DNA from: Saxibacter everestensis
GTDB taxonomy: Bacteria > Actinomycetota > Actinomycetes > Actinomycetales > Brevibacteriaceae
Reading direction: 5' to 3'
Assembly (NCBI RefSeq): GCF_025787225.1
Contig: NZ_CP090958.1
Coordinates: 3,272,550-3,336,549, forward strand
DNA length: 64,000 nt
How positions within the stretch are numbered: the stretch's first letter is position 1; each line of letters begins with the position of its first letter. This document shows positions 1 to 64,000 of this stretch, one piece after another. Position numbers and translations under genes: made by a program. Under the pieces are notes generated by a model. It ran no database searches. It was not told where the DNA came from and worked only from the letters and a program-made list of their open reading frames with translations.

Positions 1-513
1 GGCCGATTCCCACACCTGCGCACCTGCGGCGAGGTCTTCGCGGGGCAATTCCCGGTAGCTGCCGAACCGGATCATTTCCATCCCGTTGTGATGCGCTACG
101 CCTGGTTCGGGCACCGACGCTCCGAAGCCGCCGACCACGCCAATCGCTAGCCGATCTGAACCGATAATCGCGGCCACCCGGTCGGCGGACCCGAGCCCGT
201 TCTGGATGGTTTGCACGACCGTGCCGGGGCCAATCAGGCCACGCGCCGAGGCAGCAGCCGCCTCGACATCGAAGGACTTAGTGGCGATGACGACCAGATC
301 CGATCTACCGATCCCTTCGGTGCTTGCCGACATGGATGCGAGCCGCACAGTGCGATCGCCGCTGATGCCATGCACCCGCAGGCCATTGGCATTCACCGCG
401 TTAATGTGGTCTTCCCAGAGCGTGACGCCGTGCACCTCATGGCCGGCGTACTGCATAAGGCCCGCGTAAACGGAACCCATCGCTCCGGCACCGATAATCG
501 TCACCTTTGCCAC
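1..513 (-). CDS. Ketopantoate reductase family protein (PanE/ApbA-like), 3' end outside window
   Basis: The 171 visible residues begin with a Rossmann dinucleotide-binding segment, VTIIGAGAMGSVYAG. The IATKSFD and QTIQNGLGS segments typical of the ApbA/PanE N-terminal domain follow, then GVVGGFGA. The family reduces 2-dehydropantoate or similar 2-keto acids with NADPH. The GTG start at 513 is chosen because a GGGAAGG ribosome-binding site lies just upstream; an ATG at 520 is out of frame. The C-terminal helical domain lies beyond base 1. The gene follows the GntR regulator on the same strand, so it may belong to that regulator's catabolic module rather than to pantothenate synthesis. Many paralogues of this family have unknown substrates, so no gene name is given. 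Confidence 0.85.
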   Translation of the reverse strand, partial: MAKVTIIGAGAMGSVYAGLMQYAGHEVHGVTLWEDHINAVNANGLRVHGISGDRTVRLASMSASTEGIGRSDLVVIATKSFDVEAAAASARGLIGPGTVVQTIQNGLGSADRVAAIIGSDRLAIGVVGGFGASVPEPGVAHHNGMEMIRFGSYRELPREDLAAGAQVWESA

Positions 514-575
514 TGGTCATCCTTCCCTAGTCCGAGCCTCAGGTCCCTGACGCGGGCGCCCGGCCTCTGGATTGC

Positions 576-617
576 GTCTGGCGCGGATCGCGAGACGTCT
601 GGCGCGGCTCGCGAGAC
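576..617. repeat. Tandem pair of 21-bp imperfect palindromes
   Basis: Two abutting copies (576-596 and 597-617) differ at one base. Each starts GTCTGGCGCGG, ends TCGCGAGAC, and can fold on itself through GTCT-GCG and CGC-AGAC arms. They lie four bases after the stop of the GntR gene, so they could act as a transcription terminator or attenuator for it. No U-run follows. Confidence 0.6.
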
Positions 618-620
618 CCG

Positions 621-1289
621 CTACGAATCCGCATCCGTCGAATAGTTCTCCAGCCGTTCCATCGTTTCGCTGCGCGCGTGCGTGATGTGGTCGCGTAGCG
701 CTTTCGCAGCCGCCGCCGGGTCCCGACTGTGCAGCGCGTCGACGATCAGGTGGTGTTCTTTGGCCGATCGTTCGTGGTGAGTGACGACGCTCATCGACTG
801 ATACGGGATGCTTTCCCACAGCCGGTTGATGAACTCAAGCATCAGCCCGGCGCCGGCCACCCGGTAGATGCGCTTGTGCAACACAGCGTTGAGCTCGGGC
901 AGATCGCTGTAGCGCGCCTCCGAGCACGCCGCATCGAAGTCCTGCAGGGCCTGATCGATACCCGCCAGGTCATCGTCGGTCATCTTCGCGGCCGCAAGCT
1001 CGATGGCATAGGGCTCCAGCAATAGCCTTAGCCGGTACACCTCTTCGGCCCGCGCCCGAGAGTACTCGGTGATCCAGGTGCCCCGATTCGAGTCCTGATG
1101 CACCAGCCCCTGACTCGCCAGTAACCGAAGCGCCTCCCGCACCGGAGTAAGGCTCATGCCCAGGTCGGACGCCAGTTCCGTCAGTGTGACCCGCTGACCG
1201 GGCTCCAATCGCCGGTCCAAGATGGCTTCGCGCAGGGCGTCATATGCGGCCTCGCTCTTGGTGCGCACGACCATCGGTTTCAACGTCAT
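621..1289 (-). CDS. GntR family transcriptional regulator, FCD (FadR-C) subfamily
   Basis: This is a 222-residue protein with an N-terminal winged helix-turn-helix at about residues 8-75. The segments AYDALREAILDRRLEPGQRV, LTELASDLGMSLTPVREAL and LLASQGLV are classic GntR. An all-helical FCD ligand domain of about 140 residues follows, with R..LEP.A and the late H..... H metal-binding histidine pattern (EHHLIVDAL, LRDHITHARS). It is divergent from the hydrolase/ABC/CoA operon starting near 1414 and so is the probable local repressor. Ligands of this subfamily are often small carboxylates, which suits the CaiB and CitE genes of that operon. The start is ATG 1289; an in-frame ATG five codons later is possible. 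Confidence 0.9.
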   Translation of the reverse strand: MTLKPMVVRTKSEAAYDALREAILDRRLEPGQRVTLTELASDLGMSLTPVREALRLLASQGLVHQDSNRGTWITEYSRARAEEVYRLRLLLEPYAIELAAAKMTDDDLAGIDQALQDFDAACSEARYSDLPELNAVLHKRIYRVAGAGLMLEFINRLWESIPYQSMSVVTHHERSAKEHHLIVDALHSRDPAAAAKALRDHITHARSETMERLENYSTDADS

Positions 1290-1368
1290 GGCAACATCCT
1301 AGGCTTCGGCCAACACCACTTGGCTCATGATCATAATTCATCATTGACATTTTATAAATAGAGGGAGG
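1290..1368. promoter_or_regulatory. Divergent promoter/operator region of GntR regulator and hydrolase-ABC operon
   Basis: This AT-rich 79-bp gap separates the GntR gene from the plus-strand operon. It holds a perfect 8-bp palindrome ATGATCAT at 1327-1334, a TTGACA hexamer at 1344-1349 and the AT-rich run TTTTATAAATA. The palindrome is a candidate GntR site, but it is short, and -10 elements cannot be assigned with confidence. Confidence 0.4.
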
Positions 1369-1413
1369 ATGATCCCTTTTAAGCGAACTTCCAACGGCGG
1401 AGGGCAGCGAACG

Positions 1414-2208
1414 GTGGCATTTACGCCAGACACCTGGAGTGACCAAGGTGGTCGCACGGCGATCTACGCCTTGCCTAGCGACCAGCGATTCTCGTATTGC
1501 CTGTTCCACCCCCAGCACGCCGAGCCGCCTCGAGGCCTACTCGTCGCTATCCATGGCACCGAACGCGATGTCATCGGCACCCGCGAGGCATTCATCCCGT
1601 TTGCTGCCGCCAATAACCTTGTGATCCTGGCTCCGCTGTTTCCGGCCGGGATCCAGGCGGCCGACGACGTCGACGGGTACAAGCTGTTGCAGGCCGGGCT
1701 CCCCCGCTACGATCAGCTGCTGCTGAGCATGGTCGACGAGGCCGGACGACGACTGAGGCTGCCACGGTCCGACATCTACCTGTGCGGGTTTTCCGGCGGC
1801 GCTCAGTTCGCGCATCGGTTTCTCTACCTGCATTCCGATCGCGTCGCCGCGGTCAGCATCGCGGCTCCGGGCCGGATCACGCCGCTCGACGACAGCGCGG
1901 ACTGGTGGCACGGCACCGGCAATATCGCCGTACTGTTCGGTCAAGTCATCGACCGGGCCCGAATCCGCGACGTCGTGACGCATGTCGTCGTCGGCGCCGA
2001 CGATGTCGGGACAGCTGAGCATGGCGACCGGGTGCAGCATGCCAGACGGCTTCATGCCAGCTTCCGCGATCACGGGGTCCGGGCCCGACTCGACATCGTG
2101 CCCGGCGTTCAGCACCAGCTGGCCGGGCTCGTTCCGGCAATATCTGACTTCTTCACGACCTGCCTTCAGGACACACCACAGAGCACAACACACGAAAGGG
2201 CAAGCTGA
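1414..2208 (+). CDS. Alpha/beta hydrolase (PHB-depolymerase/feruloyl-esterase-like)
   Basis: This alpha/beta-hydrolase fold protein shows the oxyanion segment LLVAIHGTERD and a nucleophile elbow GFSGGA (Ser near residue 129). An aspartate follows in VVGADDVGT and a late histidine in VPGVQHQLAG, giving a plausible Ser-Asp-His triad. No signal peptide is visible, so it is probably cytoplasmic and may hydrolyse an ester or amide after uptake. I prefer GTG 1414 because GGAGGG lies 9 bases upstream. ATG 1369 is also in frame (279 residues), but its GGGAGG abuts the start codon. The stop overlaps the start of the binding-protein gene (TGATG). The substrate is unknown. Confidence 0.75.
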   Translation: MAFTPDTWSDQGGRTAIYALPSDQRFSYCLFHPQHAEPPRGLLVAIHGTERDVIGTREAFIPFAAANNLVILAPLFPAGIQAADDVDGYKLLQAGLPRYDQLLLSMVDEAGRRLRLPRSDIYLCGFSGGAQFAHRFLYLHSDRVAAVSIAAPGRITPLDDSADWWHGTGNIAVLFGQVIDRARIRDVVTHVVVGADDVGTAEHGDRVQHARRLHASFRDHGVRARLDIVPGVQHQLAGLVPAISDFFTTCLQDTPQSTTHERAS

Positions 2209-3407
2209 TGTCCAAGGAATCGGCACGCGATATCAACCTGGCAGCCATCCGTACCTCGCTCGATCGGCGCAGGTTCATCCGCGGAGCGCTGTGGGCCGGA
2301 ACCTCGATCGTCGGCGTCGGAGCGCTCAGCAGTTGCGGCGGGGGTGGCGATTCGGGATCCGGGGGCGAGAAGACTGTGCCCAAAGAGGACCGACCGGAAT
2401 ATTATCCGGATGACTACGACTCCATCGTTGAGGGCTCCAAGAAGGAAGAGAAGCTCACCATCTACTCGAATATGGCCGAGTACAACTGGAAGCCGATCTC
2501 AGACGCCTTCAACGCCCTGTATCCATGGCTGACCATTTCGACCAACAACCTGGACAGCGCGGAGGTGTTTCAGAAGTACTACAGCGAGTCGGCCAGCGGC
2601 ACCTCGCCCGCCTCGTTGATGGTTTCCGGCGACCCGACCAGTTGGATCGACTACATCGAGAGCAAGAAGGCCGCGGCAGACTACGAATCACCGGAGACGG
2701 ACAAGCTGCCCGATATGGGCCAGCCGCTGCCGGGTCTTTACACGTTCTCAGCCGACCCGATCCTGATGGGATACAACAAGACCCTGCTGCAGGAGGATCA
2801 GTACCCAACCGGGCTGGCCTCGCTGGCAACTCTCGCCGAGAGCGATCCAGACGCCTACAAGGACAAGATCACCACCTACGATGTCCAGAACAGCTTCGGC
2901 TACTCGATCGAATACAACTGGGCAAAGCAACGGCCTCAGGGCTGGGACACCCTGAACAAGCTACTGCCGTTCGTACGGGCCGAGCAATCGTCGGGCCCGA
3001 TGGTGGAGAAGATCAACTCCGGCGAATACCTGGCGGGTTTCTTCCTCTCGTCCACCGTGGTGATTCCGCAAGCAGAGAAGTCCGGCGCGATCCTCGGCTG
3101 GGGCTACATCGACGACGGCACCCCGATGTTCCTGCGGGGCATGTCGATTCCCAAGACCGCGCCGGAACCGAACGCGGCACGGCTGATGCTCGACTTCCTG
3201 CTCTCGCACGCCGGCCAGATTTCGGTCTTCCAGGGCGGATTCACCCCGTATCGGGAAGACGTGACGAAGGACGAGGCTCCGCGCAACTACAACGCCATCG
3301 TGGAGGAAGTCGGTCAGGACAACATCGTCACCGTCGGCTACGACCCGATCAGCAAGGCCGACGAAAAGGCCTTCATCGACAAGTGGAACGCCGGCATGGA
3401 GGGCTGA
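2208..3407 (+). CDS. ABC transporter substrate-binding lipoprotein (iron(III)/carboxylate type, family 1)
   Basis: This is a 399-residue exported lipoprotein. A twin-arginine motif (DRRRFIRG) precedes a hydrophobic stretch and a lipobox LSSC followed by a Gly/Ser linker. The mature part resembles periplasmic iron/thiamine/putrescine-type binding proteins, with KEEKLTIYSN near its start and FQGGFTPYREDV near the end. It captures a ligand outside the membrane for the permease and ATPase encoded next. The CaiB and CitE genes in the same operon argue for an organic acid rather than iron. It starts inside the hydrolase stop codon, and the permease begins 48 bp downstream. Confidence 0.85.
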   Translation: MSKESARDINLAAIRTSLDRRRFIRGALWAGTSIVGVGALSSCGGGGDSGSGGEKTVPKEDRPEYYPDDYDSIVEGSKKEEKLTIYSNMAEYNWKPISDAFNALYPWLTISTNNLDSAEVFQKYYSESASGTSPASLMVSGDPTSWIDYIESKKAAADYESPETDKLPDMGQPLPGLYTFSADPILMGYNKTLLQEDQYPTGLASLATLAESDPDAYKDKITTYDVQNSFGYSIEYNWAKQRPQGWDTLNKLLPFVRAEQSSGPMVEKINSGEYLAGFFLSSTVVIPQAEKSGAILGWGYIDDGTPMFLRGMSIPKTAPEPNAARLMLDFLLSHAGQISVFQGGFTPYREDVTKDEAPRNYNAIVEEVGQDNIVTVGYDPISKADEKAFIDKWNAGMEG

Positions 3408-3455
3408 TCCGATGCCTGACCAGCACCCATCACGCAGTCGGAGCCGGAGGCGGTC

Positions 3456-5204
3456 ATGAGCACGCAAGCCCCCACGCCGTGGAGGGCCGGTGAGCTACCG
3501 GCCCCTCGCTACCATCGGCTTCTCGGCCAGGGCAAGGCGACCTGGATCCAGTACGGCGTCTTCGTCCTCACCGTCCTCCTGGTTCTGGCACCGCTCGCGC
3601 CAACTGTCTACCAATCGCTTTTGGACCGGGCACTGTATGCCGACGGCAAGATTTTCACACCGGACAACTATGTCCGGCTGTTCACAACGGCCGGCTTCGG
3701 CAAGGTGGTGCTGAACAGCCTGTACTTCGCCACACTCACCACCGTGATCGCCGTCGGCCTGTCCCTGGTGCTCGCGGTGCTTGTCGTCCGCACCCGGGTG
3801 CCCGGCGGACGGGTGCTGGGTTCGCTACTGCTGTGGCCGATCTATATCTCCCCGCTGGTGATGGCGTTCGGTTACATCCTGATGTACGGGCCTTCCGGCT
3901 TCGTCAGCATTGCGGCCCGAGCCGTTTTCGGCACCGTGCCGTGGAACCTGTACTCGATTCCAGGGATGGCTCTCGCACAAGCGATCACCCTGGTGCCGAT
4001 CGGTTATCTTTACTGCTCCGGCGCGCTCAAACTTGCCGATCCGCAGCTGGAGGCCGCTGCCAGAACGTGCGGCGCCGGCCCGCTGCGCATCCTCTGGACT
4101 GTCGTGCTGCCCATGGTCCGCCCGGCCGTGCTGTATTCGGCGCTACTCATTTTCAGCACCTCGATCGAGGAACTCAGCATCCCGCTGCTGCTCGGCCGCC
4201 CGGAAGGCATCGAACTGTTCTCCAGCTTCATCTACATCAACGGACTGGCCAAGTCCGACCCGGACTACGGCATAGTCGGAGCGGCATCGGTCGTCACCCT
4301 GGCGGTGATGGCCATTCTGATCACGATCCAGGCGCTCTCGCTGCGAAACGCCCGCCGGTTCGTTGCGGTCAGCGGCAAGGCGAGCCGTCCTCGTCTGCTG
4401 GATATCGGTGGCCTGCGCTGGGTTGGCTTCATCTTCGCGGTGCTCTACATCGTCTTCGGGCCGCTGCTTCCAATCCTCGGCCTAGTGCTCCGGGCATTCA
4501 CCCAGCTGCTCACCCCGCTGGTCAACCCGCTCACCCTGCTGACCCTGGACAACTTCATCCTGGTGTTCCAGTACCCGGCGTATGTCGACTCGATCAAGAA
4601 CTCGATGATCGTGGCCCTGATCGGGGCGATCATCACGACGCTGTTCGTGTCCGTCGTGGTGTTGGTGGCCCGGCGCTCGAAGTTCCGATTCACCAAGGTG
4701 CTCGAGTTCACCTCGCTCACCCCGCAGGTGATGCCGGGCCTGATCATCGGCATCGGTTTCTTCTGGGCGTTCGCGCTGATCGGGCCACTGAACGCCATCA
4801 ACGGCACCCTGATTGCACTGATCATCGCGTTCAGCACCCGGTCGATTCCGGCCGCGTTCGGCGCCATCGCTCCTCTGGTGATGCAGATCGGCGAGGAGCT
4901 CGACAACGCCGCCCGAACCCTGGGCGCGGACTGGTGGCGGACGTTCAGTCGCATCCTGTTCAAGCTGATAGTGCCGGCGATGTTCTCCGCATTCGTGCTG
5001 CTGTTCGTGCAGATGTTCAAGGAGTTCACCCCAGCGGTGTTCCTGGCCAGCGCCGACTCCCAGGTGATCGGTACCACCACCCTGCAGCTGTGGCTCAACG
5101 GCAACAGCGGTTCGGTGGCGGCCCTGTCGTGCATCCAGATCGGAATCACCGCAATCGTCGTCATCATTGCCGGAAGAGTATTGAAGGTGCGTTCATATGC
5201 CTGA
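3456..5204 (+). CDS. ABC transporter permease, fused two-domain (FbpB/iron(III) type)
   Basis: This 582-residue integral membrane protein contains two consecutive binding-protein-dependent permease domains. The first spans about residues 60-280 and the second about 370-580. Both carry an EAA-type loop for ATPase contact: EAAARTCGAGPLR in the first and DNAARTLGADWWR in the second. About twelve membrane segments are apparent. Such fused permeases are typical of Fe3+/thiamine/putative 2-aminoethylphosphonate importers and replace the usual heterodimer. GGAGG precedes the ATG at 3456. The 3' end overlaps the ATPase gene by 8 bp. Confidence 0.9.
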   Translation: MSTQAPTPWRAGELPAPRYHRLLGQGKATWIQYGVFVLTVLLVLAPLAPTVYQSLLDRALYADGKIFTPDNYVRLFTTAGFGKVVLNSLYFATLTTVIAVGLSLVLAVLVVRTRVPGGRVLGSLLLWPIYISPLVMAFGYILMYGPSGFVSIAARAVFGTVPWNLYSIPGMALAQAITLVPIGYLYCSGALKLADPQLEAAARTCGAGPLRILWTVVLPMVRPAVLYSALLIFSTSIEELSIPLLLGRPEGIELFSSFIYINGLAKSDPDYGIVGAASVVTLAVMAILITIQALSLRNARRFVAVSGKASRPRLLDIGGLRWVGFIFAVLYIVFGPLLPILGLVLRAFTQLLTPLVNPLTLLTLDNFILVFQYPAYVDSIKNSMIVALIGAIITTLFVSVVVLVARRSKFRFTKVLEFTSLTPQVMPGLIIGIGFFWAFALIGPLNAINGTLIALIIAFSTRSIPAAFGAIAPLVMQIGEELDNAARTLGADWWRTFSRILFKLIVPAMFSAFVLLFVQMFKEFTPAVFLASADSQVIGTTTLQLWLNGNSGSVAALSCIQIGITAIVVIIAGRVLKVRSYA

Positions 5205-6333
5205 TCTGATCGTCGAGGGACTGCGGGTGGAGTTCAACGGGCAGGCGGCCGTCAAGGACGTCTCGTTCACCGTCAACGATGGCGAGTTCTTCACCCTGCT
5301 CGGCCCGAGTGGGTGCGGCAAGACGACGACACTGTCATCGATCGCCGGACTGGAAAAGCCATCCGGCGGCGTCATCCGGGTCGGCTCCGAGGTTTTCGTG
5401 GATGCCGCCCGGCACCGGTTCCTCACCCCGGAGGAACGCAATCTGGGCATGGTCTTCCAGTCCTACGCGCTATGGCCGCATATGACCGTTGAAGCGAACC
5501 TCGCGATGCCGCTGAAGATCCGGAAGGTCGCCAGGGCGGAGCAGGACGCCAGGATCGGCGACGCACTCGACCAGGTCGGCCTGCTGCCCTATCGCAAGCG
5601 CTATCCGCATGAGCTGTCCGGCGGACAGCAGCAGCGCGTAGCACTGGCAAGGGCACTGGTGTATTCGCCGAAGGTCCTGCTGCTCGACGAGCCGTTGTCG
5701 AACCTGGACGCCAAGCTGCGCGATCGGGCCCGGGCCTGGCTCAAGGATCTGCAACAGAGCGTGGGCATCACCACGATTTACGTTACGCACGACCAGCTGG
5801 AGGCTCTTTCACTGTCGGATCGGCTGGCAGTGATGGGCGAGGGCGAAATGCTGCAGGTCGGCACGCCAAACGAAATCTATGACCATCCGAGCAGCCTCGC
5901 GGTCGCGGACTTCATCGGCCGGTGCAGTTTCTTCCGGGCCCAGGTGTTGGAGAACGAGAACGGAACCCTCGTCGTCGACCTGCTCGACGGCAAGGGCGCG
6001 ATCCGGGTCCAATCGGATCAGCAGTTCGCCAGGGGCACCAGCGTCACCGTCGGCGTCCGGTCCGAGCTGCTCAAGGTAACCCCGCCGCGCACGGACGTTC
6101 CGGCAATTTCGGTCAATGCGATTCCGGCGGAGCTCAAGAAGGTCTCCTACGTGGGAGCACGCTACGAGTTCGAGCTAATGGCCGCCGGGCAGCTGATGTT
6201 TGCCGAGGGCGATCGGAAACTGACCGACGACCAGGTGTGGCTCACCGTTCCTGCCGAAGGCGTCTTCGTCTTCGCCGAGGAGATCCCGAAGGAGAAACTC
6301 GCCAATGATCCAGTGGCCGAGGTGGTTTCATGA
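5197..6333 (+). CDS. ABC transporter ATP-binding protein (FbpC/PotA type)
   Basis: This 378-residue importer ATPase has Walker A GPSGCGKTT, a Q-loop (GMVFQSYALWPHMTV), signature LSGGQQQRVALARAL, Walker B VLLLDEPLSNLD and H-loop VTHDQLEA. A C-terminal TOBE-like regulatory domain of about 140 residues follows. It energises the fused permease encoded directly upstream, overlapping it by 8 bp. The stop overlaps the CaiB gene start (ATGA), so translation is probably coupled. Confidence 0.92.
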   Translation: MPDLIVEGLRVEFNGQAAVKDVSFTVNDGEFFTLLGPSGCGKTTTLSSIAGLEKPSGGVIRVGSEVFVDAARHRFLTPEERNLGMVFQSYALWPHMTVEANLAMPLKIRKVARAEQDARIGDALDQVGLLPYRKRYPHELSGGQQQRVALARALVYSPKVLLLDEPLSNLDAKLRDRARAWLKDLQQSVGITTIYVTHDQLEALSLSDRLAVMGEGEMLQVGTPNEIYDHPSSLAVADFIGRCSFFRAQVLENENGTLVVDLLDGKGAIRVQSDQQFARGTSVTVGVRSELLKVTPPRTDVPAISVNAIPAELKKVSYVGARYEFELMAAGQLMFAEGDRKLTDDQVWLTVPAEGVFVFAEEIPKEKLANDPVAEVVS

Positions 6334-7568
6334 GCGACGGCGGTCAGGAATCGGGTTCGGCTCCGGGGGCTGGTTCGGTTTCTAGCGCCGGGCCGCTGGC
6401 CGGCGTCAGGGTGCTCGACCTGTCGCGGCTGGTCGCCGGCAACCAGCTGACCATGTTGCTGGGCGACTTCGGCGCCGAAGTGATCAAGGTCGAGCAACCC
6501 GGGCGTGGCGATACGCTGCGCAACTGGACCGTCAAGGATTCGGAGATCTTTTGGAAGGTGTACGCGCGCAACAAGCGCAGCATCGCCCTTGACCTGAAGA
6601 ACGAGCAGGCCAGGCAGCTCCTGCTTCGGCTGGTGCAGGTCGCCGATGTCCTGGTGGAGAGTTTCCGGCCGGGAACTCTGGAGCGTCTTGGCCTCGCCCC
6701 TGCGACCCTGCTGGAACGCAATCCAAAACTGATCGTGACACGCATCTCCGGCTGGGGCCAGACCGGTTCGATGTCCACCGAACCCGGCTTCGGCACCCTG
6801 ATCGAGGCGATGTCGGGACTGGCAGCCATGAATGGCTTCGCCGACCGGGAGCCGGTGCTGCCCCCAGGAGCCCTGGCCGATATGATCTCCGGAACCTACG
6901 GAGCATTCTCGGTGCTCGCCGCGCTGCGCCATGTCGAGGCTGGTGGCCCCGGCCAGGTGATCGATCTGTCGCTGTTCGAGCCGCTGTTTTCAGTGCTTGG
7001 TCCGCAGGCCGCCGCCTACCAGCTGACCGGAAAGGTGCCGGAGCGGACGGGCAGCCGCTCGACGTCCAGCGCGCCGCGCAACGTATACCAAGCCGCCGAC
7101 GGGCAGTGGCTGGCGCTTTCCGGCTCCACTCAGACGATGGCCGAGCGGATCTTCCGGACTATCGGCCGACCGGAACTCATCGATGATCCCCGATTCGGCA
7201 ACAATGCCGCCCGGCTACGCCATGTCGGAGAACTCGACGCAATCCTCGGCGACTATTTCGGCGCACACACACTTGAGGTGAACCTTGCCCGGATGCGCGC
7301 GGCCGGGGTAACCGTCGCCCCGGTGATGGATATTGCCGGCCTAATGCAGACGGAGTATTTCAGGACCCGTGATGTCGTGACGAACGGGCCGGATGCGGAC
7401 GGAACAAACTCAGTGCCGATGCAGGCGGTGGTTCCGCGGATGGGCGGAACACCGGGCGGCATCCGTGCCCCCGCGCCGGCGCTCGGCCAGCACAACAAGG
7501 ACATCGTCACCGAGCTGGTGCCCGATGCCGACTGGGACGAACTGAACGAGAACGGAGTATTCGGATGA
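6330..7568 (+). CDS. CaiB/BaiF family (class III) CoA-transferase
   Basis: The 412-residue protein has the family N-terminus (LAGVRVLDLSRLVAGNQ, LGDFGAEVIKVEQPGRGD) and NKRSIALDLKN. The conserved Asp that forms the acyl intermediate appears in GALADMISGTYGAFSVLAAL, and GQVIDLSLFEPL follows. Class III enzymes move CoA between carboxylic acids, for example succinyl-CoA to an imported acid. The next gene encodes a CitE-type lyase. A CaiB plus CitE pair is the logic used for citramalate or malate-like 3-hydroxyacids: activation to the CoA ester, then retro-Claisen cleavage. That substrate assignment is inference. The start overlaps the ATPase stop. Confidence 0.9.
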   Translation: MSDGGQESGSAPGAGSVSSAGPLAGVRVLDLSRLVAGNQLTMLLGDFGAEVIKVEQPGRGDTLRNWTVKDSEIFWKVYARNKRSIALDLKNEQARQLLLRLVQVADVLVESFRPGTLERLGLAPATLLERNPKLIVTRISGWGQTGSMSTEPGFGTLIEAMSGLAAMNGFADREPVLPPGALADMISGTYGAFSVLAALRHVEAGGPGQVIDLSLFEPLFSVLGPQAAAYQLTGKVPERTGSRSTSSAPRNVYQAADGQWLALSGSTQTMAERIFRTIGRPELIDDPRFGNNAARLRHVGELDAILGDYFGAHTLEVNLARMRAAGVTVAPVMDIAGLMQTEYFRTRDVVTNGPDADGTNSVPMQAVVPRMGGTPGGIRAPAPALGQHNKDIVTELVPDADWDELNENGVFG

Positions 7569-8449
7569 CTGGGGACGACGGAATCTTCTGGAGGTCGCTG
7601 CTATACGTGCCGGTAACCTCGCGCCGGTTCGTCGAGAAGGCCCACACCCGCGGCGCGGACGCCATCCAGCTGGACGTGGAGGACAGCATCCCGCCTGGCG
7701 AAAAGGATGCGGCCCGCCGCCTGCTTCCGGCCGCAATCGACGAGGTGGCCGGTCACGGCGTCGACGTCGTGGTGCGGATCAACCGGCCGTGGCGGATAGC
7801 GATCCGAGATCTCGAAGTCGCCGTCCGGCCCGGGGTTCGAGCGCTGGCCTTGCCGAAGGTAGCCAGCGCGGACCATCTGCGGATCATCGACGAGGTGGTG
7901 ACCGAGCTGGAGTCGGCCGCCGGGATGCCCGTAGGCACGGTGCGATTCGTGGCGATGGTCGAAACCGTGGCGGGCTTCTGGCGATTGCAGGAGATCGCCG
8001 GCGCATCGCCGCGGGTGGTTGCGCTGACCCTTGGCTCCGAGGACTTCGCCACCTCGAGCGGCATCCCGCCGGAGCCGGACCTGCAACTCGTGCCCAACCA
8101 GATGACGGTTCTCGCCGCGCGGGCTGTTGGCGTTCTCCCGATCGGGCTGGTGAGTTCGATCGCGAACTATCAGGATCAGGATGCCTTCCGGCAGACGGTG
8201 CTCGACTCTCGGCGGCAGGGCTTCGTCGGCGCGAGCGCAATACACCCCAGCCAGGTGCCGATAATCAACGAGGGCTTCTCTCCGACCGCGGACGAGGTCG
8301 AACTGGCACGCCGGATGCTTGCCGAATTCGATGCCGCCGCGGAATCGGGCATCGGGGCCATTCAGTTCGACGGCAAAATGGTGGACGAGCCAATTGTCCA
8401 GCGCGCCCGGGCACTTCTGCAGCTCGCGGATCGAGTGGCCAGCAGATAG
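7565..8449 (+). CDS. HpcH/HpaI (CitE-like) CoA-ester lyase
   Basis: This 294-residue TIM-barrel protein of the citrate-lyase beta/malyl-CoA lyase family begins SLLYVPVTSRRFVEKA. The metal-binding DVEDSIPPGEKD, the CoA/substrate Arg in VVVRINRP and the LTLGSEDFA segment (Glu/Asp metal ligand) follow. GFVGASAIHPSQV is also conserved. The family cleaves (3S)-malyl-, citramalyl- or citryl-CoA-like esters to a CoA ester plus a keto acid. It overlaps the CaiB gene by 4 bp, so the product of that CoA-transferase is its likely substrate. It is the last gene of the operon. Confidence 0.88.
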   Translation: MTGDDGIFWRSLLYVPVTSRRFVEKAHTRGADAIQLDVEDSIPPGEKDAARRLLPAAIDEVAGHGVDVVVRINRPWRIAIRDLEVAVRPGVRALALPKVASADHLRIIDEVVTELESAAGMPVGTVRFVAMVETVAGFWRLQEIAGASPRVVALTLGSEDFATSSGIPPEPDLQLVPNQMTVLAARAVGVLPIGLVSSIANYQDQDAFRQTVLDSRRQGFVGASAIHPSQVPIINEGFSPTADEVELARRMLAEFDAAAESGIGAIQFDGKMVDEPIVQRARALLQLADRVASR

Positions 8450-8462
8450 TAGCGGCCCGTGA

Positions 8463-8512
8463 GGACCGCGAACTCTGTGCAAGCCTTATCTGCGGATCGC
8501 GAAGCCCGTGCA
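8463..8512. repeat. Pair of related 19-bp direct repeats in a convergent gap
   Basis: GGACCGCGAACTCTGTGCA (8463-8481) and GGATCGCGAAGCCCGTGCA (8494-8512) agree at 15 of 19 positions. They lie between the CitE-like gene and the convergent hypothetical gene. No clear terminator hairpin with a T-run is visible in this 137-bp gap. Confidence 0.3.
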
Positions 8513-8586
8513 GGAACGAAGTCCGCGCCCCTCACCGGGAGCCGGGCTAGCAGCAGCCGCCCCGCATCCCGCGCCGACGGAGGAGG

Positions 8587-9366
8587 CTAAGCGGCCGGAC
8601 AGGCAGGCACCTCGTCCAGTGACGACTGTGCCGCCCGGAAGTCCTCCAGGATGGGAACCGCTTTCTCGACGGCGTCCAGCCATTCGCGGTGGTAGGTCAT
8701 CGGATCGACGGCGGACTTCGTCTTCATCTTCCTGAGGTGGCTTTCCCATTGGGAGTTGACCTGGGTGCCCGCCGACACAACCTTGTCGATGGCGGTGTCC
8801 CGGCGCAGGCACTTGCCGATTGCATTGTCGTCTTTATCGGCGGCATCGTCCGCTTCCGCGCCGCCTCCATCCTCGGTACTCGCCAATTTCCCGCAGCCAT
8901 CGCCTGCGGCCTGCAAAGCAGCTTCGGCATCCTTAAACCTGCTGACGTCCTCGTCACCGTTGGCCCTGCTTTTTGCCCACAGCTCCTCGGTTTCGGCCAG
9001 CGTTCTCTTACCGTTTTGATGATCCCGTTCGGCGTTTACATGGCTGCTCCAGTCACGGTAACTGGCGGATGCGGCCTCAACCGCTATTTCACCGGCGGCG
9101 ATGTCTCGTCTGCAGTCCGCCAATCGGGTGTCCCTTGCCTCAGTGCCCGCGGACGGGTTTGACGTTGCCCCTCCATTGCCGGCGGTGCTCGAACCTGTCG
9201 CTGCGGGATCGGCGGATGAGCTGGCGTCGTCCGCCGACCGAGTCGTGAACGACCACACGCCAAGACCGCCGACAACCGCAATGACGACAGCCACAACTAT
9301 CCACGCCGCCTCCGTCGCCCGGCGGCGCGCGCTCTTATGCTTGCCCGGCGTGTGCTTGGCTGGCAT
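8587..9366 (-). CDS. Membrane-anchored hypothetical protein with duplicated Cys-bounded helical domain
   Basis: I do not recognise this 259-residue protein. A basic N-terminus (KHKSARRR) is followed by one membrane segment at about 21-40, then a Ser/Ala/Gly-rich linker to about 78. Two similar units of about 72 residues follow, C85-C158 and C186-C256, joined by an acidic linker. Each begins C-x-R/RRD, contains W-x-SH about 20 residues later, then a second Trp, then F-x-A and a closing Cys. The signal-anchor topology would place the duplicated part outside the cell, where the paired cysteines could form disulfides. Neighbours on both sides are metabolic, so context gives no function. Confidence 0.7.
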   Translation of the reverse strand: MPAKHTPGKHKSARRRATEAAWIVVAVVIAVVGGLGVWSFTTRSADDASSSADPAATGSSTAGNGGATSNPSAGTEARDTRLADCRRDIAAGEIAVEAASASYRDWSSHVNAERDHQNGKRTLAETEELWAKSRANGDEDVSRFKDAEAALQAAGDGCGKLASTEDGGGAEADDAADKDDNAIGKCLRRDTAIDKVVSAGTQVNSQWESHLRKMKTKSAVDPMTYHREWLDAVEKAVPILEDFRAAQSSLDEVPACPAA

Positions 9367-9446
9367 GGGCGAAGAGTAGTCGACAATTCAACAAGTATCA
9401 ACGGGTGGACCGCAGACACTGTGCCGTCCGTGTGGCGAGCCCAGCC

Positions 9447-10550
9447 CTAGTTCGCCACCTCCGAGGCCCACCGGGTGATCCATTCGGACAGCGAGGCCGA
9501 GATCTTCTCGCTGTCCAGGTTGATCAGCGAGCTGATCTGCTCCTCGCCGTAGGGAACGTAGTTGTTGTCAAGGAACTCCTGTTCGATCTTCACCTTCGAG
9601 TTAGTCGGTCCTTCGGCAACCGTGGTGACGAATTCCTTGTTGACCTCGGCCGATAGCTGGAAGTCGATGTAATTGTGCGCGAGATCAAGCACCGATGTCC
9701 CCTTCGGAATGCACATCGCTGACAGCACGGCGATTGCACCCTCCTCGGGCTCGGCGAACGCCACCGGCGCGCCACTCGATTTGGCCGCGCTGGTCCGGTC
9801 GGCGTACCACGGGCCAAGCCAGGCCTCACCGCTGGACAGCAGGCGGCTGGCCTCATCCGGCGTTTTGTAGATCGACACGATGTTCGGCTTGAGGTCGCTC
9901 ATCGCTTTGAATCCCGGATCGATATTGCCCTCGTCGCCGCCGTTCATCCGAGCCGCCTGCACCAGGAACTGGTAGCCGGCGGTGCCCGCCACGTCACTGA
10001 TCGTGACCTTCTTCTCATACTTCGAATCCCACAGGTCCTGCCACGACTTCGGCGGTGTTTTGACCTTCTCCGTGTTGTAGGCGATGCCCGTCATCGACGC
10101 GAGTTCGGCAACCCAAAAGCCCTGTTCGTCGACTGCCAGCGGGTACAGGTCCTTGATGCTCGGCACTTTACTGGCGTCAATCGGTTGCAGCAGGCCGGCT
10201 TCCTTTGCCTGGTAGATGACCGCCAGGTCCATGTACGCCACGTCCAGCGCGGGTTTGCCTTCCGGCGATGATTTCAGCCGGGTGAGCGCCTCGCTGGAAA
10301 TCGCCGTCGTGACCGAGACTTCGGCGTCGAACTTCGATTCGAAAGGATCGACCACCGTCTTTTGAATAGCCTCCTGGAATGTTCCGCCGAAGCTGTTTAT
10401 CTGCAGCCTGTTGCCGCCGCCGGCGTCGCCACCGCCAGAACCGCCGGATTCCCCGGAGCGGCATCCAGATAGCAGCCCGCCCGCGGCGATCGCCCCCGCC
10501 GAGAGCCCGGCGAGCTGAAGCAATTCGCGCCTGTCGAATGTGCTTGTCAT
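9447..10550 (-). CDS. ABC transporter substrate-binding lipoprotein (spermidine/putrescine PotD type)
   Basis: The 367-residue protein has a leader with twin arginines (FDRRELLQLAGL), a hydrophobic core and lipobox LSGC before a Gly/Ser linker. The mature part has the PotD/PotF-like order NRLQINSFGGTFQ, VAYMDLAVIYQAKEAGLLQPID and EEGAIAVLSAMCIPKGT. It is the most distal gene of the minus-strand operon, separated by 83 bp from the SDR gene before it. It presumably supplies ligand to the PotA/B/C-like transporter at 14331-17216. The presence of an amidase and an imidase-like hydrolase in the operon suggests an N-containing ligand, not necessarily a polyamine. Confidence 0.85.
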   Translation of the reverse strand: MTSTFDRRELLQLAGLSAGAIAAGGLLSGCRSGESGGSGGGDAGGGNRLQINSFGGTFQEAIQKTVVDPFESKFDAEVSVTTAISSEALTRLKSSPEGKPALDVAYMDLAVIYQAKEAGLLQPIDASKVPSIKDLYPLAVDEQGFWVAELASMTGIAYNTEKVKTPPKSWQDLWDSKYEKKVTISDVAGTAGYQFLVQAARMNGGDEGNIDPGFKAMSDLKPNIVSIYKTPDEASRLLSSGEAWLGPWYADRTSAAKSSGAPVAFAEPEEGAIAVLSAMCIPKGTSVLDLAHNYIDFQLSAEVNKEFVTTVAEGPTNSKVKIEQEFLDNNYVPYGEEQISSLINLDSEKISASLSEWITRWASEVAN

Positions 10551-10565
10551 TGGTCCTTCTCCTTG

Positions 10566-10613
10566 TGAGTGGTGACTACGTGAGTGGTACTAGCGAGAGT
10601 GGAACTACGTGAG
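10566..10613. repeat. Three short tandem repeats upstream of the PotD-like gene
   Basis: Three consecutive degenerate copies, TGAGTGGTGACTACG, TGAGTGGTACTAGCG and AGAGTGGAACTACG, are followed by a partial TGAG. They occupy most of the 83-bp gap between the SDR gene and the binding-protein gene. No stem-loop is obvious. They could space the genes or arise from slippage. Confidence 0.5.
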
Positions 10614-10633
10614 CGCCCAGTAACGCTTTTCTG

Positions 10634-11347
10634 TTAGTGCAGGGTGCGGCCGCCGTCCACGGCCAGAGTGCTTCCGGTGATGTAGGCCGCCGCATCGGAG
10701 GCAAGAAAACAGATACTGCCGGCGAGTTCATCTGGAGAGGCGGAACGCTTGATCAGGTAGTTCTGGTAATCGGCAACTGCCTCCCGGACATGATCGGGCC
10801 TGGCCTCCTGGGTCGCGGCCGCCAGCGGTGTGTCCACCAGGCCGGGGCACACACAGTTCACCCGGATCTGGCGCTCGGCCAGATCAATCGCCATCGCCTG
10901 ACTCAGCCCGACGACCGCGGCTTTGGACGCGACATATGCCGGTAGCGCCGGTATCGCCCGCAGCCCGGCTCCCGAGGCGACATTGACGATCGCTGAGTGT
11001 TCCGGCATCAGCGGCAGCAGATGCCGGGCCATCTGCCACACTCCACGCACATTGACGGCGAACGACCGGTCCCAATCGGCTTCGTCCAGCTGCTCTATCG
11101 TGCCAACTGTGACGATGCCGGCACAGTTGATCAGCACATCGCACCTGCCGAATCGGTCGGCGACCAGGTCGGCGAACTGCAGCACGCTGCCAGTGTCGGA
11201 CACGTCCACCGCGGGGTATCCCCTGGTGGGCGTTAGATCGGCGACTGCCACCTCGGCTCCTGCAGCCCGCAGCTGACTGACGACTGCCGCGCCAATGCCG
11301 CTCGCGCCGCCGGTCACCACCGCTACCTTTTCGCTGAACGTGGTCAT
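10634..11347 (-). CDS. Short-chain dehydrogenase/reductase (SDR)
   Basis: This 237-residue classical SDR has TGGASGIG cofactor motif, NCAG, catalytic YVASK with the preceding Ser in VNVASGAG, and a C-terminal ITGSTLAVDGG. The first ATG of the open frame lies upstream, but ATG 11347 is chosen because it overlaps the deacetylase stop (ATGA) and begins directly before the Rossmann fold. It probably oxidises or reduces an alcohol/ketone intermediate of the compound imported by the same operon. The specific reaction is unknown. Confidence 0.88.
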   Translation of the reverse strand: MTTFSEKVAVVTGGASGIGAAVVSQLRAAGAEVAVADLTPTRGYPAVDVSDTGSVLQFADLVADRFGRCDVLINCAGIVTVGTIEQLDEADWDRSFAVNVRGVWQMARHLLPLMPEHSAIVNVASGAGLRAIPALPAYVASKAAVVGLSQAMAIDLAERQIRVNCVCPGLVDTPLAAATQEARPDHVREAVADYQNYLIKRSASPDELAGSICFLASDAAAYITGSTLAVDGGRTLH

Positions 11348-12162
11348 GGCGTGTTCGCTTCGACCAGACCGGGACGAACCCGCGCCGCATAGTCCGCGCA
11401 GGAGACGAACTCTCCGTCGCCGGCATCCACAATGTGCCTGATGGTTTCCTCCAGCGCCCACAACCGGGAGTGCCTGCCGATCACCTGTGGATGCATGCCC
11501 AGCATGAAGTGTGCGCCCGGTTCCGTGCTGATCCCGTCGTACTCCCGGATCCAGGTCTCGGCGACAGCACTCGGCGCCGACATCACCCGGCCCTGCAACC
11601 GATTGCTGTACAGGAAGAACGGAGCGTCATCGAGCGCCCAGGCGAACGGTAGCTCAACGATGTCGGTCACCCTCCCGGCGTCGCTCAGCAAATGCGCGGT
11701 GTCGGAATCGAAGAGGTTGGAGGAGAAGCTGAATTCGTACTGCTCCATCAGCCCGACCGAGTGCGGCGTCAGCTCACCCGCTGGCGATCGCCAGCCCAGT
11801 GGTTTGCGTCCGGTGGCACTGACGATGGCATCGAAGCCCTTCTGGAATTCCTCGGCTTCGGCGTCCCGGCTCAGCCCGTCCGACCACGTGTGCGAGTAGC
11901 TGTGATGCTCGATGTCGATGCCGGCGCTAAGGATGCTCTCGATTTCCGCCGGGTAGCGTTCGATCACCTGGCCCGGAACGAAGAAGGTTGCCGTGACGCC
12001 GTACTTCTCCAGCAGGCGGAGGATTCGCGGCAGGCCGACTTTCGGGCCGTAGTGTCCCTGGGATACCCACACCGGTTTGTTCGCGCCGTCCGGATCTCGC
12101 GCGGTCCACAGCGTCTCCGCGTCCATGTCGAACGTGAGCAGAACGGGCGTCCTGGTTGTCAT
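11344..12162 (-). CDS. Polysaccharide deacetylase/imidase-like hydrolase (NodB fold)
   Basis: The 272-residue protein carries the NodB-homology motifs: LTFDMDAE (first metal aspartates), the metal His pair in EHHSYSHTW, and RSPAGELTP as motif 3. The family includes peptidoglycan and chitin deacetylases, but also cytosolic members such as PuuE-like ureide hydrolases and cyclic-imide hydrolases. There is no signal peptide, and the gene sits with an amidase and two SDRs in a transporter operon. Hydrolysis of a small cyclic imide or amide is therefore more likely than wall-polymer deacetylation. It overlaps both neighbours by 4 bp. Confidence 0.8.
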   Translation of the reverse strand: MTTRTPVLLTFDMDAETLWTARDPDGANKPVWVSQGHYGPKVGLPRILRLLEKYGVTATFFVPGQVIERYPAEIESILSAGIDIEHHSYSHTWSDGLSRDAEAEEFQKGFDAIVSATGRKPLGWRSPAGELTPHSVGLMEQYEFSFSSNLFDSDTAHLLSDAGRVTDIVELPFAWALDDAPFFLYSNRLQGRVMSAPSAVAETWIREYDGISTEPGAHFMLGMHPQVIGRHSRLWALEETIRHIVDAGDGEFVSCADYAARVRPGLVEANTP

Positions 12163-13574
12163 TCGTGTCCTCCGAGTCGGGAAAGCGGGCGAACGTCAGG
12201 CATCCGGTACACCTGGCGCTGGAACCTGCCTGCCAGGTCGAGTAGATACTCCTCTGACCCGGGCCGGCCGATGATCTGCAGCCCGACCGGCAGTCCCCGC
12301 ACCAGGCCGGCGGGCACTGTGACGGCAGGGAATCCGGTGTAGTTCATCAGGTAGGTGAAGGCAACGAAGCCACGTCGGGCATCCTCCGGCAAGGGTTGTT
12401 CGCCGCTCGGAATCAGCGGAGCGACAAAGCTCAGGGTCGGCGTCAGCAAGACATCGACCTCGTCCAGCAGGCCGAGCAGGTGCTCGGTTGCGGAAAGCTG
12501 GACCTCGACGGCGGCCGAATAGGCGGCGCCGTCGATGGCGGCGGCCCGCTCGAACTGGTGCCTGCCATATCCGGTCAAGAGCGAATTGGTGGCCGGATCG
12601 TCGAGCAGTTCCCGTCCGCCGGTCGAGAGCCGGTCGGCCTGCATCATGGCGTAGAACGCCTCTGAGAACCGCGCCGCCTGCATGCTTCGCGTGGAAACCT
12701 CCAGCGGCACCCTCAGCTCGTGCGCGAACAGCTCCGCGCTGGACTGAACGGTTTCGACGACGTCGGCCTCACCGCCGGGCACACCGCTTTCCGCGATCCA
12801 GCGCATCCGCGGCGCTCCGGGCGGATCGGCGTGCGTCACCCCGGTGGGCAGCAGACCGCGGGACAGGCCGTCGGCCTGGTCGGGGCCGGCCATCACCCGC
12901 CACAGGGTTAACGCGTCGCCGGCATCGGCCGCCAGAGGGCCCGCCGAGGAAAACCGCCTGGTGCCGATATGCCCCCCGCCCCGAGGGATCGATCCACGGG
13001 AGGGCATCAGCCCCACCACGCCGCAAAGTGCCGCGGGAATCCGCACCGATCCGCCACCATCGCTTCCGATCGCGATCGGAGTCAGACCCGCCGCGACACT
13101 GGCCGCCGCTCCCCCGCTGGAGCCGCCGGTGGTTCGGGCGTGGTCCCACGGGTTGACTGTCTCCGCCTGCAACTCGTTGACCGTCCTGATGTAAATCGCG
13201 AACTCAGGAGTGTTTGTCTTTCCCACCAGGACTCCCCCGGCCTGCCGCACCCGGCGGACAAGTTCGGCGTCGCGGTCGGGAACGTGGTCGGCAAAGACCC
13301 TGGAGCCGTAGGTGGTTCGCACGCCCGCGGTGTCGTAGGTGTCCTTGACCGAGAACGGCACCCCCCACAACGGCCCCGGCGCCTCACCAGCGGCCGCCCT
13401 TTGCTCCAGCCGCCCTGCCTGGTCGAGCGCGTGACTTCCGGCGACTGTGAGGAACGCGTGCAGGTAATCCTCAGCGTCCGCGATCTTCGCCAGGGTCTCC
13501 TCGGTCACCTGCACGGCCGTGCTACGGCCGTCGAGCACGTCGGCCCGGATCTCCTTCGCGGTGCGATGGATCAT
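12159..13574 (-). CDS. Amidase (amidase-signature family)
   Basis: This 471-residue amidase-signature enzyme shows the catalytic Lys in VPFSVKDTYDTAG, the glycine/serine core TTGGSSGGAAASVAAG and the cis-Ser/nucleophile segment IGSDGGGSVRIPAALCG. These give the Ser-cisSer-Lys triad. The family hydrolyses amides to acid plus ammonia or amine. The frame is open further upstream, but ATG 13574 overlaps the stop of the preceding SDR gene (ATGA) and fits the family N-terminus. It is not the GatA subunit, since no gatB/gatC is nearby. It probably acts on the transported compound. Confidence 0.9.
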   Translation of the reverse strand: MIHRTAKEIRADVLDGRSTAVQVTEETLAKIADAEDYLHAFLTVAGSHALDQAGRLEQRAAAGEAPGPLWGVPFSVKDTYDTAGVRTTYGSRVFADHVPDRDAELVRRVRQAGGVLVGKTNTPEFAIYIRTVNELQAETVNPWDHARTTGGSSGGAAASVAAGLTPIAIGSDGGGSVRIPAALCGVVGLMPSRGSIPRGGGHIGTRRFSSAGPLAADAGDALTLWRVMAGPDQADGLSRGLLPTGVTHADPPGAPRMRWIAESGVPGGEADVVETVQSSAELFAHELRVPLEVSTRSMQAARFSEAFYAMMQADRLSTGGRELLDDPATNSLLTGYGRHQFERAAAIDGAAYSAAVEVQLSATEHLLGLLDEVDVLLTPTLSFVAPLIPSGEQPLPEDARRGFVAFTYLMNYTGFPAVTVPAGLVRGLPVGLQIIGRPGSEEYLLDLAGRFQRQVYRMPDVRPLSRLGGHE

Positions 13575-14341
13575 GACCAGCCTCCCCAACTGGACCAGCC
13601 GCCATCGACATGCAGGGTCTGACCAGTCATATATGACGCGTTGTTCGATAGCAGGAACCACACGACGGCGGCTACCTCGGACGGCTCGCCGAGTCTATTC
13701 ATCGGCGTGCGTTGCAGAACCTCGCGTTCGTCGAGCAGCCCCTTGTCGAAGTTGGCGCTGACCAGCGGGGTGAGTATCGTGCCCGGCGCTACCGCGTTGA
13801 CCCGGATTCCTTCCGGGGCCCATTCGCAGCCCAGATTGAGGGTGAAGCCCTCCAGCGCTGCCTTGGCGGTGCCGTATCCGACCCGGCCGGGCAGTCCGAC
13901 CGTGGCGGCGAGGCTAGAGACGTTGACCACCGCGCCCCGGCTGGCCTGGAGCATCGGATACGCGGCCCGGCAGGTCGTCGTCGCCGCGCCGAGGTGCATG
14001 TCGATGATTCCGCCCCATTCTTCCGCGGTGATCGCGGTGAACCGCTTCGTCAACCCGGCACCCGCGCAGTTGACGAGCGCGTCGAGGCGGCCGTAATACT
14101 GCTCCGCTAGCGCAATAACCGCCGCCGGAGTCGACGGGTCCCGGATGTCTCCGACGGCATAGCGCGCGTCGGCGCCGCGCGAGCGAACGGCGGCCACAGC
14201 CTCGGCTATCCCTGCGCCGTCGTTGAGCCCGTGCAGGATCAGGTCGTAGCCTTCCTCGGCCAGGCGTTCTGCGGTGGCACGGCCGATTCCGGACGACGAC
14301 CCGGTAACGACTGCGACCTTTCGATGCTGGTCAGCGTTCAT
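13571..14341 (-). CDS. Short-chain dehydrogenase/reductase (SDR)
   Basis: The 256-residue classical SDR has TGSSSGIGRATAERL, an NCAG segment, catalytic Ser in VVNVSSLAA and YGTAK with the active Tyr/Lys. PG-x-I-x-T and the C-terminal TGQTLHVDGG follow. An AAAGGA ribosome-binding site precedes ATG 14341. It overlaps the upstream permease gene by 11 bp and the amidase gene by 4 bp, so it is part of the same transcript. It resembles 3-oxoacyl-ACP-reductase-like dehydrogenases of unknown substrate. Confidence 0.88.
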   Translation of the reverse strand: MNADQHRKVAVVTGSSSGIGRATAERLAEEGYDLILHGLNDGAGIAEAVAAVRSRGADARYAVGDIRDPSTPAAVIALAEQYYGRLDALVNCAGAGLTKRFTAITAEEWGGIIDMHLGAATTTCRAAYPMLQASRGAVVNVSSLAATVGLPGRVGYGTAKAALEGFTLNLGCEWAPEGIRVNAVAPGTILTPLVSANFDKGLLDEREVLQRTPMNRLGEPSEVAAVVWFLLSNNASYMTGQTLHVDGGWSSWGGWS

Positions 14342-15182
14342 CGCCGTCCTTTCCCAGCCGCATCATCACAGCCACAAGCACGGCGCAGAAGATCAGCAGC
14401 ACTGTCGACACAGCGGCCACGGTCGGATCGTTGGAGTACTGCACATAGGTGAAAATCGTGACCGGAAGGGTTTCGAAGCCTGGCCCAGTGAGGAAGAGTG
14501 TGACGACCGCTTCATCGAAGGAGATGACGAAGGCGAAGATCGCGCCGGAACTGACGCTGCCTGCGACACCCGGCAGCACCACGGTGAAGAAGCTGCGCAG
14601 CGGCCCGGCTCCGAGCGAACGGGCGGCCTCCTCGAGCCGGGAATCCATGCTGCGGAAGCCGGCCAGGGTCGAGCGAATCACAAATGGCGACGCCACGATG
14701 ACGTGTGCGAGCAAAGCACCGGAGAACGACCCGCGATATCCGAAGGCGGAAAGCACAAAGAGGAAGCCAAGCCCGAAGACGACCGCCGGGAGCATGAGCG
14801 GCGAGAGGAACAGCTGCTCGAGGAAGTTGGCAATTCGCCCCGGGTACCGGTTGATGGCGTACGCAGCGAGCACCCCGCACACCACGCTGATGATCATGGT
14901 GCCAAGCGCAAGCCGGATGCTGGTGGAGAACGATTCGACGAACTTCGAATTTTCCGCGGCCGCACCGAACCACTGCAGAGAGAAGCCCTGCGGCGGAAAC
15001 TTCAGGTAGCCGCTCGACGTCACGGAACTTGCGGCGACAACCAGGAGCGGCGCAAGCACGAACAGCACGATGAGCGTTACCGCGATTGCGAAGATGACGC
15101 TTCCCAGTCTGAGCCGCGGCTTGCGACCGGGCCTGGTTTTCGCTTCCGTCGGCCTGGTGGGTAGCTGGTCAGTTTGTGGCAC
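14331..15182 (-). CDS. ABC transporter permease (PotC type)
   Basis: This 283-residue membrane protein has six predicted membrane segments and the EAA loop LEEAARSLGAGPLRSF with FTVVLPGVAGS following. It is one half of the permease heterodimer of the spermidine/putrescine-type importer. The GTG start at 15182 overlaps the PotB-like gene by 14 bp. Confidence 0.9.
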   Translation of the reverse strand: MPQTDQLPTRPTEAKTRPGRKPRLRLGSVIFAIAVTLIVLFVLAPLLVVAASSVTSSGYLKFPPQGFSLQWFGAAAENSKFVESFSTSIRLALGTMIISVVCGVLAAYAINRYPGRIANFLEQLFLSPLMLPAVVFGLGFLFVLSAFGYRGSFSGALLAHVIVASPFVIRSTLAGFRSMDSRLEEAARSLGAGPLRSFFTVVLPGVAGSVSSGAIFAFVISFDEAVVTLFLTGPGFETLPVTIFTYVQYSNDPTVAAVSTVLLIFCAVLVAVMMRLGKDGDER

Positions 15183-16071
15183 GTCGCACCGCCAGGGCTT
15201 GGAGGGACAGCATGATGAAGGTGATGATCAGCAGCACAACCCCGAGCGCGGAGGCGAGCGGCCAGTTCTGTCCGCTGGTCGCCTGGTCGTAAATCGCGGT
15301 GACGATCGTGCTCACCCGACCGCCGCCAAGCAGCTGCGGCGTCACCAGGGCGCTCATGCTGGTCACGAAGGTCAGCACCGATCCCGCTGCAAGGCCATTG
15401 ACGGTCTGCGGCAGCGTCACCTTGAGGAACACCTTGAACGGGGGCGAGCCGAGCGACGTTGCCGCCTCCTCGGTCCGGCGGTCGATGGCGGCAAGTGCGG
15501 CAATCAGGCTCAGCGCCATGAACGGCATATATGTGTGCACCAGGCCGATGGTGACGCCGACAGGGGTGAACAGCAGGCGGATATCGAGCCCTGTTGCGTT
15601 CAGCGCCTGCTGCAGGATGCCGTCGCCGCTGAGCAGCACAGACCAGCCGAAAGTCTTGACCACGACGCTGACCATCAGCGGTGTCATCACGACCGCCATC
15701 AGGATGCCGCGAAGCCTGCGCGGTCCCCGGGTGACGGCAAGCGCCAGCGGATAGCAGAGCACAATCGAGATCAGCGTGGTGGCCAGAGCCAGGCCGAAGG
15801 TCCGGAAAATCAGTTCCCGGTACAGCTCATTGCTGAACACGGCGAGGAACTGTTCCATAGACCAGGCTGGCACCTGGCCGCCCTGCGCTGCATCGAACCG
15901 GTCGAGTGAGAACCGGGCAACGTTGAGCAGCGGAAGGGCAAAGCCTGCGGCGAAGACCACCAGCATCGGGAGAAGCAGTAGCCACATGGACTTTCTGCCC
16001 TTCGGCGGCCGAGCCTCAGCCGGTCTGGGTTTGATCTCCGGCGTCTCCGGAGTCAGCGTGTCGAGCGCCAC
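15169..16071 (-). CDS. ABC transporter permease (PotB type)
   Basis: This 300-residue membrane protein has a cytoplasmic Pro/Lys-rich N-terminus, six predicted membrane segments and the EAA loop EEAATSLGSPPFKVF followed by VTLPQTVNG. It pairs with the PotC-like protein encoded next. The start is GTG 16071, which overlaps the ATPase stop by one base. Confidence 0.9.
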   Translation of the reverse strand: MALDTLTPETPEIKPRPAEARPPKGRKSMWLLLLPMLVVFAAGFALPLLNVARFSLDRFDAAQGGQVPAWSMEQFLAVFSNELYRELIFRTFGLALATTLISIVLCYPLALAVTRGPRRLRGILMAVVMTPLMVSVVVKTFGWSVLLSGDGILQQALNATGLDIRLLFTPVGVTIGLVHTYMPFMALSLIAALAAIDRRTEEAATSLGSPPFKVFLKVTLPQTVNGLAAGSVLTFVTSMSALVTPQLLGGGRVSTIVTAIYDQATSGQNWPLASALGVVLLIITFIMLSLQALAVRRATN

Positions 16072-17216
16072 TAGCTTGCTCCGTCCAGGAGTATGCAGTC
16101 GCCCGGCTCGATGCTGAGCCGGACCTGGTGGCCGATGTCGGGCGGAACGAACGACGAGCCCGAGGCGATCAACGACAGCTGCTTATTGCCTGCCTGAACG
16201 GTGGCGACCACATTGCTGCCGTAGTAGAAGGTTTCTTTGAGCGTCGCGGTGATGGTGTTGAGGCCCGTGGCATCGGCCTGGAAGCTCAGGTCCTCCGGTC
16301 TGATCAGGATCTCGACAATCTTGCCTGGACTCCCGGAGCCGTCCACGCGCAGCTCGCCGATCTCGGAATCGATCAGAACGCGCGACTTCTCGCCATCGGA
16401 CTCGGTGGATATGATCCGGCCGACGACTATATTCGATTCGCCGACGAACTCGGCCAAAAATCGCGTTGCCGGCGAGCGATAGAGTTCACGAGGCGTGCCG
16501 AGCTGCTCTATTTTTCCGCCCCGCAGCACCGCAATCCGGTCGGCCATGCCGAACGCTTCCTGGCGGTCGTGGGTGACCATGATGGCGGTGGTATTCGTGC
16601 GCTGTTGCAGCCGCCGGATTTCCTCGCCGACATCGCGGCGCAGGTTGGCGTCCAGGTTCGACAGCGGCTCGTCCAGCAACAGCACCTCAGGATCCATGGC
16701 AAGCGCACGGGCCAGGGCGACCCGCTGTTGCTGGCCCCCGGAGAGTTTTGCCGGCTTCTTATGTTCCTGATCGCCGAGGCGAACCAGTTCGATCAGTTCA
16801 TCGCAGCGCTTCTTGAGTGCCGAGCGGCCGACCCGGCGTCCACGGAGCGGATAGGCAATGTTGTCGAACACGCTGAGGTGCGGAAACAACGCATAGCTTT
16901 GAAAGACGACGCCGACTCCGCGCCGATGAGCCGGCTTGTAGGTCACATCGCTGCCCGCGAGCAGCACCTGTCCTTCGCTCGGATCCAGGAACCCCGCAAT
17001 GGTGCGAATCACCGTGGTCTTTCCGCTGCCGCTTGGACCGAGCAGTGCTACGAGCTCACCGCGTTGCACCCGGAGATCGAAATGATCGAGAACCCGGTTG
17101 TTGCCATAGTCAAGCGACACTCCGCGGAGTTCCACCACGGTCTCACTTGGATCTGCAGCCATGTCTTCCTCGGATTGGTTCTCACGAGTGGCCAAAGGAG
17201 TCATCGAGTCATCCAT
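16071..17216 (-). CDS. ABC transporter ATP-binding protein (PotA type)
   Basis: The 381-residue ATPase has Walker A GPSGSGKTT, Q-loop GVVFQSYALFPHLSV, signature LSGGQQQRVALARAL, Walker B VLLLDEPLSNLD, H-loop VTHDRQEA and a C-terminal TOBE domain. It is the first gene of the eight-gene minus-strand operon, about 35 bp downstream of the 27-bp operator. Several in-frame ATGs exist. ATG 17162 has GAGGAA close upstream and would remove the first 18 residues, so the exact start is uncertain. Confidence 0.92.
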   Translation of the reverse strand: MDDSMTPLATRENQSEEDMAADPSETVVELRGVSLDYGNNRVLDHFDLRVQRGELVALLGPSGSGKTTVIRTIAGFLDPSEGQVLLAGSDVTYKPAHRRGVGVVFQSYALFPHLSVFDNIAYPLRGRRVGRSALKKRCDELIELVRLGDQEHKKPAKLSGGQQQRVALARALAMDPEVLLLDEPLSNLDANLRRDVGEEIRRLQQRTNTTAIMVTHDRQEAFGMADRIAVLRGGKIEQLGTPRELYRSPATRFLAEFVGESNIVVGRIISTESDGEKSRVLIDSEIGELRVDGSGSPGKIVEILIRPEDLSFQADATGLNTITATLKETFYYGSNVVATVQAGNKQLSLIASGSSFVPPDIGHQVRLSIEPGDCILLDGAS

Positions 17217-17249
17217 TTCATGTCTGGTTTCCCGCCGGTTCCCCCGACT

Positions 17250-17276
17250 CTAGCAACTGGTCTGACCAGCTGCTAG
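17250..17276. promoter_or_regulatory. FadR-type operator, 27-bp near-perfect palindrome
   Basis: Arms CTAGCA-CTGGTC and GACCAG-TGCTAG face each other around a central T, with only one mismatched pair. The core CTGGTCTGACCAG closely matches the TGGTC-N-GACCA type of site known for FadR-family GntR regulators. It lies in the divergent gap between the PotA-like gene and the FadR-type regulator gene, so it probably controls both. Confidence 0.85.
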
Positions 17277-17371
17277 GTTTAATACATAGTTTTCGGCCAA
17301 GCGGTGCGGTGGTCAACCCCTCGCGCAATCTGGTTACACTTTTGTGACCTGCACCACAACGGAGAGTCTCA

Positions 17372-18109
17372 ATGTTTCAGCCAGTGGAGAAGTCCCGCGC
17401 ATACGAGCGCGTCGTCGAACAGATCGAGGCGGCGATCTACCGCGGCGACATCAGACCGGGCGAACACCTGCCAAGCGAGCGCGCGCTCGTCGACCAGTTT
17501 CAGGTGGGGCGCTCCACGGTCCGCGAGGCACTGAGAATCCTGGAAAGCATGGGGCTGGTGAAAACACAGCCCGGGAGTCCAAGGGGCCCACAGGTGACGC
17601 CGTCAAACGTCCGGGGACTCGCGCGGATGCTGAACGGAGCGATCCGGGTTGAACAGATCAGCCTGGTCGACCTGGTGCAATACCGAATGGTCAGCGGCAG
17701 CGCGGCCAATTTCCTCGCCGCGCATCTGCGTACCGAGGATCACCTGTCCCGGATGACGCAGGCCATCTCGAAAATGGCTGACGCCGATGTCGACGACGTC
17801 GAGGGCTTCTCTCAGGCGGACGCCGATTTTCATGAGGCGGTGCGGGACGCGGCCGGCAACGCGTTCCTGGATGTCGTGGGTTCCGTTATCAATCAGGTGA
17901 TCATCGACTTGGTCGCCAGCACCATCGAAAACGCAACCAACACCGCCAACCTGCGGGCGGACTTTATCGACCTGCACCGGCAGATCTTCGCAGCCATCGA
18001 GTCTCACAATGGGGACAAGGCTGCCGAACTGGCGAAATCATCGCTCTACGCCATTTACGGCCCACTGCTCGACAAGGACGATCAACACCGGCTCAAGTTG
18101 CTGCTGTGA
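17372..18109 (+). CDS. FadR/GntR family transcriptional regulator (FCD domain)
   Basis: The 245-residue protein has a GntR winged helix at about 8-78 (EQIEAAIYRGDIRPGEHLP, SERALVDQFQVGRSTVREAL, RILESMGLV). An FCD ligand domain follows, with DADFHEAVRDAAGN and DLHRQIFAAIESHN supplying conserved metal-binding histidines. GGAGAG precedes the ATG. It is divergent from the transporter/amidase operon and shares with it the 17250-17276 palindrome, so it is the likely repressor with autoregulation. The inducer is presumably the imported compound or a breakdown product. Confidence 0.92.
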   Translation: MFQPVEKSRAYERVVEQIEAAIYRGDIRPGEHLPSERALVDQFQVGRSTVREALRILESMGLVKTQPGSPRGPQVTPSNVRGLARMLNGAIRVEQISLVDLVQYRMVSGSAANFLAAHLRTEDHLSRMTQAISKMADADVDDVEGFSQADADFHEAVRDAAGNAFLDVVGSVINQVIIDLVASTIENATNTANLRADFIDLHRQIFAAIESHNGDKAAELAKSSLYAIYGPLLDKDDQHRLKLLL

Positions 18110-18154
18110 GCGCAGCGTGGGAGCAGACAGGCGAGACTTCATCGTGGCATTCGG

Positions 18155-18192
18155 CGGCTTGGCGGAAAACGGACGGCTTGGCGGCTTGGCGG
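18155..18192. repeat. Three copies of an 11-bp repeat in a convergent gap
   Basis: CGGCTTGGCGG occurs at 18155-18165, 18174-18184 and 18182-18192, the last two overlapping. They are in the 214-bp gap between the ends of the FadR-type and LacI-type genes. Nothing else is convincing in this gap: no gene, and no hairpin with a T-run. Confidence 0.5.
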
Positions 18193-18323
18193 CAACAAAT
18201 GCGGCGGCTAGCACCTTCGGCGGCCCATTTTTCGCTCGCATGCTGAGATTCCGGCGGTTGCCCGCGGGTTAGCGGCCGCAAATCTCGATCTCTCTCGCTG
18301 TGGAGCCGCCAAAACGCCGCCGC

Positions 18324-19334
18324 TCACCGCGTGCTGCCGCGAAGGATGAGCCGCGGGGCGACCGACATCGGCGCCTGCAGCTTGCTGCCCTCCAGCCGAT
18401 CGGCCAGGAGCTCGACTGCCGCCTGGGCGATCTCTTCCGGCACGAGGTCCAGCGCAGTGATTGGCGGGACAGAGTCCCGGGACTGCTCAGAATCGGATCC
18501 GGCAACAACCTGGACGTCGGCCGGCACGTCGATGTCACGGCGCTGAAGTTCGGCGACCAGCCCGCTGGCATGTCGTCCGGTCAGGCAGTAGGCGGCATCC
18601 GGTGCAACCGGACCGGAGAAGAGACGTTCGGCGGCGTTCCTGCCCCCCTCGGCGCCGGCGGCCTCCGGCTGCGATTCGATCACGCAGGGAATTCCGCGCT
18701 TCCGCGTCCACGCACGATAGGCCTCGGTTGTGTCAATGTTCCAGGAATTCGCGTCGGTTCCCCGAACAAGGACTATCCGGCGGGCGCCCTTGCCCCACAG
18801 CAGGTCGAGGACTCGCTCGGTGTCGTGGGCTTCCTCGGCGCCGACCCAGTCCCTGAAGTCGGGCCGGCCCACATCGCGCCCAATCCCGACGACCGGAATG
18901 TCCCGCTCCAACAGGATATCGATCACCGGATCGTTCTCGATCGGATCTCCGACAATGTATCCGTCAAGGGATAGCGCCAGCGGCGGGTTCCTTCCCTCGG
19001 TCAGGTCGCGCACCGGCATCAGGCTCAACCCTCGGTCCAGCGCGCTGACGGCGGCCGCACCCACCAGCCGCATGAAGTAGTCCACGCCTTCGGGCCGGTA
19101 GGTGCCAAGCGTGTCCAACGGCCGAAGCACCAGTCCGATGGCGCCGATCTTGCTGCTGCGCAGCCCGCGCGCAAGCGCGTCGGCTTCATACCCCATCGCC
19201 AGCGCGGTCTCGACGACCCGGCGCCGGGTCGCCTCGGAGATCGTGCCCTTGTTGTTCAGCGAGTGGGAAACCGTGGTGATCGACACTCCCGCCTCGACCG
19301 CAACATCGTGGATGGTGACTCGTCGAACTCTCAT
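18324..19334 (-). CDS. LacI family transcriptional regulator
   Basis: This 336-residue regulator has the LacI DNA-binding head at residues 1-60 (TIHDVAVEAGVSITTVSHSLN, AMGYEADALARGLRS), including the hinge region. A periplasmic-binding-protein-like effector domain follows (IGAIGLVLRP, DIPVVGIGRDVG, ITALDLVPEEIAQAAVELL). It is divergent from the family-5 ABC importer operon and two AAAACGTTTT sites lie between them. It probably represses that operon and itself until the imported ligand binds. Confidence 0.92.
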   Translation of the reverse strand: MRVRRVTIHDVAVEAGVSITTVSHSLNNKGTISEATRRRVVETALAMGYEADALARGLRSSKIGAIGLVLRPLDTLGTYRPEGVDYFMRLVGAAAVSALDRGLSLMPVRDLTEGRNPPLALSLDGYIVGDPIENDPVIDILLERDIPVVGIGRDVGRPDFRDWVGAEEAHDTERVLDLLWGKGARRIVLVRGTDANSWNIDTTEAYRAWTRKRGIPCVIESQPEAAGAEGGRNAAERLFSGPVAPDAAYCLTGRHASGLVAELQRRDIDVPADVQVVAGSDSEQSRDSVPPITALDLVPEEIAQAAVELLADRLEGSKLQAPMSVAPRLILRGSTR

Positions 19335-19357
19335 GCGTCCTATTGTTACTCAACAAT

Positions 19358-19367
19358 AAAACGTTTT
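19358..19367. promoter_or_regulatory. LacI-type operator 1 (AAAACGTTTT)
   Basis: A perfect 10-bp palindrome with the central CG pair typical of LacI-family operators. It lies 24 bp upstream of the LacI gene start and is well placed for autoregulation. Its flanks are not symmetric beyond the core. Confidence 0.7.
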
Positions 19368-19388
19368 GGTAACGACGAGCGACAGGCC

Positions 19389-19410
19389 TTACATAAAACG
19401 TTTTTTGTAA
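19389..19410. promoter_or_regulatory. LacI-type operator 2, extended 22-bp palindrome
   Basis: This is the same AAAACGTTTT core (19395-19404), extended by TTACA on the left and TGTAA on the right with one mismatched pair. It lies 51 bp before the binding-protein ATG. The two cores are 37 bp apart centre to centre, so two repressor dimers could bind this divergent promoter. Confidence 0.8.
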
Positions 19411-19460
19411 GTAGCGTCACATCCATCCGATCGACAAGCTTCGAACAAAGGCGTTTGAGA

Positions 19461-21095
19461 ATGAAGAAAAAGGTCACCGCCGCGGCCGCCATCGCGCTAT
19501 TCACCCTCAGCGGCTGCTCGGGCAAGGATGCCCCGGAGGCATCCGGCCCGGCAGCCGGCGACCTCCTGGTAACGACTCCGGCCGCGGCCGGAGAACTTGA
19601 TGCCGCCACGTGGAACCTACCGTTCGGCGAGCCAGCCTCGCTTGATCCGATCAAGGCGTTCAACTATCCGGAAAACACTGTGGTGGCCAACCTCTGCGAA
19701 GGCCTGATGAAGCTGGAGTCGGACTACTCGATTTCGCCTAACCTCGCAACGAAGGTCGACACGCCGGATGACAAAACCTACGTGTACACGATTCGCGATG
19801 GCGTGAAGTTCTGGGATGGCCAGGCCATGACCGTCGACGATGTGGCTTACAGCCTGAACCGGCACCTGGACCCCAAGGAGGGCAGTTACTGGGCGGACGG
19901 CGCGGTGAGCGGGAACATTGAGTCGGTCAAGGCCTCCGGGGACCATCAGGTGACGGTCAAGCTGAAGAAGGCCGACGCTTCTTTCAACTCCTACATGGTC
20001 ACGCCGCTCGGTTCAGTCATCGAGGAGAAGCAGCGCAAGGAAGCAGGCTCCGACTTCGGCACTCCCTCGGAGAAGGTTATGTGCACCGGGCCGTTCTCGG
20101 TTGCCGGCTGGGACCAGGGCCAGAGCATCACCCTGGAGAAGAATGCAAACTACTGGAACACCAAGAAGCAGGCCAAAACCAAGAGCCTGAAGATCAGCTT
20201 CATCGTCGATCCGTCGGCGATCTCGAACGCGCTGACGACCGGCGAGATCGACGGCTCCTATGACGTTCCGCTGAGCGCCGTCAGCTCGCTGTCGGGTTCG
20301 ACCTCCGGCCAGCTCCTCTACGGCAAGTCGCTTCAGCTCGTCGGGGCCATCGGCACAGGTGAGGGACCGTTCAACGATCCGGCAGTTCGCCGCGCACTGT
20401 ACTCCGGCCTGGACCGGGAGGCTATCGCCGCCACCGTCTTCGAGGGCACCGCCACCGCGTCCCGATCCCTGGTTCCCAACAACGGCTGGTCCTACGGGGC
20501 CGACATCTTCGGTGCCGCTCGGGAGAAGCTTCCTGCCGGAAAGCCGGACCTCGAGGCGGCCAAGGCCGAAATCGCCAAGGCCAAGATCGACACGTCGGAG
20601 CCGATCAGGATCGCCTACCCCAGCGAGCGCACGTTTTACGCCGACATCATCTCGGAAATGTCGAACGTCGCAACCGAACTCGGTTTGAAGATCGAACCGG
20701 TAGGACTGCCCAGCGCCAAGTACGGAGCGTTCTTCTCCGACCCCGCGGCCCGCGAAGGCTACGGAGCATTCATGACCACCAACTACATGGACGTCCCCGA
20801 TCCGCTGGCGTACCTCAGGACGATCGTGGGCAAGGACGGCTCACAGAACTACTCCGGCTACGACAACCCGGAGATCAACAAGCTACTCGACGAGGCCGCC
20901 GTGATCACCGACGACGCCGAACGAGCCACGAAGGTCGCCCAGATCGAGAGCCTGGCCATAAACGACGTTCCCTGGATCCCTGTGGTGGATCCGGCGGTCC
21001 GGCTGTACCTGAATGACCGGGTTACCGGGGTTCCGGCATCGTTCGTCTACCTGTACTACCCGTGGGCAGCAGATCTGGGCGCAGCAGCGAAATGA
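19461..21095 (+). CDS. ABC transporter substrate-binding lipoprotein (family 5: peptide/opine/nickel)
   Basis: This 544-residue protein has a short Lys-rich signal (MKKKVTAAAAIALF) and lipobox LSGC. The mature part is typical of DppA/OppA-type proteins: AKFD-like EPASLDPIKAFNYPEN, LCEGLMKLESDYSI, TYVYTIRDGVKFWDGQAMT and FNDPAVRRALYSGLDREAIA. ATG 19461 is chosen because it begins the signal peptide; the frame is open further upstream. It delivers a peptide-like or opine-like ligand to the DppBCDF-type system encoded next. The stop overlaps the first permease gene. Confidence 0.93.
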   Translation: MKKKVTAAAAIALFTLSGCSGKDAPEASGPAAGDLLVTTPAAAGELDAATWNLPFGEPASLDPIKAFNYPENTVVANLCEGLMKLESDYSISPNLATKVDTPDDKTYVYTIRDGVKFWDGQAMTVDDVAYSLNRHLDPKEGSYWADGAVSGNIESVKASGDHQVTVKLKKADASFNSYMVTPLGSVIEEKQRKEAGSDFGTPSEKVMCTGPFSVAGWDQGQSITLEKNANYWNTKKQAKTKSLKISFIVDPSAISNALTTGEIDGSYDVPLSAVSSLSGSTSGQLLYGKSLQLVGAIGTGEGPFNDPAVRRALYSGLDREAIAATVFEGTATASRSLVPNNGWSYGADIFGAAREKLPAGKPDLEAAKAEIAKAKIDTSEPIRIAYPSERTFYADIISEMSNVATELGLKIEPVGLPSAKYGAFFSDPAAREGYGAFMTTNYMDVPDPLAYLRTIVGKDGSQNYSGYDNPEINKLLDEAAVITDDAERATKVAQIESLAINDVPWIPVVDPAVRLYLNDRVTGVPASFVYLYYPWAADLGAAAK

Positions 21096-22036
21096 TGTTC
21101 ATCATCCGCCGGCTACTGGCACTCCTCGGAGTGCTGGTAGCCTCCAGCTTCGTTGTGTTCGCCGCGATGTACGCGGCACCTGGCAAACCAGAGTCGTTCC
21201 TGGTGCAGGGCCGCACCGTGACACCGGAGGTGCTGGCTGAAATCAGACGACAGTACTCGCTCGACGACCCATTCCTGCTTCGCTATTGGAACTGGTTGTC
21301 CGGGGTCCTGTCCGGCGATTTCGGCCGCTCCCTGGTGAACCGTCAGCCTGTTGGTGACCTGCTGGCAGAAAAACTGCCGACCACCCTGTTGCTGGTTGTG
21401 CTTGCCGCGCTGATCATCGTGGTCGCCGGGATCGGGCTCGGCACGATTGCCGGGATACGGCGCGGGCCGCTGGATTCAGCTGTGGTGATCTTCTCCAACC
21501 TCGGCTTCGCCGTGCCGACGTTCTTCGCGGCGCTGATCCTGATGTCGATCTTCAGCGTCGGCCTCGGCTGGTTCCCGGTATTCGGTTCGGGCGAGGGCTT
21601 CCTCGACCAGTTGTGGCACCTCGTGCTGCCGGCATTTGCACTCGCCCTGCCCTCAATGGCAGTCGTCGCCCGGATCACCCGCACCGCGATCCGGGAGGAA
21701 AGCGAAAGCGAGCACGTGGAATCGGCAAGGATCCGCGGCGTGCCGCGGGGAATCATTATCAAACGGCACATCGTCCGCAACTCGATGCTTCCGGTGACAA
21801 CGATCGTCGGCGTGCATATTGCCGGACTGATCGCTGGAGCCTTCGTGGTGGAGTACGCCTTCACCCTGGACGGAATCGGATCCATGCTCGTTGACGCAGT
21901 ACAGAAGAAAGACTTCGCCATTGTGCAGGCCGTCGCCATTATCCTGGTCGCCGCCTTCGGCGTGATCAACCTGATCGTCGACCTGCTCTATGCCCTGATC
22001 GACCCACGGGTCAGGCTGACGGGGGTTGCGGCATGA
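21092..22036 (+). CDS. ABC transporter permease (DppB type)
   Basis: This membrane protein of about 314 residues starts MFIIRRLLALLGVLVASS and has the DppB-like N-terminal periplasmic segment (AEIRRQYSLDDPFLLRYW). The EAA loop lies around EHVESARIRGVPRGIIIKRH. The start is ATG 21092 or the adjacent ATG 21095, both overlapping the binding-protein stop. It forms the translocation pore with the DppC-type protein encoded next, overlapping it by 4 bp. Confidence 0.92.
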   Translation: MMFIIRRLLALLGVLVASSFVVFAAMYAAPGKPESFLVQGRTVTPEVLAEIRRQYSLDDPFLLRYWNWLSGVLSGDFGRSLVNRQPVGDLLAEKLPTTLLLVVLAALIIVVAGIGLGTIAGIRRGPLDSAVVIFSNLGFAVPTFFAALILMSIFSVGLGWFPVFGSGEGFLDQLWHLVLPAFALALPSMAVVARITRTAIREESESEHVESARIRGVPRGIIIKRHIVRNSMLPVTTIVGVHIAGLIAGAFVVEYAFTLDGIGSMLVDAVQKKDFAIVQAVAIILVAAFGVINLIVDLLYALIDPRVRLTGVAA

Positions 22037-22872
22037 TCGTCCAGACACTTCAGCGCAGCCGTTCCTCGCTCGGCATAGTCGGGACGATAGCGGCGGTCAT
22101 CCTGGCCCTAATAATCGTCGCGGCTATCCTCGCGCCGCTGCTCACCCCGCACGATCCAACCGTGGGCAGCGTGCTCAAGCGCTACCTCGGCCCGGGCCCC
22201 GGCAACCTGCTGGGAACCGATCAGGCCGGCCGGGATCTGTTCAGCCGGTTGCTCTACGGCGCCCGTTCAACGCTTCTCGGCGCGCTGATCGTCGTCGTGG
22301 TCACGGCAAGTTGCGGCACCATGCTCGCGCTCATCGCCAGCTGGTGGGGTGGTTGGGTGGACGCGGCGATCAGCCGGGTGCTCGACTTCCTGTTCGCTTT
22401 CCCGAACTTGTTGCTCGCGGTGCTCGTCACGGCGATCTATGGCTCCGGCATGCTCACGGCATCCCTGGCACTCTCGGTCGCGTATATTCCGTATACCGCC
22501 CGGGTGATCCGGAGCGTTTCGTTGCGTGAGAGAGGGCTCTCCTACGTCCGATCCGCGGAACTGCAGGGAATTCCCGGCGTGGTGATCGCCGGCCGGCACC
22601 TGCTGCCCAATGTCGGTCCGCAGATCCTCACCGGCGCCACGATCAACTTCGGATACGCGATGATCGACCTCGCGGCATTATCGTTCCTCGGCCTGGGTGT
22701 GCAGGCACCCAAAGCGGACTGGGGGCTGATGGTGTCCAACGGGCAGGCCTCGCTGCAGGCCGGCTATCCCGCTGAAAGCGTTCTGGCCGGAACCTGCATC
22801 GTGATCACGGTGGCATGCGCCGGTTATCTTGGCGAGCGTCTTGGCGGACGCCGCGCCGCAGGGAGGGCATGA
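22033..22872 (+). CDS. ABC transporter permease (DppC type)
   Basis: The 279-residue membrane protein has the DppC-family N-terminal membrane segment, then LGTDQAGRDLFSRLLYGAR. The EAA loop is SYVRSAELQGIPGVVIAGRHLLPN, and LSFLGLGVQAPKADWG lies near the C-terminus. It forms a heterodimer with the DppB-type subunit. Confidence 0.93.
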   Translation: MIVQTLQRSRSSLGIVGTIAAVILALIIVAAILAPLLTPHDPTVGSVLKRYLGPGPGNLLGTDQAGRDLFSRLLYGARSTLLGALIVVVVTASCGTMLALIASWWGGWVDAAISRVLDFLFAFPNLLLAVLVTAIYGSGMLTASLALSVAYIPYTARVIRSVSLRERGLSYVRSAELQGIPGVVIAGRHLLPNVGPQILTGATINFGYAMIDLAALSFLGLGVQAPKADWGLMVSNGQASLQAGYPAESVLAGTCIVITVACAGYLGERLGGRRAAGRA

Positions 22873-23657
22873 TGCTCACGATTGATTCACTGCGACTGCA
22901 GATCGGGACGGCCGAAATCCTCCGCGGTATCTCGCTTGAGGTTGGAAAGGGCGAGGCACTCGGCCTGGTGGGCGAGTCCGGTTCGGGCAAGTCAATGACG
23001 ATGCGGTGCATCGTCCGTTCGCTGCCTGCCGCAGCCCGGGTGACCGGTTCGATCCGGCTGGCCGGCGAAGATGTGCTGGCACTGCGCGGCGAGGAGCTGC
23101 GGCGGATGCGTGCTCACCGCACGGCGATGATCGCGCAGAACCCGCATGCCGCGCTCAACCCGGTACTCCCGGTGCAGCGCTTCCTGCTCGAAGGCATGCG
23201 GGAGGCGCGTGGCGGACCTCTTGACGAGTCCATACGCAAAGCGCGTGCACTGCTGGACCAGGTTGGAATCGCCGATGTGGATCGGTGCCTGAAGTCCTAT
23301 CCGCATCAGCTGTCCGGCGGCATGTTGCAACGGGTTGCCATTGCCGGCGCTGTCAGCGGAAACCCGCAACTCATGCTGGCCGATGAGCCGACCACCGCAC
23401 TCGATGTGACAACCCAGGCAGAAGTGATGGCTTTGCTCGACGGGATGCGACGGGAGTTGCATATGTCGATGATTTTCGTCACCCACGACCTGGATCTCGC
23501 TGCGGCCGTCTGCGACCGGATCGCGGTGATGAAGGACGGTGAGATAGTCGAGACGGCGACCCCGGCCGACCTCTATGACCGGCCGCAGGCCGCGTACACC
23601 AGGCAGCTGATGAGTGCACGGCCCAGCATCGACGCCAGAAAGGAACGGCAGCAGTGA
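22872..23657 (+). CDS. ABC transporter ATP-binding protein (DppD type)
   Basis: The ATPase has Walker A GESGSGKSMT, Q-loop AMIAQNPHAALNP, signature QLSGGMLQRVAIAGA, Walker B LMLADEPTTALD and H-loop VTHDLDLA. The start at ATG 22872 gives a GGGAGG ribosome-binding site about 5 bases upstream, better than ATG 22869. The signature SGGM and the D-loop ALD are as expected for the first of a DppD/DppF pair. It is about 261 residues, shorter than typical DppD (about 330), and appears to lack much of the C-terminal oligopeptide-transporter extension. Confidence 0.92.
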   Translation: MLTIDSLRLQIGTAEILRGISLEVGKGEALGLVGESGSGKSMTMRCIVRSLPAAARVTGSIRLAGEDVLALRGEELRRMRAHRTAMIAQNPHAALNPVLPVQRFLLEGMREARGGPLDESIRKARALLDQVGIADVDRCLKSYPHQLSGGMLQRVAIAGAVSGNPQLMLADEPTTALDVTTQAEVMALLDGMRRELHMSMIFVTHDLDLAAAVCDRIAVMKDGEIVETATPADLYDRPQAAYTRQLMSARPSIDARKERQQ

Positions 23658-24484
23658 GCGAGATCGTGATCTCAGGGCTTTCAAAGTCATTCAGCACCGG
23701 CTCTGGCCGGAGGAAGCAGCAGCTGCGCGCGGTGAATGACGTCTCCCTCGCGGTTCCGCAGGGCAGTTGCACGGCACTGGTCGGCGAATCGGGCTCCGGA
23801 AAAACCACAGTGGCCAGGATCATCGTCGGGCTGGAGTCCGCGGACGCGGGCAGTGTCAGCATCGGCGGCAACCCGATCGGGACCAGGCCGACCCGCAGCG
23901 AACGCCGCAGGCGGGCGAAACTGGTCCAGATGGTCTTTCAGGATCCGCAGGGCTCGCTCAATCGGCGACTGCCGGCGCGGGTGGCAGTCGACGAGGTGCT
24001 GAGGGCGCATTTTTCGCTGTCGGCGGCTGAGCGGAAGGCACTGTGTGCCCAGCTTTTCGAGCAGGTCGGCCTGACTCCCGTCCATCTATCGGCTCTGCCC
24101 AGCGAGTTGTCCGGTGGTCAGCGGCAGCGGGTCGCCATCGCGCGGGCACTCGCGGCGGAACCCAGCGTGCTCGTCCTCGACGAGGCGGTTGCCGCGCTCG
24201 ACGTCTCGGTCCAGGCGAAAGTTCTCGACCTGCTGAGCGAACTTCAGCAACAGAAGAGGCTGACCTATCTCTTCATCACCCATGATCTCGCCGTCGTCCG
24301 CCAGCTCGCCGATTCGGTGGCGGTAATGCGCCGCGGCCGAATTGTCGAAGCCGGCCGGACCGATGACGTGCTGGACCGGCCAGAACATCCCTACACCCAG
24401 CTACTGAAGGACTCGGTGCCCCGGCGGGGCTGGAAACCGGAGACCGGAAGAATGCTCACACTGAACAAGGAACTCGATTCATGA
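23654..24484 (+). CDS. ABC transporter ATP-binding protein (DppF type)
   Basis: The 276-residue ATPase has Walker A GESGSGKTT, Q-loop QMVFQDPQGSLNRR, signature ELSGGQRQRVAIARAL and H-loop ITHDLAVV. The Walker B region reads VLVLDEAVAALD, with Ala in place of the usual Pro after Glu. It partners the DppD-type ATPase. Its 3' end overlaps the Ntn-hydrolase gene by 4 bp, tying that enzyme to the transporter. Confidence 0.93.
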   Translation: MSEIVISGLSKSFSTGSGRRKQQLRAVNDVSLAVPQGSCTALVGESGSGKTTVARIIVGLESADAGSVSIGGNPIGTRPTRSERRRRAKLVQMVFQDPQGSLNRRLPARVAVDEVLRAHFSLSAAERKALCAQLFEQVGLTPVHLSALPSELSGGQRQRVAIARALAAEPSVLVLDEAVAALDVSVQAKVLDLLSELQQQKRLTYLFITHDLAVVRQLADSVAVMRRGRIVEAGRTDDVLDRPEHPYTQLLKDSVPRRGWKPETGRMLTLNKELDS

Positions 24485-25557
24485 CCCGCGCGGAAGACGT
24501 CACACCAGAACTGCTCGAGATCGACGAGCCCGATGACCGGCTGCGCGGAAAACTCCGGGGAGAGCTGAGCCGCGCCGCCCTGACGTTGACAGTGCAGCGT
24601 TACGAGCGGCTGTTCCACGCCCTGCGGTTGGCCGATCAGCAGATTCGCTCAGGCGCGTTACGATGCCTCGATGCGATTGACCGATGGGCACCGGAAGCCG
24701 GCGAGGAAATCCGTGGGACAGCCGAGGGCTCGGGGCTCGAGGTGTGGCAGATCGCCGCGTTAAACTCCCGAACCGAGATCCTCTCCGCCGCGCTCGGCGC
24801 ACGTCCAGGCGAGTGTTCGACAGTGGTCAGCACCAAGCCACGTACCCTCGGCGCTCAGACCTGGGACTGGCACGAGGAGCTTTCGGAAAGCTGGCACGTG
24901 CAGAGGATCACCGGCCAGCGATTTACCCACGTCGGGCTGACCGAGTACGGCATCCTGGGAAAGATCGGCCTGAACAGCGCAGGTCTGGGAGTGATGTTCA
25001 ACATTCTGGCTCATTCCAGGGACGAGTCCGGCGGCGTGCCGGTCCATGTTGTCGCTGCCAGGGTGCTGGGTGGCGCAGGTTCGGTCGCGGAGGCGGTCGA
25101 CATCCTCTCGCTTGCGCCGGTGAGGACCTCGTCGGCAATCACCGTGCTCGACCGCGCTTCCGCCGTGACGGTCGAGCTGAGTCCCGCTGGCCATGGGAAG
25201 CTCGTCCCGGAGAACCATCGCCTGCTACACACCAACCACTTCCTGGATCCGAAGCTGAGCTTCGGGGAGAAAGCCGGCGTCTACGAACCGGACAGCCAGC
25301 AGCGGCTTGCTCTGCTGGAAACGCGCACCGGCCAAGATTTCCACCCGGTGTCGACCGGCGAGCTGCACGCCTATCTGCACTCGACTGAGGACGACGGCGC
25401 CGAGCTATGTTGCCAGCCCGCCGCCGGAGCACCCCTCGGGCAGCGATGGTCAACGCTGGCGACGGTGACAATCACACCGGAAGACCGCGCATTCAATGTG
25501 ATGGCAGGAAGCCCTGCGACCGGAAGCCGGGAAAATTCACTTCAGCTCACTGTGTGA
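24481..25557 (+). CDS. C45 family Ntn-hydrolase (penicillin acyltransferase-like)
   Basis: This 358-residue protein resembles the acyl-CoA:6-aminopenicillanate acyltransferase/C45 peptidase family. The segment LNSRTEI precedes GECSTVV, where Cys112 would become the N-terminal nucleophile after self-cleavage. QTWDWHEELS, GLNSAGLGVMFNIL and LLHTNHFLDP then follow the family order. Ntn enzymes of this group hydrolyse or transfer acyl groups on amide bonds. There is no signal peptide. It is translationally coupled to a peptide/opine-type importer, so it probably processes an imported N-acyl or amide-linked compound. Its 3' end overlaps the convergent LacI gene by 21 bp. Confidence 0.82.
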   Translation: MTRAEDVTPELLEIDEPDDRLRGKLRGELSRAALTLTVQRYERLFHALRLADQQIRSGALRCLDAIDRWAPEAGEEIRGTAEGSGLEVWQIAALNSRTEILSAALGARPGECSTVVSTKPRTLGAQTWDWHEELSESWHVQRITGQRFTHVGLTEYGILGKIGLNSAGLGVMFNILAHSRDESGGVPVHVVAARVLGGAGSVAEAVDILSLAPVRTSSAITVLDRASAVTVELSPAGHGKLVPENHRLLHTNHFLDPKLSFGEKAGVYEPDSQQRLALLETRTGQDFHPVSTGELHAYLHSTEDDGAELCCQPAAGAPLGQRWSTLATVTITPEDRAFNVMAGSPATGSRENSLQLTV

Positions 25558-26565
25558 GTGGCCTTCAGCTAGCCGCACTTCAGCATTCTCCCTCCGGTGT
25601 GGCGACGGCGGAGTGGTGCCATTCAGAATCTCCAGCAGGAAATCCACTGCGTTCTCCCCGAATTCCCGCGGCCTGAGGTCGACGCTGCTGATGGCAGGAT
25701 TTCGAAGTTCTGTCACCGGGTCACCTACAAGTGAAGCGAGCTGAATGCTCCTGCCTAGTTCCTGCCCCAGCTGTGGCAGGAAGACAGCCGCGCGGCCGGC
25801 GAGCCCTTGCGCCGCACAAACGAGCCCGTCTACCCCTGAGTCACCGATCAAGGTCCTGACGGCTATGAACAACTCGCTGTCCGTGGGAGTGACAGTCAAA
25901 GGGAGGGTAAGCGGCTCTGTATTACGGTCAGCGCACCAACTCCGGTAGGCGCCGATTGTGTCCACAGTGAAGGAAGAACCGAACCGGGAATCCGGTGCCA
26001 AAAATGCCGGACGACGAACGCCGATGTGTGCAAGTCCGTCGAGTATCTCGGTCGTGGTTCGCCGATGGTCAATCTCGATAACACCGGCCGGAACATCGGT
26101 CCCGGCAGTTCCCGTCGCCCTATCATTCCCAAGTAGGCGTCCCGCCGTAACTAATGGAAATTTGGCCGCAAGCAATCGCTCCAGCATCGGGTCACCTGGC
26201 AGCGGGTCGACGGCAATCGCCGCGTCGACCGGAAACGAGGCGTGCGCTTTCGGTTCACGGCCAAAGAGTGTGAGATCGTATTCGGCGAGAGAGGCTTGAT
26301 CGGCGGCGCCGAAGGCAAACTCCATATAGAAGGCCAGGTTACGCACCTGTTTTGGGACGTACAGCCCGATCGAACCGGTCTGGCTCCCGCGGAGGTGGCG
26401 CGCGGCGCGATTCGACACATATCCCATCCGGCCTGCCACCTCAGCCACCCGCCGACGCGTCGACTCGGAGACCCGGCCGGAGCCGATTAGCGCATCGGAG
26501 ACTGTCGTCTTGGATAGCCGAAGCTCGTTAGCGATGTCGACGATCGTCACCGCGGTCTTCTTCAT
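25537..26565 (-). CDS. LacI family transcriptional regulator
   Basis: This protein of about 342 residues starts at ATG 26565 (MKKTAVTIVDIANELRLSKTTVSDAL), giving the LacI head directly. The 24 extra upstream codons of the open frame look unrelated. The hinge has RAARHLRGSQTGSIGLYV, and the effector domain carries HRRTTTEILDGLAHIG and ISSVDLRPREFGENAVDFLLEIL. It is divergent from the symporter/deacetylase operon at 26758. A perfect GCCGGAACGTTCCGGC palindrome in between is its likely operator. Confidence 0.92.
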   Translation of the reverse strand: MKKTAVTIVDIANELRLSKTTVSDALIGSGRVSESTRRRVAEVAGRMGYVSNRAARHLRGSQTGSIGLYVPKQVRNLAFYMEFAFGAADQASLAEYDLTLFGREPKAHASFPVDAAIAVDPLPGDPMLERLLAAKFPLVTAGRLLGNDRATGTAGTDVPAGVIEIDHRRTTTEILDGLAHIGVRRPAFLAPDSRFGSSFTVDTIGAYRSWCADRNTEPLTLPLTVTPTDSELFIAVRTLIGDSGVDGLVCAAQGLAGRAAVFLPQLGQELGRSIQLASLVGDPVTELRNPAISSVDLRPREFGENAVDFLLEILNGTTPPSPHRRENAEVRLAEGHSHSELK

Positions 26566-26660
26566 TCGCTCATCATACGAGCCGGCCGAATTCATCGTGA
26601 TCCGCCCATCTGCGGCATCCACGGCCTGCGTTCGCAAAATAACTTACTCACCAGTACCTC

Positions 26661-26714
26661 TTGACGTGTGACGTAGAACACTTCAGGCTCTTTTGTAAGC
26701 CGGAACGTTCCGGC
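26661..26714 (+). promoter_or_regulatory. Candidate promoter and 16-bp LacI operator of the symporter operon
   Basis: TTGACG (26661-26666) and, 17 bp later, the weak hexamer CAGGCT (26684-26689) could form a promoter reading into the DUF3311-like gene. Just downstream, GCCGGAACGTTCCGGC (26699-26714) is a perfect palindrome with the central CG typical of LacI-family sites. This is the usual position for a repressor operator. The palindrome is clear; the -10 assignment is weak. Confidence 0.65.
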
Positions 26715-26757
26715 ACCAGTATCAGCACCGGACGCATCCGAGCCCGAAGGGTCAATT

Positions 26758-26976
26758 ATGTCGAAATCCGAACGCGCTACGCACCGCCGGCCGATACCGC
26801 GGTCGCTCGTCATTTTGATTGCCGCCGACGCCTTGATCCTGCTTCTGCCGCCAATGCACTGGGCATTTGGGAACGGCAACCCGGCGTCTTCGGTCGGGTA
26901 TTTCCTCTGCTCCGGCTTCTGCGTCATGGCATCGCTATTCGCGATGTTCGCAATCGACCGGAAGGCGGCTGCCTGA
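26758..26976 (+). CDS. Small membrane protein, DUF3311-like symporter partner
   Basis: The 72-residue protein has two hydrophobic segments, about 15-35 (SLVILIAADALILLLPP) and about 45-66. A GAAGGG ribosome-binding site precedes the ATG. Its size, topology and position one base before an SSS symporter gene match the DUF3311/YhdT-like small proteins that accompany sodium:solute symporters. Its exact role in transport is not established. It is the first gene of the operon. Confidence 0.75.
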   Translation: MSKSERATHRRPIPRSLVILIAADALILLLPPMHWAFGNGNPASSVGYFLCSGFCVMASLFAMFAIDRKAAA

Positions 26977-26977
26977 A

Positions 26978-28510
26978 ATGGGTATGGTCATCGGTTACGG
27001 CGGGGTCGCCGTGTTCTTCCTGGTCATTGTGGTTGTGCTCGAGCGAACACGTCGAATAGACGCGACATTCTCGGAGTACGCGACAGCCGGACGCTCGTTT
27101 GGTTCGTTCTTCGGGGCAATGGCGTTCGTTAATACATGGCTTCCGGGCACGATCTTTATCTCGTTCGCGGGCCTTACTGCCAGCTCGGGCGTTCTCGGAT
27201 TCTATTTCGTGCCGTACTCCCTGTTGGCGGTCGTCCTGATGTTCTGGCTGGCGAAGCCGGTTCACGAATGGGGACGGAAATTCGATCTGCGCACCCAAGC
27301 CGACCTCCTGGGGTTGCGTTACAACTCCAAGGTGGTCCGGGTGATTGCCGCGCTGATCGGCATAATCGCCTCATTCCCTTGGATTGTGCTCGGCATGCAG
27401 TCGCTGGGTTTAGTTTTCTCCTACCTCTCGTTCGGGGCTGTCGGCTCCGTAGCCGCAGTGATCATTGGCGTCGCAGTGATTGCGCTTCGGCAGGTCTGGA
27501 CAATCCGGTTCGGTATGCGCGGCGTAGTCATCTCCGACATGGTTCAGGGAATCGTGGCCTACTTCTTCGGCACGGCCATCATCCTTGGTCTCCTGGTCTG
27601 GCTGGTAACGAACGGGCATGGATTCACGGACGTTGATCCCGGATTCTATGTCCTGCCCGGCCCGGGCAGCCCGCTCGGGCCGCTCTACCTAATGTCTCTC
27701 GTTCTCACCGGAGCGCTGGGCGGCTGGTGCTGGCCGGATATCTTCGTCCGGTTGTTCACCGCACGCAGCACCGGAACCATCAGGCGTTCGGCGATCCAGG
27801 CTGCCCCAATCCTGTTCGTGTTCGGCTCGGCACTTTCCCTGCTGGCACTACTGGCGTCATCTCTTCCAGGCGTCGCAGAGGCGCCCGACAACGTGTGGTT
27901 CATAACCGCGGGGGTGGGTGGGGTCGGACTCGTCACCGCGGCCGGCCTCTGTGTCGTGGCGGCGACGATGGGTAACGTCGGAGCCAACCTTCAGGCGTTG
28001 GGAGCACAGACGGCCAACGACGTCATCGGGGTTGCGACTGGGCGACGGATAGAAGATGCACGAATTGGCAAAATCACGGTGGCACTGCTGACCGTCCTCG
28101 CCGCCGCCGGCGCGTTCGCGACCGTCAACATGAGTTCAGGGTTGATCATTCTCGCGATGGTCTCGTACCAGGGCATCTGCCAGCTCGCCCCCACATTGTT
28201 CCTCGGAATCTTCTGGCGACGCGGCAACGCAACGAGTGCTTCGGCCGCGATGATCGGCGGCTTCGTCACTGCAGCGATTTTGCAATGGTTCTATCCGATT
28301 TCGATCCCGTGGCTTGGTGGCCTGACCTCAGGTGTTGCCGCCCTGGTCGTCAATCTCGGCATCTACATTACTTGCGCCTACGTCATACCGGTCAGCACCG
28401 AGGAGCGAAACCGCGTGGACCAGCTGTTTGACGACCTCCACCTCGACTCAGATATCTCTGACTCAACCCGAACCACCGAAGGCCGGTTAGGCGTCCCCGA
28501 TGCAGGCTGA
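26978..28510 (+). CDS. Sodium:solute symporter family (SSS) transporter
   Basis: This protein of about 510 residues has around thirteen hydrophobic segments. The SSS N-terminal pattern is SEYATAGRSFGSFFGAMAFVNTWLPGTIF, with DLLGLRYNSKVVRVIAALIG and GLIILAMVSYQGICQLAPTLFLGIFWRRGNATSA further on, the latter the conserved TM8-9 region. It would import a solute with Na+. ATG 26978 lies one base after the stop of the small partner gene; an ATG two codons later is possible. The downstream HDAC-like amidohydrolase suggests an acetylated or amide-bearing substrate. Confidence 0.92.
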   Translation: MGMVIGYGGVAVFFLVIVVVLERTRRIDATFSEYATAGRSFGSFFGAMAFVNTWLPGTIFISFAGLTASSGVLGFYFVPYSLLAVVLMFWLAKPVHEWGRKFDLRTQADLLGLRYNSKVVRVIAALIGIIASFPWIVLGMQSLGLVFSYLSFGAVGSVAAVIIGVAVIALRQVWTIRFGMRGVVISDMVQGIVAYFFGTAIILGLLVWLVTNGHGFTDVDPGFYVLPGPGSPLGPLYLMSLVLTGALGGWCWPDIFVRLFTARSTGTIRRSAIQAAPILFVFGSALSLLALLASSLPGVAEAPDNVWFITAGVGGVGLVTAAGLCVVAATMGNVGANLQALGAQTANDVIGVATGRRIEDARIGKITVALLTVLAAAGAFATVNMSSGLIILAMVSYQGICQLAPTLFLGIFWRRGNATSASAAMIGGFVTAAILQWFYPISIPWLGGLTSGVAALVVNLGIYITCAYVIPVSTEERNRVDQLFDDLHLDSDISDSTRTTEGRLGVPDAG

Positions 28511-28552
28511 AACCACCCGGAACTCAAAACGACCCTGAACGGAAACAACGCA

Positions 28553-29674
28553 ATGAAACGCACTGGCTACGTATGGCACGAACGATTCGCGTGGCACGAT
28601 ACCGGAACCCATGCAGGACTTCTGCCGTCCGGCGGGATGATTCAGCCCTATCAGAACTTCGAGAACCCCGAATCGAAGTCTCGATTCAACGGCCTCGTTG
28701 CGGTCTCCGGATTGATCGACTCGCTGGTAAGGCTCAGCCCCCGGCCGGCGACCGAAGCAGAACTCCGGCGAATCCACACTGCCGATTACGTCGCTCGGAT
28801 CAAGCGTGACAGCTCCGCCGGCGGCGGCGACGGTGGCGACGGATTCACCCCGTTCGGGCCGGGATCCTACGACATCGCGCTGCTTGCGGCCGGCGGCGCA
28901 ATAACCGCCGTCGACGCCGTTCTCAGCGGAGAGGCCGACAACGCCTATGCGCTGGTCCGTCCCCCCGGACATCACGCACGCCCGGAGACCGGAATGGGGT
29001 ATTGCCTCTTCAGCAATGTCACGATCGCCATCGAACATGCCAGGGTCGTGCATAACATCGAACGCGTGGCGATCGTCGACTACGACGTCCACCACGGCAA
29101 TGGCGCGCAGGCCATCTACTGGGATGATCCGAACGTTCTAACCATCTCGCTACACCAGGACAGCCTGTTTCCCCAGGACACCGGAACCATCGAAGAACAA
29201 GGAAGCGCGTCAGCCCGTGGTACGTGCATCAACGTTCCGCTCCCCGCGGGTTGTGGCAACGAAGCCTATACCGAGGCGATTCGCCGCATTGCGGGACCGG
29301 CCATCACGGCATTCAAGCCTGACCTGATCATGGTCTCGAGTGGTTTTGACGCGGGGGCAGCCGACCCGCTGGGCCGAATGGCAGTCACCGCATCCGCATA
29401 CCGAGATATGGCGCAGCAATTGGTGGAGCTCGCCGACGATGCATGCGATGGCCGGCTGGTGTTCTCCCACGAAGGCGGCTATTCCCCGGTCTATGTGCCC
29501 TTCTGTGGACTCGCCGTCCTGGAGGCATTGTCCGGAGTGGATACCGGCGTCGGCGATCCTTTTGCGGTCAGCTTCGAAAATTCGCCGGCCCACGCCCTGA
29601 AACCTTGGCAGGACGAAGTGATCAGTGCAGCCGAAGAGCTCGCTCTTGCCCTCCAGCTGGAGGTGCGCACGTAG
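28553..29674 (+). CDS. HDAC-family deacetylase (AcuC/acetylpolyamine amidohydrolase-like)
   Basis: This 373-residue arginase/deacetylase-fold enzyme retains the catalytic features. The His pair is in RPPGHHARPE (about 140-141), metal ligands Asp178/His180 are in DYDVHHGNG, and the third ligand Asp266 is in SSGFDAGAADPLG. Bacterial members remove acetyl groups from acetylpolyamines or from acetyl-lysine, including AcuC. It is the last gene of the LacI-controlled symporter operon, 42 bp downstream of the symporter. This favours a small imported acetylated amine as substrate over a protein target; that is inference. Confidence 0.88.
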   Translation: MKRTGYVWHERFAWHDTGTHAGLLPSGGMIQPYQNFENPESKSRFNGLVAVSGLIDSLVRLSPRPATEAELRRIHTADYVARIKRDSSAGGGDGGDGFTPFGPGSYDIALLAAGGAITAVDAVLSGEADNAYALVRPPGHHARPETGMGYCLFSNVTIAIEHARVVHNIERVAIVDYDVHHGNGAQAIYWDDPNVLTISLHQDSLFPQDTGTIEEQGSASARGTCINVPLPAGCGNEAYTEAIRRIAGPAITAFKPDLIMVSSGFDAGAADPLGRMAVTASAYRDMAQQLVELADDACDGRLVFSHEGGYSPVYVPFCGLAVLEALSGVDTGVGDPFAVSFENSPAHALKPWQDEVISAAEELALALQLEVRT

Positions 29675-29697
29675 CCGCCGGGCGGGAACCTCCCCGC

Positions 29698-30270
29698 CTA
29701 ATCCGACCTATCCGTTTCGTCCACGAACTCCCTGCCGGTATCGCTGAGCTCGCCCAGAAACCTGATCACGACTTCCCGCTCTTCCGGGGTAAGCCGCGCG
29801 GCGACCTCGAATCGGCGCGCATGATTTTTGCCGACGGATTCCCTGACTTCTTCGTGCGTGCTTGTGGTAATCGTGATCATCAGCGCCCGGCGATCGCTGG
29901 GGTGCGGGGACCGCTCTATGTGTCCGGCACCGGCGAGGCGGTCCAATAACTTGGTCGTCGAAGCGGTGGAAATCCGCAAGTGTTCCGCGAGCGCCCCGGG
30001 AGTAACAACGACACCCTGATTCTTGGCAACGACGATGAACCGGAGCGCTTTCATATCCGTCTCATTGAGACTCATGTCATTCTGCGACTTGACGCTCAGC
30101 CGCTGCTCGGCCTCGCGCCATTCCCTTATCCCGGTAAGCACCCGGACGATTTGCAGGATCTCGGCCTCGTCCATTCCGGCGTAGTTGACGAGCTCCTGGT
30201 TCGGATCGATCACCCGCGGATCGAGCATCGAACCGGCGACTCGCCGTGCTCGATTGCCATCTTCCGCCAT
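29698..30270 (-). CDS. crtR: MarR family regulator of the carotenoid operon (CrtR-like)
   Basis: This protein of about 190 residues starts at ATG 30270 and has a winged-helix domain with LSLNETDMKALRFIV-type recognition of the MarR fold, LAEHLRISTASTTKLLDRL and the wing HIERSPHPSDRRALMI. It is divergent from idi-crtE. Corynebacterium glutamicum CrtR is a MarR-type repressor divergent from its crt operon and responds to prenyl diphosphates. The same arrangement here, with a 23-bp palindrome in the shared gap, supports orthologous function. The frame is open to 30300, but that start would sit inside the promoter. Confidence 0.82.
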   Translation of the reverse strand: MAEDGNRARRVAGSMLDPRVIDPNQELVNYAGMDEAEILQIVRVLTGIREWREAEQRLSVKSQNDMSLNETDMKALRFIVVAKNQGVVVTPGALAEHLRISTASTTKLLDRLAGAGHIERSPHPSDRRALMITITTSTHEEVRESVGKNHARRFEVAARLTPEEREVVIRFLGELSDTGREFVDETDRSD

Positions 30271-30300
30271 GCCTATACTATAAACCCACAGATGATGCAT

Positions 30301-30323
30301 GCTAGGTTATTTAATAGCCTAGC
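30301..30323. promoter_or_regulatory. CrtR/MarR operator, 23-bp near-perfect palindrome
   Basis: Arms GCTAGGTTATT and AATAGCCTAGC meet around a central T with one mismatched pair. It lies 30 bp upstream of the MarR start and 21 bp upstream of the idi start, in the divergent gap. It is the obvious site for repression of the carotenoid operon and autoregulation. Confidence 0.85.
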
Positions 30324-30344
30324 TAGTAAACAAAGGGTTTTGCG

Positions 30345-30935
30345 ATGAATCTTCTTCCGGCAACCGAGAGGATCGTCCTGCTCGATGCCAGCGGGAAGCC
30401 GGTCGGCACGGCTCCGAAGGTCGCCAGCCATGGAATCGATACCCCACTTCATCTGGGCTTCTCCTGCCACCTCCTGAACCACCAAGGGCAGACACTGGTT
30501 ACCCGTCGGGCACTGTCCAAGATCAGCTGGCCGGGAGTGTGGACCAATTCGTTCTGCGGTCATCCACAACCCGGCGAGCCGGTAGTTTCCGCGGTGCAGC
30601 GCCGAGCACAACATGAACTCGGACTTCGCCTGTCGAGCATCGAGCTCGCATTGCCCGACTTCCGATATCACGCGACTGATCCGTCCGGAGTAGTCGAAAA
30701 CGAGGTGTGCCCGGTTTACATCGCACAATGCAGCGCGATGCCGGCGCCCCGTGATACCGAAGTGATGGACCTGGCCTGGGTGGACCCAGGCGAGCTCGGC
30801 GCCGCAATCCGGCTCAGCCCCTGGGCCTTCAGTCCCTGGTTGGTGCTTCAGGCGGGACTGCTCCCAATGTTCGGCGGTTCCGGCGAAGACACGTTGCCGC
30901 GCCCGCCGGCAACCCTTCAAAGGCTGCCCGAATGA
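30345..30935 (+). CDS. idi: Isopentenyl-diphosphate delta-isomerase, type I
   Basis: The 196-residue Nudix-type isomerase interconverts IPP and DMAPP in the cytosol. The catalytic Cys lies in TNSFCGHPQPGE, the Nudix-like helix in AVQRRAQHELGLRL, and the second catalytic Glu in VVENEVCPVY. It is the first gene of the crt operon, 21 bp after the CrtR-type palindrome, and overlaps crtE by 4 bp. Placing idi first would raise DMAPP supply when carotenoids are made. Confidence 0.95.
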   Translation: MNLLPATERIVLLDASGKPVGTAPKVASHGIDTPLHLGFSCHLLNHQGQTLVTRRALSKISWPGVWTNSFCGHPQPGEPVVSAVQRRAQHELGLRLSSIELALPDFRYHATDPSGVVENEVCPVYIAQCSAMPAPRDTEVMDLAWVDPGELGAAIRLSPWAFSPWLVLQAGLLPMFGGSGEDTLPRPPATLQRLPE

Positions 30936-32002
30936 GCCTGACACTCTCCCATTTCTCTGGGCCGGATCTTTCGCTGCGAGTCATGCTCAGCCTCAAGTTG
31001 TTCTTCGATGAACGAATCCGGCTGGCAACACCGTATGGCCCCCAATACCAGGCGTTATGGGAGGCGGCCCGCCAGGCCAGCGATGGTGGGAAGAAGATCC
31101 GTCCCGCGCTGCTGATCGGCACCTACCAGGAACTAGGCGGGGACGACACCGAAAATGCGGTCCAGGCTGCGACGGCTTTCGAGCTGCTGCACACCGCGTT
31201 CCTGCTTCATGATGACGTCATCGATCGCGATCTCATCCGGCGAGGCCGGCCGAATCTGATCGGCGCCTTCGCTTCCGGAGCGGCCGACCGTGGAGTGGGT
31301 TCGGCCGACGCACAGCTGTGGGGGCAGGCTTCCGCCATCCTTGCCGGCGATCTGCTGATTCACTCGGCTCAGATGATGGTGGCGAGTCTCGCCATCCCGG
31401 AGGCCCGGCGTGCGGCAATGCTTGATCTGCTTGACCGGTGCGTCTTCGTCACTGCCGCCGGCGAGCATGCCGATGTCGCGTTCAGCAGTCAGGTGGAGTC
31501 GCCCGAGCTGCCAGCCGTGCTGGCGATGACGGAGCACAAGACCGCCTGCTACTCGTTCGAAGGACCGTTGAAGGCGGCCGCCATCCTGGCCGATTCCGGC
31601 GGTTTCGTTCTCCGGACACTCGGCGAGTTCGGTCGTCGGGTCGGCATTGCGTTCCAACTTCGCGATGATCTGCTGGGCGTATTCGGCGACGAAGCCGCGA
31701 CGGGCAAAAGCAGCACCAGTGACCTGCGCGAGGGCAAGGTCACAGCACTGCTGGCCTACGCGCGGCTCTCGATTCACCAGCGTGAGTTGAACGAGCTCCT
31801 GGCTCGGCCGCAGCTGACCGATGCCGACCACGCCCACCTGCGATCCCTTGTGGAGCAGAGCGGCGCACGTTCTTTCGTGGAGAAGCTGATCGCTGACCAC
31901 ACCGAGCAGGCACTAACGCTCCTCGAGTCGGTGGACCTGCCGGGCAACCTTCGCTTACGCCTGCGTCAGGTGGCACGGGATGCGGCGCAGCGGTCGGTAT
32001 GA
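30932..32002 (+). CDS. crtE: Geranylgeranyl diphosphate synthase (polyprenyl synthetase)
   Basis: The 356-residue trans-prenyltransferase carries the first aspartate-rich motif in LLHDDVIDRD with RRGRPN following, and the second in FQLRDDLLGVFGDE. The GKSSTSDLREGK segment lies downstream. It condenses IPP with allylic diphosphates, making GGPP for phytoene synthesis. It is translationally coupled to idi and to crtB (4-bp overlaps on both sides). Chain length cannot be proven from motifs, but context makes GGPP the expected product. Confidence 0.93.
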   Translation: MSLTLSHFSGPDLSLRVMLSLKLFFDERIRLATPYGPQYQALWEAARQASDGGKKIRPALLIGTYQELGGDDTENAVQAATAFELLHTAFLLHDDVIDRDLIRRGRPNLIGAFASGAADRGVGSADAQLWGQASAILAGDLLIHSAQMMVASLAIPEARRAAMLDLLDRCVFVTAAGEHADVAFSSQVESPELPAVLAMTEHKTACYSFEGPLKAAAILADSGGFVLRTLGEFGRRVGIAFQLRDDLLGVFGDEAATGKSSTSDLREGKVTALLAYARLSIHQRELNELLARPQLTDADHAHLRSLVEQSGARSFVEKLIADHTEQALTLLESVDLPGNLRLRLRQVARDAAQRSV

Positions 32003-32904
32003 GCCCTCGACTGCGACCCTCCGGCACGCCGAGTGACCTGGCGCTCTATTCCCGGGTGGCACAGCGCAGTTCCGCGCCAATCATCCGAAACTACTCGACC
32101 TCTTTCGGCATGGCCGCACGACTTCTGGATCGCCGGATCAGGCCTGACATCGAGAACATCTACGGACTGGTGCGGGTCGCCGACGAGATCGTGGATGGCG
32201 CAGCGCACGAAGCCGGCCTCGACCCGTCCGCCCAAAGGGAGCTGCTCGATGCTTTCGAAAACGAAACAGTCCGCGCCCTGCGTGATGGCTTCAGCACGAA
32301 CCTCGTTGTTCACGCGTTTGCCCTCACGGCACGGACGGCAGGCATCTCCCCGGACCTCACCGCCCCGTTCTTTGCCAGCATGCGCCGCGACCTGTCTCCC
32401 GCCGACCTGACCGAGGACGAACTGCGCGACTATATCTACGGATCCGCCGAGGTCGTCGGGCTGATGTGCCTTCGGGTCTTTCTCAAGGAGGAGGCACCGG
32501 ACCTCGCTCGACGACAACGATTGGAGTTCGGCGCCAGTCGACTTGGCGCGGCGTTCCAGAAGATCAACTTCCTCCGCGATCTGCCGGCCGACTGGAATCA
32601 GCTTGGCCGCAACTACTTGCCGGGAATGAACGCGACGACCATCACAGAACGGGAGAAGCGCGCGCTCGTGGCAGACATCGATGCCGACCTGAAGGCGGCC
32701 GCAGCCGTTATCCCGGAACTACCGCGCGGATCCCGGGCAGCGGTTACCGCCGCACACAGCCTGTTCAGCGAACTGTCCGAGCGGCTTCGGATGACGCCGG
32801 CTCGCGACCTCATGCGCCCGTCCCGCACCCGGGTACCGAATGCGCTGAAACTCAGAATCCTGGTCCGGGCGGCTGCCAGCAGGGCGTTATGCCGGACGCC
32901 GTGA
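31999..32904 (+). CDS. crtB: Phytoene synthase
   Basis: The 301-residue squalene/phytoene synthase has NYSTSFGMAARLL and the first Mg-binding region LVRVADEIVDGA. It also has YIYGSAEVVGLM and the second Asp-rich signature INFLRDLPADWNQLGRNYLP. It joins two GGPP molecules into phytoene. It overlaps crtE by 4 bp and crtI by 16 bp. Confidence 0.93.
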   Translation: MSPRLRPSGTPSDLALYSRVAQRSSAPIIRNYSTSFGMAARLLDRRIRPDIENIYGLVRVADEIVDGAAHEAGLDPSAQRELLDAFENETVRALRDGFSTNLVVHAFALTARTAGISPDLTAPFFASMRRDLSPADLTEDELRDYIYGSAEVVGLMCLRVFLKEEAPDLARRQRLEFGASRLGAAFQKINFLRDLPADWNQLGRNYLPGMNATTITEREKRALVADIDADLKAAAAVIPELPRGSRAAVTAAHSLFSELSERLRMTPARDLMRPSRTRVPNALKLRILVRAAASRALCRTP

Positions 32905-34490
32905 ACACATCCCGGACCGACGCCGTGAACACATCGCCGACCGCCGTCGTGATCGGCGGCGGAATCGCCGGGCTAGCCACCGCCGCGCTGCTTGGCCGCG
33001 AGGGTCTTCGTGTGGTTCTGCTGGAAGCACGCGACGAGCTCGGCGGACGGGCGGGAAGCTGGGATCGCGACGGGTTCCGATTCGACACCGGGCCGTCCTG
33101 GTACCTGATGCCTGACGTCTTCGACCACTTCTTTCGGCTTCTGGGGTCGTCTTCGGCCGAAGAGTTCCCATCCACCCGACTCGACCCCGGTTACCGGGTC
33201 TTCTTCGAAGGCCATCCGCATCCGGTCGACATCAGCGCGGACAAGCAGCTAAACCTGCAGACATTCGAGGCGATCGAGGCCGGTGCGGGCGCCTCGCTGG
33301 ACCGCTATCTCGTTTCGGCGAAAGACGCCTACCGAATTGCGATCCGCCGGTTTCTGTACACCACCTTCGCCTCGTACCGCTCCTTTCTCGCGCCGGAAGT
33401 ACTCAGCCGGGCCGCCCGACTGGCCCGTCTGCTGCTGCAGCCGCTGGACCGGTTCGCCGCGGGACACGTGACCGATCGCCGACTTCGCCAGATCCTCGGG
33501 TACCCCGCTGTCTTCCTCGGCTCCTCGCCCTCGATGACTCCGAGCATGTACCACCTGATGAGTCATCTCGATCTGGAGGATGGCGTCTACTATCCCGGCG
33601 GCGGCTTCCGTGAAGTGATCGCAAGCATCGCCCGCCTGGCTGCCCGCGAAGGGGTGGAGATCGTCACCGGGGCCAGGGCAACGGCAATTACAACCGATGA
33701 CGGGCAGCGGCCCACGGTCACCGGCGTTCGGTATGTTGACGCCGATGGCAGCTCGAGCCACCTCGACGCCGACATCGTTGTCTCTGCCGCCGATCTGCAT
33801 CACACCGAGACCACACTGCTGCCCGAAAAACTGCGGAGCAGGCCACAGAAATGGTGGAACAACCGCGTCGCGGGGCCGGGTGCGATTCTTCTCTACCTCG
33901 GTGTTCACGGGGAACTTGACCAGCTGGCCCATCACAGCTTGTTCTTCACCCGGGACTGGACGGAGAACTTCGCCCAGATCTTCAACCCGCCGACATCGAT
34001 ACCCAATCCGGCCTCGATTTACGTCTGCCGGCCCAGCGCGACAGATCCGGGTGTCGCACCGTCGGGTCACGAGAACCTTTTCGTGCTGGTTCCGGTTCCG
34101 GCCGATCCTGACCTGGGCAGCGGCGGTGAAGATGGCACTGGCGACCCGATAATCGAGGCGGCCGCAGATGAGGCCATTCGCCAGATTGGCAGCTGGGCAA
34201 AAATCCCCGACCTGGCCGAACGTATTGTGCTGCGCCGAACGGTCGGGCCGGCGGACTTTGCCCGGGACTTCAACTCCTGGAAGGGAAGCGCGCTTGGTCC
34301 CGCCCACACGCTGCGGCAAAGTGCGTTCTTCCGGGGCAGGAACATCTCCTCCCGGGTCACGGGACTGCTGTACGCCGGAGGAACCACAGTGCCGGGAATA
34401 GGCCTGCCGATGTGCCTGATAAGCGCGGAGCTCGTGGTCAAGAGGCTTCGCGGCGACACCAGCTCAATGCCGCTGGAGGAACCGTTGTGA
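32889..34490 (+). CDS. crtI: Phytoene desaturase
   Basis: This FAD-dependent desaturase of about 533 residues starts at ATG 32889. The dinucleotide-binding segment is VIGGGIAGLATAALL with EARDELGGRAGSW. Conserved GPSWYLMPDVFDHFF and YYPGGGFREVI follow, and the CrtI C-terminal signature is YAGGTTVPGIGLPMCLISAELV. It converts phytoene to lycopene. The first 16 codons include an in-frame 24-bp duplication (DAVNTSRT/DAVNTSPT), so a downstream GTG could also start the protein. It is followed directly by crtYe. Confidence 0.94.
   Translation: MPDAVNTSRTDAVNTSPTAVVIGGGIAGLATAALLGREGLRVVLLEARDELGGRAGSWDRDGFRFDTGPSWYLMPDVFDHFFRLLGSSSAEEFPSTRLDPGYRVFFEGHPHPVDISADKQLNLQTFEAIEAGAGASLDRYLVSAKDAYRIAIRRFLYTTFASYRSFLAPEVLSRAARLARLLLQPLDRFAAGHVTDRRLRQILGYPAVFLGSSPSMTPSMYHLMSHLDLEDGVYYPGGGFREVIASIARLAAREGVEIVTGARATAITTDDGQRPTVTGVRYVDADGSSSHLDADIVVSAADLHHTETTLLPEKLRSRPQKWWNNRVAGPGAILLYLGVHGELDQLAHHSLFFTRDWTENFAQIFNPPTSIPNPASIYVCRPSATDPGVAPSGHENLFVLVPVPADPDLGSGGEDGTGDPIIEAAADEAIRQIGSWAKIPDLAERIVLRRTVGPADFARDFNSWKGSALGPAHTLRQSAFFRGRNISSRVTGLLYAGGTTVPGIGLPMCLISAELVVKRLRGDTSSMPLEEPL
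32895..32942 (+). repeat. In-frame 24-bp tandem duplication at the crtB/crtI junction
   Basis: Copies 32895-32918 and 32919-32942 both begin GACGCCGTGAACACATC and differ at two positions near the end. The first copy contains the crtB stop codon and the duplication encodes two similar octapeptides at the CrtI N-terminus. Each copy also carries a GTG that could start translation. Confidence 0.75.
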
Positions 34491-34816
34491 ACTCCGGCTA
34501 TCTCCTTGTTCTGCTGGTCGCAATAGCGTGCATGGCGTTGATCGACCGACGCTACCGGCTGTTCTTCTGGAGGGACGCTCGCCGGGCAGGTCTCGTGCTC
34601 GCAATCGGGCTGCTGTTTTTCCTGACCTGGGACCTGTTGGGCATTCGGCTGGGCATATTCTTCCGCGGCGACACAGAGCTGATGACCGGAATCCTGATCG
34701 CCCCGGAACTCCCACTCGAGGAGCCGTTCTTCCTGATATTCCTCTGCTACCTGACAATGGTCCTGATCCCGGGATCCGAGCGGATCCTGAGCCGGCGGGA
34801 AGGTCACCGCAGATGA
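34487..34816 (+). CDS. crtYe: C50 carotenoid cyclase subunit CrtYe (lycopene cyclase domain)
   Basis: The 109-residue membrane protein has three hydrophobic segments with LFFLTWDLLGIRLGIFF and the conserved PELPLEEPFFLIFLCY. The latter is the signature of the heterodimeric CrtYc/CrtYe-type cyclases. The start is GTG 34487, overlapping the crtI stop with GGAGG just upstream. It acts with CrtYf on the C50 chain. Ring type (epsilon, beta or gamma) cannot be read from sequence by eye. Confidence 0.87.
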   Translation: MNSGYLLVLLVAIACMALIDRRYRLFFWRDARRAGLVLAIGLLFFLTWDLLGIRLGIFFRGDTELMTGILIAPELPLEEPFFLIFLCYLTMVLIPGSERILSRREGHRR

Positions 34817-35139
34817 CGTACCTCTGGCTCAGCCTGGCGTTCCTCGGAGTCTCGGTCGTTCTGTTGGCGGCGGCTGTCAGGGCTGCCCCGAATCCCCGAG
34901 CCGTGCTGACCCGGTGGTGGCGACCGGTCGCCTGCGCAGGAGGGGTCCTGATCATCCTCACCGCTGTCTTCGACAACGTGATGATCCATGCCGGCTTGAT
35001 GGCTTATGCGCAGTCAACACTGTCCGGGCTTGCCGTCGGCCTGGCCCCGGTAGAGGATTTCGCCTACCCGATCGCCGGCCTCATCCTGCTCCCCGCGCTC
35101 TGGCATCTGTTCGGAAGGCGAGGCAAGGATGACCGCTGA
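34813..35139 (+). CDS. crtYf: C50 carotenoid cyclase subunit CrtYf
   Basis: The 108-residue membrane protein has three hydrophobic segments and the family features TAVFDNVMIHAGLMAY and LAPVEDFAYPIAGLILLPALW. It is the second half of the heterodimeric cyclase. It starts inside the crtYe stop (ATGA) and overlaps crtEb by 11 bp. Confidence 0.87.
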   Translation: MTYLWLSLAFLGVSVVLLAAAVRAAPNPRAVLTRWWRPVACAGGVLIILTAVFDNVMIHAGLMAYAQSTLSGLAVGLAPVEDFAYPIAGLILLPALWHLFGRRGKDDR

Positions 35140-36004
35140 GCGCCGCCGGCATATCCTTTTCCAGTTGTTACAGGCTTCCCGGCCGGTCAGCTGGGTCAAC
35201 ACTGCATTCCCGTTCGCGGCGGCATACTTCCTGACCACGCGAGAGATCGATCTTGCCCTGATCGTGGGAGCCATCTTCTTTCTGGTGCCGTACAACCTGG
35301 CCCTGTATGGGATCAACGATGTATTCGACTACGAGTCGGATCTCGCCAACCCGCGCAAGGGCGGGCTGGAGGGCGCACTGCTGAGTCGCAGCACGCACCG
35401 GGTCACGATCATCAGCGCGGTCGCCGTCTGCCTTCCCTTCGTCATCGTTCTGCTTGTGCTCGGCAATCCGCTCTCCTGGAGCGTGCTCGGCATCAGCCTG
35501 TTTGCGGTGGCCGCGTACTCGGTTCCCGGACTGCGTTTCAAGGAAGTCCCGTTCCTGGATTCGATCACGTCGAGCACGCACTTCGTCAGTCCTGCGGTTT
35601 ACGGGCTTGCGCTTGCCGGCGCCCCGGTTACGCCCGGACTCCTACTGCTGCTGGCCGGCTTCCTGCTGTGGGGCATCGCCAGCCACGCCTTCGGTGCGGT
35701 GCAGGACGTCCTCCCGGATCGCGCCGCCGGCATCCACTCGATAGCTACGGCTCTGGGAGCCAAGTGGGCGGTGCGCTTCGCCGTCGTCGTCTGGGTCGCT
35801 GCAGGCAGCTTGGTGCTGTGGGCGGGGTGGCCGGGTCTACTGGCCACGCCGCTCGTGCTCGGCTATGTTGCGGTCGCTCTGCCCTACGTTTCACTCTCCG
35901 ACGAAGCGTCGGAGCGGGCAAACCGCGGGTGGAAGCAGTTTCTGTGGATCAATTACGTCGTCGGGTTCCTGATCACGATGCTGCTGATCTTTTATGTGTC
36001 TTAA
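35129..36004 (+). CDS. crtEb: Lycopene elongase (UbiA family prenyltransferase)
   Basis: The 291-residue polytopic protein of the UbiA superfamily has the first Asp-rich motif in NLALYGINDVFDYESDLANPRKGG and the second region around FGAVQDVLPDRAAGIHSIAT. CrtEb adds C5 units to both ends of lycopene, giving flavuxanthin-type C50 intermediates. Its position after split cyclase genes makes elongase far more likely than menaquinone or heme synthesis. Confidence 0.92.
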   Translation: MTAERRRHILFQLLQASRPVSWVNTAFPFAAAYFLTTREIDLALIVGAIFFLVPYNLALYGINDVFDYESDLANPRKGGLEGALLSRSTHRVTIISAVAVCLPFVIVLLVLGNPLSWSVLGISLFAVAAYSVPGLRFKEVPFLDSITSSTHFVSPAVYGLALAGAPVTPGLLLLLAGFLLWGIASHAFGAVQDVLPDRAAGIHSIATALGAKWAVRFAVVVWVAAGSLVLWAGWPGLLATPLVLGYVAVALPYVSLSDEASERANRGWKQFLWINYVVGFLITMLLIFYVS

Positions 36005-36019
36005 GAAGGGTTCCTAGCG

Positions 36020-38242
36020 ATGTTCGATAACCGACCACGTCACGACTGGGCGCCACCCCGCTGGCTGCGTGTCGTCCTGCCTGCCGCACTGCTCCTGATC
36101 TGGCTGGTGGCGGCGAGTTTCGGCGGACCGACGTTCGGCAAACTCTCGTCCGTCTCAAGTAACGACCAGGCGACTTTCCTCCCGGCCAGCGCCGAGTCCA
36201 CCGAGGTGCGCGACTGGCAACAGCGGTTCACCAGCTCCGACGCTATCCCTGCGGTGGTAGTTATTGAATCCGAGACGGCCATCCCTCGAAGCGAGCTGGC
36301 TTCCTACGCCCAGCTCGCAGAGAAGCTCGGCGCCGTCGCCGGCGTGCGGGCACCGGGTCCGCAAGCCGAGACCGCCGTCGCAGGTCCGATCCCCTCCGAC
36401 GATGGCCTGGCAATCCAGTTCATTGTGCCCATCGATGACACCGACGAGGTGGATACAGTGGTCGCCGGGCTGCGATCCGTTCTGGCCGCCAATCTCGCCA
36501 AGTCCTCCAACGGATACGTCACCGGCCCGGCGGGGCTGACCGCCGACCTGGTCAGCGCGTTCGGCGGCATCGACGGCCTGCTTCTGCTCGTCGCGACATC
36601 GGCGGTGTTCCTCATCCTGCTGCTGGTCTACCGCTCGGTCGTTTTGCCGTTCCTGGTGTTGCTGACGTCGATGTTCGCGCTTGCTGCCGCGATTCTGCTG
36701 GTCTATTCCTTCGCCGACTGGGGCTGGATCACCCTCAGCGGACAGAGCCAGGGCATACTCTCGATTCTGGTGATCGGCGCCGCGACCGACTATTCGCTGC
36801 TCCTGGTCGCGCGCTACCGGGAATCGCTCGAACACGTCGAATCGAAGTGGGCCGCGGTTGCCCGGGCCTGGCGTGCGGCCGTCGAACCTATCGCCGCATC
36901 CGGCGCCACCGTGATCCTCGCCCTGTTGTGCCTGTTGTTCTCCGACCTGAACTCGAACAAGAGCCTTGGCCCGATCGCGGCGATCGGCATCGTCTTCGCG
37001 CTGCTGGCAACACTGACCCTGTTACCGATGCTGCTGGTACTCTTCGGCCGGATAGCTTTCTGGCCGTTCCGGCCGAAGTACGGAGCCCACTCGCACTCGC
37101 ATCGTCGCGAACAGGACATTAGCGGGCTGGAGGGAATCCGCGGACTGTGGCGACGAGTCGGAACGCTGATTTCCCGCCGGCCGCGCGCAACCTGGCTGGC
37201 ATCGGTTGTCATCCTTGGCGCATGCGGCCTGGGTCTGCCCCAGCTGAACGCGAACGGAGTTTCACAGACCGACGTCATTCTCGCCCAATCCGAGGCTGTC
37301 GATGGTCAGAAGGTGCTCGGCAGGCACTTCCCGGAAGGCTCCGGCAGCCCGGTGGTGATCATCGCCGCTGCCTCGAAGGCGGAAGCCACGCTGAGCGCGG
37401 TCGGCAACACGCCCGGCGTCAGCTCCGCGACGCTGTACGCCGGCGACGCCGCGCCGCAGCAGCCCGGGGAGCCCGGGGAGCCCGGGGAGCCCGGGGAGCC
37501 CGGGGAGCCCGGGGAGCCGAACCCAGAACAGCCGGCCGAACCGGTAACCGAAGGCGGGAAGGTACTGATCAATGCGGTGCTGGACTCCGAGGCGGATTCC
37601 CAGACCGCCGAGGATGTGGTCAGCACGCTGCGCCGCACGCTGCCGCAGCAGGATCCCGGCGTGCTGGTGGGCGGGGTCACCGCGATCGCGCTGGACACCA
37701 ACACCACGGCGCAAAGCGATCTGTTGAAGATCATCCCCATTGTGCTGGCGGTGATCCTGTTGATCCTGATGTTGCTGCTGCGTTCGATCCTCGCTCCGGT
37801 GCTGCTGATCCTCAGCGTGGTGCTCTCCTACGCCGCCTCGCTTGGCATCGCGGCGCTCGTTTTCAACCACATTTTCGACTTCCCGGGAGCAGATGCCGCA
37901 GTTCCGCTCTTTGGATTCGTGTTCCTGGTCGCGCTCGGTGTCGACTACAACATCTTCCTGATGACCCGGGTACGCGAAGAAGCAATGCAGATCGGCACGC
38001 GGGCCGGGCTGCTCCGCGGACTGGGACTGACCGGAAGCGTGATCACCTCGGCAGGAATCGTGCTGGCCGCAACGTTCGCGGCGCTCGCGGTGATTCCGAT
38101 TCTGTTCCTGGCGCAGATCGCGTTCATCGTCTCATTCGGGGTGCTGCTGGACACGATCATCGTCCGGTCCCTCCTGGTTCCAGCGCTCGGCTACGACATC
38201 GGCCGGGCGATCTGGTGGCCGTCGAGGCTGCCGCAAGGCTAG
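36020..38242 (+). CDS. MMPL family RND transporter of the carotenoid operon
   Basis: The 740-residue protein has two MMPL halves, each with one N-terminal membrane segment, a large external loop and five clustered segments. GAATDYSLLLVARYRES in half one and GVDYNIFLMTRVREEA in half two are the conserved TM4-like motifs. The second external loop carries six perfect GEP tripeptides. Corynebacterium glutamicum also has an mmpL-type gene in its crt operon, so this protein may move carotenoid or a related lipid into or across the membrane. It starts 15 bp after crtEb and ends overlapping the convergent LysR gene. Confidence 0.92.
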   Translation: MFDNRPRHDWAPPRWLRVVLPAALLLIWLVAASFGGPTFGKLSSVSSNDQATFLPASAESTEVRDWQQRFTSSDAIPAVVVIESETAIPRSELASYAQLAEKLGAVAGVRAPGPQAETAVAGPIPSDDGLAIQFIVPIDDTDEVDTVVAGLRSVLAANLAKSSNGYVTGPAGLTADLVSAFGGIDGLLLLVATSAVFLILLLVYRSVVLPFLVLLTSMFALAAAILLVYSFADWGWITLSGQSQGILSILVIGAATDYSLLLVARYRESLEHVESKWAAVARAWRAAVEPIAASGATVILALLCLLFSDLNSNKSLGPIAAIGIVFALLATLTLLPMLLVLFGRIAFWPFRPKYGAHSHSHRREQDISGLEGIRGLWRRVGTLISRRPRATWLASVVILGACGLGLPQLNANGVSQTDVILAQSEAVDGQKVLGRHFPEGSGSPVVIIAAASKAEATLSAVGNTPGVSSATLYAGDAAPQQPGEPGEPGEPGEPGEPGEPNPEQPAEPVTEGGKVLINAVLDSEADSQTAEDVVSTLRRTLPQQDPGVLVGGVTAIALDTNTTAQSDLLKIIPIVLAVILLILMLLLRSILAPVLLILSVVLSYAASLGIAALVFNHIFDFPGADAAVPLFGFVFLVALGVDYNIFLMTRVREEAMQIGTRAGLLRGLGLTGSVITSAGIVLAATFAALAVIPILFLAQIAFIVSFGVLLDTIIVRSLLVPALGYDIGRAIWWPSRLPQG
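37463..37516 (+). repeat. Six perfect 9-bp tandem repeats (GEP-coding minisatellite)
   Basis: CCCGGGGAG is repeated six times without variation and is followed by a partial CC. In the mmpL frame this reads PGE, giving Gly-Glu-Pro tripeptides in an external loop. Perfect identity at the DNA level suggests recent slippage. Copy-number changes would stay in frame. Confidence 0.95.
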
Positions 38243-39150
38243 TGGCGGCTGAGGTCCATTGCCTCGACGCTCTTGACGATCGCCTCGATCACTGCCGTCG
38301 TGGCCGCCGACGGCTCGCGCTTGGTCGCCCGATGACGCACAACCAACCGTCTGCTGCCCAGGCCAGGCAGATCGATTACGGCGACCCCCTCCGGAAGGTA
38401 CCCCTGCACCGCGAGGGCGGGGAGCAATGTCACGCCATGACCGGCCGCCACGAGCGCCAATGCTGAGCCGAAGTCAAAATAGCTGTGCACCGTGGAAGTC
38501 GACAGCTTGAGATTTGCCTTGACCCGTTCAACCGCCCGGGCCGACGCGCCACCCGGAGCGATGCCGAGCCAGGGCAGCCTCTCCAGCTCGGGCAGTCCGA
38601 CATCTGCGATTGAGTCGGCCGGCACGACGAGCCGCCACGGTTCGTCGAGTAACGGCACCTCCCGGGTGTTTGCCGGCGCCGGTTCATCCGCCTCGAGGTC
38701 ACGTTCCAGGATGACCAGGTTGGCCTCCCCTGCGCGGAGACTGCGCGGCAACCGTTCGGAGGCGATCTCGCGGATGTCGATATCGATCCCCGGCAGGTGA
38801 TCGGCCAGTTCCGGAAGCATCGGGGCCAGTATGCTCACGATGACCGTCTGGAAAGCGCCGATCACCACGTTTCCGGTGAGAGTGCCCTCGCTTTCGGCCA
38901 GCAGCCGCCTGGCGTCGGCGAGCTCGCGCTCGATATTCTCGGCCGCCTCGACCAGAACCCGTCCGGATGCGGTCAGCTCGACTCCACGCGGACCCCGATC
39001 CAGCAGCTCGACGCCTTGTTCCCGTTCGAGCCGGGTGATCTGCTGGGACACCGCCGAGGGTGTCACGAAGAGCGCCTCGGCGGCGGCAAGGATGCCACCG
39101 TGCCGAGCGACGGCGAGTAGGAACGAGAGCCTTCGCGGGTCAATCTGCAC
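38239..39150 (-). CDS. LysR family transcriptional regulator
   Basis: The 303-residue LTTR has its helix-turn-helix at about 1-60 (FLLAVARHGGILAAAEALFVTPSAVSQQ, LEREQGVELLDR) and a two-lobed effector domain (VVIGAFQTVIVSILAPMLP and a C-terminal GHGVTLLPALAVQGYL). The start is GTG 39150. It is convergent with mmpL (4-bp overlap) and divergent from a small membrane protein gene, its most likely target besides itself. The ligand is unknown. Confidence 0.9.
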   Translation of the reverse strand: MQIDPRRLSFLLAVARHGGILAAAEALFVTPSAVSQQITRLEREQGVELLDRGPRGVELTASGRVLVEAAENIERELADARRLLAESEGTLTGNVVIGAFQTVIVSILAPMLPELADHLPGIDIDIREIASERLPRSLRAGEANLVILERDLEADEPAPANTREVPLLDEPWRLVVPADSIADVGLPELERLPWLGIAPGGASARAVERVKANLKLSTSTVHSYFDFGSALALVAAGHGVTLLPALAVQGYLPEGVAVIDLPGLGSRRLVVRHRATKREPSAATTAVIEAIVKSVEAMDLSRH

Positions 39151-39152
39151 GG

Positions 39153-39165
39153 TTAGTAACTCTAA
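39153..39165. promoter_or_regulatory. Possible LysR T-N11-A box
   Basis: TTAG-TAACT-CTAA is a 13-bp interrupted palindrome fitting the T-N11-A consensus of LTTR sites. It lies directly upstream of the LysR start in the 133-bp divergent gap. Short motifs like this arise by chance, so support is limited. Confidence 0.35.
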
Positions 39166-39283
39166 ACCCCGAGTTCACTTTTATTCAATTGTGCTAAAGC
39201 CGAAACTGTTCGATGATTTGAGTGTTCACTCTTCCACCCGCCCGTGAATGTCCCGGGCGTTTCCCACTGAAGGTCCCACTATC

Positions 39284-39694
39284 GTGGATATTTCCATGCT
39301 GCTTTCCGGCTTCGGCTGGCTCGGTGCGCTGTGCACCGTCAGCGGTTACGCGCTCCTGAGCAACGGCCGGATCGGCCCCAATTCGCCCCTCTTTCAGGGT
39401 CTCAATATCGGCGGCTCGATCCTACTGTGTTGCAGCGCCGCGATCAGTCAGGCCTGGCCGTCGGCCGCCGTGAACGGACTCTGGATACTGATCGGCGTGC
39501 AGGCATGGCTGATGCTGGTCCGGCGCGCAAAGAAGGCTGCTGCGGATAAGAGTTCGGCCGGCACGGCGGATATTGCCCCGACACTTGTGCTCCCGATCAT
39601 TCCCGAGCCGGTGGCACCGGGTCCGACCGCTAGTTCCGCGGCCGGGGCCTGGTTCGCGGCCGATCCTGAGCCACAGGAATCGTTGGCCGCGTAG
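39284..39694 (+). CDS. Small membrane protein, CBU_0592-like domain
   Basis: This protein of about 136 residues has three hydrophobic segments in its first 80 residues (FGWLGALCTVSGYALLSNGRIG, SPLFQGLNIGGSILLCCSAAI, WPSAAVNGLWILIGVQAWLML). This resembles the CBU_0592-type membrane domain. A Pro/Ala-rich tail with no visible structure follows. GTG 39284 with GAAGG upstream is a plausible start; a start at 39248 would add 12 residues. It is divergent from the LysR gene. Function is unknown. Confidence 0.65.
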   Translation: MDISMLLSGFGWLGALCTVSGYALLSNGRIGPNSPLFQGLNIGGSILLCCSAAISQAWPSAAVNGLWILIGVQAWLMLVRRAKKAAADKSSAGTADIAPTLVLPIIPEPVAPGPTASSAAGAWFAADPEPQESLAA

Positions 39695-39803
39695 CAATGG
39701 TCGACTGCGAAACGGTCCGCTGAGTCGTTAACGTCGGCACATATTTGGCCATACCGGAACGAGGAAGTGGACCGTTCGCATAAACGGACGTGCAGGCTGG
39801 GGC

Positions 39804-40535
39804 TCAACCCAATTCGCGTGAAATCTGCGCGGCCGTCCGCTGCATCAGCGGGATGCGTGCCTTCAGCTGCTCGAGGTCGTGCGCCATCCGGATGGCGGTC
39901 ACCGACAGCGCCCCGACGACCCCGGCCGAGCTGGTGATGGGCACCGCGACACAGTTCACGAAGTCCTCGAACTCGCCGTCATCTGCCGCCCACCCCTGCT
40001 CCGCGATCGTTGCCAGTTCGACGTCTAGCTGGTCGCGCGTAGTGATGGTGCTCTCGGTGTACTTCTTCCAGTCTGTCGCCGCAAGCACCGCGTCGCGCCC
40101 CGCTTGGTCCAGGTTAGCGAGAATCGCCTTACCGACACCGCTGCAGTGCGGCCGGACGGGAGCGCCGATGCGCGAATACATCCGCACTCCGCTCGCATCT
40201 TCGACCTTGTCGACGTAGATAATGGAGCTCTCCATAAGCGCCGCCAGGTGCACGGTGTTGCCGACGACTTTGTGCAGTCGACGCAGCTGATCGGATGCGG
40301 CCTCGCGAAGGTCGACACTCTCCAGCGAGTTCTGCGCGAGCGCGACGAGATGAAACCCGAGCGCGTACGTGCCGTCCTTGCGGCGGCGTACGTAGCCGAC
40401 CTCTTCAAGGGCCTGCAACTCTCTGAACATCGTCGACCGGTGCAGAGCGAACTCCTCGGCAAGCCGCACGACCGACTTCGGCTCGGCGGCAATCGAATCG
40501 ATAATCCGGGCGGCCCGCTTCACGCTCTGCGACAT
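39804..40535 (-). CDS. IclR family transcriptional regulator
   Basis: The 243-residue regulator has an N-terminal winged helix (RAARIIDSIAAEPKSVVRLAEEFALHRSTMFREL, YVRRRKDGTYALG). The IclR effector domain follows (VGNTVHLAALMESSIIYVDKVED, SRIGAPVRPHCSGVGKAILA, VAVPITSSAGVVGALSVTA). GGAGG precedes ATG 40535. It is last in the minus-strand operon with the deacylase remnant and D-amino-acid deaminase genes. The 42464-42484 palindrome upstream of that operon is its likely binding site. Confidence 0.92.
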   Translation of the reverse strand: MSQSVKRAARIIDSIAAEPKSVVRLAEEFALHRSTMFRELQALEEVGYVRRRKDGTYALGFHLVALAQNSLESVDLREAASDQLRRLHKVVGNTVHLAALMESSIIYVDKVEDASGVRMYSRIGAPVRPHCSGVGKAILANLDQAGRDAVLAATDWKKYTESTITTRDQLDVELATIAEQGWAADDGEFEDFVNCVAVPITSSAGVVGALSVTAIRMAHDLEQLKARIPLMQRTAAQISRELG

Positions 40536-40580
40536 TCGTCCTCCTGCATGCCCCTGCCAACGTCTGGATGCTGCATGTCC

Positions 40581-41024
40581 CTAGCCCCACGCGTTCTCTC
40601 GCCGCAAACCACGGCCCGGCAGCTCGGGTCGCAGTTGCCCACCCGCGAGCACAGGCACGCCCGCGACCAGCACGTCGTCGATGCCGACAGCCTCGCCGAG
40701 CGGCGAGTCATAGGTAGCGGTGTCAGCGACCGTATCGGAGTCAACCACGATGAGGTCGGCGGCCCAGTCCGGCGCAACGCGGCCCCGGCGGCCGAGCGAG
40801 AAGCGTTCGGCGGGCGCAGCTGACAGGTGCGAGGCAGCATCCGGCCATGACCAGGTATTCGTCTCGCGCACATACTCGCGAAGATACCGGGCGAAGGTGC
40901 CACGAGCGCGCGGGTGCGGATGCGCGCCGATGCCTGCACGCTCCAGCGGATCGAGCTGGCCCAGGACGACGTGAGCTTCCGCATGAAAGTCGACGACGGT
41001 CCCACCCTGCAATACCAGTCGCAT
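40581..41024 (-). pseudogene. Internally deleted N-acyl-D-amino-acid deacylase (D-aminoacylase) remnant
   Basis: The 147-codon frame begins like an amidohydrolase (MRLVLQGGTVVDF) but jumps straight to the C-terminal part of the family. There the segments HPHPRARGTFARYLREYVRE, HLSAAPAERFSLGRRGRVAP, ADLIVVDSDTVADTATYDS and GIDDVLVAGVPVLAGG are all recognisable. Normal family members have about 480-530 residues, so some 330 residues with the metal-binding barrel are missing. The join is in frame, at about codon 14. AAGGAG before the ATG and the stop codon are intact, so a short protein could still be made, but it cannot be catalytic. It lies with a D-amino-acid deaminase and KDG/KDPG enzymes, where a deacylase would be the first enzyme. 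Confidence 0.82.
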
Positions 41025-41085
41025 GCACTGCTCCTTAACTCAGCCAGTGTCGGATCACTCGCACGCGCGCTAGAAGCGCCCCGCG

Positions 41086-42366
41086 CTAGAAGAAGGTGCG
41101 AACGAGATCAACCACTCGGTCGGACTCACTCGATTCGACGACGGGCAGATAATGCCATTTGTCGAAAGTGGTGCACGGGTGCGAGAGGCCGAGCGCGACC
41201 ACCTCGCCGAGCGCGACGTCCTGCCCGCTCACGCTCAGGTAGCTGTGCTGGTCGTTCATTTTCGTTATGGTCGTGCCGTCGAGTGTCGCCCACTCTCGCC
41301 CGAGTCCCGCCGCGGTCGCTCGCGGAACCGGCAGCCCCTCGTCGAACGGAAAGTCGCGCTTGCCGCCATCGAGCAGCGCAAGGCGCGGCTCGGGGTGGGA
41401 CACGACGCGGGCCACGCCGCGCATCGCGGAACGCAGCGGCTTCTCGACGTTCGTTCCGGCACCGTCAAGCGGAGAGATGCCGCGGTAGAAACCATCATCG
41501 TGCGTGATGTAGGCACCCGAGCGCAGCGTCCAGCGAGTTCGGGAGTCGGCCGCAATCGAGTCAGCGTAGACGTCGGCCACGATATCGAAATAGGCGCTGC
41601 CGCCGGCGGTGACATAGATTTCACCGTCGTCGTAGAGTTCTCCGAGCGCCCGGTGCAGCTCGATCTGGCTCTGCAGATACGCCCGCACCGCGTCGAGTGA
41701 GCTTTGCGATCGATCGTGGCCGAGGCTTCCCTCGTAACCAGCGACGCCGGCGAGTCGAACCACATCGGACGCTGTCGCACGCCGCGCGACCTCGACCGCA
41801 GCTTCGACGGAGCGCGCGCCGGTGCGACCGTTCGCGGCTCCGAGCTCAACACACACGTCGATGGGGCGCGGAAGGTCGACGTCGCGAAGCGCGAGTTCCA
41901 TGGCCTCGATCGTCGCGACCGAGTCGGCCCAGCAGACGAAGCGGAGTGTAGGATCGGCCAGCTCACCGGCGAGGTAGCGCAGGGAGCGCTCGTCCACGGC
42001 CGAGTTCGCAAGCATGATCGAGTCCAGCCCGAACGATCGCGCGGTGCGCACCTGGCCCATCGTCGCCAACGTGATGCCAAGGCAGCCGGCGTCAAGCTGC
42101 TTCTGCCACAGCGCCGGCGCCATCGTGGTCTTACCGTGCGGCATAAGCTCGAGTCCACGTTGGCGGGTCCACTTCGCCATGACGTCAAGGTTGTTCCGCA
42201 TGGCGTCGGCGTCGAGCACCACGAGCGGCGTCCAAAACTCGCCGAGCCGCGGGTCACTTCCAAGGAACTCAGCCACGGTCATCCCGACCGCGCGGGCCGG
42301 AAGACCCTTGTCGCGTGCCGAGAGGACCTCCTCAGCCAAATCGTCAAGAAATAGTGACCTCGTCAT
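41086..42366 (-). CDS. D-amino-acid deaminase/D-threonine aldolase-like PLP enzyme (DSD1 type)
   Basis: This protein of about 426 residues has an alanine-racemase-type N-terminal PLP barrel. The Lys region lies in ELMPHGKTTMAPALW, with VCVELGAANGRTGARS, and GSAYFDIVADVY follows. The C-terminal D-serine-dehydratase-like domain has the metal-binding His-x-Cys in LSHPCTTFDKWHYLPVV. The family includes D-serine dehydratase, D-threonine aldolase and D-glucosaminate deaminase-type enzymes. With KDG kinase and KDPG aldolase divergently encoded, deamination of D-glucosaminate to 2-keto-3-deoxygluconate is a good guess. ATG 42366 with GAGAAGG upstream is chosen over the longer frame. Confidence 0.88.
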   Translation of the reverse strand: MTRSLFLDDLAEEVLSARDKGLPARAVGMTVAEFLGSDPRLGEFWTPLVVLDADAMRNNLDVMAKWTRQRGLELMPHGKTTMAPALWQKQLDAGCLGITLATMGQVRTARSFGLDSIMLANSAVDERSLRYLAGELADPTLRFVCWADSVATIEAMELALRDVDLPRPIDVCVELGAANGRTGARSVEAAVEVARRATASDVVRLAGVAGYEGSLGHDRSQSSLDAVRAYLQSQIELHRALGELYDDGEIYVTAGGSAYFDIVADVYADSIAADSRTRWTLRSGAYITHDDGFYRGISPLDGAGTNVEKPLRSAMRGVARVVSHPEPRLALLDGGKRDFPFDEGLPVPRATAAGLGREWATLDGTTITKMNDQHSYLSVSGQDVALGEVVALGLSHPCTTFDKWHYLPVVESSESDRVVDLVRTFF

Positions 42367-42463
42367 CGCGACCTTCTCGCCTCGTTTGTGCATCTATCGC
42401 ACAGGGTGTTGCATACCTGAATCACGCTATCCGGGCCAACCGGACGGAGCAAGCCCGCGAGGC

Positions 42464-42484
42464 ATGTTGCATATATTGCAACAT
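42464..42484. promoter_or_regulatory. IclR-type operator, 21-bp inverted repeat
   Basis: ATGTTGCA and TGCAACAT form perfect 8-bp arms around TATAT. Further TTGCA half-sites occur at about 42408-42415, 42495-42502 and across the kinase start at 42519. All lie in the 156-bp divergent gap between the deaminase and kinase genes, so the IclR protein probably controls both transcripts. Confidence 0.8.
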
Positions 42485-42522
42485 AGATTGCGTGAGTTGC
42501 ACACTGCGTGCATAGTGGTTGC

Positions 42523-43431
42523 ATGACCACTGAGGCTGTCCCACGTGTAATCACCATCGGCGAGACAATGGTGCTTGTCACTCCGGCCACGCCCGAACCA
42601 CTCGCGACGGCGACCGATTTCCGCCTCGATGCTGGAGGTGCCGAGTCGAACGTGGCCTCGCACCTGACCCACCTCGGGGTGCACGCTGCCTGGGTCAGCG
42701 CCGTGGGAGATGACGTCCTCGGCCAGCGCCTCCGCGCAACCGTCGCGAGTCGCGGCGTCGATACCCGATGGGTGACATCGGATACTGAAGCACCGACGGG
42801 CGTGTACTTCAAGGACCCAGGCAGCACCGTGCTCTACTACCGAACCGGATCGGCAGCATCCCGGATGGGGCCTGCGTCGATCGCAGGCATTCCACTCGAG
42901 GATGCCGACATCGTGCATCTGTCCGGCATCACCCCGGCGCTCTCATCGAGCTGCGCCGCCCTCGTGGATACAGTCTGCGACCGCGTGGCCGAGAGTGACA
43001 CGGTTCTGAGCTTCGATGTGAACCATCGTCCGTCCCTATGGTCCCTCGGCGCCGCAGCCCCGGCCCTGCTGTCACTTGCCGGCCGCGCCGACATCGTGTT
43101 CGTCGGGCTCGACGAAGCTCAAACCCTATGGGGCTGCGACTCAGCGGACGAGGTGCGCAGACTGCTTCCCGAGCCCGACCGCTTGGTCGTCAAGGACGGC
43201 GACGTTGGCGCCACCGAGTTCCAGGGCGACGAACGCGTGTTCGTGCCCGCGGTTCCGACAGACGTCGTCGAGGCGGTCGGCGCCGGCGATGCGTTCGCCG
43301 CCGGATATCTGGCCGCCGCACTCGGCGGTGCCGCAGCAACCGATCGTCTGCTCGCCGGCCACAACCAGGCCAGGCTTGTACTGCAGTCGACGAGCGATTT
43401 CATCACCGAGCCCTTAGCTAAGAAAGGCTGA
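42523..43431 (+). CDS. PfkB family sugar kinase (2-keto-3-deoxygluconate kinase-like)
   Basis: The kinase of about 302 residues has the PfkB N-terminal signature (ITIGETMVLVTP, AGGAESNVASHLTHLG) and the C-terminal catalytic motif EAVGAGDAFAAGYLAA with the base Asp. VLSFDVNHRPSLW precedes the nucleotide site. Because KDPG aldolase is encoded two bases later, 2-keto-3-deoxygluconate is the likely substrate, giving KDPG. ATG 42523 has only a weak ribosome-binding site; the transcript may be short-leadered or leaderless. Confidence 0.88.
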   Translation: MTTEAVPRVITIGETMVLVTPATPEPLATATDFRLDAGGAESNVASHLTHLGVHAAWVSAVGDDVLGQRLRATVASRGVDTRWVTSDTEAPTGVYFKDPGSTVLYYRTGSAASRMGPASIAGIPLEDADIVHLSGITPALSSSCAALVDTVCDRVAESDTVLSFDVNHRPSLWSLGAAAPALLSLAGRADIVFVGLDEAQTLWGCDSADEVRRLLPEPDRLVVKDGDVGATEFQGDERVFVPAVPTDVVEAVGAGDAFAAGYLAAALGGAAATDRLLAGHNQARLVLQSTSDFITEPLAKKG

Positions 43432-43433
43432 AC

Positions 43434-44039
43434 ATGGCCAGCAACTCCGAATTCGATGCACTCTTCGACACAGCGCCACTCATGGCGATCCTGCGCGGAA
43501 TGGGCGTGCAGCGCAGCCTCGCCGTCGCAACTGCGGCCTGGGACCTCGGCATCGACGTCGTCGAGCTCCCGATCCAGACGGCCGAGGACATCGAGGCGCT
43601 CCGCGTGGTGTCTGACGCCGCTCGGAGCCGCGGCAAGCTCGTCGGCGCGGGCACTGTCGTGACGGCCGAACACGTGGCGCAAGCAGCGGCAGCCGGAGCC
43701 GAGTTCACGGTGAGCCCGGGCTTCGACGTCGACGTCGTGCGCGCGTCGAGCAAAGCAGGATTGCCGCCGCTTCCAGGCGTGGCAACGGCGACCGAGGTAC
43801 AGCTCGCCATGACGGAAGGCCTGACGTGGCTCAAGGCGTTCCCGGCTTCACTTCTCGGCACCGGCTGGTTCGGCGCGATGCGCGGACCGTTCCCGGCGGC
43901 CAAGTTCGTAGCGACGGGCGGAATGGACGCGGCTAACGCCAGCGCCTTTCTCGACGCAGGTGTCCGTGTGGTCGCCGTAGGCTCGGCACTTGAGGACGAG
44001 TCGCAGTTACCGCGCCTCGCCGAGCTGCTGAAGCGATGA
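43434..44039 (+). CDS. eda: KDPG/KHG aldolase (class I)
   Basis: The 201-residue class I aldolase has the LMAILRGM start, Glu in VVELPIQT and GAGTVVTAE. SPGFDVDVV and PGVATATEVQLA follow, and the Schiff-base Lys lies in LKAFPASLLG, with FVATGGMDAANA near the end. It cleaves 2-keto-3-deoxy-6-phosphogluconate to pyruvate and glyceraldehyde-3-phosphate. It is two bases downstream of the kinase gene and finishes the proposed pathway. Confidence 0.92.
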   Translation: MASNSEFDALFDTAPLMAILRGMGVQRSLAVATAAWDLGIDVVELPIQTAEDIEALRVVSDAARSRGKLVGAGTVVTAEHVAQAAAAGAEFTVSPGFDVDVVRASSKAGLPPLPGVATATEVQLAMTEGLTWLKAFPASLLGTGWFGAMRGPFPAAKFVATGGMDAANASAFLDAGVRVVAVGSALEDESQLPRLAELLKR

Positions 44040-44069
44040 CGATGACGGGCAGGGCCGACCGGCTCGGGT

Positions 44070-44107
44070 TCGTCGAGGCGAAACTCCGGGTCGTCGAGGC
44101 GAAACTC
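44070..44107. repeat. Two exact 17-bp direct repeats after the aldolase gene
   Basis: TCGTCGAGGCGAAACTC occurs at 44070-44086 and 44091-44107 with a 21-bp period. They lie in the 112-bp gap between the convergent aldolase and PucR genes. No hairpin with a T-run is evident. Confidence 0.7.
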
Positions 44108-44151
44108 GGGTTCGAGATCGACGTGGTGGCAGCCGCCGCGTGATCCCGCCT

Positions 44152-45711
44152 TTACCCCGGCTTCACACTCCGGCAGGCCAGGTGCAGGGCGAGCCTGGTC
44201 TCCGGATCGCCGAGGTCTACGTTGAGCAGGCGTTCAGACCGGGCGATCCGGTCGGCGACCGTGTTGCGGTGGATGCCGAGGATCGCGGCGGTTTCGGCCA
44301 GGGACGATTCGGTGTCGAGGTAGGTGCCGAGAGTGACCTGCAGGTCGCCGCCGGCATCGCGCAACGGCTCGAGTAGCTGGGCCGCCGCCGGTTGAAACGT
44401 ATCGGTGCGGGTCCAGGCGAGCAGGAGTTGCGCCAGTCCGAGCCGGTCGACGTGCAGGAAGTATCCGCTTTGCGGCCTTGTGCCCGCCAGCCTGGCCGCG
44501 TCACCGGCCTCCGCCAGGGAACGCATCAGGCCCACGGCCCCGGCATGGGCACGACCGACCCCGGTAAACGTTGCGATCGACTTGCGCAGATGGCCCTGGC
44601 CGCGGCGGAACCGCGAGGATATGTCGGCCAATTGAACCGGATCGGGCTCGTCGATGCTCGACGTCCACAGCACCCAGCCATCGACCTGCTCCACGACTTC
44701 CACATCGAGTCCTTCGGCGGCAAACGCAGATTGCACTTCGACACGTTGCGAGACCACGTCGACTGCATCCTGGGCGATCAGCCGGACTCCGACGTGCCAA
44801 TCGTGCAAGCGCCATCCGGCCTCCACCGCGCGCTGCAACAAGCCCGGCTGCACGTCCAGCTCGGCATCGCGCAGTTCATCCAGCAGGGCGGTTCGATGCC
44901 GCGCATCCCGCTCATCGACCAACCGCCGCAGCACAAGCCGATGCCCGACGACGACCGAGGCGACCTCCAGCGCGGCCAGGGTAGCGGCCAGCTCGGTCTG
45001 AAGTTCCGTCTGTACGACGGCGCCGATCCAGGAACGCGGACCGAATCCGGTGCCAACCGGTGCCGCGACCAGGCTTCGCCCGCCGCCTAGCGGCAGCGAG
45101 CAGGGGGAGCGCAGCCGGCCGAGCTCCCGCAGCGCCAGCGCGTCGGCTTCGTCGAACTGCTCGGCCGATCTCAGGATCTCGCCGGAGCCGTCAATCAAAA
45201 CCAGTGCTCGCCCCAACTCGGATTCGAGCAGATGCAGGGCCTCCTCCAGTTCTTCTCCGGCCTGCAGCCCGATCCGCGCGACCTGAAGTGTTGTCCGGGA
45301 AACGGCAGCGTCGGCGGAACCGAGCAGTTCGTGCACGGAAACGCTGGCTTGCCACGGGTCGACGGAGGTGAGGACTGCGATCTTGAGCCGGGCGGCCAGC
45401 AAAGCCGCACCAGGATCCAACGACACGCTGGTCGTATCCGGTTCGGCAAACAACACCGCGGTGATGCCGTGCCCGGCGCTTCGGCGGAGCAGCGTGTCGA
45501 AACGCCAGTCGAGCCGGCGGACCGGTGACAGCAAAACCAGCAGCACGCCGGTGAGGTCGCGGCTGGGGGAATGAGTCAGGGTCGCGGTCACTTGCTCAAG
45601 GCTGCCCGCAACTCCCCAGACGGCGCTGATCTGCTGATCGGGCTCGCCCGCCGCCAGTTTCATATCCGCCAGCGCAGGATGCGCCAACAGGCTGTGCAGT
45701 GAAACGCTCAC
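44152..45711 (-). CDS. PucR/CdaR family transcriptional regulator
   Basis: The protein of about 519 residues starts at GTG 45711, overlapping the DUF917 stop. The N-terminal PucR-like part begins VSVSLHSLLAHPALADMKL with the SLEQVTATLTHSPSRDLTG region. A GGDEF-like/CdaR middle follows, and the C-terminal PucR helix-turn-helix shows TYLDTESSLAETAAILGIHRNTVADRIAR. Family members often activate purine, ureide or sugar-acid catabolic operons. It is the last gene of the NCS1/hydantoinase/DUF917 operon and is probably its regulator. Confidence 0.88.
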   Translation of the reverse strand: MSVSLHSLLAHPALADMKLAAGEPDQQISAVWGVAGSLEQVTATLTHSPSRDLTGVLLVLLSPVRRLDWRFDTLLRRSAGHGITAVLFAEPDTTSVSLDPGAALLAARLKIAVLTSVDPWQASVSVHELLGSADAAVSRTTLQVARIGLQAGEELEEALHLLESELGRALVLIDGSGEILRSAEQFDEADALALRELGRLRSPCSLPLGGGRSLVAAPVGTGFGPRSWIGAVVQTELQTELAATLAALEVASVVVGHRLVLRRLVDERDARHRTALLDELRDAELDVQPGLLQRAVEAGWRLHDWHVGVRLIAQDAVDVVSQRVEVQSAFAAEGLDVEVVEQVDGWVLWTSSIDEPDPVQLADISSRFRRGQGHLRKSIATFTGVGRAHAGAVGLMRSLAEAGDAARLAGTRPQSGYFLHVDRLGLAQLLLAWTRTDTFQPAAAQLLEPLRDAGGDLQVTLGTYLDTESSLAETAAILGIHRNTVADRIARSERLLNVDLGDPETRLALHLACRSVKPG

Positions 45712-46823
45712 GCAGTCTCCGCAACTATCGGGTCGCAATCGATGCCGTATGCCCGCGGGCCCACGTGCGCCATCCGTTCCGGCGTCGAAGTCCACCATCG
45801 CGGGCCGGGTACCGTCAGCACCACGATCTCACGCCCGTCGCCGAGCTCTCCGGCATCAATTGGTTCATGGGTTCGGGCGTCGAGCACCGAAATGATGTCC
45901 GGGCAGGTGACAACCGGTTCGCCGTCGGTCAGCACCATCAGGTACTCGCTACCGGCTTCGACCCGGACCACTGCGCCGTCACGGAAATCCAGGATGGCGA
46001 AACTGGCGCGGACGAAGCTGCTGATGTCCGCCAGCCGGGAAACCGCGATCACGCGTCCGACGCAGAGCGTCCGACCGCCGAGCGCCGCGCCGATGGACTC
46101 CGGGCTGCCCCCAGTAGTTGTCAGCATTATCCGGCCCAACGCCAGCGCCCGTGACATGCTGCCCAGAATGGCGAATCCGGCGAGTTCGTCGAATGGCACC
46201 GGCCCCAGTGCGAAGGCACTCCAGCCGCCAGTCTGCGTCACCGCGGCGCGGATCACGGACTCGACCTGAGGCGGGTCCGCCGCGTCGAGGACCAGCTTGA
46301 GGCCATTCGGTCCGGTTATCGCAAAGGGCACTGTGGTCCGTCCGGCGACGGCAATCGAGAACTGGTCGAGCCGGGGAACCGAGCGGCCTTCGAGATCCGC
46401 GTCGATGACGGGAAGCGAAAGTTGACGTGCCACCGAAATCACTGCCAGGCCGCATACCCCGCCGATCTGGGAAGGCATCAGAGCCTCAGCCGTCACTCCG
46501 GTCCATTGTTCAATCGCTCCCACGGCACCGGCGAGCTCGTCCCCGGCAGGCAGCTTCTCATCCATCACCATGGTCGAGCCAAGGAAGCCGACCGCCATCA
46601 CGTGACGCAGTCCGAGCTGTCGATCATCGGCGCTTACCAGCGTGGCCAGCGGCCCATCGTCGACATGTCGCAGCTGGGCGACGATCTGCTCGACCCGACC
46701 ACCTCCGCCGCAGCCGAGCAGCGTCACGCCGAGGGCCAGCGCGTCCAGGTCAGGTTGGCTGAGCTGGTTGATGCCATCGAGTTCGCTGATGTCGTCGAGT
46801 TCCGAGCGCCGTTGCGCGACCAT
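45708..46823 (-). CDS. DUF917 family protein, paralogue A (divergent)
   Basis: The 371-residue DUF917 protein is the third tandem copy in transcription order. It keeps the overall frame (LGVTLLGCGGGG, MVMDEKLPAGDE, LPVIDAD, the C-terminal CPDIISVLDARTHEPIDAGEL and MAHVGPRAYGID). However, it has lost motifs shared by the other two copies. GGGG is followed by RVEQI instead of DPYIG, the E-x-GG-x-NS site reads QIGGVCG, and DGMGRAFPE reads DLEGRSVPR. This suggests a non-catalytic or altered subunit. It overlaps the PucR gene by 4 bp. Confidence 0.82.
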   Translation of the reverse strand: MVAQRRSELDDISELDGINQLSQPDLDALALGVTLLGCGGGGRVEQIVAQLRHVDDGPLATLVSADDRQLGLRHVMAVGFLGSTMVMDEKLPAGDELAGAVGAIEQWTGVTAEALMPSQIGGVCGLAVISVARQLSLPVIDADLEGRSVPRLDQFSIAVAGRTTVPFAITGPNGLKLVLDAADPPQVESVIRAAVTQTGGWSAFALGPVPFDELAGFAILGSMSRALALGRIMLTTTGGSPESIGAALGGRTLCVGRVIAVSRLADISSFVRASFAILDFRDGAVVRVEAGSEYLMVLTDGEPVVTCPDIISVLDARTHEPIDAGELGDGREIVVLTVPGPRWWTSTPERMAHVGPRAYGIDCDPIVAETA

Positions 46824-46825
46824 AC

Positions 46826-47941
46826 CTATATGCTGGCAGATTCCCGCTCCGACAGCCGCTCCACCGGCACAAATTCATCGTCGAGACCGAAGCACCCCGG
46901 ACCAAATGTTGCCAGTGCTTCGGGAGTGCGCATCATGTCGGGTGTCGAGATGCCGATCACCCGGACGCGCTGCCCGTAGCGGAGTCGCTCTGTCGTAATC
47001 GGCTCGGCATTCTCGGCGTCCAGCACGCAGATCAGATCCGGAACCACGGCGAGAGTCTTCCCGCCCAGCACGGCGACCAGGTTCTCGTTCTGGAAGGTGA
47101 TCTTGAGCTCGGGCTGGCCGGGCGCGCTCTGCACGGTCGCCTGGCCCTTGGCGAATCCCTCGGTGGTGCGCCGTTCCACATCGACGACCTTGCCCTCGAA
47201 CAGCACCCGCAAGTTCGAGTACAGCGTTGACGACAACGTCCTGGCCAGTTCGTCCGTCGGCACGACATGCGTTTCGCGGGCGCGGCGAATCGCCCGGCCG
47301 ACCTGCAGGGCCAGGGTTATGGTTCGAGGCACTGCAGTGTCCTTCACCTGGCGGCCGGTCATCGGGTATTCGGCGATGTGCGCGACGCCGCCGAGCCGGA
47401 TGGTGATCCCCCGGGCAAGCCACTCCATCTGCCGGTTGTCTTCCGCCGTGTCGATCACGACGCTGTGCCCCCGCTCGTCCGCGATCGCCATCGGAGAACC
47501 GGAGACCCCGTACACCGAGAATGTCTCCATGTGCAGTTCCGGGAAGGCGCGTCCCATCCCGTCGGCGTCGACGACCGGCAGACCGGTGCGCGCGCCAACC
47601 ACCAGCGGGATCATCGAATTGATGCCGCCACATTCGATCGGCATGGTGGCTCCGGCCTTGCGGCCAAGGTGACGCTCCAGCGCCGCGAGCGCGAGTTCCG
47701 GCTCGGCGCCGGACGGGATGCGTTCAAGCACCACCGTGGGCGCGCCCATCTGTGCGGTCGGGATGACGAAGGTGTCGTCTTCCAGTTCCTCCGGATCCAG
47801 GATGGTGATCGGCCCGTTCGCCCGGATCGCCTCGGCCACCAGCAGCTTGCCGATGTACGGGTCTCCCCCGCCGCCGGTGCCCAGCAATGCTGCCCCGCGG
47901 GCCAGGTCGTCAAGGTCACCGAGGTCAAGTGTCCAGGTCAT
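46826..47941 (-). CDS. DUF917 family protein, paralogue B
   Basis: The 371-residue DUF917 protein has the canonical features ALLGTGGGGDPYIG, TAQMGAPTVVLER, IECGGINSMIPLVV, DADGMGRAFPELHM and the C-terminal VPDLICVLDAENAEPITTERLRYG. DUF917 proteins usually sit beside hydantoinase-A-like genes, and a role in hydantoin- or oxoproline-type ring chemistry has been suggested, but the reaction is unproven. It overlaps copy C by 4 bp and precedes copy A by two bases, so the three copies are co-translated. Confidence 0.87.
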   Translation of the reverse strand: MTWTLDLGDLDDLARGAALLGTGGGGDPYIGKLLVAEAIRANGPITILDPEELEDDTFVIPTAQMGAPTVVLERIPSGAEPELALAALERHLGRKAGATMPIECGGINSMIPLVVGARTGLPVVDADGMGRAFPELHMETFSVYGVSGSPMAIADERGHSVVIDTAEDNRQMEWLARGITIRLGGVAHIAEYPMTGRQVKDTAVPRTITLALQVGRAIRRARETHVVPTDELARTLSSTLYSNLRVLFEGKVVDVERRTTEGFAKGQATVQSAPGQPELKITFQNENLVAVLGGKTLAVVPDLICVLDAENAEPITTERLRYGQRVRVIGISTPDMMRTPEALATFGPGCFGLDDEFVPVERLSERESASI

Positions 47942-49107
47942 GCCGCCACCCCCCGGGTTCCATCGAACCGGACCGGGTCCAGCTCGTAACCGAAGTACCG
48001 CGGGCCGACCAGGGCGAGCGCCTCGTCGCTGTGCCAGCGCGGATCGCTCGGCGCGGTCACCACCCGTACCCGCATGCCGTAACGCAGCGACTCAGTCGTG
48101 ACCGGCTCAGCCGTTTCGGCGTCCAGAACCATGATCAGGTCGGGAGTGCTCGTCTCGGCGGTTCCATCCAGTTCCACCAGCAAATGCTCGTTCTGGAACT
48201 GCAGGACGACCGACCGGCCGGCATCGGGACCGACACCCTCTATGGTCGCCCGACCGCGGGCGAACCCTGAAGTGGTACGGCGTTCGACGTCGGTCACCTT
48301 GCCGCCGGCAAGCAAGCGGCCATGCAGCAGTTCGGCCACGGCGGCCACCGGGTCACGATGTGCGGCGCGGGCCGACATCACCTCGGCCCCCAGCTGATCG
48401 CATAACGACAGCGTTCCTGGCACGTACGATTCGCGGACCTGCGCCCCGGACATCGCGTACGTGCTGATGATGGTCGAGCAGCCCATTTCCACGGTGGCCG
48501 GGCGGGCAAGTCGTTCGGCCCAGGCGTTGTCCACCGTATCGAAGATTCCGCTGTTGCCCTTTTCGTCGCAGATCGACATCGGGGTGGCCCGCACACCGTA
48601 AATGGACGGCAACACCATCTGGATTTCCGGGAACGCGCGACCCATCCCGTCACCATCTATCAGCGGCAGCCCGAGTTCCGCGGCAGCCACGATCGGGATG
48701 GTCGAGTTCACTCCGCCTGCCTCGATGCAGGCAATATGCGTCGGGGTGACACCCAGGTAGCGAGCCAGCGAATTCACCGCCTGGGCGAATTGGCCCTGCG
48801 AGGCCAGCTTCTCAACCATCACGGTCGGCGCGCCCATCATGGCGACCGGAATCACCACGGCGTCGGGGTCCAGGTCATCGACGGCCACCAGAGGGACGGG
48901 GCCATGCTTACGGATAGCGGCTTCGGCCAGCAGCCGGCCGATGTATGGGTCGCCACCGCCTCCGGTGCCAAGGATGGCGGCGCCGCGGGCAAGGTTGCCG
49001 CAGTCGGCGTCGATCTGCGATCTCCGGGTTTTGTCGGTACTCATCGTACGTTCGGCGGTCATCGCAGCCGTCCGTTCGGCGTTCATCGCAGTCTTATCGG
49101 CGTTCAT
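47938..49107 (-). CDS. DUF917 family protein, paralogue C
   Basis: The 389-residue DUF917 protein keeps the same motifs as copy B: AILGTGGGGDPYIG, AMMGAPTVMVEK, IEAGGVNSTIPIV, DGDGMGRAFPEIQM and TPDLIMVLDAETAEPVTTESLRYG. The N-terminus is unusual, with four related Met-initiated units (MNADKTA, MNAERTAA, MTAERT, MSTDKT) before homology begins. The first ATG at 49107 has GGGAGG upstream and overlaps the hydantoinase stop, so it is taken as the start. It is adjacent to the HyuA-like gene, the usual DUF917 partner. Confidence 0.87.
   Translation of the reverse strand: MNADKTAMNAERTAAMTAERTMSTDKTRRSQIDADCGNLARGAAILGTGGGGDPYIGRLLAEAAIRKHGPVPLVAVDDLDPDAVVIPVAMMGAPTVMVEKLASQGQFAQAVNSLARYLGVTPTHIACIEAGGVNSTIPIVAAAELGLPLIDGDGMGRAFPEIQMVLPSIYGVRATPMSICDEKGNSGIFDTVDNAWAERLARPATVEMGCSTIISTYAMSGAQVRESYVPGTLSLCDQLGAEVMSARAAHRDPVAAVAELLHGRLLAGGKVTDVERRTTSGFARGRATIEGVGPDAGRSVVLQFQNEHLLVELDGTAETSTPDLIMVLDAETAEPVTTESLRYGMRVRVVTAPSDPRWHSDEALALVGPRYFGYELDPVRFDGTRGVAA
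49042..49107 (-). repeat. Four degenerate start-codon repeats at the N-terminus of DUF917 copy C
   Basis: ATGs at 49107, 49086, 49062 and 49044 each open a similar 18-24-base unit of the form ATG-A-C/G-GCCGA-A/C-AC. All are in frame. The repeat array adds about 21 residues not present in copies A and B and offers alternative start sites. Confidence 0.65.
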
Positions 49108-50657
49108 CGCAGTCCTCCCAGGGCCAGATCGCCGACGGCCTTGGCCCGGATCCGGGTCGCATTGCCCGGCAGGTACGGAATCGGCACCTCGTCAAAGTCC
49201 ACAATCGCCACGCTGGAGGGCTCGGCTCCGGCGGCGACGGCGCGGTCCATCGCCTCCTGGCGAGCTTCGTCGACGACCTGACTGCGCTTGCCCTCCGAGA
49301 TCGCGTACACCCGGTCAACTTCGCCGCTGACCTGTGCGATGGCGGCGCCGATCGCGTTGGCCACCGAGAAATGTTCCGGCCGGTGCACAGTGCCCAGCCC
49401 GGGCAGCTCGTCGGGTACCAGAATGGAGCCTCCGCCGACGGCCACGACCGGCAGTGGGTCCGACGACGTACGCATCCGCTCCACGACGTCGGCAAATTTC
49501 TCGGCCACCAGGTCCATGGCGCGATTCGCAGTGGCCGTGTCCACCCCGGACACCAGGCTCTTGTCTCCGATGTCGGCCCGGCCGAGCGCGACGGCGACAT
49601 CGGTGGCGGTCAGCGTCGAGCCGCCGAACACCAACGCTTCGGAAATCAGCCTGTACCCGACGGAATCCGGGCCGACGCGTTCGCCTGCGTCAACGACCCG
49701 GGAGCCGCCGCCGATGCCGATCGACAGCACATCCGGCATCCGGAAGTTGGTGCGCACCCCGGCCACCGAGACTTCGCCGCTCGCCTCGCGAGGGAATCCC
49801 TGGTTGAGCACCCCGATGTCACTCGTGGTGCCACCGACGTCTACCACCGCGCAGGTGTCCAGGCCGGAAAGCACCGCGGCGCCGCGCATCGAGTTGGTGG
49901 GACCCGATGCGAACGTCGCAACCGGGTACCGGCGGGCAAAGTCGATATCCATCAGGGTTCCGTCATTCTGGCTCAGGAACAGCGGGGCCACGATGCCGCC
50001 GCCGCTGACTGACTTCGCCAGACCGTCGACTATGTGGTCGGCGAGGTCGCGCAGCGCGGCATTGATGATGGTCGCGTTCTCTCGCTCCAGCAGCCCGACC
50101 CGGCCAATTTCGTGCGAGAGCGACAGCGCGACGTCGTCCCCCAGTTCCTCCCGGAAGAGCTCGGCGGCCTCGATTTCGAACTCCGAATTGATCGGCGAAA
50201 ACACCGAGGAGATCGCTATCGACTTGATGCCGTGCGAGCGGATGTCGTCGGCGTGCCGTCGCAACTCGTCCCGGTCGAGGTCCGAGATCGTCCGGCCGTC
50301 GAACTCGTGTCCGCCATGGGCGAGGTAGGCGCGCCCACCGATCGCGCGCACCAGACCCTGCGGCCAGTCCACCAGCGGCGGCAGCGAGGCGGTCGCGGGA
50401 AGACCCAGCCGGACCGCCGCCGTGGGGGCGAGCCCGTTCTGTTCGATCAGCGCGTTGATGAAGTGCGTCGTGCCGATCATCACGGCGTCGATCTCATCCG
50501 GGTGGAAGGCGCGTTGTTCTTGCAGGCCTTCCAGGGCCGCGACGATTCCGGAGGTGACGTCGCTCGTGGTGGATCGCTTGATCCCGGCCGCGACGGTGTT
50601 TCCCTCCATCAGCACGGCGTCCGTGTTGGTGCCGCCTACGTCGATTCCGATCCGCAT
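49104..50657 (-). CDS. Hydantoinase/oxoprolinase family protein (HyuA-like, ASKHA fold)
   Basis: The 517-residue protein has the Hydant_A_N segment MRIGIDVGGTNTDAVLM. The Hydantoinase_A domain has a second phosphate-binding motif VDVGGTTSDIGVL and AVGGGSILVPDELPGLG. It is shorter than classic N-methylhydantoinase A (about 690 residues) but matches the short form that travels with DUF917. ATP-dependent hydrolysis of a cyclic amide such as a hydantoin or 5-oxoproline-like ring is the family theme. AAAGGG precedes ATG 50657. It overlaps DUF917 copy C by 4 bp. Confidence 0.88.
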   Translation of the reverse strand: MRIGIDVGGTNTDAVLMEGNTVAAGIKRSTTSDVTSGIVAALEGLQEQRAFHPDEIDAVMIGTTHFINALIEQNGLAPTAAVRLGLPATASLPPLVDWPQGLVRAIGGRAYLAHGGHEFDGRTISDLDRDELRRHADDIRSHGIKSIAISSVFSPINSEFEIEAAELFREELGDDVALSLSHEIGRVGLLERENATIINAALRDLADHIVDGLAKSVSGGGIVAPLFLSQNDGTLMDIDFARRYPVATFASGPTNSMRGAAVLSGLDTCAVVDVGGTTSDIGVLNQGFPREASGEVSVAGVRTNFRMPDVLSIGIGGGSRVVDAGERVGPDSVGYRLISEALVFGGSTLTATDVAVALGRADIGDKSLVSGVDTATANRAMDLVAEKFADVVERMRTSSDPLPVVAVGGGSILVPDELPGLGTVHRPEHFSVANAIGAAIAQVSGEVDRVYAISEGKRSQVVDEARQEAMDRAVAAGAEPSSVAIVDFDEVPIPYLPGNATRIRAKAVGDLALGGLR

Positions 50658-50732
50658 TGTCTACCCTTTCCTGCTGTCTCTACTAGCTGCGTCGCTGTCG
50701 GTATGTGTCTGTCGGTATTGTTGTCAGTCGTT

Positions 50733-50802
50733 TGGCGCTGTGCCTTCCCGCCGCCTGGCGCTGTCGCCTTCCGGCCGCTTGGCGCCGTGGCCTCCGGCCG
50801 CG
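50733..50802. repeat. Three 23-24-bp tandem repeats between permease and hydantoinase genes
   Basis: Units at 50733-50755, 50756-50779 and 50780-50802 each begin TGGCGC(T/C)GT and end with a G/C-rich CCGC segment. A degenerate fourth unit starts at 50803. They fill most of the 178-bp gap between the CodB-like stop and the hydantoinase start, and no gene is visible here. They might form RNA structure separating the two cistrons. Confidence 0.7.
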
Positions 50803-50835
50803 TGGTGCTACCGGTTACGCCTCCTGGCGCTCCGC

Positions 50836-52185
50836 TCAGCCATGGGTTCTGGCCGCATCGTGCTCGGTGGCGGACTGTCCGATACCGCGAACGAGGCCGA
50901 GCTTCCCGGCGATCACATAGAGCAGGAACGCCGCGAGCACGGAGTTGATCGATGGGATGCCAACTGAAACGAAGTGCCCGATCAACGCGGACGCGAGCCA
51001 GATCACGATGGTGGCCGGAACCCAGGTCGGCGAGTGCGGCGGGGTTGCTTCCCGGGCGGCCACGAGCTGCGGGCGCCACTTCTTCACCACGAAGTATTCG
51101 GCAATCATGATGCCCGCCACGGGAGGGAAGGCAACGCCAAGGATGCTGAGGAAGCCAACGAAATTCTGCAGGATCCCGCCGGCCGCCAGCAGCGAACCGA
51201 CGATGCCGATCACCAGAGTGACAATTGCACGATTCACCTTGCGCCCGAACACCCGGTCGATGAAGTTCACCACGCCGAGACCGGAGCTGTAGAGGTTCCA
51301 GTCGTTGATCTTGAACGTGCCCAGCAGGATGATCAGCACGCCGACCCAGCCGACTGAGGAGGTGACGATATTGATGATGTCCGCCGATTTCACCGCGTGG
51401 GCGAGCAGGACGCCGGACAGGCCGATAACGTACTCGCCGAGGGTAACGCCGAGCACCGTCTGCTTCACGACGTCGCCGACCGATCGGTTGAACCGGGTCA
51501 TATCGGGCGTGATCACGGCGCCCACGATGAATCCACCGGCCACGAGCGTGGTGCCGGCGACGAACGTCAGCTGTGGGCCCGCGGGCGCCGAGGAGACCAG
51601 TTCGGCAAGCGAGTGATTCTGCAGTTCCGAGATGAATGCCCAGCCGACCAGGATTAGGAACAACGGCACGGTGATATTTGCGACCCACTGCATGGAATGG
51701 AATCCGCGAAGCACGATGGCGGTCACAACGAGTCCGAAGATCAGCGACCACAGCCAGACCGGGAAGATCGGCAATAGCGTGGCAAGTCCGGCGGCGGATA
51801 CCCCTGACTGCACGCCGAACCAGCCGATCAGGCTGATGCCGATAGCTAGGCCGAGAAGTGCGGACCCGCCTGCGCCGAAGCCGGTCCAGCGGGCGATGAC
51901 CGAGGTGTTGAGGCCCTCGCGCATGCCGATCACGCCGACCAGGATGGTCACCGCTTCCAGGATCACAGCACCGACGGTGATCGCCCAAAATGCAGACCAG
52001 AAATTCATCCCGAAGCCCAGCGTCGCGCCAAGCAGGAATTGGGAAAGCGCGGAGATCTGACCGAATCGTTGCACCGCGACCTGGAACCAGCCATAGCGCG
52101 CAGACTGTGGGACTCTTTGCAATGCATAGTCGTCTACGGCAAGCTTTTCTTCCACAGCATGCACCGGACTGGTTTTCTCGGCCAT
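50836..52185 (-). CDS. NCS1 family purine/cytosine permease (CodB-like)
   Basis: The 449-residue membrane protein has about twelve hydrophobic segments and NCS1/CodB-type features. These are a cytoplasmic lead with DDYALQRVPQSARYGW, then QISALSQFLLGATLGFGMNFWSAF, GFGAGGSALLGLAIGISLIGWFGVQ and SVGWVGVLIILLGTFKINDWNLYSSGLGVVNF. It imports a nucleobase, hydantoin or related cyclic ureide with protons or Na+. As first gene of the hydantoinase/DUF917 operon it probably supplies the operon substrate. CGAGGAG precedes ATG 52185. Confidence 0.9.
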   Translation of the reverse strand: MAEKTSPVHAVEEKLAVDDYALQRVPQSARYGWFQVAVQRFGQISALSQFLLGATLGFGMNFWSAFWAITVGAVILEAVTILVGVIGMREGLNTSVIARWTGFGAGGSALLGLAIGISLIGWFGVQSGVSAAGLATLLPIFPVWLWSLIFGLVVTAIVLRGFHSMQWVANITVPLFLILVGWAFISELQNHSLAELVSSAPAGPQLTFVAGTTLVAGGFIVGAVITPDMTRFNRSVGDVVKQTVLGVTLGEYVIGLSGVLLAHAVKSADIINIVTSSVGWVGVLIILLGTFKINDWNLYSSGLGVVNFIDRVFGRKVNRAIVTLVIGIVGSLLAAGGILQNFVGFLSILGVAFPPVAGIMIAEYFVVKKWRPQLVAAREATPPHSPTWVPATIVIWLASALIGHFVSVGIPSINSVLAAFLLYVIAGKLGLVRGIGQSATEHDAARTHG

Positions 52186-52280
52186 CGGACTAACTCCTCG
52201 AATGTGAGTGGGTTAGGTCCAGCGTAGGTAGCCGATGTAACCGGGAACATAGGCATTTAGTCGAAGCATCCGGGGCCACC

Positions 52281-52295
52281 TGTGCGAAGTGCACA
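52281..52295. promoter_or_regulatory. Inverted repeat TGTGC-N5-GCACA
   Basis: Perfect 5-bp arms TGTGC and GCACA enclose GAAGT. It lies about 96 bp upstream of the NCS1 permease start and 6 bp after the yhcG-like stop codon. It could be a PucR site for the permease operon or a weak terminator for the nuclease gene; the sequence does not decide. Confidence 0.4.
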
Positions 52296-52300
52296 AAGGG

Positions 52301-53425
52301 CTATTTTTCCCTGGTTGTCGGCTCTGTATCCGCGGACAGCGTCGCGAGCTCAGCCTCGAGGTCTTCGATGCTGGGCAGGCTTGAGGCGAATTCCTCCGGC
52401 AGTGACTCGACGACCTCGGTCTTCCATTCGGCGACGCCCATCGGCATCGTGAAACCCCGCAATGCATATTCGGCTACCACGCTGTTCTTGCTCTTACACA
52501 GCAGAAGCCCAATCGTCGGCTTGTCGTCGGGATGAGCCAGAAGGTCATCCACAGCGCTCATGTACATCCCAAGCTGTCCCACATAGCTCGGCTCGAACTT
52601 GGTCGCCTTGAGTTCGATGACGACATAGCAACGCAGTTTGAGGTGATAGAAGAGCAGGTCGACGAAGAACTCGTCGTCGCCAACGACAAGCCGCACCTGC
52701 TGCCCGACAAAGGCGAATCCCTGGCCGAGTTCGAGTAGGAACTTCTCGACCTGGCTAACAAGTTGAGCCTCCAGCTCTCGCTCGTTGCGCTGGTCGGCCA
52801 TCGCGAGGAAATCGAAGATGTACGGGTCTTTCATCGCCTGCAGCGCCAGATCCGAATCGGCTGGAGGCAGCGTTGCTGAAAAATTCGTGACTGCTTCACC
52901 AGATCGCTCATGGAGCTTGGACCCGATCTGTTGGATGAGGAGGTTGCGGGACCAGCCTCCGTCGACGGCTACTGCCGCATACCACAGACGTGTCTCGGGG
53001 TCGTTGAGCTTCTCGAGCAATGCGATTTGGTGGTACCAGGGCAATTGTGCAAGAGACGCTTGCACAATTGCCTGGTCCGGCCATGCAGCGGCGAACGCCC
53101 TCATATACTTCAGATTTCGAGGAGAATAGCCTTTACTACCCGGGAACTGAGACCGCACGTCACCGGACAGCCTGTCGACGACTCTTGCACCCCACCCCTC
53201 CTCACTTTGGCGCTCCAAGATGTCGCGCCCAATGGCCCAATACGTCATGAGCATCTCCTGGCTTGCGGCGGCGATTGCCTTGGAGCGTCCAACTGCAACC
53301 CGTCGTACAACGGACGCCAGTAAGTCGTGATACCAGTCGGGCATCGAGGGGCGTGCCGGTACGGCTGGGAACGAAGCTTTCGACTCACTCTCTGCAACTT
53401 CGGCCGAGGCCTTTTCGTCGTTCAC
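52301..53425 (-). CDS. PDDEXK nuclease domain protein (YhcG/DUF1016)
   Basis: The 374-residue protein has the DUF1016 N-terminal helical domain (MLMTYWAIGRDILERQ, GWGARVVDRLSGDVRSQFPG, GYSPRNLKYMRAFA, LPWYHQIALLEKL). A PD-(D/E)XK domain follows, with FVDLLFYHLKLRCYVVIELKATKF containing the D...ExK core. Members are predicted nucleases found near restriction systems or alone. None of the usual partners is present here. It starts with GTG 53425 after an AT-rich 100 bp that should hold its promoter. Confidence 0.9.
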   Translation of the reverse strand: MNDEKASAEVAESESKASFPAVPARPSMPDWYHDLLASVVRRVAVGRSKAIAAASQEMLMTYWAIGRDILERQSEEGWGARVVDRLSGDVRSQFPGSKGYSPRNLKYMRAFAAAWPDQAIVQASLAQLPWYHQIALLEKLNDPETRLWYAAVAVDGGWSRNLLIQQIGSKLHERSGEAVTNFSATLPPADSDLALQAMKDPYIFDFLAMADQRNERELEAQLVSQVEKFLLELGQGFAFVGQQVRLVVGDDEFFVDLLFYHLKLRCYVVIELKATKFEPSYVGQLGMYMSAVDDLLAHPDDKPTIGLLLCKSKNSVVAEYALRGFTMPMGVAEWKTEVVESLPEEFASSLPSIEDLEAELATLSADTEPTTREK

Positions 53426-53930
53426 AATACTTCTTTAACGGCATGTTTGCTTGTCATACTCCATGTTATGCGCCTCTTAGCCAGATCGCCTATAGTTAGT
53501 TCGATATTATTTCGATTTTGAATCGGCAGCCTCCGCCAGGACCAGCGACGCCTGACACCGTGCAGTACGACGAAGCAGTACTCGGCCTGGTGGGATGGCG
53601 GCCCCGCCCACTCGAGCGCCCTCATCGCCCAGCCCGGGTAGACAACCTCATCCCCACTCGCCGCCAATGCCGGCCGCGCCACGTAGAACCGGCGCGGCCG
53701 CACGTATCCTGCTCGTAGTCCTGCGAGCGCTGCAGGGCCTAGCCGTCGGCGGCGAATAGGGTGGCGCGGTCCCGTACCAGGCCCGGGTTCATTGCCAGAC
53801 CTTTCCGGGCGCACCCTTGAGCCGCACCGCTGAAGTCTCTTGACCCTTCTCTCGAAGCACACTCGAACGTTCCCCGTGGCACCCTCGACGGGTACGCTCC
53901 ATACGCGAGAAGAATCCGTACCGGGGTCTG
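53426..53930. other. 505-bp gap without a convincing gene
   Basis: The first 100 bp (to about 53525) are markedly AT-rich, with runs such as TCGATATTATTTCG, and look like the promoter area for the yhcG-like gene. The remaining 400 bp are GC-rich. Open frames exist on both strands, for example 53422-53862 on the minus strand, but their translations are Arg/Pro-rich with no family-like segment and no good ribosome-binding site. No tRNA, IS end or clear terminator is visible. It may be decayed coding sequence. Confidence 0.6.
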
Positions 53931-54518
53931 CTAGAGGTTGAAGTGGATGGGCTCAGCGAGTTCAGGATACGAAGCCCGGAAGGCGCGGACTGCATCGAGC
54001 TGCGGGAGCCAGTCATAGAACACCTGCTTGGCCGACAAGAGCTCAACCCCGCAACTTCCCAGTCGGCGAAGCCCGTGTTCGTGTGCGACGCCGGGAGAAA
54101 ATACGGCATCGGAGACCACCACGACGCGATAGCCGAGCAATTTCAGTCCCAGTGCGGAGTGGGACACGCAGATATCTGTCTCTCCCCCGGTGATGATGAC
54201 GGTGCGTTTTCCCGCCTCCTCGAGCGCGGACAGCACCTCCGCCTGACCGGCCACACCGAACGATGTCTTCTCCAGTACCTGCGAGCCTTGCCCGAGCGCG
54301 CTGAGCACTGACAGATGAGTGGGACCGTTTCGTACCGGGTCCTCCTCGGTGACGATCGTGGGCACGTCCAGAGCTGCTGCGACCGCCGCGAGCCAGGTCG
54401 CGTTGTCACTCACCCGGGTAAGAACCGAGCGATCTACATCGCGCCTTCGGGAAGGGTAGAAATTCGGCTGGAGGTCGATAATGAGAAGTGCGCTGTCGGC
54501 GCGGTCAAGAAGATGCAA
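53931..54518 (-). CDS. Isochorismatase family cysteine hydrolase
   Basis: The 195-residue protein has the family triad: Asp in ALLIIDLQPNF, Lys in VLEKTSFG and nucleophile Cys in ITGGETDICVSHSALG, preceded by the cis-peptide region. VVVVSDAVFSPG also matches. The family hydrolyses N-carbamoyl compounds, nicotinamide or isochorismate; this member cannot be assigned. The start is TTG 54518 with AGGAGA six bases upstream. It follows the MBL-fold gene by one base, so they are co-transcribed. Confidence 0.88.
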   Translation of the reverse strand: MHLLDRADSALLIIDLQPNFYPSRRRDVDRSVLTRVSDNATWLAAVAAALDVPTIVTEEDPVRNGPTHLSVLSALGQGSQVLEKTSFGVAGQAEVLSALEEAGKRTVIITGGETDICVSHSALGLKLLGYRVVVVSDAVFSPGVAHEHGLRRLGSCGVELLSAKQVFYDWLPQLDAVRAFRASYPELAEPIHFNL

Positions 54519-54519
54519 G

Positions 54520-55293
54520 TTATTCTCCTGAATGTGGTCGTGTGTCGAGGTAGCGTTGAGCGATGACTTTGGCTTTCATCCCTGCGAGCGGAGGCCCATG
54601 TCCCGGCAGGACTAGATCGATGTCGAGGCTCAAGATGGTGCGCATCGTCTGCGCATACGCGACACCGTCCGATGTCGGTAGGTCGTCGATGAGGGTTCCC
54701 TCATAGAGCGCGTCGCCGGTAACGAGGATCCGTGACTCTCTACAATGGAGCCCGATGCTCCCCGGCGTATGACCGGGCAGTTCACGCACCGTGAATGTTC
54801 GGTCACCAAGGTCGATCTGGTCGCCCTCGACGATGGTTCGCATCGGTGTCGTGGGTCCGGCACCCGAGATCGCCTGGACTTCGGGCCCCGGAGGAACGGC
54901 ATCAACGAGCATTTCGGGAAGCTCCTCTCCCAGCGGCTCACGGCCTATCCCCAGGCGCTTTACAACAGTCGCTGCGTCGAGGGGCATCGAGGAGACCGTC
55001 GGAAGCGCATCGAGTTCGAAAGCGTGCATGAACACCTGATCGAACGCGTCTGCACCTCCCGCATGATCCACATGCGCATGGGTGAGCACGAGCAGCGGAT
55101 CATGTTCGCACAGCTCAGGGAACGCGGTCGGAAGCGAGGCGATCCCGGTTCCGGCGTCGATCCAGAGGTCTCGTTCTCCCCGAATGTGCCAGATGCTCGC
55201 TCGGAGCAAGGGGTGAACATGCGGCTCCACGATTCTGGTGATGCCGTTGTCGTAGCTTTCCCTGATGAACCACGGTGCCACCGCCTTCAGCAT
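54520..55293 (-). CDS. MBL-fold metallo-hydrolase
   Basis: The hydrolase of about 257 residues has the metallo-beta-lactamase signature THAHVDHAGG, the later His in ELPGHTPGSIGLH, Asp in LVTGDALYEG and His in VLPGHGPPLAG. These together provide a two-metal site. ATG 55293 overlaps the MFS stop (TGATG); the frame is open further upstream through the MFS gene, but that is shadow. Many MBL proteins cleave lactones, thioesters or esters, so it may act on the compound moved by the MFS protein. Confidence 0.9.
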   Translation of the reverse strand: MLKAVAPWFIRESYDNGITRIVEPHVHPLLRASIWHIRGERDLWIDAGTGIASLPTAFPELCEHDPLLVLTHAHVDHAGGADAFDQVFMHAFELDALPTVSSMPLDAATVVKRLGIGREPLGEELPEMLVDAVPPGPEVQAISGAGPTTPMRTIVEGDQIDLGDRTFTVRELPGHTPGSIGLHCRESRILVTGDALYEGTLIDDLPTSDGVAYAQTMRTILSLDIDLVLPGHGPPLAGMKAKVIAQRYLDTRPHSGE

Positions 55294-56618
55294 CACTTCC
55301 CGAACTCCGCGCGAGTCGATCTCGGCTCGGCAGGGGGCGCTGGGTCCGCCAACTTGTCGCGCAGTTGCGGGGCAGCGCTCGCACATGCCGCGGCGAGCAT
55401 ACAGAGGACGGCGAGGAGACCGACTACAGCCCAAACGCTTCCGGTGGCGCCGACGAGAAGCGTCGCCGCGAGTGGCGAGAGGCCGCCAAAGATTGCCGCG
55501 CCAACCTGGTAACCGAGCGAGATGCTGGTGTAGCGCGCTTTCGGTGGAAACATCTGCGCGAGAACCCCTGCGAGCGCGGCGTAGGCGCTGCAGCCCGCAA
55601 GACGCAGCAGCACGAAGACGGCGATCAGGAGCGATGGACCTCCGGTACCCGATGCAACGACGAGGAATGTGATCGCGCCGAATACGCCGAGCCCGACTAT
55701 GCCGGCGACGAGGACCCGGATCTTCCCCAACCTGTCTGCGAGCCAGGCGGTCGGAATGGTGGCGATGAGTTCGACGAACGAGCCGATGGTGAGGATGTTC
55801 AGGACGAGTGTCATGTTGAGCCCGCCGTCCTCGGTAGCAAATGAGGTGAAGTAGGTGCTGGTGATGTAGTAGCCACCGCTCGGGACCGCAACGATGCCGA
55901 TCGCGAGCAGGAGCGGTCGCCAGTTGTGCACGATGGCGTCTCGGAGAGGATGCATCTGCGGTGTCGACGAATTCTCGAAGACGGGGGATTCCTCGACCTT
56001 GGTTCGAATGACGAGACCGACGACGATGAGCACGGCGGAAATGAGGAACGGTACGCGCCAAGCCCAACTGAGGAGGGCTTCCTCTCCAAACAGGGACAAG
56101 AACGAGAACACTCCCGTGGCGAGCATGCCGCCCGCCGGATTACCGAGCTGCACGAAGCCGCCGTAGAAGGCTTTCGATTCTTCAGGCGCATGTTCGACGG
56201 CCATGAGCACAGCGCCGCCCCACTCTCCGCCGACGGCAACTCCCTGGATGATGCGAAGCGTGACCAGCAGAATAGGGGCCCACGGACCGATCTCGTCATA
56301 GACCGGCAACAAGCCAGTAAGACATGTGGTGATCCCCATCAGCACGAGCGTCATGACGAGAGCACGCCGCCTACCGAGCCTGTCGCCGATCGAGCCGAAG
56401 ATCGCTGCGCCGAGGGGCCTGGCGAAGAAACCGACCGCGTAAGTTGCGAACGACGCTGCTAGCCCTGCGATGGGGTCCACGGTTGGGAAGAACACCGTAG
56501 CGAAGACTAATGATGCGCCGACGGAGAAGACATAGAAGTCGTACCACTCGATGCAAGTACCGATGAATGATGCTGCCGCAACCTTGCGACGCTGCGAGGC
56601 TGGAGTGCTGCTGGCCAT
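55293..56618 (-). CDS. MFS transporter (metabolite:H+ symporter, ShiA/ProP-like)
   Basis: The protein of about 441 residues has twelve predicted segments and the MHS-subfamily pattern FIGTCIEWYDFYVFSVGASLVF. The loop 2-3 motif is GSIGDRLGRRRALVMTL, followed by QGVAVGGEWGGAVLMAVEHAPEESKAF. The family imports organic acids and osmolytes with protons. ATG 56618 is chosen because AAAGGAG stands seven bases upstream, although the frame extends to 56687. It is first in a three-gene operon and divergent from a TetR gene. Confidence 0.92.
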   Translation of the reverse strand: MASSTPASQRRKVAAASFIGTCIEWYDFYVFSVGASLVFATVFFPTVDPIAGLAASFATYAVGFFARPLGAAIFGSIGDRLGRRRALVMTLVLMGITTCLTGLLPVYDEIGPWAPILLVTLRIIQGVAVGGEWGGAVLMAVEHAPEESKAFYGGFVQLGNPAGGMLATGVFSFLSLFGEEALLSWAWRVPFLISAVLIVVGLVIRTKVEESPVFENSSTPQMHPLRDAIVHNWRPLLLAIGIVAVPSGGYYITSTYFTSFATEDGGLNMTLVLNILTIGSFVELIATIPTAWLADRLGKIRVLVAGIVGLGVFGAITFLVVASGTGGPSLLIAVFVLLRLAGCSAYAALAGVLAQMFPPKARYTSISLGYQVGAAIFGGLSPLAATLLVGATGSVWAVVGLLAVLCMLAAACASAAPQLRDKLADPAPPAEPRSTRAEFGK

Positions 56619-56647
56619 TTCGCTCCTTTGATCCATGGTGCAGTCAG

Positions 56648-56687
56648 TTGGACACATGGTCAATTCGACCATTGGACACATAGTCAA
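56648..56687. promoter_or_regulatory. Two 16-bp direct repeats plus inverted repeat, candidate TetR operators
   Basis: TTGGACACATGGTCAA (56648-56663) and TTGGACACATAGTCAA (56672-56687) differ at one base and are 24 bp apart. Between them ATGGTC-AATTC-GACCAT (56656-56672) forms a perfect 6-bp inverted repeat. They lie in the MFS/TetR divergent gap, immediately upstream of the MFS ribosome-binding site. Confidence 0.75.
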
Positions 56688-56770
56688 CTACACGCTGGAG
56701 GACCTCGTCAACACCTGGCAGAGACGAACATTGAGAGATGTTGGACGCCTGCTCAGCTACACTTCATTCC

Positions 56771-57376
56771 ATGGTGTCGACCCGTCAACGGCATAGATCG
56801 AAGGCCGAGCGCCGTGAGGAACTAATTGCAGCCGCGATCGATATCGCCAGCGATCAAGGGCTGGACCGCCTTACCGTTCGAGATGTAGCTAAGAGGGCCG
56901 AGGTGACCTCGGGCCTGATCCACCACTACTTTCCTTCGATCGATAGCCTCGTTACTGAGGCATTCCGCCGCATCGCGACCACCGATCTCGAGTGGCTCCA
57001 CGATGGTCTTGACAAGCTCGAGCCCCACCGCGCCGTTCGCGTCTTCTTCGAACGCAGCATAGATCCGTGCCGAGACCCCGCTCTCGCGATCTGGCTCAGC
57101 GCTTGGCTCGCAGCGAGCCGACGAGCCGGCCTTCGAGACGCGGCACACGAAATGATGAACTCGGGAGTAGCCGCCTTGGCTTCGATCCTCCGACGAGGTG
57201 CCGAAGCCGGAATTTTTCGTTGCGTGGACCCGGAGATGTCTGCCCAGCGAATTCTGACCGTTGCCGACGGGTTCCTGATCCAACGAGCTCTGAAGATCGG
57301 GGACGTCGAACGCCTCGGGCTCGCGTCCTTCGTCAAGCAAACCATGGAGCGGGAAATTCAGATCGACCTATCCTGA
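56771..57376 (+). CDS. TetR family transcriptional regulator
   Basis: The protein of about 201 residues has a TetR helix-turn-helix at about 12-60 (RREELIAAAIDIASDQGLDRLTVRDVAKRAEVTSGLIHHYFPS) and a BetI-like C-terminal domain (DPALAIWLSAWLAASRRAGLRDAAHE). ATG 56771 is used; an upstream in-frame start at 56738 would add 11 unrelated residues. It is divergent from the MFS/MBL/isochorismatase operon and is the probable repressor acting at the 56648-56687 repeats. Confidence 0.88.
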   Translation: MVSTRQRHRSKAERREELIAAAIDIASDQGLDRLTVRDVAKRAEVTSGLIHHYFPSIDSLVTEAFRRIATTDLEWLHDGLDKLEPHRAVRVFFERSIDPCRDPALAIWLSAWLAASRRAGLRDAAHEMMNSGVAALASILRRGAEAGIFRCVDPEMSAQRILTVADGFLIQRALKIGDVERLGLASFVKQTMEREIQIDLS

Positions 57377-57381
57377 TCTAG

Positions 57382-57591
57382 GGTCACCGCAAGGTCGCTT
57401 TCGCCACAGACCTGGTCGCCGCGGGCTTCACAGACTTCGCTGGCGATAAGCCGGATGGCGGATCGGTCAGCGCGCTGGTCCGCATCGAAGGCAAGACCGT
57501 CGCGACAGTCTGCCTGTCCTGGCAGTTACAGCGGATGGAGCCTGGCCCTGAGCCTCTGTTCGGCCAAGCCGGCGCTGCGGCCGGTGGCTGA
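57382..57591 (+). pseudogene. Orphan coding remnant of about 69 codons, unidentified
   Basis: A frame bounded by stops reads HRKVAFATDLVAAGFTDF, then GDKPDGGSVSALVRIEGK, then TVATVCLSWQLQRMEPG. It has normal protein-like composition and GC-rich third positions. It has no start codon near its beginning, because a stop codon immediately precedes it and no ribosome-binding site exists. It looks like the 3' part of a gene cut off at the TetR module boundary. I do not recognise the family. Confidence 0.4.
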
Positions 57592-57625
57592 GTGGGTAGA
57601 ACCCGACATCCGCACGAGCCTGCGT

Positions 57626-58219
57626 CTACCGAGCCGCGAACAGCCCGATCAGCGCATTGCAGGTCTCCCGCATGTTTTTCAGGTCCATATTCGGTGAGTG
57701 CAGCAGCACTTGCATCGCGAGCCCATCCACCATGCCCACCAGCATGTTGGCGAATCGAACCGGATCCCCCTCTTTCACCAGGCCCTGGCGCTGACCTGCG
57801 CGCAGCACGTCCGTCACGATATCGCGCCACTGCCCGTACAGCCGCTCGTTAACCTCTTGCAGGGGATCCAGGCGCATGCCTTCCGCCCACAGCTCGGCCC
57901 ACACCCGCCATGCCTGAAGCGAGCGGGAATCAGCTGGAAGATACGACTCCACCAGCTCCTGCAGCATCTCCAGCGGGTTCTGCTCGGAGGCCAGGATCGA
58001 TTGCCGGCGTTCGAGCGAATTGCTCATATTGAACTCGAACGCCGCGCTGACCACGTCCTGCTTGGTCTCGAAGTAGTAGTGAATCGTTCCTGAACTCACC
58101 CCGGCGGCCTTGGCGACCTGCGCCAGGCGCAAGTTCTGCAGTCCCACCTCGGCGAGTACGACGCACGCCGCGCTGAGGATCTGCTCGCGGCGTTCGGCTT
58201 CAACGTTCGGGCGTGGCAT
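57626..58219 (-). CDS. TetR family transcriptional regulator (BetI-like)
   Basis: The protein of about 197 residues starts at ATG 58219 with GAGGAGAG upstream. Its helix-turn-helix is RREQILSAACVVLAEVGLQNLRLAQVAKAAGVSSGTIHYYFETK. The C-terminal domain (LQAWRVWAELWAEGMR, RFANMLVGMVDGLAMQVLLH) is of the TetR_C_6/BetI type. It lies downstream of the fatty-acid-like catabolic genes on the same strand, with its own candidate operator at 58241-58259, and may repress that operon. Confidence 0.88.
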   Translation of the reverse strand: MPRPNVEAERREQILSAACVVLAEVGLQNLRLAQVAKAAGVSSGTIHYYFETKQDVVSAAFEFNMSNSLERRQSILASEQNPLEMLQELVESYLPADSRSLQAWRVWAELWAEGMRLDPLQEVNERLYGQWRDIVTDVLRAGQRQGLVKEGDPVRFANMLVGMVDGLAMQVLLHSPNMDLKNMRETCNALIGLFAAR

Positions 58220-58240
58220 CGACTCTCCTCGGCGTGGACT

Positions 58241-58259
58241 CCCGGTGTTTCCGGGAAAC
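58241..58259. promoter_or_regulatory. Overlapping inverted repeats, candidate TetR operator
   Basis: CCCGG-TGTTT-CCGGG (58241-58255) overlaps the perfect odd palindrome GTTTCC-G-GGAAAC (58247-58259). They lie 22-40 bp upstream of the TetR start and could serve autoregulation. Confidence 0.5.
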
Positions 58260-58357
58260 GATCTCACGCTCAAGCCAATTATTAACTAACCGGCCGGGTG
58301 AATGCTGCCGCAAGAACCGCCGGCCGCCGCGCGGAGGGCACCGCCAGTGACAGGCCC

Positions 58358-59521
58358 TCAACCGAGGTTGCGGGAAATGATGAGCTTCATGATGTCGGAG
58401 GTGCCCTCCTCAATCTCCTCCAGCTTGGCGTCGCGCATCCACTTCTCCACCGGGTACTCACGGGAGTATCCCCAGCCGCCGAGCGTCTGCACAGCGGCGT
58501 GGGTGACGAACATGGCGGTCTCGGATGCCGTTAGTTTCGCCATCGCGGCCAGCTTGCGGGCATCTTCCCCCGCGTCGATGGCGCGAGCCGCGTGGAACAC
58601 CAGCAGCCGGGCCGACTCGATCCGGGTCGCCATCTCGGCAAGCCGGAACGCGACCGCCTGATGCTCGATGATCGGCACACCGAACTGCTCGCGGACCTTG
58701 GCATAGTCCAGTGCATACTCATAGGCCGCTCGTGCCGCGCCCACCGCCGCCGCGCCGAGCACGACTCGGGAGATGTCGAACGTGCCCATCAGTCCGTAGA
58801 ACCCCTGGCCTTCCGTACCCAGCCGGTCGGACTCCGGCACAAACACCTTGTCGAAGTAGATTTCCCGGTTAACGATGGCGCGCTGCCCCATCTTCTTCAT
58901 CGGTTCGCCGAATGTCATGCCGGGCGCATCTTTGCCGATCAGAAAAGCCGAGACTCCGCCGGAGCGCTTGCTCCGATCGGTCTTCGCGAAGACGACGTAG
59001 AACTCGGCCAGACCGGCGTTGCCGATCCACGTCTTCTGGCCGCTGATCTCATACCCGCCGTCGACCTTCCGGGCGGTGGTGACGATCGATGCGGCATCGG
59101 ATCCGGCGCCTGGTTCGGTCGTCGCCAGTGCAGTCAACGGGGCACCGGGCCCGGTCAGCGGCGTCAGCCAGCGGCGCTTTTGCTCGTCGTTGCCGAGCAC
59201 CATGATCGGGTCGGCGAAGAAACCGTTCGAACACACCAGGTTGCCAATCCCGGGATCTCCCCAGCACAGCTCTTCCTGGACCAGGCACTGGGTGACGACA
59301 TCCGTCATCCCGCCGCCGCCGAACTCCTCCGGAATCATGAAATCGGTGATGCCGACCTCGCTGGCCTTTTGGAAGATGTCGACCGGGCAGACGACATCGT
59401 TCTCGTCGACCTCGCGACCGCGGGGACGGATCTCCCTCGTTGCGAAATCCCGGCAAAGCGCAACGATCTGCTCCTGTTCACTGGTCAATGCCTGCGAGTG
59501 AGCGGCGGTGGTAATAGTCAT
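58358..59521 (-). CDS. Acyl-CoA dehydrogenase
   Basis: The 387-residue FAD enzyme has FMIPEEFGGGGMTDVV and the signature ALATTEPGAGSDAASI. It also has GQKTWIGNAGLAEFYVVFAKTD, and the C-terminal signature region QTLGGWGYSREYPVEKWMRDAKLEEIEEGTSD with the catalytic Glu. It introduces a 2,3-double bond in an acyl-CoA. GGAGG precedes ATG 59521. An enoyl-CoA hydratase, ADP-forming acyl-CoA synthetase and SDR are encoded upstream on the same strand, making a beta-oxidation-like set. Confidence 0.94.
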   Translation of the reverse strand: MTITTAAHSQALTSEQEQIVALCRDFATREIRPRGREVDENDVVCPVDIFQKASEVGITDFMIPEEFGGGGMTDVVTQCLVQEELCWGDPGIGNLVCSNGFFADPIMVLGNDEQKRRWLTPLTGPGAPLTALATTEPGAGSDAASIVTTARKVDGGYEISGQKTWIGNAGLAEFYVVFAKTDRSKRSGGVSAFLIGKDAPGMTFGEPMKKMGQRAIVNREIYFDKVFVPESDRLGTEGQGFYGLMGTFDISRVVLGAAAVGAARAAYEYALDYAKVREQFGVPIIEHQAVAFRLAEMATRIESARLLVFHAARAIDAGEDARKLAAMAKLTASETAMFVTHAAVQTLGGWGYSREYPVEKWMRDAKLEEIEEGTSDIMKLIISRNLG

Positions 59522-59562
59522 GGTGCAACCTCCAAAGTGATGAGCGGTAAGTCTGTGATCTT

Positions 59563-60357
59563 TTAGGGATTCGTGTATACGGCCTTACCCAGCCACTGCC
59601 CGCCATCAGCAACCAGCACCTCGCCGGTGATGTACGCCGCGCGGTCTCCGAGCAGGAATGCCGCCGATTCGGCGACCTCGTCCGGCGTGGTGAAGCGGTC
59701 GGCCGGCACGCTGGACAGCACCCGGGCGCGGGCCTCGTCGTTGGGCCACAGAGCCTGACCGGCGCCTTCGGTCTCGGTCGGGCCGGGGGCGATGCAGTTA
59801 ACCCGGACGCCGCGGGCTCCCCACTCAGACGCCAGTGTCCGGGCCATCGCGACAACGCCTCCCTTGGCGGCGGCGCTGTGCACCGTCCCAGGGTGCCCAT
59901 GCCAGGCATAGGTGGCGATGACGTTGAGCACCGACCCGCGGCCGGCCGGCAACATGTGCCGGGACGCGGCTCTCGTGCAGTAGAAGCTGCCGTTCAGCAC
60001 GATATCGACCACCGCTTTCCAACCGTTCGGCGACAGGTTCTCGCTCGGGGTGACGAAGTTTCCGGCGGCGTTGTTCACCAGTGCGTCCAGCCTGCCGTGG
60101 CGTTCGGCCAGTCCGTCGATGGCGGCGTCGACTGCGTCGGCATCGCGGACATCACACTGGATAGCCTCGGCGGCACCGCCAACCTCTTCGGCCAGCCGAA
60201 CGGTTTCCTGGAGTGGTTCCGACCGACGGCCCATCACCGCTACTGTGCCGCCTGCAGCCGCCCAGCGGACCGCGATGGCGCGTCCGATGCCAGAGCCGCC
60301 GCCGGTGACAAGTGCGACCTGACCGTCAAATTCAGTTGAAGTGTCGAGAATGGTCAT
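59563..60357 (-). CDS. SDR family oxidoreductase (2,4-dienoyl-CoA reductase/FabG-like)
   Basis: The protein of about 264 residues has TGGGSGIGRAIAVRW and NNAAGNF, features shared with peroxisomal-type 2,4-dienoyl-CoA reductases. SAAAKGGVVAMARTLASEWG sits where YxxxK normally occurs. The active-site Tyr position is occupied by Ser-Ala, again typical of dienoyl-CoA-reductase-like SDRs. ATG 60357 overlaps the synthetase stop (ATGA); the longer open frame is discarded. It may reduce dienoyl-CoA or 3-oxoacyl-CoA intermediates. Confidence 0.85.
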   Translation of the reverse strand: MTILDTSTEFDGQVALVTGGGSGIGRAIAVRWAAAGGTVAVMGRRSEPLQETVRLAEEVGGAAEAIQCDVRDADAVDAAIDGLAERHGRLDALVNNAAGNFVTPSENLSPNGWKAVVDIVLNGSFYCTRAASRHMLPAGRGSVLNVIATYAWHGHPGTVHSAAAKGGVVAMARTLASEWGARGVRVNCIAPGPTETEGAGQALWPNDEARARVLSSVPADRFTTPDEVAESAAFLLGDRAAYITGEVLVADGGQWLGKAVYTNP

Positions 60358-62525
60358 TGCATTATTCCTTCGTTGTGTTCGTGGGCAGGTCTCGAATATT
60401 CCGGTTGCCGGGCGGCTGCTCCGACCGGAACTGTGTCGGGCGCTAGTTCTCCGCCCGGGACGATTAGCGCGTCGACGGCGACCGCCGCGTGGGGCGTGAC
60501 CAGTACCGGGTTGAGTTCGATCTCGGCGATATCGGGACGCGCGGCAATCAGCTGGGAAACTTTTGAAATCAGCGTCGCAAGCGCGGCCGTGTTGACCCCG
60601 GGTCTTCCGCGCCATCCGGCCAGTAACGCAGAACAACGCAGCCGATCGATCATCTCCAGTGCCGTGTCGGCGGACACCGGAGCCAGTTCGATGGTCACGT
60701 CGCGGTGCACCTCGGCGTCCGTTCCGCCAGCGCCCACCACGATGATCGGACCCAGCCCGGCTTCACGTCGGGCACCGACCAGGATTTCAACTCCCGAATC
60801 ACTGGTTTCCTGCTCCTCAATCACGTATTCGCCATCGCCGAGCCGGCCCCGCATACCCTGGAACAGTTCGACCAGGCGGACGCGATCCTCGATGCCGACC
60901 GCGACTCCGCCCGCCTCGCTCTTGTGCTCGAGCCAGCCGGCTTTAAGCACGAACGGCGCCCGGATGTCGGATATCAGCTCGGCAACTCGCTGCTCGGTCG
61001 CGGCCGGGAAGCCCCGCGGAAAGCTCACGCCGATTCCGGCCAGCAGCTCCCGGGCGGCCCAATAGCCGGTCCGGAGCGCAGGGTTCGAATCCGGAATCGA
61101 CATGGCTACCGGCGTGCGGGCCTTGCGGTTCAGACCGGCAAGCCCTGACGTCGCGGCCAGCGCTTTCTCAACTGCGCCAAAGCACGGGACGCCGCCGGCC
61201 CACAGCGTCTCGGCCGGCGTAGCGTCGGCGGCCATGCTGTGCACGATCAGCGGCTTGCCCGCGGCGCCGGCCACGGCCGCAAGCCGTTTCGCGATGTCGA
61301 CCTCATGTTCTGCCAGGTCAGGATTGTCGGTGCCGTACCGGCCGAAGTATCCGGTCAGCAGCGCTGCATCGATCTGGTCGGACCCGAGCAACCGTTCGAC
61401 CACGGTCACGTAGTTGGACAGGTCGCGTTCACCGACCCCGGCCAGATCGACCGGGTTGCTGCTGGATGCACCTGGCGGCAGCACATCTTCAAGGACTGCG
61501 GTCACGGCATCGTCGAAGGCCGGAACGGCGAGCCCCTTGGCACTGGCCACGTCGGCGGCGATGCCGGCCTGTCCCCCGCTGTCCGCGATGATCCCGATCC
61601 GGGAGCCGGCTAGCGATGGTGCGGCCAGATAGCTACGAGCAACGTCAATCAGCTCGGAAGGAGTGCTTACCCGCAACACCCCGGCGGCCCGGCACGCCGC
61701 GTCAACCACATCCAGCGCCGAGGTCAACGAGCCGGTGTGCGAGCGGGCCAGTCGACTGCTCGCGGCGCTGGCCCCCACTGTGAGCAACAGCGTCGGCTTG
61801 CCCAATGCACGCAAGGTCCGCAGTGTCTCGAACAGGAGTTCGCCATCGGTGAAGCTCTCCAGGTAGAGCGCGATGATGCGCGTCGGCTCGTGCTCGGCCA
61901 ACTCGCTCAGGAGTTCGGCGGCGGTGACGTCCGTCTGATTCCCGATCGAAACGAACCTGGATACACCGATGCCGCTGCGAGCGCCCAGCACCGCCAGCTC
62001 CGACCCCAGTTGCCCGCTCTGGGAGACGATGGCCATCGGGCCGGGGGTGAACTGCCCCCAGGCCAGTTGGAGTTCCGTGGACGAGTCGAAGATTCCCAGA
62101 CTGTTGGCGCCGACCAGCCGCGCGCCGTGCGCCCTAATGCTTGCCGCCAGCTGTGGCTCATTCGGAATATCCGAGGCAATGCCAAGGAATCCGCGTACGC
62201 CGAGTGGCAGCGCTTCCGACACACAGTCGGCGATATCGGTCGACGGTATGCAGAGCGCAACCAGCTCGGGGACGTCCGGCAGCTGGGAGAGGCTCGGGTA
62301 TGAACGTTGACCGAAAAGCGAGTCGATACGCCGGTTGACTAGGTGAACCGTGCGGCGATGCCTGCCGGTCAGCGCCCCGCTGGCCAGCCAGTAGCCCCAT
62401 TTCGCCTGATTCTCGGAGGCCCCGACGATGGCGACCGATGCTGGATCGCTGAATGCGCTTAAGTCCCCGAGTGGTGTACCGGAACGCTGAGCTCCAGTTA
62501 TCGGCGCTCGGCTATCCGGATACAT
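60354..62525 (-). CDS. Fused ADP-forming acyl-CoA/acetate-CoA ligase (alpha-beta)
   Basis: The protein of about 723 residues carries a CoA-binding domain (FSDPASVAIVGASENQAKWGYW), a succinyl-CoA-synthetase-like domain (PGPMAIVSQSGQLGSELAV) and the phospho-His segment ARSHTGSLTS. A C-terminal ATP-grasp domain follows (FPAATEQRVAELISDI, APFVLKAGWLEHKSEAGGVAVGI, LNPVLVTPHAAVAVDA). It makes an acyl-CoA from acid, ATP and CoA with ADP release. GAGGAA precedes ATG 62525; the 166 extra upstream codons are a shadow of the hydratase gene. It activates the acid metabolised by the neighbouring enzymes. Confidence 0.92.
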   Translation of the reverse strand: MYPDSRAPITGAQRSGTPLGDLSAFSDPASVAIVGASENQAKWGYWLASGALTGRHRRTVHLVNRRIDSLFGQRSYPSLSQLPDVPELVALCIPSTDIADCVSEALPLGVRGFLGIASDIPNEPQLAASIRAHGARLVGANSLGIFDSSTELQLAWGQFTPGPMAIVSQSGQLGSELAVLGARSGIGVSRFVSIGNQTDVTAAELLSELAEHEPTRIIALYLESFTDGELLFETLRTLRALGKPTLLLTVGASAASSRLARSHTGSLTSALDVVDAACRAAGVLRVSTPSELIDVARSYLAAPSLAGSRIGIIADSGGQAGIAADVASAKGLAVPAFDDAVTAVLEDVLPPGASSSNPVDLAGVGERDLSNYVTVVERLLGSDQIDAALLTGYFGRYGTDNPDLAEHEVDIAKRLAAVAGAAGKPLIVHSMAADATPAETLWAGGVPCFGAVEKALAATSGLAGLNRKARTPVAMSIPDSNPALRTGYWAARELLAGIGVSFPRGFPAATEQRVAELISDIRAPFVLKAGWLEHKSEAGGVAVGIEDRVRLVELFQGMRGRLGDGEYVIEEQETSDSGVEILVGARREAGLGPIIVVGAGGTDAEVHRDVTIELAPVSADTALEMIDRLRCSALLAGWRGRPGVNTAALATLISKVSQLIAARPDIAEIELNPVLVTPHAAVAVDALIVPGGELAPDTVPVGAAARQPEYSRPAHEHNEGIMQ

Positions 62526-62596
62526 GCAAAATTCCTCGATTTGCTGAAAACATGGCAACTTTCGTGTGGTGCTGTTCGGTTTGGGTCCTGGTGCTG

Positions 62597-63475
62597 CTAG
62601 CCGCCGACATACACCGGCTGCCGTTTCTGCAGGAACGCCCGGGCCGCCTCGACGGCGTCGGCCGTATATGCGCACTCGATCTGACGGCGTGCTTCGAGAT
62701 CGCAGGCGTCGGCGAAGTCGATCGGCAGGTCGTTGAAGTTTCTTTTGATCGCCTGCAAGGCGATCGGAGCCTTTCCGGCCAGGGACGCGGCCAGCACGGA
62801 CACCCTGACACCGAACCGTTCGGGCGCTTCGGTCCAGGAAACCAGTCCGATGTTCTGAGCTCGCTCGGCGGTGATCTTGTCGTTTAGCAGGTAAAGCTCC
62901 CTGGCCCGGGCTTCGCCGAGCAGCCTGGTCAACAACCAGGTTCCGCCGAAGTCGCCAGACAGGCCCGCATCGAGGAATGACGTCCGGAACACCGCATCCG
63001 TGGATGCCACCCGGATATCGCACGCCGCGGCTATCGAGAAACCGGCTCCGGCGCAGGCGCCATTGACCGCGGCGATAGTGACCTTGTCGCTTCGCCGAAG
63101 TAGCTCCGAGGCATGCATGAAGCGGCGCAACCTTTCGACCGAGGCGGTGATCGGGACGCCCTCCGGCCTGAACTTTCCGGCCGCGAACTCATTGAGGTCG
63201 CCGCCGACACTGAAGGCTGAGCCACTGCCGGTCAACAGCAGCACCCGCACGGTGTCATCCGAGACTGCCCGCTCCACGGCGCGAAGCAAGCTGCGCAACA
63301 GTTCGTCGGTGAACGAATTCCGCTGTCCGGGCCTGTTCAGGGTCAATCGTCCGACCGGGCCGTCCGTTTCATAGCGGACGGCGTCGCCGGCGGTGTCGCT
63401 AACGGCATCGTGCCGGGCGGTGTCGCTAATGGCGCCACCAAGCCGGTCTGTCAAGGTGACCCGATCGCCGTGCAT
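62597..63475 (-). CDS. Enoyl-CoA hydratase/isomerase (crotonase family)
   Basis: The protein of about 292 residues has GRLTLNRPGQRNSFTDELL, oxyanion-hole segment LLLTGSGSAFSVGGDLNEF, IAAVNGACAGAGFSIAAACDIRVAS and DAGLSGDFGGTWLLTRLLG. It hydrates enoyl-CoA or performs a related crotonase reaction. A crotonase-specific Glu pair is only partly apparent (GLSGDFGG has Asp), so an atypical reaction is possible. ATG 63475 overlaps the permease stop (TGATG). The first 40 residues before the domain are repetitive (AISDTARHDAVSDTAGDAV). Confidence 0.88.
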   Translation of the reverse strand: MHGDRVTLTDRLGGAISDTARHDAVSDTAGDAVRYETDGPVGRLTLNRPGQRNSFTDELLRSLLRAVERAVSDDTVRVLLLTGSGSAFSVGGDLNEFAAGKFRPEGVPITASVERLRRFMHASELLRRSDKVTIAAVNGACAGAGFSIAAACDIRVASTDAVFRTSFLDAGLSGDFGGTWLLTRLLGEARARELYLLNDKITAERAQNIGLVSWTEAPERFGVRVSVLAASLAGKAPIALQAIKRNFNDLPIDFADACDLEARRQIECAYTADAVEAARAFLQKRQPVYVGG

Positions 63476-64000
63476 CAGTACCCGCCCTTGCCGAGCCGTT
63501 GCACGCATACCCGGGTGAGCACGTAATGCAGCACCCCGGCGACGACGAATGCAGGCATCGACGCGGTCAGATACTCGAACGCGGACGACGGTTCATAGCT
63601 GACCGGATTGAGCAGCAAGGCATAGGTGACGGCGCCCGCGGCCACCGAAAAGAGGGCGAACGGGTTGTAACCGCGCCAGAACCGATAACGCGATGTTTGA
63701 TCCTCGTGATAGAGATCCCTCAGGTGCAGGCGACTGCGGCGCAACAGGAAGAAGTCAACGATCTGGACCGCGCACAGCGGAGCCACCACGATCGCACCCC
63801 ATGAGACGAACCGGGAATAGTTGTCATAGACCGCGCTCGGAAAGAAGACGATGACGGCGGCAGGCGCGAGGATGCAGGCCGCGAGGACCGGCCACGGGAC
63901 CGCCCGCAGCAGCCGACCTCCGCCTCCTTTCAGCGCGATCATCGAGGAATAGCCCTGCGACACGATGCTGGTGAGGTTGGCGAAGCCGACGAAGGCCAGG
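63475..64000 (-). CDS. NCS1-type permease, C-terminal part (5' end outside window)
   Basis: The 174 visible C-terminal residues contain about four hydrophobic segments, including FANLTSIVSQGYSSMIALKGG, VVAPLCAVQIVDFFLLRRS and YNPFALFSVAAGAVTYALL. The family order of PIAGVMIADYFL-type sequence is replaced by APLCAVQIVDFFLLRR, which fits NCS1 cytosine/allantoin/thiamine permeases. The gene enters from the right edge and is translationally coupled to the hydratase. A transporter at the head of this CoA-thioester operon presumably imports its substrate. Confidence 0.78.
   Translation of the reverse strand, partial: LAFVGFANLTSIVSQGYSSMIALKGGGGRLLRAVPWPVLAACILAPAAVIVFFPSAVYDNYSRFVSWGAIVVAPLCAVQIVDFFLLRRSRLHLRDLYHEDQTSRYRFWRGYNPFALFSVAAGAVTYALLLNPVSYEPSSAFEYLTASMPAFVVAGVLHYVLTRVCVQRLGKGGY

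Follow-up and report, generated by a model that had tools for sequence, protein, structure and literature searches.

In the window, the 64,000-nucleotide stretch of the Saxibacter everestensis genome that was analysed, a divergent DUF917 paralogue (A) lies next to a gene for a PucR-type regulator, and comparison across genomes demonstrated that this linkage holds independently of the neighbouring enzyme genes. The linkage of A to PucR is the new result, while the DUF917 triplet of which A is a member is itself common. Judging from sequence, A is a divergent DUF917 protein that probably has a regulatory role with PucR. We tentatively interpret the locus, at somewhat less than even confidence, as a conserved catabolic cassette composed of an enzyme part (permease, HydA, C, and B) and a regulatory part (A and PucR).

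All six open reading frames of the original prediction were present at their claimed positions on the minus strand, in the order NCS1 permease, short HydA, DUF917 C, B, A, and PucR:

50836..52185, minus strand: NCS1-family permease (Pfam and NCBIfam profiles; solved relatives compared)
49104..50657, minus strand: short HydA-type ASKHA ATPase of 517 amino acids, with Hydant_A_N and Hydantoinase_A domains
50619..50642, minus strand: phosphate-1 motif of HydA, DVGGTNTD (sequence; motif definition from PMC5214803)
49818..49841, minus strand: phosphate-2 motif of HydA, DVGGTTSD (sequence; motif definition from PMC5214803)
47938..49107, minus strand: DUF917/S-Me-THD-like paralogue C, canonical type (profiles, residue alignment)
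46826..47941, minus strand: DUF917/S-Me-THD-like paralogue B, canonical type (profiles, AlphaFold model)
45708..46823, minus strand: DUF917/S-Me-THD-like paralogue A, divergent, fast-evolving, and linked to PucR (profiles, AlphaFold model, synteny)
46452..46469, minus strand: site in A with Q119...C124, replacing the E...N pair of the family (E103/N108 in B; alignment)
44152..45711, minus strand: PucR-type regulator with HTH_30 and GGDEF_2 domains (profiles, start re-read)

The proposed translational coupling was confirmed by the junctions, which consisted of ATGA overlaps between HydA and C and between C and B, a 2-bp gap between B and A, and a GTGA overlap between A and PucR. By this last overlap, PucR starts at the GTG at 45711 and not at 45798, where the long ORF begins. 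A, B, and C were the sole DUF917 copies in the 4.05-Mb genome. A scan for promoters and terminators showed no excess over shuffled sequences, and a structured RNA in the spacer between the permease and HydA was ruled out (z = -0.96).

Profile searches confirmed the families that had been named from the sequence: PF06032 and PF20906 in A, B, and C (which also fit the family length of about 360-390 amino acids), Hydant_A_N and Hydantoinase_A in HydA, Transp_cyt_pur in the permease, and HTH_30 in the regulator. Two canonical DUF917 copies and one divergent copy, accompanied by a permease and under PucR control, are supported. The C-terminal helix-turn-helix of PucR matched PF13556 with 67.4 bits (cut-off 27); its N-terminus gave no match to the sensor domain PF07905 at E <= 0.01 and was faintly similar by eye. 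The permease matched PF02133 with 96.9 bits (cut-off 23.5) and scored below the curated cut-offs for cytosine permeases (187.5 versus 326) and the NCS1 subfamily (103.5 versus 353.1). Its nearest solved relatives were the cytosine permease CodB (7qoa) and, more weakly, the hydantoin permease Mhp1. HydA contained both ASKHA phosphate motifs, of the DxGGTxxD and DVGGT types. A Pfam search did not detect Hydant_A_C in HydA of the window, although this domain was present in the long HydA of another locus (L077). The cassette contained no HydB gene; the single HydB of the genome adjoins its single long HydA, ~3.1 Mb from the cassette in contig coordinates. HydA had been singled out as short, but lengths of ~500-535 amino acids were normal beside DUF917 in actinobacteria, alphaproteobacteria, Listeria, and Haloferax.

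The identical six-gene order was found in 59 distinct loci, among others in Microbacterium, Curtobacterium, Kribbella, Amycolatopsis, and Pseudonocardia, and the cassette is common among soil and skin actinobacteria. The original prediction held that DUF917 normally occurs once or twice. However, an order-level sample of 396 genomes, 40 of which encoded DUF917, yielded 11 further genomes with the triplet in the same order and with the same neighbours. Together with the locus surveys, this sample ruled out rarity of the triplet. Triplets therefore proved to be common, but the literature searched assigned no function to them. HydA-DUF917 operons span actinobacteria, proteobacteria, Firmicutes, and archaea. 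Outside the six-gene cassette, HydA is paired with a single DUF917 gene or with two, and DUF917 plus short HydA forms the minimal unit in Listeria, C. difficile, and L. rhamnosus. In the literature searched, no substrate was given for these operons and DUF917 was mentioned only in passing. About 19 other HydA-DUF917 loci included a gene of the Asp/Glu/hydantoin-racemase family. Genes located between B and A in Amycolatopsis were considered as a clue to the substrate and rejected, as they encoded a trypsin-like protein or lacked a Pfam match.

PucR was the next gene after A in 70 of 71 testable cases. The corresponding counts were 0 of 75 for B, 1 of 76 for C, and 1 of 96 for other DUF917 genes. 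In two Nonomuraea genomes, the A-PucR pair stood alone, ~16-17 kb from the enzyme genes, and the pair was likewise split from the enzyme genes in three further loci (L141, L222, and L062). Of 77 A loci, 11 either lacked B or had it more than 250 bp away from A; by measured distance, a gap of this size between A and PucR occurred in a single locus (L109). Three distant loci combined a pseudo-HydA, an A-like DUF917, and PucR in the absence of B and C. In all three, both phosphate motifs of the pseudo-HydA were gone, while the A-like protein had lost E103 in 3/3 and GGGG in 2/3 cases. Adjacency to a regulator gene does not by itself prove contact between A and PucR, and a search for an A-PucR gene fusion as direct proof found none. 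PucR also serves cassettes that lack A (L065, L217, and Listeria) and thus does not generally depend on A for its function.

The original prediction amounts to a single heteromeric complex of HydA with A, B, and C, in which B and C would be active and A would be degenerate, with a structural or allosteric role; adjacency to PucR would then reflect that A is the last enzyme gene. The order HydA-C-B-A was indeed fixed in 59 loci, starts in the window were coupled, and the A, B, and C clades each contained one copy per genome. Moreover, duplicated and diverged subunits, alpha and alpha', occur in acetophenone carboxylase, a multi-subunit relative (PMC5214803). Raw distance correlations of 0.85 (A-B), 0.90 (A-C), and 0.93 (A-HydA) pointed in the same direction, but partial correlations were 0.34 for A-PucR and -0.08 for A-B, with B-C (0.43) the strongest among DUF917 pairs; all these values derive from 59 related loci, whose points are not independent and whose fast genes share noise. 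A and PucR evolved equally fast, with mean distances of 0.92 and 0.90, versus 0.29-0.44 for the other cassette proteins. In rearranged operons A went with PucR, away from B, C, and HydA, and A-like genes accompanied pseudo-HydA and PucR where B and C were missing. One or two DUF917 proteins suffice with HydA elsewhere, and Geodermatophilus carries HydA-C-B in a genome without A. Based on these observations, a single complex that includes A appears somewhat unlikely.

A shared 28% identity with B and 31% with C, which bore out its description as divergent. Its scores for PF06032/PF20906 were 119/128.5 bits, as compared to 199.6/217.5 for B and 193.3/216.6 for C (cut-off 27). A recent origin of A by duplication of B or C found no support, as A formed a separate clade outside both in a DUF917 tree whose midpoint root and long branches leave its exact place unsure. 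The claim that A has lost all three motifs was not confirmed. A retained G-C-GGGG, GG, and DxDxxGRxxP, and the family core was intact (GxGGGG, E73, D125, D127, GR, E173, R177, and E286). Residues universal in DUF917 were conserved at 96-100% over 72 A orthologues, and A of the window had every one. Missing were the B/C-specific DPYIG, F133, and M138, and the E103/N108 pair. The coupled replacement of E103 by Q and of N108 by C or T was restricted to 11 of the 72 A proteins, namely that of the window and 10 relatives, while most A orthologues kept E103/N108. Because A keeps the universal residues and most A proteins keep this pair, A may still be catalytic.

A could be active as an enzyme beside B and C and differ from them in substrate or stereochemical preference; it would then widen the range of the cassette or perform a subsequent step. 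Its core, with GxGGGG, E73, D125, D127, R131, E173, R177, and E286 conserved at 99-100%, and its predicted fold, the same as that of B, fit such a role, and in one locus (L048) A adjoins a second HydA of its own. However, the subgroup to which A of the window belongs has lost the otherwise near-invariant E103/N108, A evolves 2-3 times as fast as B and C, and it travels with PucR even where no HydA is nearby. A third catalytic function is therefore rather improbable.

AlphaFold models of B and A (pLDDT 95.5 and 92.6) matched a single structure in a fold search, 2o3i (CV_3147), with TM scores of 0.83 (B) and 0.75 (A). Kinship of the DUF917 fold to HydB or to the C-terminal domain of HydA was thereby rejected. 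The chemistry of DUF917 had been described as unproven. This is outdated for the family, which Pfam and NCBIfam now name for (S-methyl-)thiohydantoin desulfurases, but stands for the HydA-linked branch: proteins of the window scored 61-102 bits against the desulfurase equivalogs NF058532 and NF058529 (cut-offs 440/450). That B and C, possibly along with A, desulfurize thiohydantoins or S-methyl-thiohydantoins, so that the cassette would degrade a sulfur heterocycle of the ergothioneine/thiohydantoin kind, is very unlikely despite the family names, the fold match, and one streptomycete plasmid cassette with OsmC and cysteine synthase between its two DUF917 genes: the equivalog scores are far too low, CV_3147 has in the alignment neither the E73 nor the N108 that mark HydA-linked proteins, sulfur-metabolism neighbours were confined to that one locus and were rejected as a substrate clue, and the known desulfurase step of the ergothioneine pathway is not known to require HydA.

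For the cassette with separate enzyme and regulatory parts, we infer the following scheme. The substrate, presumably a cyclic amide or ureide of small and planar shape, would enter through the NCS1 permease, and HydA would phosphorylate its ring carbonyl with ATP to an imidate phosphate. C and/or B, in place of the missing HydB subunit, would then hydrolyse the activated hydantoin-like ring. A, which drifts rapidly but has kept its fold and core, would most likely be an enzyme-derived ligand-sensing or anti-/co-regulator partner of PucR rather than a third catalytic subunit; complexes among these proteins and a contact of A with PucR are likewise putative. More speculatively, A-type DUF917 proteins and the pairs of pseudo-HydA and A-like protein may be enzyme-derived ligand sensors acting with PucR, such that a duplicated enzyme pair became the signal input of the operon. 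PucR regulators form a very common family, and few of their ligands are known; should A be a converted enzyme feeding PucR, this family would gain a new type of input. With the cassette divided in this way, the permease, HydA, C, and B are the genes of choice for expressing activity, and A and PucR those for tracking down the inducer and thereby the substrate.

Operons in Firmicutes, including Listeria (PucR-permease-DUF917-HydA), C. difficile (permease-DUF917-hydantoinase, CDR20291_1615-1617), and L. rhamnosus (cytosine permease-DUF917-HydA), share the NCS1-type permease, DUF917, and short HydA families with the window, and that of Listeria also shares PucR. They differ in having a single DUF917 per HydA, no A-type copy, and another gene order. 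The ATP-dependent hydantoinase/oxoprolinase/caprolactamase enzymes HyuAB/CapAB likewise have a kinase subunit of the ASKHA type, which carries DVGGT phosphate motifs and is expected to use ATP to activate a ring carbonyl, whereas HydA of the window lacks Hydant_A_C and the metal-binding HydB, with DUF917 in that place. The CV_3147 desulfurase shares Pfam domains, fold, and the GxGGGG and DxDGxGR core with the DUF917 proteins of the window, which differ from it at E73/N108, in their linkage to HydA, in occurring as three copies, and in scoring far below the equivalog level. Some regulators are under the control of a metabolic enzyme, or of a protein that used to be one, as in DhaR with DhaK/DhaL and GltC with RocG. 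The likeness to these systems lies in the proposed role of A, a relative of a catabolic enzyme that would act on the transcription factor of its operon, although the protein families differ from those of A and PucR.

The cassette lies on the minus strand, and the family of each of its six genes was confirmed with Pfam. In order of transcription, the genes are:

50836-52185, minus strand: NCS1 permease (first)
49104-50657, minus strand: short HydA (second)
47938-49107, minus strand: DUF917 C (third)
46826-47941, minus strand: DUF917 B (fourth)
45708-46823, minus strand: DUF917 A (fifth)
beginning at GTG 45711, minus strand: PucR regulator (last)

ATGA overlaps were found at the HydA/C and C/B junctions, and a 2-bp gap separates B from A. 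A and PucR are joined by a GTGA overlap, which places the PucR start at GTG 45711. A shares 28% identity with B and 31% with C; these are the only DUF917 genes in the 4.05-Mb genome, which shares its family, and not its genus, with Brevibacterium mcbrellneri. Unlike the remaining, tight junctions, NCS1 and HydA are separated by a 178-bp spacer (50658-50835, minus strand) with imperfect GC-rich repeats (GGCGCCA...GCGGCCGGAAGGC...), in which the fold of a structured RNA was insignificant (z -0.96). The DUF1016/YhcG PDDEXK nuclease gene directly upstream of the cassette (52301-53425, minus strand) may indicate that the DNA at this edge is mobile or variable. A C-terminal remnant of an Amidohydro_3/D-aminoacylase-like protein (approximately 145 aa; 40581-41024, minus strand) is flanked by an IclR gene on one side and a D-serine-dehydratase-like gene on the other; it looks like a pseudogene, since the rest of the protein was absent from the remaining frames of the DNA around it.

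In an order-level sample, DUF917 occurred in 40 of 396 genomes, 11 of which carried the full NCS1-HydA-C-B-A-PucR cassette. When species genomes were scanned with B as the seed, 80 named loci were obtained; the majority carried this cassette, and the genera included Kribbella, Amycolatopsis, Saccharopolyspora, Pseudonocardia, Planotetraspora, Curtobacterium, Microbacterium, Leifsonia, Leucobacter, and Mycetocola. All six genes occurred together in 59 distinct loci, window counted. The observation behind the original prediction is real, but the triplet, its main point, is ordinary. Only 14 of 60 genomes from the window's own family showed any match, indicating a patchy distribution.

Of greater interest is the pairing of A with PucR, which casts this paralogue in a new light, as a probable regulatory partner, and is experimentally tractable. 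PucR was immediately downstream of 70 of 71 testable A genes and of eight of nine more distant A-like genes, as compared to 0/75 B, 1/76 C, and 1/96 other DUF917 genes. As the standard order is inherited, rearranged loci are the informative cases. In Nonomuraea gerenzanensis (loci L214, L167) and Nonomuraea sp. PA05 (L226), A-PucR stood alone, approximately 16-17 kb from NCS1-HydA-C-B. The pair occupied the opposite strand in both L141 and L222; in L062, it lay upstream of racemase-NCS1-HydA-C. Among 77 A loci, the A-B link exceeded 250 bp or was missing in 11, while L109 (444 bp) was the only locus in which a measured A-PucR distance was above 250 bp. By this measure, PucR was missing from four further A loci; two are at contig ends, and the other two showed PucR downstream in a separate locus scan. 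A is probably a regulatory partner of PucR.

In a first phylogenetic tree, A, B, and C each formed a supported group (99/96, 100/99, and 100/100, respectively), with one copy per genome. In a wider tree, with a midpoint root and long branches, A was separated from all HydA-linked DUF917s (100/99). A evolved approximately 2.9 times as fast as B and 2.1 times as fast as C. Across the 59 full cassettes, A and PucR had mean protein distances of 0.92 and 0.90, respectively, as compared to 0.29 for HydA, 0.32 for B, 0.37 for NCS1, and 0.44 for C; the largest partial correlation of A between distance matrices was with PucR (0.34; A-B -0.08; B-C 0.43; PucR-HydA 0.51), values that are indications rather than tests because the loci are related.

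A may be a degenerate subunit of a heteromeric complex with B and C, but the evidence supports another reading better. Residues were surveyed in 72 A, 76 B, 78 C, and 61 other DUF917 sequences. The GxGGGG glycines, G66, E73, G106, D125, D127, G130, R131, P134, E173, R177, G215, E286, and P301 (B numbering) were kept in 96-100% of A sequences, and all are present in the window's A. The claim that A had lost all three motifs was thus too strong, although A departs from B and C at DPYIG, F133, M138 (Q in A), K251 (R in A), Q284, and similar positions. The E103/N108 pair was E,N in 61 A sequences; the other 11 had either Q,T or Q,C, and no mixed pairs occurred. These 11 derive from the window, Brevibacterium mcbrellneri (counted twice: L047, L098), Curtobacterium, and Microlunatus; those of the window, Curtobacterium, and Microlunatus group together with high support (100/98). 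The window's A is therefore part of a subgroup in which a pair nearly invariant elsewhere in the family has been lost. AlphaFold models represented complete proteins (pLDDT 92.6 for A, 95.5 for B) with the predicted fold of the solved relative CV_3147; no structural relatives beyond this fold were found.

Three loci contain a HydA relative in which both phosphate motifs are lost, followed by an A-like DUF917 and PucR:

L077, 7932-12068: pseudo-HydA, A-like DUF917, PucR
L079, 8426-12364: pseudo-HydA, A-like DUF917, PucR
L215, 7023-11409: pseudo-HydA, A-like DUF917, PucR

E103 is gone in all three A-like proteins and GGGG in those of L077 and L079; L077, and apparently L079, also encodes a complete long HydA/HydB pair. 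Such an enzyme pair, apparently dead yet retained next to a regulator, would be expected of a converted sensor.

Other arrangements were HydA-C-A-PucR (L060, L061), HydA-B-A-PucR (L049, L138), NCS1-HydA-C-PucR without A (L065), and NCS1-B-HydA-C-HydA-A-PucR (L048). In the last (7153-13644), one short HydA gene directly precedes A and the other lies between C and B, a layout in which HydA could partner individual DUF917 proteins. In Rhizobiales, HydA-B-B' is accompanied by an ABC transporter and by a gene of the Asp/Glu-racemase family, Haloferax mediterranei has a DUF917 trio of a different kind, and one genome (G1080) has three canonical copies in tandem. A Streptomycetaceae plasmid (L168, 4943-13213) carries NCS1-HydA-DUF917-OsmC-cysteine synthase-DUF917-PucR; this arrangement, which occurred in a single locus, may point to a link with sulfur. 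The smallest unit elsewhere is one DUF917 with one short HydA, as in Listeria (PucR-permease-DUF917-HydA) and C. difficile (permease-DUF917-hydantoinase; PMC12915319). A short HydA is therefore the rule in the DUF917-linked branch.

The family name "thiohydantoin desulfurase" does not carry over to A, B, and C, which scored 61-102 bits against cut-offs of 440-450. Racemase-family neighbours in approximately 19 loci and the NCS1 permease, whose nearest relatives are CodB and then Mhp1, point to a putative small, chiral, hydantoin-like substrate. In caprolactamase (PMC8453981) and acetophenone carboxylase (PMC5214803), HydA-type subunits transfer phosphate to amide or keto carbonyls, after which the reaction is finished by another subunit that binds metal. 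The window's HydA has both ATP motifs and lacks the C-terminal domain; its operon contains no HydB, and the only HydB of the genome accompanies another HydA. On the simplest reading of these gene contents, C and/or B would take the place that HydB occupies in the known enzymes.
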